Source: a virus | IMG/VR virus record: IMGVR_UViG_3300046012_000180 | Span: 1-23,624 of that record | DNA: 23,624 nucleotides | Strand: one strand, 5' to 3' | Shown here: one piece after another, positions 1-23,624 of the stretch | Layout: each line of letters opens with the position of its first letter | How positions within the stretch are numbered: the first letter of the stretch is position 1 | The notes under the pieces: model-generated | Databases searched by the model: none | Told to the model about the DNA's origin: nothing | Seen by the model: the letters and a program-made list of their open reading frames with translations, nothing else | Program-made: the position numbers and the translations under genes

Positions 1-228
1 ATCAGAGAGTGGGTAGGATTTAATGTAGAGAAATGGAACGCCGCTGAACGGGCTGTCAAGAGTATAGGACTGTTGCAGTCCGGGGCGGCTGAATACGTCC
101 CCGACTGTATAATCCACATCCCAATTAAGCGGACTCGCGCCTTCAGGAATCGAATCTGGGGTGACATTGGTGACCAACCCCAGAAACGAGTCGAGGGTGA
201 CGCTCTGATTCGCGTGAGGATTTGCCAA
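1..228 (-). CDS. Phage virion structural protein, N-terminal part (cut by window edge)
   Basis: An open frame of 76 codons runs from a TTG at 228 off the left edge of the window. The protein starts MANPHANQSVTLDSFLGLVT and continues with a GASPLNWDVDY...RPGL segment. That pattern, a promise of a structured N-terminus around Pro-Glu-Gly-Ala-Ser-Pro and Arg-Pro-Gly-Leu, is one I associate with tail or head-completion proteins of short-tailed phages, but I cannot name the family. The start is decided by a full TAAGGAGG Shine-Dalgarno site at 236-243, seven bases ahead of the TTG and lying just past the stop of the upstream gene at 245. No ATG is available nearby. It is the last gene seen in the late leftward series. 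The frame and ribosome site make the gene likely; the function is only inferred from position. Confidence 0.72.
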   Translation of the reverse strand, partial: MANPHANQSVTLDSFLGLVTNVTPDSIPEGASPLNWDVDYTVGDVFSRPGLQQSYTLDSPFSGVPFLYIKSYPLSD

Positions 229-244
229 GGAGCAGCCTCCTTAG

Positions 245-664
245 CTATTCCCGAATAAATTGCGCGTTAAACTGGATGGTAGCGTTTGCCAAGTCCGCAG
301 GGACTTGGGAGTTGGGGCCGACGCCTTCGATCAGCGGGCCGGAGGTTCCGGACGCAGCGTTCGCGGCGACGAAGACGTGGAGAGTGCCCACGTTATCCAC
401 GACGAACACGTACCCTTTCGGCGTCGGGCTGACATCGTATACGTCAGCTTCGATTGGATAGATAGTCGTGGCGCTGCCGATCGGAATGGCGCTGGTTCGG
501 CCTGAGCTGCTATTCTTTACACTCGCCCAGTCGATCGTGTATCCACCGGGAGGGTAGGTGCCGTAGCCAAAACTGAACGTGCCGGTGAGAATTGTTCGAT
601 TGCGGGTCTGGTCAATACCTTTGGGGTATTCGTAGAGGGTTGCGGTGACAGTCGCTACGGCCAT
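245..664 (-). CDS. Small phage structural protein (hypothetical)
   Basis: 139 residues, rich in Gly, Ser, Thr and Val with alternating beta-type segments and no membrane helix or Cys. The N-terminal part (MAVATVTATLYEYPKGIDQT) contains a Tyr-Pro-Lys-Gly stretch and the C-terminal half has a Val-Val-Asp-Asn-Val-Gly-Thr-Leu-His-Val-Phe-Val strand pair typical of beta-sandwich decoration or tail proteins. It starts at an ATG with AGGAGG nine bases upstream and is preceded by the repeated late motif at 732-744 and a hairpin at 704-718. The stop at 245 lies just upstream of the ribosome site of the next gene, so the two are probably co-translated. I do not recognise the family; virion role is inferred from the neighbourhood. 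Confidence 0.75.
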   Translation of the reverse strand: MAVATVTATLYEYPKGIDQTRNRTILTGTFSFGYGTYPPGGYTIDWASVKNSSSGRTSAIPIGSATTIYPIEADVYDVSPTPKGYVFVVDNVGTLHVFVAANAASGTSGPLIEGVGPNSQVPADLANATIQFNAQFIRE

Positions 665-703
665 GTTAGTTGTGCCTCCTCAGCACAATAGTGAATGTTT
701 CCG

Positions 704-718
704 ACTCCTCGTCGGAGT
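704..718 (-). other. Stem-loop in the leader of the 245-664 gene
   Basis: A 5-bp perfect stem (ACTCC/GGAGT) with a 5-base loop lies between the late motif at 732-744 and the start codon at 664. There is no U-run after it on the minus strand, so it is not a classical terminator. Its place, shortly downstream of a late motif, recurs at 2914-2932 and 8139-8160. Confidence 0.4.
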
Positions 719-731
719 GGATGGTACACCT

Positions 732-744
732 TACAGTTGGAATC
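732..744 (-). promoter_or_regulatory. Late junction motif, copy 1
   Basis: Minus strand reads CTGATTCCAACTGTAAGG (core 732-744), four bases past the stop codon of the 748-1839 gene and about 70 bases upstream of the next start. It shares GATTCCAACTGTA exactly with the copy at 2937-2949. No -35/-10 pair of the standard bacterial type is visible around it. It is one of about nine related sites at late gene junctions or leaders; a phage-specific promoter is the leading guess. Confidence 0.5.
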
Positions 745-747
745 AGA

Positions 748-1839
748 TTAGAGGAGGTTGTTAGAGGAGTTATACCCGTCACCGTTGGTCTCACCTGCGT
801 AGGACTGACGGTTATACTCGACCGTCTGTGCGCGGCGGACGTATTCGTTCTTCAACTGTCGCATGGCTTCAAGGTAATTAGCCTGCAACTCCTTCACGCC
901 CGGATTAGGCCCGGAGATCGCGAGGGAGATTTTGTACGCGGTGTTGTAGGCTAACGCTTCCTCACAGTCAGCTACCGGGACGAAGGTGGATGCATAAAGG
1001 ATGGGGTAGTTGGCTGTGGGGAGGCCGAAGCCCTGGTCAGTCCCGCCAGACGTACCCACTACTGTCGCAGTGAACGCCAATCCCGTCGCCCCAGTCACCG
1101 TAACCTTCAATCCGTTGAAGAATGTAGAAACGGGGAACCCGGCGAGTTGGACGGTTTGGTCGACTACGAGGGAGTTAACGGCTTGGAATGTGATTACATT
1201 CCCCGCCGCTGACCATCCAGTAATGATGAATTGTAACGTAGCAAATTGGGCTAAAGCGGACTGATAACGCAGACGTATCGTGGTAGGGACGATTGATCCG
1301 ATAAACCACAAAGCGTCGTTACCAGTCTGGCCGGGTATATATCCAGACGAGCCGCCGCGCCATTCCCACACGCCAAGGGATGAACCTTGGATCATGGTAG
1401 AAGGGAGACCGGCTTGGGGTTGAGTCATGGGGACAAAGGAGATTCCCGAACCGGTTTGTTGTTCCCACAAGAATAGCGGGAAGAGAAGGTCGTTGGGGAG
1501 GGTGGGAGTAGTCTGTAACACACCACCGTCGAAGTAGCCTTGGAGGGAGAGGTTAGTCTGCACTCCGGGGCCGTTTACGCTGTTCGCGGGGAGGTTGACG
1601 AGGACATTGTCGCGGATGAGAGTGGGTGCGCCGATTAGCCGCAGTCCACGGTAGAGTTCACGCAGGGAAGAGTTGAATGCCGTCATTACCTGAGGAGATC
1701 GAAATGGATCGTCTGTGCTAATTTGCCCTTCACCTGGCATCATTAGCTGACCCGCTTGCCAGTCATTTTGAAAGACCCGCACCAAAGAGAAAATAGTCTC
1801 TAGGCTTGGATAGACGGCGGTATTTACTGGAACTGGCAT
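748..1839 (-). CDS. Putative head-tail region structural protein
   Basis: 363 residues. Residues 1-110 are helical (ETIFSLVRVFQNDWQAGQ..., SLRELYRGLRLIGAP), the middle is beta-rich, residues about 200-265 are a Gly/Thr/Val-rich segment resembling an inserted immunoglobulin-like or similar beta domain, and the last 70 residues are helical again, ending in a polar Asn-rich tail. No signal peptide or membrane helix. The helical ends flanking a beta insert suggest a component of the portal-tail connector or an adaptor, but this is inference. It starts at an ATG at 1839 with no strong ribosome site; the upstream gap contains the divergent late-motif copy at 1881-1892. The family is unknown to me. 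Confidence 0.75.
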   Translation of the reverse strand: MPVPVNTAVYPSLETIFSLVRVFQNDWQAGQLMMPGEGQISTDDPFRSPQVMTAFNSSLRELYRGLRLIGAPTLIRDNVLVNLPANSVNGPGVQTNLSLQGYFDGGVLQTTPTLPNDLLFPLFLWEQQTGSGISFVPMTQPQAGLPSTMIQGSSLGVWEWRGGSSGYIPGQTGNDALWFIGSIVPTTIRLRYQSALAQFATLQFIITGWSAAGNVITFQAVNSLVVDQTVQLAGFPVSTFFNGLKVTVTGATGLAFTATVVGTSGGTDQGFGLPTANYPILYASTFVPVADCEEALAYNTAYKISLAISGPNPGVKELQANYLEAMRQLKNEYVRRAQTVEYNRQSYAGETNGDGYNSSNNLL

Positions 1840-1880
1840 TATAGTAAGGGCATCGAGGAGCTATCCATTGCCTTCGCAGT

Positions 1881-1892
1881 GGAGTCTCAATC
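1881..1892 (-). promoter_or_regulatory. Late junction motif, divergent copy
   Basis: Minus strand reads AGGATTGAGACTCCACTG. It keeps GATT and AGACTC in the same spacing as the copy at 8171-8184 and sits in the 88-bp gap between the 1928-2899 stop and the 1839 start, where such an element is expected. The right half is not conserved, so this is a weaker member. Confidence 0.3.
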
Positions 1893-1927
1893 CTGTCCGG
1901 ACAAAGTTTTCGCCCCCCGAAGATTGT

Positions 1928-2899
1928 TTACTTGGCATGAGCTGGTTCTTTTTCTTTCTTCTCAGCCCAACGGAATTTCTCTGGGACAGCTTCGAGCGGG
2001 CGGACGCCGGATTCTACGACGGCCATCCATGCCTCTTTGGTACGTTCGACGCACAAACTCCCAAAACTCGTCTGATGAAACAACCGACTTGCAGGCTTCT
2101 GCTCGCCGCAGTTTTCGCAGTTAGTAGCGCGGGCGACCTGTTGATTAAACTTGAATTGTTTACCGAAGTATTGCGCCGCCAGACCGTAGTCGGGGTCATG
2201 CGCCAATGCTTCGTGTAGCCGGGGGTCGTTGGTGACTTCGAGCACGCCGATCTTCTCGACCAGCCGCTTGTAACGGCCCTCCATCCTCGCTCGGGCCTGT
2301 TCGACATCGGACTCCATCGGCGGGTTGGAGAGGGAGAAGAATACTCCCCGGACAGAGAAGTCATTATCCTGATCGTTGGGCGGCAGATTCACATTCAGTG
2401 AATTCCCCGCATTCGACGGGTTAATCAAATCCACCACGAATCGAATGGCGTTGGTCTCGACCGGGGAAATTTGCTCGGCCAGATCGTTAAACTGAGTACA
2501 GTTGACCGGATCGGGGAAGGAGGTAATATACCTCCAGCGGGTGTTGCCTTTCTTAATCTTCTCGGGATGCCCGTCGCGGTCAGCCTTACCCGTCCCGACC
2601 TCTACTCCCTGCACGATTGTGCCGTCTTCGAGCGGTGGGATGTCTTCGTCCGTCAGTCCGGGGACGTAGAGGTTGATACGTCCAACTATGCCAGTACCGG
2701 GCGCAGCGGGGTTCTCGAATGTCCTTCGCGAGAGGTTGTAGATGAAAACTTTGAAATTCGGATCACGTCGGGAGCGATACTCCACTCCCCGATACCGTGG
2801 GTTATTCGGGTCGTTCTGGGTCATCGCAGCGGAACGAGGGGAGGTTTGTTTACTCTCCCAGTCGAATCCGAGCGTGTTGATCTGGCTATTTGCAGGCAT
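1928..2899 (-). CDS. Conserved-looking phage protein with a CxxC zinc knuckle
   Basis: 323 residues, soluble. The N-terminal 130 residues are polar and basic with short beta segments; residues about 190-225 contain a helical, charged stretch (ESDVEQARARMEGRYKRLVE); near residue 260 there is a Cys-x2-Cys pair (CENCGEQK) with further Cys about 23 residues on, so a small zinc-binding site is possible. The C-terminus is rich in Lys and Glu. ATG start at 2899 with GGAG eight bases upstream. It lies between two genes of unknown function that follow the chaperonins, in the zone where head-completion and connector genes usually lie. I do not recognise a domain. Confidence 0.75.
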   Translation of the reverse strand: MPANSQINTLGFDWESKQTSPRSAAMTQNDPNNPRYRGVEYRSRRDPNFKVFIYNLSRRTFENPAAPGTGIVGRINLYVPGLTDEDIPPLEDGTIVQGVEVGTGKADRDGHPEKIKKGNTRWRYITSFPDPVNCTQFNDLAEQISPVETNAIRFVVDLINPSNAGNSLNVNLPPNDQDNDFSVRGVFFSLSNPPMESDVEQARARMEGRYKRLVEKIGVLEVTNDPRLHEALAHDPDYGLAAQYFGKQFKFNQQVARATNCENCGEQKPASRLFHQTSFGSLCVERTKEAWMAVVESGVRPLEAVPEKFRWAEKKEKEPAHAK

Positions 2900-2913
2900 G
2901 GAGGAGACTCCGG

Positions 2914-2932
2914 GAGCCGAAAGAGTCGGCTC
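2914..2932 (-). other. Strong stem-loop in the leader of the 1928-2899 gene
   Basis: A perfect 7-bp stem (GAGCCGA/TCGGCTC) closes a 5-base loop. It begins about five bases after the motif copy at 2937-2949 and ends 15 bases before the ATG at 2899, just ahead of the ribosome site. No U-run follows, so an mRNA 5' stabilising or processing hairpin fits better than a terminator. Confidence 0.55.
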
Positions 2933-2936
2933 ACCC

Positions 2937-2949
2937 TACAGTTGGAATC
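2937..2949 (-). promoter_or_regulatory. Late junction motif, copy 2
   Basis: Minus strand reads TTGATTCCAACTGTAGGG followed by TGAGCC. The 13-base core equals copy 1 exactly. The stop codon TGA of the 2948-3640 gene forms the first bases of the motif. The tail ACTGTAGGGTGA resembles the initiation part of T7-type phage promoters (ACTATAGGGAGA), which is suggestive only. Confidence 0.55.
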
Positions 2950-3640
2950 AACGAGTTTGCAGGCCGGGACGGAACTTACGGGCGGCGGCTTGGAGGTTGG
3001 CCCATTCACGCTGGAGGAGTAACGCCTTCTGGTCGATTACGGTGGAGCGGATACCTTGGCGACCGAAGGAGACGGCCCCGGTAAACGGAATATTCTTGTC
3101 CTGAAGGTGCCGCTCGATACTCGCCGTCTTCTCGTCCTCGTCACGTTGGCGGGCGTCGAGGTAAGCGGCCTTCCTCTTCTCCAAACTCACATCCTTCGCG
3201 GCGATTACTATCGGGACGATCATATCGAGAATCCAGGTTTCGAGAGGGAAGGAGTGGAGGGTTAGTTTGTCGTCGATTAGTTCGTTCCAGCGGAGATGGT
3301 AGAGGACTTCATACCGTCCATCATAGGGATATTCACCAAGTGTTTGCAGTCCTGACTCTTGATCGTAATTAGCAACATAGTACCCCTCTGGGGAACCATA
3401 TTCTTCTGCACTGTGATACTGCAAGATAACCCAGCAAGGCTCTCCAGAACCAGTAAGAAGTCTTCGATAACCAGTTCGCGTGCATTCATCAACTGACCAT
3501 GTTCCTCCAGCGATGCGCGTTTCCGTCTGTGCCCAAGCGAGCTTGAACATGGGTTGGTCATAGCGGTTTACTCCTCCAAGTAGGGTGAGGTAGTCTTGGA
3601 ATTCCTGAGGGACTTGGTTACGTTCTTGATTAGCTACCAT
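2948..3640 (-). CDS. Conserved-type phage protein of unknown function, head-tail region
   Basis: 230 residues from the ATG at 3640; a TTG two codons upstream (3646) is also possible. The N-terminal half is rich in aromatic residues (QEFQDYLTLLGGVNRYDQPMF, then WAQTETRIAGGTW); the centre has an Arg-Tyr-Glu-Val-Leu-Tyr-His-Leu-Arg-Trp stretch; the last 90 residues are helical and charged with an Ala/Lys-rich coiled-coil-like part (VSLEKRKAAYLDARQRDEDE). There is no ribosome site. The start lies inside the 59-aa gene at 3630-3809, so translation is probably coupled to it. The arrangement places it directly after the chaperonin and membrane genes. No domain recognised. Confidence 0.75.
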   Translation of the reverse strand: MVANQERNQVPQEFQDYLTLLGGVNRYDQPMFKLAWAQTETRIAGGTWSVDECTRTGYRRLLTGSGEPCWVILQYHSAEEYGSPEGYYVANYDQESGLQTLGEYPYDGRYEVLYHLRWNELIDDKLTLHSFPLETWILDMIVPIVIAAKDVSLEKRKAAYLDARQRDEDEKTASIERHLQDKNIPFTGAVSFGRQGIRSTVIDQKALLLQREWANLQAAARKFRPGLQTR

Positions 3641-3809
3641 ATGCAACTAACAAAGAAAATAAAACCGCTGCGGGCGTAGCAATAGCAATGGTCATGCACA
3701 AGGCGTACCAAGGCCAAACGTCATATTTATCTGAAAGATGATTCCATAGTCCTATCCAAAATACCATTGCGCCAATTATTCCCACAATACTCAAAGACAT
3801 TACAATCAT
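3630..3809 (-). CDS. 59-aa two-helix membrane protein (holin candidate)
   Basis: A short gene starting with the ATG at 3809, whose ATGA overlaps the groEL stop codon, and ending with TAA at 3630, inside the next gene. The product starts MIVMSLSIVGIIGAMVFWIG. It has two hydrophobic segments, residues about 2-21 and 34-56, joined by a short polar turn (NHLSDKYDVWPW). GGGAG is placed seven bases before the ATG, within the groEL end. Two short helices and fewer than 60 residues match the build of small holins, but other tiny phage membrane proteins look the same and no lysin is adjacent (the M15 peptidase is about 15 kb upstream in the late block). The stretch is visibly richer in A and T than groEL. 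Gene likely, holin role a guess. Confidence 0.68.
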   Translation of the reverse strand: MIVMSLSIVGIIGAMVFWIGLWNHLSDKYDVWPWYALCMTIAIATPAAVLFSLLVAYGS

Positions 3810-5374
3810 TTGTCTCTCCCGTTTGAAACTAGGCAGTGAGTTATTAGCAAAAGTCCAGCTACACTCGCGGCTGTCTCCAGCGCAACTCTCACAACACGTA
3901 GGGGATCGAGGATGCCCATTTCGATCATGTTGCCGTAAGTGTCAGCGCGGGCGTTCCAGCCAAAATTAGCACTATCGGCGTTCTGAATCTTTTCGATAAT
4001 GTATTCGGGCGACTTTCCAGAATTCGTAGCGAGAGTAATGATTGGAGCCAAACACGCCTGAGTAACAATGCTCGCTCCGCTTAGGAGTTCCTTATCTACT
4101 TCCAACATTTCTACGCTTCGTCCGGCTTGTAATAGCGCGATTCCCCCTCCAGGCACCACTCCTTCACTCTTGGCGCACCTCGCCGCGTGCATCGCGTCCT
4201 CAATCCGATCCTTCCGCTCCAACATTTCCGGCTCCGTCACCCCGCCCACCCGTATCACCGCAATCCCACCCGCCAGTCGAGCGAGTCTAGCCTGCAACCT
4301 CATCCTATCCGCCTCATTCCCAGCCTCGGTAACCTGAGTTCGCAGAGTACGAAGTCGCGTGTCGAGTTGTAAGTTGTCGCCGGAAGAAGCGACAATTGTC
4401 GTGGTAGTCGGCTTGACGATAACCTTCGCCGCTCGACCAAGATGTTGCTCGGTTATAGTAGAAAGTTTGATGCCGGATAATTCGGTTATAATAGTACCGT
4501 GGGCGAGAGCAGCGATGTCTTGGAGGTGATCGAGGCCACCTGGAGTTTTAACCGCGCAAGTCTTAAATAGCTTCCGTTCGGCGTTAATTGCTAATATTCC
4601 CAATGCCTCGTCAGTCACATCCTCTGCAATAACGAGTAGCGACTTTCGCTCGGAGACCAATTTCTCCATCAACGCCTTCATCGGTAGGATGGAGGTCAGT
4701 TTCTTCTCGTGAAAGAGTATGTACACGTCCTCCAACACGCACTCGTTACGCTCGGGGTTGGTGATAAACGCGGGACTGAGCATTCCGGTGCCGAATTGCA
4801 TACCGTCCACTATCTGTAGCGACGACTCGGGGCTGCGGCTGATCTCAACCGTAACCACTCCATCGTCTCCGGCTTTCTCCATAGCGGAAGCGATTAGTCC
4901 GCCGAGGAATTCGTCGTTGTTGGCGGAGATGGTTGCAACTGCTCTAAGCTGATCTCCCTCAACAGGTCGAGCCATTGTCTTGAGCGCGGCGATAACTGCT
5001 GCCGCAGCTCGCTCAATTCCTCTTTTGATAGCGACCGGGTTGCCTCCAACTCCGACGGCCTTGACGCCCTCCGCAAAAATTGCTTGCGCGAGAAGAGTAG
5101 CTGTGGTAGTTCCATCACCGCTCTGATCCACCGCTTCACGTGCCACCCCCTTAATAAGTTCAATCGCAATACGTTCGTACGGGTCGTCGGAATCCATCTG
5201 ATTGGCTACGGTTACACCATCCCGCGTTGACACCGGCTGGTTCGTCTGAATCCGCTCGTACACACAGTTCCGTCCCTGCGGCCCGAGCGTGGCCTTCACC
5301 GCATCCGCGATTAAGTTGACGCCTTTGAGAAGTTTAGGTAGGACATCGGGGCCGGAGAGGATTTGCTTACCCAC
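3806..5374 (-). CDS. groL: Phage-encoded chaperonin GroEL (Hsp60, group I)
   Basis: 522 residues from the GTG at 5374. It forms the ATP-driven folding barrel. Equatorial motifs are intact: TLGPQGRN, STRDGVTV (Asp52), GDGTTTAT (Asp87), RIEDAMHA (equivalent of Asp398), GVVPGGG and MGILDP. I chose GTG 5374 because GGAG stands seven bases ahead, it overlaps the groES stop (GTGGGTAA), and it brings Asp52 and Asp87 to the same numbers as in E. coli GroEL; an ATG at 5398 gives eight extra residues. Departures from E. coli: no Gly-Gly-Met tail (ends VSNGRDK); four residues missing after the apical AVKTPG, where E. coli has FGDRRKAML; and client-site changes Tyr199 to Met, Tyr203 to Ala, Leu234 to Lys, Leu237 to Met. 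The likely client is a virion protein such as the capsid protein, which is inference. Confidence 0.97.
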   Translation of the reverse strand: MGKQILSGPDVLPKLLKGVNLIADAVKATLGPQGRNCVYERIQTNQPVSTRDGVTVANQMDSDDPYERIAIELIKGVAREAVDQSGDGTTTATLLAQAIFAEGVKAVGVGGNPVAIKRGIERAAAAVIAALKTMARPVEGDQLRAVATISANNDEFLGGLIASAMEKAGDDGVVTVEISRSPESSLQIVDGMQFGTGMLSPAFITNPERNECVLEDVYILFHEKKLTSILPMKALMEKLVSERKSLLVIAEDVTDEALGILAINAERKLFKTCAVKTPGGLDHLQDIAALAHGTIITELSGIKLSTITEQHLGRAAKVIVKPTTTTIVASSGDNLQLDTRLRTLRTQVTEAGNEADRMRLQARLARLAGGIAVIRVGGVTEPEMLERKDRIEDAMHAARCAKSEGVVPGGGIALLQAGRSVEMLEVDKELLSGASIVTQACLAPIITLATNSGKSPEYIIEKIQNADSANFGWNARADTYGNMIEMGILDPLRVVRVALETAASVAGLLLITHCLVSNGRDK

Positions 5375-5738
5375 GTAGTTTCTCCGTATAGCGGACATCT
5401 TGAAGCCTTATGACGAATACATTCTCATCGTCTGGCCCTAGACGTTCAGCACAATATTCACCGTATTTGACTATGTCCCCAACATTTACAAATCTATCCA
5501 TTGGAAACCATTCTCCGGCCAACGCAATGCCGTCTCCGATCGAGAGGACTTCCCCTCGCGAACTGTGTTGCCTGTATTTTTCGGGGATAGCAAAGCCCGT
5601 CTGTTCTTCTTGAGAAAGACGCTTAACGATTAAGCGATCGAGTACGGGCTTGGGCGGGTCATACGACTTCGATCGGTCAGGGCGAGTGTCAATAACTTCG
5701 ACAGGGATGGGCGATAGTCCGGTAAGTTGAGACTCCAT
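5367..5738 (-). CDS. groS: Phage-encoded co-chaperonin GroES-like protein
   Basis: 123 residues. The GroES core starts near residue 31 (PVLDRLIVKR), continues through a mobile loop with the hydrophobic triplet Phe-Ala-Ile where E. coli has Ile-Val-Leu, then SSRGEVLSIGDG, VNVGDIVKYGEY, and ends in FVIRLQDVRYTEK. The loop between VKR and RGEV is two residues shorter than in E. coli. An N-terminal extension of about 30 residues, rich in Pro and charged residues, is not part of classical GroES (97 residues). It caps GroEL, encoded directly downstream with an 8-bp overlap. The ATG at 5738 has no Shine-Dalgarno site; a strong host-type promoter (5747-5774) puts the expected transcript start one to three bases before it, suggesting leaderless translation. 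An internal start that drops the extension is not supported by a ribosome site. Confidence 0.93.
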   Translation of the reverse strand: MESQLTGLSPIPVEVIDTRPDRSKSYDPPKPVLDRLIVKRLSQEEQTGFAIPEKYRQHSSRGEVLSIGDGIALAGEWFPMDRFVNVGDIVKYGEYCAERLGPDDENVFVIRLQDVRYTEKLRG

Positions 5739-5746
5739 CCCAATAA

Positions 5747-5774
5747 ATTATCATTTCCGTCCGTGCGGTGTCAA
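5747..5774 (-). promoter_or_regulatory. Host-type promoter of groES-groEL
   Basis: On the minus strand a perfect -35 TTGACA (5769-5774) is followed after 16 bases by GATAAT (5747-5752, five of six consensus bases). It overlaps the end of the glycosyltransferase gene. Only eight bases separate the -10 box from the groES ATG, so the mRNA would be leaderless or nearly so. It would allow expression of the chaperonins apart from the late block. Confidence 0.7.
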
Positions 5775-6770
5775 GTGTTTTATTACGTCAAGCCAGAGGG
5801 CGCGAGAGCGGTTGGAATATTTGGTCAGGTTGGAGAGATTCGACCTCCCCGTCCACCAGGGGTGGTTGATGAGACTATCCATCCGCTGCACAATCTCAGC
5901 CGTGTCGGTAGGATGGACAATTGACCCGCTCGCGGCCCACGGGATTTGATCGGAGCAGATGAGAGGCGTCCCAGCGACCACCGCATCGGCTGCGGTGATG
6001 CAGAAGGTCTCGCTAAACGAACACGCCATCTCGATATCCATGTAGCGCATTAGGTTAAGGAAGTCTTCGTGCGCTAGCCAAGGGTGTTCGACCAGTTGAT
6101 AGTGGGTCGCTGTAAACAACGCCCGTAGATTCTTCAGCACATTACTCCCACTATGCTCACACCGACTGGCGTTGATGTGGAAGGACATCGTTGGGACGCG
6201 TTTCTTATCGGCGTATTCGATCGCAGCGACCGCCTGAGTCAACTGATTCTTCATAGGCCGAATAGCACCGAAACAGCCGATGTGAAGTCCGGGGAGACGG
6301 ACGTGGGGGACGCAGATTACAGGGTAATAGTTAGGCAAGTAGAGTACGTGATCCGCGAAGAATAACTTCTTCACATCCTCCGCAATCTGCTCGGCGTTGA
6401 ACGCCACATACACTCCCCTCTCCATATACCCCTCAATCCATTCCATCGCCACGCCCTCGTGCGCGAGGAAGGGGAGGTTGGAGTGGAGACTGACGATCCA
6501 TTTTACGGTTGGGTGTAGTTTCTTTAGAATGTCAAACTTCTCCGGCACCACCCACAACGCCTCGATCACCACAATGTCTGGCCTAAACTCAAACACCTCT
6601 CGATCAATATCGTTGTTATCCGTCACAATCACCAACTTACTCTCCACCCGATTCTGCGCCAGCATATCCGCGACGAACTTGGACGAGTTTAGCAGCCCAC
6701 CCGCCCCATCATGCTCATGGTGACCGGAGTTGTAGTGTTTATGTTTGAGGATGAAGAGGACTTTGGACAC
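5751..6770 (-). CDS. GT-B fold glycosyltransferase, GT4-like
   Basis: 339 residues. A Rossmann-type N-terminal half (MSKVLFILKHKHYNSGHHEH..., VIVTDNNDID..., PDIVVIEALW) is followed by a second half containing IGCFGAIRPMKNQ and the nucleotide-sugar binding element SFSETFCITAADAVVAGTPLI. In the latter Glu254 and Asp262 stand in the positions of the E-x7-E motif of GT4 retaining enzymes, the second Glu being Asp. It probably transfers a sugar from a nucleotide donor; the acceptor could be a virion protein, DNA or host surface glycan and cannot be told from sequence. The GTG start at 6770 has TAGGAG about nine bases ahead. Upstream lies the late motif copy at 6804-6817. The gene sits among virion genes, favouring virion decoration. 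Confidence 0.85.
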   Translation of the reverse strand: MSKVLFILKHKHYNSGHHEHDGAGGLLNSSKFVADMLAQNRVESKLVIVTDNNDIDREVFEFRPDIVVIEALWVVPEKFDILKKLHPTVKWIVSLHSNLPFLAHEGVAMEWIEGYMERGVYVAFNAEQIAEDVKKLFFADHVLYLPNYYPVICVPHVRLPGLHIGCFGAIRPMKNQLTQAVAAIEYADKKRVPTMSFHINASRCEHSGSNVLKNLRALFTATHYQLVEHPWLAHEDFLNLMRYMDIEMACSFSETFCITAADAVVAGTPLICSDQIPWAASGSIVHPTDTAEIVQRMDSLINHPWWTGRSNLSNLTKYSNRSRALWLDVIKHLTPHGRK

Positions 6771-6803
6771 GGGGGCACACTCCTACGAAAAATCGGCTGT
6801 TAC

Positions 6804-6817
6804 TAAGAGTATGAATC
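6804..6817 (-). promoter_or_regulatory. Late junction motif, copy 4
   Basis: Minus strand reads CGATTCATACTCTTAGTA. It shares GATTCANACTCTTAG with the copy at 8171-8184 (one difference in 15). It lies between the 6839-7252 stop and the glycosyltransferase start at 6770, immediately after the dyad at 6819-6839. Confidence 0.5.
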
Positions 6818-6818
6818 G

Positions 6819-6839
6819 AAGTTATCCGCCGGATAACTT
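6819..6839 (-). other. Perfect 9-bp inverted repeat at the end of the 6839-7252 gene
   Basis: AAGTTATCC and GGATAACTT face each other across a 3-base centre, reaching into the stop codon at 6839-6841. No U-run follows on the minus strand, so it is a weak terminator candidate; it may instead be a protein-binding dyad or a 3' stabilising hairpin. A close relative (AGTTATC-cggac-GATAACT) occurs at 19612-19632 in the divergent intergenic region. Confidence 0.5.
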
Positions 6840-7252
6840 TAGAACTGGGCGTAGGTGATGCGGATGTTTACGGTTCCCGCCGAGCTGGACGTGGCACAGA
6901 GGGCGTTGCTGGCGATGGTGGAGAATAGCTCACCTACCGCTCCGCCCTCGTTGAACGGGAGAGATGTACTCGACGCGGGGAAGTTCCAAGCGGGGGTGAG
7001 GGCGACTGGGCCGGTCGCGCAGTTGGTTCCGGTGCCGTACACGAGTTTAAGCGTGGTCGCGGTCGCAGTCGTACTCCCCTGCAACGCGTATCCACATACT
7101 CTTACCTTCTGCCCTGCGGCGAGTGCCACGATCTGCGTTGTCGTGGCCGTGGTCATCTGCAACGAGGCAGACAGATTACACATCGTTGGAACGGGGAGTT
7201 GTTGCTGGGCATACGCTGCCGAGCACAACAGGACTAACACTCCCCATTTCAT
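6839..7252 (-). CDS. Exported or virion protein with signal peptide
   Basis: 137 residues. The N-terminus MKWGVLVLLCSAAYAQQQ is a textbook signal peptide with a likely cut after AYA. The mature part is a Thr/Ala/Ser-rich beta protein with four Cys (MCNLSASL, VRVCGYAL, TNCATGP, ALCATSS) that could form two disulfides in an oxidising compartment. Its ATG overlaps the stop of the preceding gene (ATGA at 7249-7252), so the two secreted-type proteins are co-translated. Signal peptides are unusual inside a head gene cluster: either these proteins act on the cell envelope or outside it, or they are surface proteins acquired from a host. Function unknown. Confidence 0.78.
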   Translation of the reverse strand: MKWGVLVLLCSAAYAQQQLPVPTMCNLSASLQMTTATTTQIVALAAGQKVRVCGYALQGSTTATATTLKLVYGTGTNCATGPVALTPAWNFPASSTSLPFNEGGAVGELFSTIASNALCATSSSAGTVNIRITYAQF

Positions 7253-7830
7253 TGGAGTCCCTCGACTGCGTAGGTGACTCCGGCCCCAGACGCGGCAACT
7301 TTAATCCCGCTGGTGAATTTTGCTCCGTTCGAGAAAGCGTACTCACGAGTCTCTCCAGCAAGCACGGTGACCGCATTAAGAAAGTTAATCGGCGTCCCGG
7401 CATTGTCCGAAACAGTCACAGTTAACGAACCCGCGCTGGTGTTTGATATTTGTAGCGTGAGTATGCAAGTTGTAGCCGCTGCAACAGCAGTTGAGGACGT
7501 GGGCATTGCTTGCAACGCGACGGTAAAGGCTGTGGTGCCGCAGCTAGTGTAGGGGTAAGTAACTCCAACCTTGGCTGTACCCGCAGCCAGCGCCGGAAGG
7601 GACGCTAGAGATGTGGGCTGCGTCACCGCTGACCCGTCCACCTTCCACGCGGTGGTGTTAGCAGTGTTACCGGGTTGCACCGTCCACGTACCGGACTGAG
7701 TAGACGCCACCGTCCCACTCGTCACCGTAACCGCCTGCCCACCCGAATACTGTTGCTGAGCAATAGTCTTGCCCACCCAACTCGCGGCCAGTATCACTAC
7801 CAAAAACGCCCACTTCTGTTTGTTTGTCAT
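7249..7830 (-). CDS. Exported or virion protein with signal peptide and TVQPGNTANTT motif
   Basis: 193 residues. MTNKQKWAFLVVILAASWVG...TIAQQQ is a basic start, a hydrophobic core and a likely cut after TIA. The mature part begins with a Thr/Ser-rich segment (VASTQSGTWTVQPGNTANTT, then WKVDGSAVTQP) of the type seen in phage decoration or adhesion proteins in environmental phages, as I recall; the second half is an all-beta domain with two Cys (YTSCGTTAF, ATTCILTL) that could pair. The ATG at 7830 has AAGGAGAG five to six bases ahead. It is followed by a 4-bp overlap into the other secreted-type gene and preceded within 11 bases by the 7841-8143 gene. Role unknown; envelope or virion surface. 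Confidence 0.8.
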   Translation of the reverse strand: MTNKQKWAFLVVILAASWVGKTIAQQQYSGGQAVTVTSGTVASTQSGTWTVQPGNTANTTAWKVDGSAVTQPTSLASLPALAAGTAKVGVTYPYTSCGTTAFTVALQAMPTSSTAVAAATTCILTLQISNTSAGSLTVTVSDNAGTPINFLNAVTVLAGETREYAFSNGAKFTSGIKVAASGAGVTYAVEGLQ

Positions 7831-7840
7831 ATAACTCTCC

Positions 7841-8143
7841 TTAACGAATAAACGTAAGTATCACCTTCTGCCCCTCCACCGTGGCGGACAGATAGGTAAT
7901 TGTGTCTTGTGCTGAGAATCTCGGGCCACCACGTAGCGCGGCGTCGTTCGAGGGAGGGAGGTATTGGAGTACGCTGGCGGAGAGGGTGAGGACGTTTGGC
8001 CCGCCTACGCCAGTTGTATCTTCTAGGAAGGCTGTGGCATCCGCGCTCTGCAACCAGAACACATTACAATCACACGGCGACATGATCGGCGTCCACTGCC
8101 CGGTGTGTAAGGTGTAAACACGTTTCTGGTAGTTGTTGCTCAC
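7841..8143 (-). CDS. Small virion-like protein (hypothetical)
   Basis: 100 residues starting with GTG at 8143 (MSNNYQKRVYTLHTGQWTPI). The protein is beta-rich with two Cys close together (SPCDCNVFW) and a C-terminal ATVEGQKVILTFIR. It is the first ordinary gene after the capsid gene once the endonuclease gene is discounted, which is the place of head decoration or neck proteins in many phages; that is inference from order only. There is no clear Shine-Dalgarno site at the usual distance, and the start codon lies in a hairpin (8139-8160), so translation may be regulated or the start may be different. Family not recognised. Confidence 0.7.
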   Translation of the reverse strand: MSNNYQKRVYTLHTGQWTPIMSPCDCNVFWLQSADATAFLEDTTGVGGPNVLTLSASVLQYLPPSNDAALRGGPRFSAQDTITYLSATVEGQKVILTFIR

Positions 8144-8160
8144 TTAACGGTCAACGTGAG
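8139..8160 (-). other. Hairpin that includes the GTG start of the 7841-8143 gene
   Basis: CTCAC (8160-8156 on the minus strand) pairs with GTGAG (8143-8139), and the latter contains the start codon. The stem is only five bp with a 12-base loop, so it is modest. It follows the late motif copy at 8171-8184 in the way hairpins follow copies 1 and 2. Confidence 0.35.
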
Positions 8161-8169
8161 GACTCCCTT

Positions 8170-8853
8170 CTAAGAGTCTGAATCTAGGAGGGAGTAGTCA
8201 CGTTGGTAACTTTGGAGGTAGGCTAGGGCTTTCTCTAGCCAAGTGCCCAATGTAGGAATCATCTGCCCTTGTTCTAGGTAGGTTTCTACTCTGCCTAGTT
8301 CTTGATTACAGTAAGCACACAAAAGACCTCGTACACATTTGCCACACGCTTTATTCTTGGAAGGACAGCAATGATGATCGTGGTCAATGCAAAGCCTTCC
8401 TTCTTTTTTCTTAGCAGTAGGGGAATATTCCATCGGGCAGAACGCGCAATGTCCATCCTGCTCCTCTAATTTTCTTCGATACCAATCACGGTCTACGCCG
8501 TACCGTCGTGACTGCCCTGCTTCATTCCAGCCTTCATTGCAGATGAGTTGCTTGCGGCTACCAAACAGGGCTTCCTTCTCAAACTTCTTGTGCCACGAAC
8601 ACCAACGATTGCCTGCCCCACGTTCAGCCTGAACCATTTCGTCCGTATAGCCATACTTTTTCAGCTTCCCAGCCCGAAGGTGAGCCGAGTCCAGATGCGC
8701 CTGTAGTTTGTCAGAGATCGGCATCGGAATGCGGCCCTCAATATATCCCTGAGCCGTGTAATTGGACAGTTCCTCCGGCATTACTCGGTGGTTGTCTTGT
8801 CCATTGTTGACCCAAATGCGAAGAGAGAAATGATCTGTTCTAGGATTATTCAT
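8170..8853 (-). CDS. Endonuclease VII-type HNH nuclease, probable free-standing homing endonuclease
   Basis: 227 residues from the ATG at 8853. Residues about 12-41 hold a Trp-Val-Asn-Asn-Gly ... Gly-Tyr-x2-Gly-Arg segment like the DNA-binding repeats of phage homing nucleases. The C-terminal half is recombination endonuclease VII: zinc ligands in HCAFC and in LLCAYCN, with the catalytic DHDH cluster and final Asn between and after them. An extra Cys-rich insert (CCPSKNKACGKC) lies in the core. The frame can be extended to 8901, but that start would lie inside the promoter at 8872-8901, so 8853 is preferred; no ribosome site is visible. The gene lies just after the capsid terminator, has its own promoter and is AT-richer than its neighbours, all signs of a mobile gene. 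A junction-resolving role as in T4 is the alternative. Confidence 0.88.
   Translation of the reverse strand: MNNPRTDHFSLRIWVNNGQDNHRVMPEELSNYTAQGYIEGRIPMPISDKLQAHLDSAHLRAGKLKKYGYTDEMVQAERGAGNRWCSWHKKFEKEALFGSRKQLICNEGWNEAGQSRRYGVDRDWYRRKLEEQDGHCAFCPMEYSPTAKKKEGRLCIDHDHHCCPSKNKACGKCVRGLLCAYCNQELGRVETYLEQGQMIPTLGTWLEKALAYLQSYQRDYSLLDSDS
8171..8184 (-). promoter_or_regulatory. Late junction motif, copy 5
   Basis: Minus strand reads AGATTCAGACTCTTAGAAGG. It matches 18 of the first 21 bases of the copy between portal and scaffold (12595-12608). Here the motif also encodes the last four residues (DSDS) and the stop codon of the endonuclease gene, so the coding end was fitted onto the element. Confidence 0.55.
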
Positions 8854-8871
8854 GTAATGAACATACGTGAA

Positions 8872-8901
8872 ATTATAAACCTTGTCAAGAAAAATTATCA
8901 A
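8872..8901 (-). promoter_or_regulatory. Host-type promoter of the endonuclease VII-type gene
   Basis: Minus strand: -35 TTGATA (8896-8901, five of six), 18-base spacer, perfect -10 TATAAT (8872-8877). The expected transcript start is about 12 bases before the ATG at 8853, leaving little room for a ribosome site, and none is visible. Confidence 0.7.
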
Positions 8902-8930
8902 AATCTTTACGGAGGGTCGGCAGCTGTAAC

Positions 8931-8962
8931 AAAAAGAAGCCCCCGATTTTTAGGTCGAGGGC
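8931..8962 (-). terminator. Rho-independent terminator after the major capsid gene
   Basis: On the minus strand GCCCTCGA pairs with TCGGGGGC (eight bp, one G-T pair) around an 8-base loop, followed by TTCTTTTT. It starts 25 bases past the capsid stop codon. It would separate abundant capsid mRNA from the endonuclease gene behind it. It is the only classical terminator I see in the window. Confidence 0.85.
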
Positions 8963-8987
8963 CAATCTGACTACAACTTGTTTGTTA

Positions 8988-10358
8988 TTAGATAGTTGGC
9001 TGGGTTGCGCCCGTGATATAAATGCCCGATTTTGGGGCATTGTCTATCAAGTTCCAACAGCAAACATAGCTGAACATATGTGAAGCTAAATAGCTGTTAG
9101 CACCCGTCGGACTGGACGGAATATCCGGCACTGGCGCTACCACACTCCCACCACCGAAGTCATACAGCTCCAGCGGTTCGAGTTCACCGATGTACCAGTT
9201 GTCGAGAACGAGGCCGTCGATCCGGCCCGGCAGCGCGTTCCACGAGATGTGAAGTGGGCGTCCGCCGAAGGTATCCTGAAACAGCTTGTGGGCTAGGTCA
9301 GGTGTGCTGTTGTCGCCTTTGTAAGCCTGCGAGTTAGGCACCTGAACGTTGTAGTAGATATTCGCCATCGAATAGCCTTGGTCGGGGCCAGTGTGCCAGA
9401 CCATGCTGTTGATTGCGACCGAGTCCGGCCCCATTGCGCGACCGAGCAGGGTGAGTGCGCGGGGAGCGAGGCCAGGGGTGACCGGGGCGTTGAGGGCGAT
9501 GGTGGGGGTAGACAGACGACCTGGGAAGGACGCACGGTTCAATCCACCAATCGTTCCGGTGTTGGAGTTAACCTGCCAAGCGCGGATGCCCTGGATGGAG
9601 GCCGAGGCTGCGCCGGACGCGGTGTTGCCGTTGTAGATGAAGAGGTAGTCACCTACTGCGGTTGCGCCACCCGTGGAGGGGAGGGCAGAGGCAGAGTAGA
9701 TGGTTTGGGAGACGGGATCAACGTAGCTGATGGTGAACGACCCGCGTGGTGAGCTGGAAGTCTCGCTAGGGTAGACGGTGACATTCTGCTGGTCGGTAAA
9801 GGCCGCAGCAATGTTCATGCCTACGATGGACGAGAAGCCCGGCCCGGCGGAGCCTGTGCCAGAGTTAACAGTGGCCGTCGAGGGGATTTGGTCAAGCATA
9901 CCGGAACCATCAGCGTTAACTAACGCCTCAAGTCCCTGCATGGCCTGATCCAGGGAATTCTTCATCTCCTGGGCTTTAACCTCGAACAGACCCTTCTGTT
10001 TCCCATCGGTGGACTGCTGCGCCAACCAGCTAATTTCGCATACGTTGTATACGAATACTGGGGACACGGCAAACGACGCCCACTGGGAACCAGTGCCACG
10101 GTAGAGGGAGTCAGCGTTGCCCGTACCTTGGGCTAGCGCGGCTCCGGCCTGCACGCGGAACGGGAGGCGGAAGGAAGGACGAGTTGTCCCACCCGCAGCC
10201 GTTACGTTACTGATGGTCTGGGTGTGGGCGGACTTCTTGAGTAGGGAGTAGGTAGTGGTGCCGTGATAAACGAGGTCGGGAATTTTGGAAGCAAACTGCT
10301 CGATTTCAATACTCTCCGCTGCGGCTTCGAGTAGCGGATTGGGGGATGCGATTGCCAT
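8988..10358 (-). CDS. Major capsid protein (HK97-type fold expected)
   Basis: 456 residues. Assignment rests on place (terminase, portal, scaffold, then this), size, its own structured leader and strong terminator, and composition: N-terminal helix (NPLLEAAAESIEIEQFASKI), a long beta-rich body, and a helix around residues 120-145 (LFEVKAQEMKNSLDQAMQG) that resembles the spine helix region of HK97-type shells. A Gly/Ser/Thr-rich stretch around 155-270 may be an inserted surface domain. It forms the icosahedral shell around the scaffold. ATG at 10358 with AAGGA eight bases ahead; that site is paired in the predicted leader fold (10363-10452). It is flanked by two endonuclease genes. It is a natural candidate client of the GroEL encoded downstream. 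Confidence 0.85.
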   Translation of the reverse strand: MAIASPNPLLEAAAESIEIEQFASKIPDLVYHGTTTYSLLKKSAHTQTISNVTAAGGTTRPSFRLPFRVQAGAALAQGTGNADSLYRGTGSQWASFAVSPVFVYNVCEISWLAQQSTDGKQKGLFEVKAQEMKNSLDQAMQGLEALVNADGSGMLDQIPSTATVNSGTGSAGPGFSSIVGMNIAAAFTDQQNVTVYPSETSSSPRGSFTISYVDPVSQTIYSASALPSTGGATAVGDYLFIYNGNTASGAASASIQGIRAWQVNSNTGTIGGLNRASFPGRLSTPTIALNAPVTPGLAPRALTLLGRAMGPDSVAINSMVWHTGPDQGYSMANIYYNVQVPNSQAYKGDNSTPDLAHKLFQDTFGGRPLHISWNALPGRIDGLVLDNWYIGELEPLELYDFGGGSVVAPVPDIPSSPTGANSYLASHMFSYVCCWNLIDNAPKSGIYITGATQPTI

Positions 10359-10362
10359 GTTA

Positions 10363-10452
10363 GTTTCCTTGAGGACACGTAAGGTGTCAGAGCTTGGCGG
10401 AGCGTTGAGACGACGCTACCCAGCGTGGAGACTCGCGGGAGGACAAGGAAAC
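10363..10452 (-). promoter_or_regulatory. Structured 5' leader of the capsid mRNA
   Basis: On the minus strand GTTTCCTTG (10452-10444) is the perfect complement of CAAGGAAAC (10371-10363), which contains the capsid ribosome site. Inside this 9-bp closing stem are a 5-bp hairpin GACAC/GTGTC (10374-10388) and a 5-bp hairpin ACGCT/AGCGT (10413-10426). A third AGCGT copy at 10401-10405 can pair with the same ACGCT, so two folds compete. The direct repeat GCGTTGAGAC/GCGTGGAGAC (10402-10411, 10423-10432) creates this choice. No known riboswitch class is recognised. Confidence 0.5.
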
Positions 10453-10511
10453 CGTCGGTCGGGTGGCTAGTTTTACGACTTTGCGGTCGAACCGAACTTA
10501 GGTCTCACTAT

Positions 10512-10524
10512 TACAGTTGATATC
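10512..10524 (-). promoter_or_regulatory. Late junction motif, copy 3, ahead of the capsid gene
   Basis: Minus strand reads TTGATATCAACTGTAATA followed by GTGAGACC. It differs from copies 1 and 2 at two bases within the 13-base core. It stands about 155 bases upstream of the capsid start, so a transcript from here would carry the structured leader. It overlaps the -35 box of the opposite-facing endonuclease promoter, so use of the two probably excludes each other. Confidence 0.5.
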
Positions 10525-10545
10525 AAGAATTGAGTGTGGTATATA
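10517..10545 (+). promoter_or_regulatory. Host-type promoter of the HNH-AP2 endonuclease
   Basis: TTGATA (10517-10522), 17-base spacer, TATATA (10540-10545). The expected transcript start falls at about 10552, three bases before the ATG at 10555, so the mRNA would be leaderless. An alternative -10, TATATT at 10542-10547, gives the same conclusion. Confidence 0.65.
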
Positions 10546-10554
10546 TTAGGAATT

Positions 10555-11223
10555 ATGATTGGTCAACGATTTGGAAGGCTTTTAGTCAAGTACGTCTGCG
10601 ATAAAAAACGCAAGAGTTGGGTCTGTAGGTGTGATTGTGGGCGTTACGTCAACACGTCTGAAAAACGACTCAGAATAGGCATACGCACAGCTTGTAATAC
10701 CTGCCAACCGTTAAGGAAGTTTTGGCATGGGCCGAATAAAATTGAACGTCAGACTCGTCTCGGGAAGTGTTTTGTTTCCGCGAAAAAACATTGCACGTAT
10801 GTCAAATCTAGGAATTATCCAAACTATGGAGGAAGAGGGATTCAGTTCAAATTTCAGAGTTTTAAGGAATGGGGACAGGAACTAGGCCCATGTCCAGATG
10901 GGTATTTTTTGGATAGGATTAATCCAGACGGTCATTACGAGAAAGGGAATGTACGTTGGGTTCCTCGATCGGTTAGTTGCCATAACCGAAGGAAGTATCG
11001 AAAAGGGCCGAATTCGGATAACCAACATTCACAGTTTCGCGGGGTTTGGCGAGCTAACGCGTCGGCCAAAACTTGGTCAGCTTTGTTGCAGAAAGACGGG
11101 GTACGGCACTATTTAGGCACTTTCTCTTCGGAAGAAGAGGCGGGTCGAGCCTATGATAAAAAGGCTATGGAATTATTCGGCCAATACGCGGCAGTAAATT
11201 TTCCACTTTCTATTTGTACTTAG
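10555..11223 (+). CDS. Zinc ribbon-HNH-AP2 homing endonuclease, opposite to the late genes
   Basis: 222 residues from ATG 10555 (MIGQRFGRLLV); a GTG 21 bases upstream is less likely because it would fall in the promoter. The N-terminal zinc ribbon is VCRCDCG with CNTC about 20 residues later. The central HNH-like part has NYGGRG, then LDRINPDGHYEKGNVRWV with a following CHNRRK. The C-terminal AP2 domain begins SQFRGVWRANASAKTWSA and continues with YLGTFSSEEEAGRAYDKKA. This set of domains is well known in phage homing endonucleases that nick neighbouring genes and spread by repair. It sits between scaffold and capsid genes and its last 14 bases overlap the scaffold 3' end on the other strand. 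It is visibly richer in A and T than its neighbours, fitting later arrival. Confidence 0.9.
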   Translation: MIGQRFGRLLVKYVCDKKRKSWVCRCDCGRYVNTSEKRLRIGIRTACNTCQPLRKFWHGPNKIERQTRLGKCFVSAKKHCTYVKSRNYPNYGGRGIQFKFQSFKEWGQELGPCPDGYFLDRINPDGHYEKGNVRWVPRSVSCHNRRKYRKGPNSDNQHSQFRGVWRANASAKTWSALLQKDGVRHYLGTFSSEEEAGRAYDKKAMELFGQYAAVNFPLSICT

Positions 11224-12571
11224 GATTCCAAGTAATCAGTTTGCCGTCGGATTTCCGGAAACCGCGTCCAGTAATAAACAACATCCGCTGGGCGTCCTTG
11301 TCCATATCCAAATCCTCCCATTTCGGCTTCGACTTGACGAACTCCGGCTTATTGGCTTGAGTAGGATCGGTGACTGGTTTAGCTACCGGCGCACCCGGTT
11401 TAGCCGCTACAGCCGCACGTTTGGCGTAGTCGGGGTAGCGGGTTTCGATAACTTGTTTCACAATCCGCTGCGCCATTGTATCTACTTTGGAGTTGTGGAA
11501 CTGGGAGATACGGGATTTGTCGGGGGCCTTCGCGCCGAAGAAAGCGTCCATTTGGGACTGATACGTCTTGTCCGCCGTCAACTCCTCCATTAACGTACTC
11601 TTCATCTCACGGGCCAGACTCAGCTTACCTTTATCAGTGAGATTCTTGAAGAACGGGAGTTTGACGAAGGGGCGAAGGGCTTTGCCCAGCGACTCGTTGT
11701 TGTATTGGTCGGCTGAACTCGCAACGCCGGTCTGAAACTCCTTCTGCTTCTCGCTGGCGAACTGAGTACGTTCCTGCTCGAAGGCTTGGCGTTCAGGGTC
11801 GAGTTTGGTGCGATCGGTGCGTTCGACAGAGTCACGCAGGCCGTTAAGCCAGTTGGAGAACTCAGTGAGTAGTCCCTTTGCGCCCTCTACGTCGGGCGTG
11901 GCGTTGGAGAGTAACTTGGCAAGCTGGCCGACTACGTTGGGGACGCCGGTGTCTACGAGTCCTTGATAGAAGTGTGGTTTGAGAGTGTTGAAGTAGGATT
12001 TCTCGTCTAGGCCACGTAGTTTATCGAGGAATGGGCCAGCCAACTTGGAGAACGACTCCAACTTATTCTCCCTCCGCATGTCTTCGATGATGTTGTCGAG
12101 CACGCGGGGGTCGCCAGCGTAGAGTAACCCATCCGTCTCATTCACCTGCTTAATAGTCTCGTGCAGCGTCGTCAGTCCTTCCACGCCACCGTTAGCGTCG
12201 ATGAAGGATTTGACGTTACGCATTTCCGTCACGCCACCAGGGAAGACTTGTTTGGCGGCTTGCCAGCGGCCATAACTGTCGTTAAGCTCGCGACTGATGG
12301 CGGCGTTCTTAGGATCAGCGTCGCGGAAGGCTTTGAGGGCAGAGCGTACGGCGGCGGGGTTAGTCCGACCATCAACCTTTGGATCAGGGTCAACTGGAGT
12401 AATCTCCCCTTCCGGAGCGTCGGGCGTCTCCGCCTCAGGAGTCTCCCCCTCCAGCGTAGGAATGTCAGGAGTGGTGACTTCGGGAACTTCGGTTGGAGTT
12501 ACTTCAGGAGTGGGAGTTGGGTCTACAGAACTAGCTAGGTCTACAATAGCAGAAACATCGGCTGAGGCCAT
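11210..12571 (-). CDS. Scaffolding protein (probable)
   Basis: 453 residues. The first 70 residues are disordered and acidic, dominated by Pro, Thr, Glu and Asp (PTPTPEVTPTEVPEVTTPDI). The middle is helical, with a long charged coiled-coil-like segment around residues 265-290 (PERQAFEQERTQFASEKQKE). The C-terminal 60 residues are basic (KPEFVKSKPKWEDLD..., ending WNPKYK), as expected of a scaffold tail that binds the capsid. It lies between portal and capsid genes, the canonical place of the scaffold, and no protease fold is visible. It would guide procapsid assembly and then leave. ATG at 12571 with AGGAG about nine bases ahead. The late motif copy at 12595-12608 precedes it. Confidence 0.78.
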   Translation of the reverse strand: MASADVSAIVDLASSVDPTPTPEVTPTEVPEVTTPDIPTLEGETPEAETPDAPEGEITPVDPDPKVDGRTNPAAVRSALKAFRDADPKNAAISRELNDSYGRWQAAKQVFPGGVTEMRNVKSFIDANGGVEGLTTLHETIKQVNETDGLLYAGDPRVLDNIIEDMRRENKLESFSKLAGPFLDKLRGLDEKSYFNTLKPHFYQGLVDTGVPNVVGQLAKLLSNATPDVEGAKGLLTEFSNWLNGLRDSVERTDRTKLDPERQAFEQERTQFASEKQKEFQTGVASSADQYNNESLGKALRPFVKLPFFKNLTDKGKLSLAREMKSTLMEELTADKTYQSQMDAFFGAKAPDKSRISQFHNSKVDTMAQRIVKQVIETRYPDYAKRAAVAAKPGAPVAKPVTDPTQANKPEFVKSKPKWEDLDMDKDAQRMLFITGRGFRKSDGKLITWNPKYK

Positions 12572-12594
12572 TAGATGAGACTCCTAATCTCTTC

Positions 12595-12608
12595 TAACAG
12601 TCTATATC
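12595..12608 (-). promoter_or_regulatory. Late junction motif, copy 7, between portal and scaffold
   Basis: Minus strand reads AGATATAGACTGTTAGAAGA, seven bases after the portal stop and about 25 bases before the scaffold start. It agrees with the copy at 8171-8184 at 18 of 21 bases, including ACTNTTAGAAG, although the surrounding genes are unrelated. Confidence 0.55.
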
Positions 12609-12614
12609 TAAAAA

Positions 12615-15290
12615 TTATTTAGCTGGGGGCTTCGACTTACCTTCCTCACCGGGCATCGGAGGCTTCGGTTCCGGTTTAGGCGGTTCCGTCGCATGTTCGA
12701 CAACTTTAGGTATCACCTTCTTCGCCACATCCGTATTCAACTTTTCCTGGTTATGCTGGTCGAAGTCGGCGGGGTTAGCGGGGATGCCACCAGCGGTGAC
12801 TACTTCTGCGGCTTCGGTCGCGGGGAGGTCTTTCACGTTAGCGGAGAAGGAGACCTTGGGGCCAGCGGGAGGCGGGGCGTTCTCGGCCTCCAATCGTTTT
12901 TGTACAGTCGTATGCTCGGTGCGATGGAGGAGTGCGTTCCTAAACGCTTCCTTCTGCTCCGGCGTACCGTTAGCAAACTTCCTACCATTAGGCCCGTTGG
13001 CCCAGTCGAATATCACCTCCGCCTCGACCTCGTGATTCTCGGAGTCGTCTTGGCGTACGGGGACGGTTGATATCTCATCCGGCATCTGGGACATCTGTTG
13101 CTGGAGTTGCTGAACCATCGGCCCGGCTTGTTGTAGCTGTTGGGTCTCCTCGAGCGTAGCAATCCCCGCCTGCGCCTTCATCGCGTGTTGCTGCATCCCA
13201 GCCTGGGCCTGCTGCAACGCCTGCATTGCCATCATTTTCTGCGGATTGGGCATGGGGCCGGAGCGAAGGAGGACTTCTAACTCACCTTCTTGCTTGTCCA
13301 CCGAGTCCGCACCGGTAATCTTAAACTCCGGAATGTGAATAGCCGACTTAACTTCCTTCAGATTCTTAGGCGAGAGAATGAGAGATGAGAACTCGGTAGA
13401 CGGGGCTTGCATGGCGGAGTCGATCAGCGCCATCACCCTCGTTTCCTTCTGTGACCAGCTCTCAGGGAATTCGGAGTTGGCTTCTGGATAACACAGCACA
13501 TTCCCCTTCAACTTATTCAACTTGACCGACACCCTCCCCTTACCCGGAATCACATCGTTGATGTCTTTGTTAGCGCAACGGGCGATGAGTGAAACAGCTT
13601 GGCGTGCGGCGGTAGCGAACATACCCTGGATAGCATTCCACGGACAGCCCATGCGTTGGAGGGCTTGGTCGCGTTGGGTAGCGACACCTTCTGATCCAAC
13701 CTGCCCACTAATCTGGGCACCGAAGAGGGATGGGAGGGCACCGCTAATCTGCTCGGAGAGATTAGTGATTAGCCACTGTACAAATTGGAATAACTGTGGG
13801 TTGGGCGTCGGCGTCGGCTCAACGAATATCAACTGGTCAACTGACCGACCGGGCTGAGACTGGAATCCTGCTATTGTCCCCGGTATATTCGTCTGACTCT
13901 TCAACGCCTCGATATTAAACGCATCCGTGTCCATCCATTTCTTAGGCACGGTACGTTTGAAGTAGTCGAGCGCGAGAGAGACTAGTTCGTTAATGTAGTC
14001 TTGGATGGGGAGTAGTGAATCCCCCATCGCTCGGCGGTTTTGGCCGGAGCCGGGGAAAGGGTGTCCAACTTCTAAGTGATCCTCAATACATTCGTTGCGA
14101 GCGAAACAAAACTCCGTTGCGGCTTTGACTAGGCATACTCCGTCTGGAAACTTACCCAACAACTCCTCCCGAACCTCATCCTTCACCTTCTCTGAATAAA
14201 ACGACGATCGTCGAATGTAACCATACTTAATTACTACGTGAGAGTTGATGCTGTCGCCAGTGACGTATTGTCCAGGTATCGCCTGTCGCACGTTCTCGCG
14301 CCCGACTCGTCGTAACTCCGTCTCTCCACTCCCGTCTCCACCCCCGTGTATTTTCTCTTTCATCCACGGGAACTGGGCGCGGGCGAGTGCATTATCCGTA
14401 TCTACATAAATCGAAATCTGCCCCATCTGGGATATGTTATCTACGTTGATCGGGACTTTGTGTTCCAACTTACCAAGTGCCCGAGTCCTTACTCGACCAC
14501 GCGGCTTCTTACCCTGCAACGGAGACTGGTTCGTAATCCCGTACATCTGATCGCCGGTTTGGTCGATAGGCTGCACATCCGGCATCATCGCGTCTTCGAT
14601 AGAGGTGGGTTCGTCCTCTTCCTCGTAACCGTACTCGTCACCGTTTAGCTCGTAGAATGTCCAGAGTAGAACGCGGTCGTCAGTCCAGAAGTATCCAGCG
14701 ATGTCCCTCACTAACGAATGTAAGTTATTATTCTTAGCCCATATTCCTTCTAGATCATCCGCCACTTCCTGCATGTCGGTGTCGGGTGCCCAGTCGGGGT
14801 TAGCGGGAAAGAATTGTACACCAGGAACTTTGATCGACAGCGCAGCAGTAATGATCTCCCTTTTCTCTCCATAGACATTTGTGGCGTACAGATTCGCCTG
14901 CATCTTCTGGTTCCACGCACTATATCCTGTACCCGCACCCGGCATCGACCAGCCACCGTTACGTTCTCGGAGGAGGAATTGATAACCGCGATCATAATGT
15001 CGGGCTTTCCACGTTTGCTCGATAGAGATACGGTCAGGCGCAACGTCCGATTTCTCGAACAGCGAGTCGAGTTCCATCAACGCAGACTTAGCGGCTTCGG
15101 AAAGAGGGGAGAGGTCACGGAGGCCGTCGTCTTCATATTCATCGGGAATCCATATCTCACCCTCGGACATGTAGTGAGGTTCTGGGACGAATATGAACGC
15201 ACAATGCTGCCCAATTTCAGACGCATCAAACCCACCCTGTTCGTCGGTCACCTGCACATCACGAGAACCGGTCTGATCTAGGTCATTCAT
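12615..15290 (-). CDS. Portal protein
   Basis: 891 residues, in the size range of portals of short-tailed phages such as P22 (about 725) but longer. The first 60 residues are polar and acidic. The body contains a stem/clip region with SLVRDIAGYFWTDDRVLLWT, NRRAMGDSLLPIQDYINEL and a helix LFQFVQWLITNLSEQISGAL, followed by SGQVGSEGVATQRDQALQRM, a segment I associate with the long portal helix region. Residues about 690-750 form a Gln-rich coiled coil (MMAMQALQQAQAGMQQHAMK), like the barrel of P22-type portals. The tail is Pro/Lys-rich and disordered. It forms the ring at one vertex through which DNA enters. It starts directly after the stop of the 51-aa gene (TAG-ATG), so translation is coupled. 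Assignment by order, size and helical pattern. Confidence 0.88.
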   Translation of the reverse strand: MNDLDQTGSRDVQVTDEQGGFDASEIGQHCAFIFVPEPHYMSEGEIWIPDEYEDDGLRDLSPLSEAAKSALMELDSLFEKSDVAPDRISIEQTWKARHYDRGYQFLLRERNGGWSMPGAGTGYSAWNQKMQANLYATNVYGEKREIITAALSIKVPGVQFFPANPDWAPDTDMQEVADDLEGIWAKNNNLHSLVRDIAGYFWTDDRVLLWTFYELNGDEYGYEEEDEPTSIEDAMMPDVQPIDQTGDQMYGITNQSPLQGKKPRGRVRTRALGKLEHKVPINVDNISQMGQISIYVDTDNALARAQFPWMKEKIHGGGDGSGETELRRVGRENVRQAIPGQYVTGDSINSHVVIKYGYIRRSSFYSEKVKDEVREELLGKFPDGVCLVKAATEFCFARNECIEDHLEVGHPFPGSGQNRRAMGDSLLPIQDYINELVSLALDYFKRTVPKKWMDTDAFNIEALKSQTNIPGTIAGFQSQPGRSVDQLIFVEPTPTPNPQLFQFVQWLITNLSEQISGALPSLFGAQISGQVGSEGVATQRDQALQRMGCPWNAIQGMFATAARQAVSLIARCANKDINDVIPGKGRVSVKLNKLKGNVLCYPEANSEFPESWSQKETRVMALIDSAMQAPSTEFSSLILSPKNLKEVKSAIHIPEFKITGADSVDKQEGELEVLLRSGPMPNPQKMMAMQALQQAQAGMQQHAMKAQAGIATLEETQQLQQAGPMVQQLQQQMSQMPDEISTVPVRQDDSENHEVEAEVIFDWANGPNGRKFANGTPEQKEAFRNALLHRTEHTTVQKRLEAENAPPPAGPKVSFSANVKDLPATEAAEVVTAGGIPANPADFDQHNQEKLNTDVAKKVIPKVVEHATEPPKPEPKPPMPGEEGKSKPPAK

Positions 15291-15446
15291 CTAGGCGTGG
15301 GAGAACTTTTTCTTGGGTGGAGACTTACGGTCGGGTAATGTGGAAAAGTTAGTCGCTGAGTCCCATTCTTTCAACTTTTCCTTGCCGCCGACTTTGTCGG
15401 GATGAGCGTGAAGGTAACGTTGCTGAGCAACCGACTGGAATGGCAT
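15291..15446 (-). CDS. 51-aa basic protein upstream of portal, MPF-type
   Basis: Short gene with ATG at 15446, AGGAG six bases ahead, ending TAG directly before the portal ATG. The product begins MPFQSVAQQRYLHAHPDK and later has LKEWDSATNFSTLPDRK and a Lys-rich end. The order MPF-x-S-x-A-Q-x-R near the start, a Glu-Trp-Asp helix, then a Leu-Pro and basic tail is one I know from many small phage proteins of unknown function encoded near packaging genes. Small size, high charge and no Cys or membrane helix suggest a DNA- or protein-binding accessory. Function unknown. Confidence 0.75.
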   Translation of the reverse strand: MPFQSVAQQRYLHAHPDKVGGKEKLKEWDSATNFSTLPDRKSPPKKKFSHA

Positions 15447-15454
15447 GGTTACTC

Positions 15455-15868
15455 CTAGAGTTCTTCGATGGGATAATCATCCGCATCGTTGTCCGACATC
15501 GGAGTCTGACGCTTCCCGTCATGCGCCTCGGGATCGGGTGGCTGACCGTCGTCGTGGGAGGTTGGTGCCTCACCTCCATCCGTACTCACTTGTGCCCCAC
15601 ACTCGGGACAGGTAACCGTGTGTGCCGCTGCCGCTCCATCCCCGCCAGCATCGCCGGGGCCATGCAGGGGAGTATTAAACTTCTCTGGATGAGGATTGTT
15701 GTGAAGACGGGAGTCGGCGTTCGGCATCGACTCGTCGGACGACTTACCGTCTAACTTATTGGCCTCGGATCGGGGGCCGGGATCAACCGGGGCATTCTCT
15801 CTGTCATAGCGGCTAGTTTTGAAGCGACTACCGTAACTCTTCTCCCCGTCCTGCGTTGGAAAGCCCAT
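15455..15868 (-). CDS. Disordered acidic protein with one CPEC zinc knuckle
   Basis: 137 residues from ATG 15868, chosen because AGAGGAG stands seven bases before it; the frame is open further upstream to 15991 without a ribosome site. The protein begins MGFPTQDGEKSYGSRFKTSR, and its whole length is rich in Asp, Gly, Pro, Ser and Asn with no predicted globular core. One Cys pair (TCPECGA near residue 85) could hold half a zinc site, implying a dimer or a partner. It is encoded between the coiled-coil protein (41-bp overlap) and the 51-aa protein. Function unknown. Confidence 0.68.
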   Translation of the reverse strand: MGFPTQDGEKSYGSRFKTSRYDRENAPVDPGPRSEANKLDGKSSDESMPNADSRLHNNPHPEKFNTPLHGPGDAGGDGAAAAHTVTCPECGAQVSTDGGEAPTSHDDGQPPDPEAHDGKRQTPMSDNDADDYPIEEL

Positions 15869-16223
15869 CGTTAGTCTCCTCTGGGAGTTCCTGTTTGCGA
15901 TAGTGTTCGGCCTGTATCGCTTGCCACGTAGACGCAGGAACTTCTGACACTGAGTTGGAATCAGATCGGGGCGGAAGAGTGGAGCGACCACGCTGCGCCA
16001 ACCACCAGAAGTAGCTCGGGTCTAACTCGAATTCATCGAATTTAGCTTGGAGACGGAGGAGTTCTTGGCGGAGCGCGGCGATAGTCTGATCTCGCTCCAG
16101 TAACCTCGCTTCGTACATTGTCTGCTGATGAAACTTCTCCGTCTCAAGATGCTCGGTGAGACGGGAGCCGAATAAGTCCCGCACAAACTGTCTAATTTTC
16201 TGAGCTAAAGTTTTGTCGTCCAA
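15828..16223 (-). CDS. Coiled-coil phage protein downstream of large terminase
   Basis: 131 residues starting with TTG at 16223, supported by GAGG seven bases ahead; the start lies inside the terminase 3' end (19-bp overlap). Residues about 1-70 are nearly all helical with heptad-like Leu/Ile spacing (LLERDQTIAALRQELLRLQAK), followed by an aromatic turn SYFWWLAQRG and a polar tail. This helical-hairpin build with a WW turn is seen in small accessory proteins of the packaging region, but I do not recognise a family. The 3' part contains, in coding sequence, an 11-base stretch identical to the late motif left half (15952-15962), about 85 bases upstream of the next start. Confidence 0.68.
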   Translation of the reverse strand: MDDKTLAQKIRQFVRDLFGSRLTEHLETEKFHQQTMYEARLLERDQTIAALRQELLRLQAKFDEFELDPSYFWWLAQRGRSTLPPRSDSNSVSEVPASTWQAIQAEHYRKQELPEETNDGLSNAGRGEELR

Positions 16224-17875
16224 TGGGGCACCTCAATTTGGCGAAATTCATCCCTTACATGTTGCGCCTGATATAGTTTCTTTTGGAGAAAAAAGTGTCG
16301 GGCGAATCTGTCTTCAATCCCCTCCGCCTCCGCCAGCGCCCTCCTCTCCGCTGGCTCGCCGCGTTCCTTCCAGAGGCCGTAGAGTCCGTAGCGGAACGCA
16401 TCATACCTATCATCCGCTGCTGAATCCGTCTTCACCACATCGTCCAGACGTTTCGGATCGCGGACTAGCGTGGGGATACCTTGAATGATACCCTGACACG
16501 ATGACAGTACGACTAGCCGTCCTAACTTCAACTCGTTATACATGTGACCGGCTGACCCGATACGATCCTGCGTAGCGCGGCTCACCGGTGGCAGTCCCCG
16601 CTCGCGTAGTAACTTGGAGTAGTCGTCGGCGGGACTATGCTGCTCCATCACACGGTTAAACTTCTCGTGAGAGAAGAATATGGCTTGTATCTTACACCGC
16701 TGACCACTAATCTCTTTATGCTGAGGGTGGGACTCTGGTAACCGAGGGTAGTAGGCGTTCGCGTTGATTAGGTCAGCAAACTCCACACTCGACAACCCAG
16801 TCTTCTCCGGCGCGATTTCCTTGAAGCAGACTGTCTTCATTCGGTAGTCACTATTCTTCTCCCCATCCTCCGTCGTTGCGCCATGTCGCACCAGTGCTTT
16901 GGTGAATAAGTAGAACGCGTTGTGGTGACCAACGCCCCAATCCTGCCCTCCCACCACCGGCTGCCACGGCTGCCATATCACCGCCTCGGGGTCTTCGCGG
17001 AGGTTAACCACGTGATACTCCGGCGTCCAGCACTCGAAGAACTGTCCTTCTACATCACCGATGTACCCCTCCAACAACTTCTTCCTCAGACTCGGTGACA
17101 ACCTCATCAACCGCGTCACATACGCTGGGTCGCGTAGTAAATACGCTTTGTTATCCAGAACCGTCGAATGATTGGAGAAGTAGTCCTTCGGATGATAAAC
17201 ACACACCCACTCCCCAGCCACCTCCGCCAGCCACCTCCCGTCCTTCGCCCGCCTCATCCCCTCCATCGGCTCCCACGGGCGCTTATCAATGAAGATAGTC
17301 TTATAAAACTGCCACCACGCACCGATGGGGTTGGTGCAGCCGACGATGGCTGGGAGTGGGAGGTTACCATGCTCGTCCGGCTGACAGCCGACGTTTACAA
17401 TGTTACTGGTGATTAAACGTTGCCAGACGGTGGGGGAAAACTGGGCACACTCGTCAACGAGTATGTACGGATAACCTGTACCTAAATACTTCTCAATATC
17501 CCGCTCGGCTCCAGTCGAACACCCACCAAACACAATCCTACTCCCGTTTACAAATGTCGCAACCTTACTTCCCTTATTGAAGTCGAACAACTCCTTAGGC
17601 ACGATGGCGTGGAGATCGTTAATCACACCCTCGTCCAACTCCTTCACCGTGCGCCGGAGGGCAAGAATGGAGCAGCCTGGGTAGCGTAGACAGTATTCTT
17701 GGATACCGTACGCGAGCTTCCCAAGCGTCTTCCCCGACCGCCGTCCTCCCAACTCCAACGTCTGCTGCGCCCGGAGCTGAAGATACGGCACACCTCCCCT
17801 GTCCATCCACTCAAACGCTCGGGTTTGGCTAGGCTGGTAATCGAATTTGAATTTGGATTCGGGGGTGCGGCTCAT
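16205..17875 (-). CDS. terL: Terminase large subunit (DNA packaging ATPase-nuclease)
   Basis: 556 residues, a usual length. N-terminal ATPase: Walker A GGRRSGKT (residues 43-50), Walker B YILVDEC with Asp141 and Glu142, and a coupling-motif-like CTNP near 180. C-terminal RNase H-like nuclease: first acidic residue in GGQDWGVG (Asp312) and a final acidic pair in DDRYDAFRYG near residue 510. It pumps genome DNA into the procapsid through the portal and cuts it. Its ATG overlaps the stop of the 17872-18141 gene (ATGA), with no ribosome site of its own, so it is translationally coupled. Its 3' end overlaps the next gene. All essential motifs look intact. Confidence 0.95.
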   Translation of the reverse strand: MSRTPESKFKFDYQPSQTRAFEWMDRGGVPYLQLRAQQTLELGGRRSGKTLGKLAYGIQEYCLRYPGCSILALRRTVKELDEGVINDLHAIVPKELFDFNKGSKVATFVNGSRIVFGGCSTGAERDIEKYLGTGYPYILVDECAQFSPTVWQRLITSNIVNVGCQPDEHGNLPLPAIVGCTNPIGAWWQFYKTIFIDKRPWEPMEGMRRAKDGRWLAEVAGEWVCVYHPKDYFSNHSTVLDNKAYLLRDPAYVTRLMRLSPSLRKKLLEGYIGDVEGQFFECWTPEYHVVNLREDPEAVIWQPWQPVVGGQDWGVGHHNAFYLFTKALVRHGATTEDGEKNSDYRMKTVCFKEIAPEKTGLSSVEFADLINANAYYPRLPESHPQHKEISGQRCKIQAIFFSHEKFNRVMEQHSPADDYSKLLRERGLPPVSRATQDRIGSAGHMYNELKLGRLVVLSSCQGIIQGIPTLVRDPKRLDDVVKTDSAADDRYDAFRYGLYGLWKERGEPAERRALAEAEGIEDRFARHFFLQKKLYQAQHVRDEFRQIEVPHWTTKL

Positions 17876-18141
17876 GCGTTACCGGGTGGGGTGGTCTCCG
17901 TCGCAATTTCACGCTGACGTTGGGCGTAGTAGTCCTTCGCGGCCTGTTCGAGGAGAGGGAGAGGGACGAATTTCTCTAGAATAAAACGATGGCAGCCGAG
18001 CACCTCAGCCTGTGTATTCGTAGCCCGCCGCAACGCATTAAACGCTTCCTGCAACTCTACAATGTTAGCGACCATCTCCCCGCACGCTTGCTCGAACTCG
18101 TTACGGTTAATCCGCTCAATCCCGTTCGTATCACCGCTCAT
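17872..18141 (-). CDS. Small helical protein between terminase genes
   Basis: 89 residues, nearly all helical: residues 10-45 (NRNEFEQACGEMVANIVELQ...) and 55-80 (LPLLEQAAKDYYAQRQREI). GGAGG lies seven bases before the ATG at 18141, and both ends overlap neighbours by 4 bp. It directly precedes the large terminase, a usual place for the small terminase, but the length is short and no DNA-binding helix-turn-helix is evident. It may be the small terminase itself, a second subunit, or an accessory protein; the 18138-18599 product is my first choice for small terminase. Confidence 0.7.
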   Translation of the reverse strand: MSGDTNGIERINRNEFEQACGEMVANIVELQEAFNALRRATNTQAEVLGCHRFILEKFVPLPLLEQAAKDYYAQRQREIATETTPPGNA

Positions 18142-18599
18142 TTATCATCCTCCAAAATTTCAGCATCTATAAATTCTGGCCGACCCTCCGCAGCAGGTAA
18201 CTCTCGTTTCGGTACTCCCTCCAACCCTCCCCTCTCAACAAACACCACCTGAAACCCACCCTTCATCGCCTCCAACTCATCCGGGGCTGGCTTAGGTTTA
18301 TCAAATCCGTACGCAAATAGCAATTCAATACTGGCCTTGGCCTGACCTGACCTCGGATCAGTTCCCATCCTAAACAACGACTCCAACGCACTCTGTAACC
18401 TCGGACATGGGTCTTTCGACTTCGGGTCTTGGGCACGAAGAAACTTCTGCACCCGTTTCTGAATAATCTGATTATTATCCTTCTGCTTGGCGCGACCACG
18501 TTTGGGTAGGTTAGGTTGCCGGGCGGGTGGGAGTAACGCCGCAGCCTCCACATCCGCCGCATCCTCCGTCCAGTCTTTATGCTTGGTCATGGGGATCAC
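18138..18599 (-). CDS. Small terminase subunit candidate
   Basis: 153 residues. The basic N-terminal part (RQPNLPKRGRAKQKDNNQII) is followed by helices RLQSALESLFRMGTDPRSGQ and ASIELLFAYGFDKPKPAPDE, then a short beta segment FQVVFVERGG and an acidic end. The layout of basic arm, helical central part with Gly-x-Ala-Lys-Ala, Lys-Pro turn and beta C-terminus resembles small terminases of environmental phages that end in a short beta strand. Two genes upstream of the large terminase, in the same operon. The start is taken as GTG 18599 because its GTGA overlaps the stop of the upstream gene; ATG 18590 is the alternative. Assignment by context and pattern only. Confidence 0.72.
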   Translation of the reverse strand: MIPMTKHKDWTEDAADVEAAALLPPARQPNLPKRGRAKQKDNNQIIQKRVQKFLRAQDPKSKDPCPRLQSALESLFRMGTDPRSGQAKASIELLFAYGFDKPKPAPDELEAMKGGFQVVFVERGGLEGVPKRELPAAEGRPEFIDAEILEDDK

Positions 18600-18964
18600 G
18601 GATACACAGTGCCCTTCTTAATCTGGGCGTGGATGTGTTCATTGGGAGTGTTAGGGGCTTCGAGGAAGCAGTAAAACTGGTCGATCGGGAGCAGGGCAAT
18701 CAAACAATTCAACACAACAGTCTTATCTGCCGGGGCCAAACTATTCGTCCTCAGATCATACGCCTCGCCTCGGTGGTGAGGATCGTCAAAGCCGGAGTGG
18801 ACACCGTCGCACGCTGAGGTGATAACTAAGTCCACCCCCGCTCGCCGGGCCGTAGTCTCGATCGCACCCAGTATCCGAAACCCGGCTGGGGCGATCACCT
18901 TGAAATCTACACCATCCTTCACCCGCACGACTCTATTCACTTTCTCCTCCACGGTCGAGTCCAC
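18596..18964 (-). CDS. M15-type zinc peptidase (D-Ala-D-Ala carboxypeptidase-like, lysis candidate)
   Basis: 122 residues. It carries DPHHRGEAYD (residues 61-70), matching the SxHxxGxAxD zinc motif of M15 peptidases with Asp in place of Ser, and NEHIH near the end, where Glu109 and His112 fit the E-x-x-H catalytic and third-ligand pair. The stretch ITSACDGVHSG before the zinc motif matches the usual Ser-containing strand. These enzymes cut peptidoglycan stem peptides, so an endolysin or a wall-remodelling role is likely. No signal peptide. GTG 18964 is the longest start; GTG 18940, directly preceded by GGAGGAG, would give 114 residues and is a good alternative. Its stop overlaps the next start (GTGA). 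Confidence 0.82.
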   Translation of the reverse strand: MDSTVEEKVNRVVRVKDGVDFKVIAPAGFRILGAIETTARRAGVDLVITSACDGVHSGFDDPHHRGEAYDLRTNSLAPADKTVVLNCLIALLPIDQFYCFLEAPNTPNEHIHAQIKKGTVYP

Positions 18965-18997
18965 ATTAACATAACCGCAAGTCCCGCTAAATATAAT

Positions 18998-19246
18998 TTA
19001 CTTGTCACTCACCCTCCCCACACGATACACTCCACAGTTAGGATCATAGGTTGCAAAAATGTGCCGAATCTCACTGTGCGCTTTATCTGGCCGTCCGTCC
19101 ACCATCGGCACCCACAACTCCACCTTACTCAAATCCACTTTCAAACACTCACTCCCGGTCACGACTAACCATCCCCTCTGCTCCCCCGCCCACACTGACC
19201 CTAACGCGACCAATACTACTCCAACTACTCTCCCCACCCTACCCAT
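18998..19246 (-). CDS. Small exported protein, first gene of the late block
   Basis: 82 residues. MGRVGRVVGVVLVALGSVWA is a basic then hydrophobic leader with a likely cut after VWA; the remaining 60 residues hold two Cys (GSECLKVDL and DPNCGVYRV) that could form a disulfide and an aromatic middle (VELWVPMVDGRPD). There is no lipobox Cys at the cut site. Size and export signal would suit an envelope or lysis accessory next to the M15 peptidase, which is inference. The ATG at 19246 has no close ribosome site (AGGAG is 19 bases away). Late motif copies lie upstream at 19277-19287 and inside the coding sequence at 19033-19045. Confidence 0.65.
   Translation of the reverse strand: MGRVGRVVGVVLVALGSVWAGEQRGWLVVTGSECLKVDLSKVELWVPMVDGRPDKAHSEIRHIFATYDPNCGVYRVGRVSDK
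19033..19045 (-). promoter_or_regulatory. Late junction motif, copy 6 (inside a gene, ahead of the M15 gene)
   Basis: Minus strand reads ATGATCCTAACTGTGGAGTG. It agrees with copy 2 at 16 of 20 positions (TGAT-C-AACTGT-G-GTG). It lies in the coding sequence of the first late gene, about 70 to 90 bases upstream of the M15 peptidase start, so it could serve peptidase and terminase genes. The coding constraint (YDPNCGVYRV) makes chance similarity less surprising here. Confidence 0.4.
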
Positions 19247-19276
19247 AATTTACGCTTGTTAAACTCCTATACTCCC

Positions 19277-19287
19277 ACGTCTATATC
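19277..19287 (-). promoter_or_regulatory. Late motif relative ahead of the first late gene
   Basis: Minus strand reads TTGATATAGACGTGGGAG. It shares GATATAGAC with the portal-scaffold copy and TTGATAT with the capsid copy, but lacks the T after AC. It stands 31 bases upstream of the 19246 start, where the first late promoter is expected. Confidence 0.35.
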
Positions 19288-19379
19288 AATCCACCACTCT
19301 ATTTATGCGCCAGACTATGAATTATCATATTTCTCCAGTTGACGTGGGTAAAGTTGGATTCGCTTGTTAAAGCTTATAA

Positions 19380-19397
19380 AATGGTAAATTTTCCATT
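19380..19397. promoter_or_regulatory. Operator-like dyad
   Basis: AATGG-T-AAATTT-T-CCATT is an 18-base dyad with a single mismatched pair. It directly follows a TATAAA box at 19375-19380. Such a dyad fits a dimeric repressor site; no partner is proven. Confidence 0.4.
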
Positions 19398-19611
19398 GGC
19401 ATCCGCGCCGGAGTCCCAGGAGTTCCTATGGAAGGGAAACGGGGGGTGGTCGGTCGGCTGGGAAAGCATTCCTTTGGGTCGGGCCGCGACGGTGGAGTCG
19501 GGTGAGAGTGGCGCTAGGTGCGGCGCAAACTCATGTGACTTTGGCGCGTGAGTGTGAGTTAACTCCGCGCAACCTACACGCAACACCGTCCTACTGTGGA
19601 CTAGGTGGGAC

Positions 19612-19632
19612 TAGTTATCCGGACGATAACTA
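19612..19632. repeat. Inverted repeat related to the one at 6819-6839
   Basis: TAGTTATC and GATAACTA flank a 5-base centre (CGGAC). The arms AGTTATC/GATAACT are shared with the dyad at 6819-6839, where the centre is CGCCG. No U-run on either side. Possibly a binding site of one phage protein at two places, or two unrelated hairpins. Confidence 0.45.
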
Positions 19633-19738
19633 TTCGACTCCTCCTGATCTCTCGCCACTCGCTTGACTGAGATAGCGTTAACACTGTACACGTTATGATT
19701 AATGGTAGGAATGAAGTGGATATATGATTAATTGGATT

Positions 19739-19756
19739 TCCACAGGCTGTGGATAA
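19739..19756 (+). promoter_or_regulatory. Consensus DnaA box with dyad in AT-rich DNA (origin candidate)
   Basis: TGTGGATAA at 19748-19756 is the exact complement of the DnaA box TTATCCACA. It forms the right half of a 15-base dyad TCCACAG-G-CTGTGGA (19739-19753). Around 95 bases on both sides are A/T-rich, with repeated ATTAATT. It lies at the switch of transcription direction. A single box is weak proof of an origin. Confidence 0.4.
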
Positions 19757-19773
19757 TTAATTGAATTATTCGC

Positions 19774-19802
19774 TTGACAAGTGTGGTCACTTGGGATAGA
19801 CT
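19774..19802 (+). promoter_or_regulatory. Main early promoter, with a dyad in its spacer
   Basis: Perfect -35 TTGACA (19774-19779), 17-base spacer, -10 TAGACT (19797-19802, four of six). Expected transcript start falls at about the A of the ATG at 19809, so the mRNA is probably leaderless. The spacer holds AAGTG-TGGT-CACTT, an inverted repeat, and TGTGGTCACTTG (19782-19793), which recurs with two changes in the promoter at 23072-23099. Repression by the ribbon-helix-helix product is a natural guess. Confidence 0.7.
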
Positions 19803-19808
19803 GGCACC

Positions 19809-19985
19809 ATGTTGAGAGCAATACAGGAATTAAAGACGGTGACTAAGACGAGTGAGAGTATGCACTTGCGGTTGCCAGTCGCATTGTATCAGGCAGTGTG
19901 TCAGATAGCTACCGCTGAAGGCCGCACGATAGCGAATACTATTAGGCGGTTGTTGACTGAGGCGATTGAACGGAGGAACGGATAA
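19809..19985 (+). CDS. Ribbon-helix-helix (Arc/CopG-type) DNA-binding protein
   Basis: 58 residues, MLRAIQELKTVTKTSESMHL at the start. The ribbon-helix-helix unit is residues about 17-56: strand SMHLRLP, helix ALYQAVCQIATAEG, turn RTI, helix ANTIRRLLTEAIER, exactly the spacing of CopG/Arc proteins, whose dimers bind paired short sites. It is the first rightward gene, its ATG coincides with the predicted transcript start, and no Shine-Dalgarno site exists. A dyad lies inside its promoter spacer, so autorepression and control of the early block are plausible. The stop TAA shares its last base with the next ATG (TAATG), and an ACGGAGG ribosome site for that gene lies in its end. Confidence 0.85.
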   Translation: MLRAIQELKTVTKTSESMHLRLPVALYQAVCQIATAEGRTIANTIRRLLTEAIERRNG

Positions 19986-20242
19986 TGGCGAATCATAACG
20001 ACAATGGGACAACGGTAATAGGTGCTCCAAACTCGTTTGCAAACTCATTGCAGACAGGTTGTGGCAAGCACACGCACATGGTCGGCACGAATGGCGGCAC
20101 GTTTCCGTGTGGCTCACGAATCAAGATGTTGGATGGTAGCTATACGGTTGAGTATTGCGCCGTGTGTGAGGATAAACGGAAACTGTTCTGGTCGCCTTTG
20201 AAGGCTGCTACGGATTCGATTGAACGGAGGGATGGGAGATGA
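19985..20242 (+). CDS. Small Cys/His-rich early protein
   Basis: 85 residues. It has TGCGKHTHM, FPCGSR and a CAVC pair (EYCAVCEDK), so four Cys and two His that could bind one zinc ion. It starts at ATG 19985, coupled to the upstream stop, with CGGAGG ahead. Its end repeats the DNA CGATTGAACGGAGG present at the end of the upstream gene, again serving as ribosome site for the next gene. Such small zinc-binding early proteins often act on host proteins; nothing specific can be said. Family not recognised. Confidence 0.78.
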   Translation: MANHNDNGTTVIGAPNSFANSLQTGCGKHTHMVGTNGGTFPCGSRIKMLDGSYTVEYCAVCEDKRKLFWSPLKAATDSIERRDGR

Positions 20243-20424
20243 CAAACCTGACTAAGAATATGATCTCATCGGTTGCGCTGAATATCGCTAATGTGCTTTG
20301 CGGGACTATGGTCAATGGCAAGCACTTAGCTGACATTGCGGATCGTGATGAGATTTGCAGCGCGATTGAGTGTGAACTGGCAGATACCGACTTCAATGAT
20401 TATGACGAAAGAGTTGGTGCCTAA
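20239..20424 (+). CDS. 61-aa early protein, unknown
   Basis: MTNLTKNMISSVALNIANVL starts a mostly helical, acidic protein ending DFNDYDERVGA. Two Cys are present without a zinc pattern. The start ATGA at 20239 overlaps the upstream stop, with GGAGG plus GGGAG ahead; the last base is shared with the next start. Tight overlap on both sides supports it as a real gene. No domain recognised. Confidence 0.75.
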   Translation: MTNLTKNMISSVALNIANVLCGTMVNGKHLADIADRDEICSAIECELADTDFNDYDERVGA

Positions 20425-20669
20425 TGATAAAGCAAACTACCTTCAGTGGCGTACCGGGCGATTCGCGTTGTGAGTGCTCCGATGCGAATTGTCCTATGGA
20501 TCACGGCGCATTGTGCGGTCAAGTTGCTACACAGATTCTATATCGGATTGATATGGATGATGTGAGCGGTACGGCGTTCTGTGACAAGTGTGCCGATGAT
20601 GCGTTCGAGTCAGGTCTGTTTACTGACAGTGTAGACGATGAGCACGGCGCAATTCCAAGGGGGAAATAA
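20424..20669 (+). CDS. Cys-rich early protein, likely zinc-binding
   Basis: 81 residues. Cys cluster CECSDANCPMDHGALCG in the first third and FCDKCADD in the last third; together six Cys and one His, enough for one or two zinc sites, as in small treble-clef or ribbon proteins. The end is acidic (FTDSVDDEHG). ATG at 20424 overlaps the upstream TAA; there is no strong ribosome site, so coupling is likely. The stop overlaps the ATG of a 37-aa membrane protein. Function unknown. Confidence 0.76.
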   Translation: MIKQTTFSGVPGDSRCECSDANCPMDHGALCGQVATQILYRIDMDDVSGTAFCDKCADDAFESGLFTDSVDDEHGAIPRGK

Positions 20670-20782
20670 TGGGTTCACGCATTGCAGCATCGTTAGTGAT
20701 AATCACAACTGGAATAGTTGTGTATGGGTTGGTTGTGTCACACGTGATCGGCGCATTAGTCACTAGACTACCGATACACTGA
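20669..20782 (+). CDS. 37-aa single-helix membrane protein
   Basis: MGSRIAASLVIITTGIVVYG leads into one hydrophobic helix, residues about 5-32, ending in RLPIH. The ATG shares a base with the upstream stop (TAATG) and AGGGGG stands six bases ahead. One membrane span and small size are all that can be seen; it could be a membrane-targeted early protein. Shorter than 60 residues but strongly supported by the ribosome site and exact junction. Confidence 0.6.
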   Translation: MGSRIAASLVIITTGIVVYGLVVSHVIGALVTRLPIH

Positions 20783-20825
20783 GCGCGGTCGAGAATGCGG
20801 TAAAATCTGAGGATGAGGTACTGTG

Positions 20826-21356
20826 ATGCACACCGTAAAAGAATGGAAGCATCCCGATAGCTATGTAGGCGCTACTTGGGAGGGTTGGTACTCTGCTGGA
20901 TTCGGACAATCGCGTGATAGTGACGCGCTAGAGGCCAGTAACTTTCAGTCGGTGTATGACGAGCTGAAACCTCTATCGAATCCAAACGGTATTACTGATG
21001 GTGGTGAAACGGAAGTTACCGACATTCGCATTGTGCGCGAAAATCATTGGGCAGTGGGTTGGGTTGAATGGATCGCTATTCATGGTAGCAATACCGCTGC
21101 GTTGGATGCTGCTCGTAAGCTCTGCGACCGCGCGAATGATTACCCTGTGTTAGATGAGGATGATTTCAGTCGCAGGGAAGACGAGCAGTGTGAGCAGACA
21201 TGGCGCGAATGTTTCAGCGCATCAGAACGGGTTGATTACTTGCGCCGTCACAGCTACACAGCTACTAGCTTTGCGGACTTGCTACAGGCTATCCGCGCTG
21301 GTTCGTGGTATCACGCGGCAAACATGCTACATAGTCCGAGTGACCTACTGTACTAA
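20826..21356 (+). CDS. Conserved phage protein of unknown function (KEWxHPDSYVG type)
   Basis: 176 residues from ATG 20826 (GAGG seven bases ahead); a GTG codon directly before it gives the same frame. It opens MHTVKEWKHPDSYVGATWEG and has ENHWAVGWVEWIAIHG in the middle, then DYPVLDEDDFS and, near the end, YLRRHSYT and a final PSDLLY. I know this family as a widely distributed phage protein of unknown role in the early or accessory region of environmental phages; this is memory, not a search. It is Trp-rich and soluble, with no zinc site. It stands after a 43-base gap following the membrane gene. Confidence 0.8.
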   Translation: MHTVKEWKHPDSYVGATWEGWYSAGFGQSRDSDALEASNFQSVYDELKPLSNPNGITDGGETEVTDIRIVRENHWAVGWVEWIAIHGSNTAALDAARKLCDRANDYPVLDEDDFSRREDEQCEQTWRECFSASERVDYLRRHSYTATSFADLLQAIRAGSWYHAANMLHSPSDLLY

Positions 21357-21367
21357 CTACCGAATCC

Positions 21368-21393
21368 CGCATCCGATTCGTCACGCGGGTGCG
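21368..21393 (+). other. Early junction hairpin, copy 1
   Basis: CGCATCC (21368-21374) pairs with GGGTGCG (21387-21393), seven bp with one G-T pair, loop 12 bases. It lies between the 21356 stop and the ribosome site of the next gene. The same two stem arms recur at the next junction (21619-21641) with a 5-base loop. No U-run follows. Confidence 0.5.
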
Positions 21394-21422
21394 CGGCTTG
21401 GGTGGTTCACAAGGGAGGAACT

Positions 21423-21608
21423 ATGGGACATCGGTATGAGTTACATCGCACTGACACGCATGAAACGGATGACCAAGGCAAATGCTATCGCTGGTGCATC
21501 TATGACTATTTCGACGTGAACGGGCACCACGGTATCTCGTTTTGGTACTTTGTCTCGAAACAGGATGCTTTACAGACGTACCCCGAAGCTAATGTAGAGT
21601 TTGCTTAG
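21423..21608 (+). CDS. 61-aa early protein, unknown
   Basis: From ATG 21423 (GGGAGG seven bases ahead; an upstream TTG/ATG at 21402 is less likely). The product begins MGHRYELHRTDTHETDDQGK and is rich in aromatic residues (RWCIYDYFDVNG, SFWYFVSKQDAL), suggesting a compact beta domain. One Cys only. It is bracketed by two hairpins with the same stem. Function unknown. Confidence 0.72.
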   Translation: MGHRYELHRTDTHETDDQGKCYRWCIYDYFDVNGHHGISFWYFVSKQDALQTYPEANVEFA

Positions 21609-21618
21609 TTTCCCGCGC

Positions 21619-21641
21619 ATCGCATCCGAGTTGGGTGCGAT
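21619..21641 (+). other. Early junction hairpin, copy 2
   Basis: ATCGCATCC pairs with GGGTGCGAT (nine bp, one G-T pair) around the 5-base loop GAGTT. The inner seven bp are the same as in copy 1. It is followed after 15 bases by AAGGAGG, the ribosome site of the 21668 gene. Confidence 0.55.
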
Positions 21642-21667
21642 ACGAGGTAAATCCTAAGGAGGATAAC

Positions 21668-22279
21668 ATGCGAATCCGAATGCTTGCACCACGAGCGGAG
21701 TTAACGCTGTCAGACGGTAGCACAGTGGAAGTACAGCGCATCGGTAAAGGTCGCTATACGACGGCTTGGCGCAACTGCTCGAATGTGTATCTGCAAACGA
21801 ATGAGAAGGATTACGGGAAGGAGATTGTTTGTAGAGCATCGCGGGAAGGTAATCCGCACATTCCAGCATGTACACAGTTAGACTCAGCTGAGTCGGTACA
21901 TAACTGGTACAAGATGCCACTGTATCAGCCGCTCACAGCGAAGTCGGGTAAAGCATGGGAGGACTTTAAGGCACTAAAGCAGATGTGGGAAGATGCGCGG
22001 AGATCGGTTAGTTATGATGCGCGACGGAGTGACGATCAGGATGTTTATGCGACTAACGCCGCGTTTGGTGAGTTGGTTGAGGATGCGACCTACTTGGATG
22101 AGCAGATGAAAGAGGCTGTGCGTATTCTGCTGGATGAGTGTACGAATTACAGCACATATACGATTGAGATTAGCAAGCGGAATTGTGCGGTGGACAATGC
22201 CGGTAACTTGATTCTGTTAGATGCCGTGTTTGACTTGGCAGAGGTACGGGCACAGTGGCGGAAGCGGACTAGGTTCTAA
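21668..22279 (+). CDS. Protein-kinase-like phage protein, probably without kinase activity
   Basis: 203 residues from ATG 21668, with AAGGAGG eight bases ahead. Near the N-terminus VEVQRIGKGRYTTAW (residues 21-34) resembles a glycine-rich loop, and near the end KRNCAVDNAGNLILLDAVFD resembles the catalytic and metal-binding strands of a kinase C-lobe (Asn, then GNLILLD). The usual ATP-lysine strand, the HRD motif and a DFG triplet are missing, so I call it a pseudokinase or a fold-related protein. The middle is helical and charged (EDFKALKQMWEDARRSV). Comparable proteins are frequent in environmental phages, from memory. It might bind nucleotides or mimic a host kinase. Flanked by hairpins on both sides. 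Confidence 0.72.
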   Translation: MRIRMLAPRAELTLSDGSTVEVQRIGKGRYTTAWRNCSNVYLQTNEKDYGKEIVCRASREGNPHIPACTQLDSAESVHNWYKMPLYQPLTAKSGKAWEDFKALKQMWEDARRSVSYDARRSDDQDVYATNAAFGELVEDATYLDEQMKEAVRILLDECTNYSTYTIEISKRNCAVDNAGNLILLDAVFDLAEVRAQWRKRTRF

Positions 22280-22288
22280 ACCTTACTC

Positions 22289-22317
22289 ACGTTCTCCGCG
22301 TGTGAGGGGGAGAACGT
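22289..22317 (+). other. Early junction hairpin, 9-bp stem
   Basis: ACGTTCTCC (22289-22297) and GGAGAACGT (22309-22317) are perfect complements across an 11-base loop. It sits 10 bases after the stop codon at 22279 and just before TATGGAGGG, the ribosome site of the next gene. No U-run follows, so it is like the two hairpins upstream in place but not in sequence. Confidence 0.55.
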
Positions 22318-22334
22318 TATGGAGGGTTTGAGAG

Positions 22335-22520
22335 ATGATCGCAATAGAGCGCAATAACAACAGTTTTGTGTTGAAGGTGCATGATAAAGGATTCGGTACT
22401 TATGCACAATCCGCAAAAGATTTAGAGTCCGCGCTGACTGGTGTTCGGCATTACTACGGACGGGAGCACGATAAGCAGGAGTGTCCTATGTGTGCAGGCG
22501 AAAGGAGCGAATCACAATGA
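22335..22520 (+). CDS. 61-aa early protein with a CPMC pair
   Basis: MIAIERNNNSFVLKVHDKGF opens a small beta-helix protein that ends with ECPMCAGERSESQ; a single Cys-x2-Cys pair could bind half a zinc ion. GGAGGG lies nine bases before the ATG. Its stop overlaps the next start (ATGA at 22517-22520). Unknown function. Confidence 0.75.
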   Translation: MIAIERNNNSFVLKVHDKGFGTYAQSAKDLESALTGVRHYYGREHDKQECPMCAGERSESQ

Positions 22521-22885
22521 GCAGCGAACACACAACAGGCGATCATTGCCCGGATTGTTTCAATGCGGGATATGACGCAAGAGACCAACGAGCGGAATCA
22601 CGCGCCGTCACAACTGAGAAGGTGAAGCATACGAGTGGGCCGTGGACGGTAGTGCATGGAGTCCCGACGCTAGTTAATTCAGGTACAGCGATGAAGAGTG
22701 TTGCGGATACAACGTGCGGAAGGAAACCTACAGTTGAGGATGAGGCAAACGCCCGTCTCATCGCAGCGAGTCCGGAGATGTTGAGCGCGTTGGAACTAAT
22801 GGTATACGAGCGAAAGATCGGCATGACCAGTGAGCGGAGTATGCAGTTGGCTGAAGCTGCCATCCGCCGCGCCAAGGGGGAATGA
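22517..22885 (+). CDS. Conserved phage protein of the HTPGPW / EANARLIAA type
   Basis: 122 residues from ATG 22517, the position coupled by ATGA to the upstream stop. The start holds HCPDCF, then KHTSGPWTVVHG and the signature EDEANARLIAASPEMLSALE, followed by a helix ending AAIRRAKGE. Small proteins with a T-x-G-P-W segment and a later E-x-E-x-N-A-R-L-I-A-A-x-P helix are very common in phages of Gram-negative hosts, from memory; their role is unknown. The CxxC at the start is an addition. Confidence 0.82.
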   Translation: MSSEHTTGDHCPDCFNAGYDARDQRAESRAVTTEKVKHTSGPWTVVHGVPTLVNSGTAMKSVADTTCGRKPTVEDEANARLIAASPEMLSALELMVYERKIGMTSERSMQLAEAAIRRAKGE

Positions 22886-23068
22886 ATGAGCAGCACAACT
22901 ACATTCGATTGGCCGCGTGAGCGGCGTTGGAATCGGCGTAGGGACGCTGGGACGCGGGCGCGGAGGGAGATTGCGACGCTGGAACTACGTGCGTTTAGGT
23001 TGGTCGCGTGGGCGGTGGTGTGTGGGGCGGTGACGGGAGTAGCATACACATGGGTGTTGATTAAGTAA
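22886..23068 (+). CDS. 60-aa protein: basic arm plus one membrane helix
   Basis: MSSTTTFDWPRERRWNRRRD begins an Arg-rich cytoplasmic arm (residues 1-38), followed by one hydrophobic helix (LVAWAVVCGAVTGVAYTWVL) ending in IK. The ATG lies directly after the upstream TGA, with AGGGGGAA ahead. It would sit in the inner membrane with a positively charged inside domain. Function unknown. Confidence 0.66.
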   Translation: MSSTTTFDWPRERRWNRRRDAGTRARREIATLELRAFRLVAWAVVCGAVTGVAYTWVLIK

Positions 23069-23071
23069 CTG

Positions 23072-23099
23072 TTGCATTATGTGACCACTTGTGTATAAG
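23072..23099 (+). promoter_or_regulatory. Second early promoter candidate carrying the same spacer element
   Basis: -35 TTGCAT (23072-23077, three of six), 16-base spacer, -10 TATAAG (23094-23099, five of six). TGTGACCACTTG (23080-23091) in the spacer matches TGTGGTCACTTG of the first early promoter at 10 of 12 bases, at nearly the same distance from the -10 box. It lies in the largest gap of this part of the rightward block. Confidence 0.45.
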
Positions 23100-23146
23100 T
23101 GTAAGCAGTTTGGGAAGGCCGTACAAGAGTTTTGAGGAGGAGTGAC

Positions 23147-23305
23147 ATGAACAAATGCGGGAATTGTGACTCGGAGTGGACGGATGAACAGTTGAATGTT
23201 GTGAAGAATCTGTTCCTACGTGTTCTACCAGGTGAGCCGATGCCGAGCGGCGAGTGTCCTGAATGTGGGGCGCTGTGTCATCCAATAGAAGAAAGTTGTG
23301 CATAG
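23147..23305 (+). CDS. 52-aa zinc ribbon protein
   Basis: MNKCGNCDSEWTDEQLNVVK, a short helix, then LPGEPMPSGECPECGALC and a final Cys. Two CxxC pairs about 33 residues apart form a classic zinc ribbon. AGGAGGAG stands five to seven bases before the ATG at 23147. I recall similar small proteins (CxxCxSEWT ... GECPECGAL) from many phages; role unknown. Too short for usual length limits but strongly supported by its ribosome site and Cys pattern. Confidence 0.8.
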   Translation: MNKCGNCDSEWTDEQLNVVKNLFLRVLPGEPMPSGECPECGALCHPIEESCA

Positions 23306-23311
23306 TCCAGG

Positions 23312-23355
23312 GCAAGCGAGTTCCAAAGCGGTCACCTAACGACGTGTTAGCTTGC
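23312..23355 (+). other. Nested hairpin after the zinc ribbon gene
   Basis: GCAAGC (23312-23317) can pair with GCTTGC (23350-23355), enclosing an inner hairpin CTAAC/GTTAG (23336-23350) with loop GACGT. It fills the 86-base gap after the stop codon at 23305. It lacks a U-run. A tRNA was considered and rejected. Confidence 0.35.
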
Positions 23356-23391
23356 GACTGAGCGTTGGGGGCCGGTGGGACGTGAGATGTG

Positions 23392-23613
23392 ATGCGGAAC
23401 GGGCGGGAAGAGTATCAGTGTATGGGATGTCATTACATCGGAGGGTTGAATGTGCATGGCCGTTGCGACCGATGCAACAGTGAGGCTGTGCTTAGCCAAG
23501 AACTACTAGTGATGACCGGGAATAGTGGGATGCGGGTGACGGCGAGTGTACAACGAGTGCGGACGGTGAGAATGCGTGGTCGCATAGCAGCGATGAAGGC
23601 GAAGGCTGGGTAG
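23392..23613 (+). CDS. 73-aa zinc ribbon protein with basic tail
   Basis: From ATG 23392 (a GTG just before it gives one more residue). MRNGREEYQCMGCHYIGGLN leads into a zinc ribbon with YQCMGC and GRCDRCNSEAV, 14 residues apart, followed by an Arg-rich tail (VRTVRMRGRIAAMKAKAG) that could contact nucleic acid. There is no good ribosome site, and the start is thus uncertain. The gene ends 11 bases before the window edge. Function unknown. Confidence 0.6.
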   Translation: MRNGREEYQCMGCHYIGGLNVHGRCDRCNSEAVLSQELLVMTGNSGMRVTASVQRVRTVRMRGRIAAMKAKAG

Positions 23614-23624
23614 TAGGGCTTCTC

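What the first reader, a model, noticed from the sequence alone, without database searches (positions are those of the whole stretch)
21368..21641. Same hairpin stem in two consecutive early junctions
CGCATCC/GGGTGCG occurs at 21368-21393 (loop 12) and 21619-21641 (loop 5), flanking a 61-aa gene, each followed by a strong ribosome site. A third junction hairpin with a perfect 9-bp stem but another sequence is at 22289-22317. Stem identity with different loops argues for selection on pairing or protein binding, such as an antitermination site, a processing signal or a gene-cassette boundary.
Basis: seen in the sequence. Interest (0 to 1): 0.55.

Follow-up and report, generated by a model that had tools for sequence, protein, structure and literature searches.

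The report
Repeated RNA hairpins between phage genes
Three neighbouring gene junctions of an uncultured phage fold into RNA hairpins between one gene's stop and the next gene's ribosome site, two of them sharing a stem; this is a fairly common kind of phage junction element, probably for cutting or protecting the messenger RNA, rather than a new system.

Summary
CGCATCC/GGGTGCG occurs at 21368-21393 and 21621-21639 (9 bp at 21619-21641) and nowhere else in the window. A repeated 7-bp stem within 300 nt arose in 1 of 400 shuffles. All three hairpins fill the slot between a stop codon and the next ribosome site. In 73 related phage loci, junctions of 50-160 nt are more structured than matched coding windows (95 of 245 against 29 of 469 with z below -2). 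The wobble pairs favour the coding-strand RNA. Junctions of one genome share an identical 7-bp stem in 19 of 215 pairs; junctions of different genomes do so in 21 of 12,458. The closest relatives keep a hairpin after the same gene but with another sequence. Five relatives carry hammerhead ribozymes in the same slot. So the hairpins are best read as RNA junction elements for transcript processing or 3'-end protection, duplicated or homogenised within a genome. A sequence-specific protein site or antitermination signal is unlikely. Unrelated viral contigs show the same tendency (35 of 117), so the finding is fairly ordinary. Taken alone, two of the three window hairpins are not thermodynamically exceptional. 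A more novel side find is a Shine-Dalgarno-pairing leader before nuclease genes in three kin contigs.

The parts
20826..21356 (+). 176-177 aa gene of unknown function upstream of hairpin 1; family of which 17 relatives were first fetched
   Evidence: only weak phrog_4313 hit
21357..21422 (+). junction 1, stop codon to start codon, folds as one long interrupted hairpin
21368..21393 (+). hairpin 1, stem CGCATCC/GGGTGCG with one U-G pair, loop 12
21423..21608 (+). 61 aa gene between hairpins 1 and 2, no family hit
21609..21667 (+). junction 2
21619..21641 (+). hairpin 2, same 7-bp core, 9 bp in all, loop 5
21668..22279 (+). 203 aa gene of unknown function (phrog_11084, 5.6e-14) after hairpin 2
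22280..22334 (+). junction 3
22289..22317 (+). hairpin 3, perfect 9-bp stem of unrelated sequence, loop 11
22335..22520 (+). 61 aa gene after hairpin 3

Best explanation
The three hairpins are RNA junction elements of a polycistronic early mRNA. Each folds in the sense transcript in the slot between one gene's stop codon and the next gene's Shine-Dalgarno sequence. The most likely job is mRNA segmentation: the hairpin marks or shields a 3' end where the polycistronic RNA is cut (by a host nuclease) or trimmed, so that neighbouring genes behave as separate messages. Shown here: the pairing, its position, the RNA-strand bias and the within-genome reuse of stems, the last three in relatives. Inferred: the cutting and protecting. 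The shared stem of hairpins 1 and 2 most likely comes from duplication or homogenisation of a short hairpin within the genome, not from recognition of that sequence by a protein.
For: Junctions with gap 50-160 near the family gene: 95 of 245 with z<-2 against 29 of 469 matched coding windows; 54 of 63 loci show the junction lower than coding. After the family gene itself, 17 of 21 loci (window included) with gap of at least 50 have z<-2. Hairpins start a median 4 nt after the stop and end a median 19.5 nt before the start codon, and 84 of 105 lack a T-tract. Wobble pairs are 151 G-T against 78 A-C on the sense strand, and 58 against 19 hairpins lean to G-T, while shuffles give 174 against 171. 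Stem reuse: 19 of 215 same-genome junction pairs against 21 of 12,458 different-genome pairs. Two both-side changes keep the 12-bp stem of one orthologous junction in six relatives. Eight type II hammerhead matches in 5 of 73 records fill the same stop-to-ribosome-site slot, three of them in consecutive junctions of L053.
Against: Window hairpins 1 and 2 are not exceptional in folding energy with their flanks. The hammerhead analogy is positional only; the window itself has no ribozyme match. No RNA end, nuclease site or expression is known. Stems of 7-9 bp with interruptions are short for a recalled RNase III site. Unrelated viral contigs show a similar tendency (35 of 117 junctions against 18 of 228 coding windows), so the signal may mix several functions, terminators included. 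The covariation comes from one sequence of six, and 23 of 500 shuffles reach it.
Confidence: 0.42

Rival explanations
1. The hairpins are transcription attenuators or terminators without a U-tract (a terminator form reported for some bacteria; recalled), tapering expression along the operon.
For: Some junction hairpins in relatives are terminator-like: 21 of 105 structured junctions hold a T-tract. L095 ends its run of four T-less hairpins with a hairpin followed by a T-rich tail.
Against: None of the three window hairpins has a T-run, the consensus scan finds no terminator at them, and no promoter-like site lies between the genes that follow.
Confidence: 0.2
2. They control translation of the next gene, by coupling it to termination of the previous gene or by hiding or presenting the Shine-Dalgarno sequence.
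For: In the window the outer pairs join the stop-codon region to the region of the next ribosome site (folds), and an alternative stem GTGGTTC/GAACTAT would enclose the site of the 61 aa gene.
Against: Over 102 structured junctions the site is as accessible as in shuffled junctions (0.474 against 0.481, p 0.61).
Confidence: 0.17
3. No function as pairing: remnants of inserted or slipped palindromes tolerated in non-coding spacers, with the shared stem a chance match or a recent copy.
For: Hairpins 1 and 2 have modest z, and general viral contigs show the same tendency.
Against: Wobble asymmetry (58 against 19) and a hairpin kept after the same gene with changed sequence argue for selection on RNA pairing in this group.
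Confidence: 0.13
4. The shared stem is a binding site for a phage or host RNA-binding protein, such as an antitermination site.
For: Identical stems in consecutive junctions of one operon.
Against: Loops differ in length and sequence, the third junction has another stem, and relatives with 73% protein identity have unrelated hairpins. In boxB-type sites (recalled) the loop is the recognised part.
Confidence: 0.08

Closest known systems
Hammerhead ribozymes of phage and prophage junctions (type II, RF02276)
   Same: Same slot between stop codon and next ribosome site, in consecutive junctions in L053; proposed in print to cut phage transcripts into gene-length mRNAs (PMC3088659, passages read).
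   Different: The window has no hammerhead core and no match.
Hairpin upstream of seg43(25) in Aeromonas phage 25, and ribosome-site-hiding hairpins of T4 homing endonucleases (PMC2988022, passages read)
   Same: For seg43(25), a stable hairpin sits immediately upstream of the ribosome site without hiding it, as here.
   Different: Those precede endonuclease genes; the window's hairpins precede small genes without a family of known function.
SAS/ESAS elements of cluster K mycobacteriophages (PMC11373665 and PMC12699233, passages read)
   Same: An imperfect inverted repeat before several genes of the early arm, beside the translation start.
   Different: The SAS consensus is absent from the window; ESAS holds a promoter, and none is seen at the window hairpins.
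RNase III processing sites between T7 early genes (recalled)
   Same: Interrupted hairpins in the junctions of an early operon.
   Different: Host, cutting and RNA ends unknown here; stems are shorter.
PeSL cassettes of T4-type phages (recalled; no paper found)
   Same: Stem-loops reused in junctions between small genes.
   Different: No early promoter seen with the window hairpins.

Membership tests
Hammerhead ribozyme (RF02276) | CUGANGA...GAAA core with three stems | tested here: not met
   No Rfam match up to E 1 in 19000-23624, no RF02276 match in the window, no pattern match
Intrinsic transcription terminator | G+C-rich stem followed at once by a T-run | tested here: not met
   No T-run after any of the three stems; consensus scan finds none there
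boxB/nut-type antitermination site | repeated hairpin with a conserved small loop (recalled feature) | tested here: not met
   loops of 12 and 5 nt with different sequence; the accompanying boxA was not searched
SAS/ESAS of cluster K mycobacteriophages | 13-bp SAS GGGATAGGAGCCC at the start codon | tested here: not met
   0 matches with up to 2 mismatches
RNase III processing site | cleavage by RNase III in the stem | not testable with these tools
   needs RNA-end mapping; only the hairpin shape was seen
Phage junction RNA hairpin (descriptive kind) | sense-strand RNA pairing in the stop-to-ribosome-site slot, kept in relatives | tested here: met
   position and strand bias in 73 loci; window z -1.46, -2.84, -2.62

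The most novel reading that the evidence does not exclude
Each of these phages maintains its own private set of junction hairpins, copied or converted from junction to junction within a genome and exchanged for hammerhead ribozymes in some lineages. The operon would then be cut into single-gene messages by interchangeable RNA elements whose sequence is free but whose slot is fixed.
Probability: 0.17. Interest if true: 0.6.

Novelty: new member of a known kind. Interest (0 to 1): 0.33.

Why it matters
If junction hairpins and hammerheads are interchangeable, small-gene phage operons would be segmented by RNA, which would explain how many tiny early genes on one transcript get separate levels. 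It also gives a concrete test set of loci and slots. For this window alone the finding is modest.

Tried and rejected
Led nowhere: search of the early block in 50,697 phage records by distant blastn (no match). Relatives of the 203 aa gene (none). The 61 aa gene gave one doubtful 11-residue match, not used. Prophage hosts by genome contigs (none), so the host is unknown. Rfam on 19000-23624 (none). Paper searches with no hit. One search gave two off-topic papers. One search (hammerhead, bacteriophage, intergenic, mRNA processing) listed 8 papers, none opened. One search gave only PMC3014915, of which I read passages.

Considered and rejected: a DNA-level palindrome for a repressor (wobble bias to the sense RNA); general ribosome-site hiding; a window copy of the ribosome-site-pairing leader of L103 (none found). 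An H-type pseudoknot in hairpin 1 (CGAATC 21362-21367 with GATTCG 21375-21380) was seen by eye; no homologous junction exists to test it.

Limits of the statistics: genes were called by a simple caller of my own, checked only by eye on three sequences. Ten near-identical loci (L011, L066, L067, L070, L073, L075, L076, L082, L085, L093) and second fetches of the same contigs were left out of the 73. Of the 73, the downstream junction of the family gene was not called in range in 24, was under 35 nt in 25 and at least 35 nt in 24. Different-genome pairs include some related genomes. In one search, L083's groups are a low-complexity repeat. The control contigs came from a DNA-pattern hit (51 of 58 used, those of 3000 bases or more); no test of group against control was run. 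Only one orthologous group, the one I noticed, was given to the count of structure pairs.

Full report
What was checked. The window is a 23,624-base record of an uncultured virus. Leftward genes encode virion and packaging proteins: terminase large subunit 16205-17875, portal 12615-15290. A rightward block of small genes starts near 19809, behind a promoter-like site at 19774-19802. The reported stem CGCATCC/GGGTGCG is present at 21368-21393 and 21621-21639 and nowhere else. The third hairpin, 22289-22317, is also as described. Asking for any repeated 7-bp stem on the + strand rather than this one, 31 of 400 shuffles had one anywhere and 1 of 400 had one within 300 nt.

Anatomy. In each of the three junctions (66, 59 and 55 nt) the fold covers most of the space between the stop codon and the next ribosome site. 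The junctions alone have z of -1.46, -2.84 and -2.62. With about 20-30 nt of flank, z is -1.00, -1.21 and -3.21. Taken alone, the first two are not convincing. No T-run follows any of them, and no promoter-like site lies between the genes.

Relatives. The 177 aa gene upstream of hairpin 1 has relatives in viral contigs (17, 80). In the two nearest (L003 and L004, 73% identity by alignment) the sequence after the stop codon again folds strongly (75-nt windows, z -4.06 and -2.55), with no evident sequence in common with the window. I called genes in 73 non-redundant loci, the window included, and found 1,141 same-strand junctions with gaps from -30 to 160. Near the family gene, 95 of 245 junctions of 50-160 nt have z below -2, against 29 of 469 length-matched coding windows; 54 of 63 loci go the same way (Wilcoxon p 7.6e-9). 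Directly after the family gene, 17 of the 21 with a gap of at least 50 have z below -2; the window is one of the four that do not.

RNA, not DNA. In symmetric inverted-repeat searches, junction hairpins with at least 9 Watson-Crick pairs (111 of 291 junctions) hold 151 G-T against 78 A-C oppositions on the coding strand. 58 hairpins lean to G-T and 19 to A-C (p 1e-5), while shuffles give 174 against 171. Without T-tract junctions the bias stays (44 against 17, p 7e-4). The pairing is therefore used in the sense RNA. Structured junctions (105) mostly lack a T-tract (84). In those, the hairpin starts a median 4 nt after the stop codon and ends a median 19.5 nt before the next start codon.

Reuse of stems within a genome. 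Same-genome junction pairs share an identical 7-bp stem in 19 of 215 cases, different-genome pairs in 21 of 12,458. The window is one of ten genomes in the first group. The clearest case is L095, with the same hairpin in four consecutive junctions; its copies vary by U-A to U-G changes in the stem, and two of its genes are paralogs. L022, L027 and L039 also repeat hairpins, some with changed outer stems. In one orthologous junction of six relatives, a 12-bp stem is paired in 72 of 72 cells, with two both-side changes, both in one sequence; 23 of 500 shuffles do as well. The window genes around hairpins 1 and 2 are not paralogs, so there the hairpin alone was copied or converted, or arose twice.

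Ribozymes in the same slot. Rfam's type II hammerhead matches 5 of the 73 records at E of 3e-4 or better (8 copies, 2 above the curated score), none in the window and none in 14 control genomes. Three more records have weak matches at E 0.006-0.01, which I do not count. All eight lie between genes, starting within about 10 nt of a stop codon; in L053 three consecutive junctions hold one. [quoted passage not shown] This is the main reason to prefer processing or 3'-end protection for the plain hairpins too. It is an argument from position, not a demonstration.

Other readings. Shine-Dalgarno accessibility in 102 structured junctions equals that of shuffled junctions (0.474 against 0.481), which speaks against general ribosome-site control. 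A protein or antitermination site is unlikely, since loops, the third stem and the relatives' hairpins all differ. Attenuation without a U-tract cannot be excluded. In 51 viral contigs picked without regard to this family, 35 of 117 junctions have z below -2 against 18 of 228 coding windows, and 2 of 67 same-genome pairs share a stem against 7 of 2,416. The tendency is thus not special to this group, and I rate the finding as a new member of a known kind.

A side find of more novelty. Following terminase relatives of the window led to L103 and L101, and a pattern from them to L106. There, junctions carry a T-less hairpin after the stop codon, then TAGAG plus a second hairpin whose 6-7 nt loop is perfectly complementary to the bases overlapping the next Shine-Dalgarno sequence. 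Eight copies exist, five of them in L103. All 8 loops match their own partner, and none of the 56 swapped pairs does. Six of the genes behind it match HNH, endonuclease VII or NUMOD3 nuclease families. The seventh reads like endonuclease VII and the eighth is cut by the locus end; both of these are read by eye. No Rfam family matched it up to E 5 in L101, L103 and L100. T4 homing endonucleases are known to be held back by ribosome-site-hiding hairpins (PMC2988022, passages). This would be a loop-pairing variant shared by unrelated nuclease genes. A paper search for pseudoknot, homing endonuclease, Shine-Dalgarno and phage listed four papers and none by title on such an element. The window has no copy.

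Noticed in passing
L103 8470-8529, 12371-12432, 13692-13752, 17013-17072, 22236-22293; L101 3791-3850; L106 292-351 and 3418-3478: A repeated leader (hairpin, then TAGAG hairpin whose loop pairs perfectly with the next Shine-Dalgarno region, GACCT-like linker) stands before HNH, endonuclease VII and GIY-YIG-like nuclease genes; 8 of 8 own pairs complementary, 0 of 56 swapped pairs. No Rfam match.
   Followed up: partly
L007 minus strand 1724-1766 and L004 minus strand 5277-5329 (coordinates on the reverse complement); L100 1842-1881: Similar loop-to-ribosome-site complementarity before replication-type ATPase or primase-like genes (by eye) and before a GIY-YIG gene. Shuffled loci gave 5 hits against 11 real ones, so single cases may be chance.
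   Followed up: partly
L053 6829-6890, 7183-7245, 7718-7773; L050 5901-5977, 6948-7031; L028 1505-1566; L045 4598-4664; L051 3263-3326: Type II hammerhead ribozyme matches in junctions of relatives, three in consecutive junctions of L053.
   Followed up: yes
window 727-744 and 2932-2949, minus strand: An 18-base sequence, GATTCCAACTGTARGGTG, repeated in two junctions of the leftward genes; 0.04 matches expected.
   Followed up: no
window 3806-5398 and 5367-5738, minus strand: Phage-encoded GroEL (Cpn60) and GroES-like (Cpn10) genes side by side.
   Followed up: partly
window 8170-8901 (-) and 10534-11223 (+): Two likely free-standing endonuclease genes beside the 456 aa gene 8988-10358: an endonuclease VII match, and an AP2-domain protein below Pfam's cut-off.
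   Followed up: partly
window 19774-19985: Promoter-like TTGACA-17-TAGACT overlaps the palindrome CAAGTGTGGTCACTTG, directly before a gene with a weak ribbon-helix-helix match; possible self-repressed switch of the rightward block.
   Followed up: no
window 21362-21367 with 21375-21380: CGAATC could pair with GATTCG in the loop of hairpin 1 and make an H-type pseudoknot; seen by eye, untestable for lack of homologous junctions.
   Followed up: no
L095 3858-4882: Four consecutive junctions with nearly the same hairpin followed by CTAKCATATGA; after the last gene comes a hairpin with a T-rich tail.
   Followed up: partly
L103 9920-12337: The terminase gene reads 805 aa against 556 aa in the window, so it may hold an insertion or intein.
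   Followed up: no
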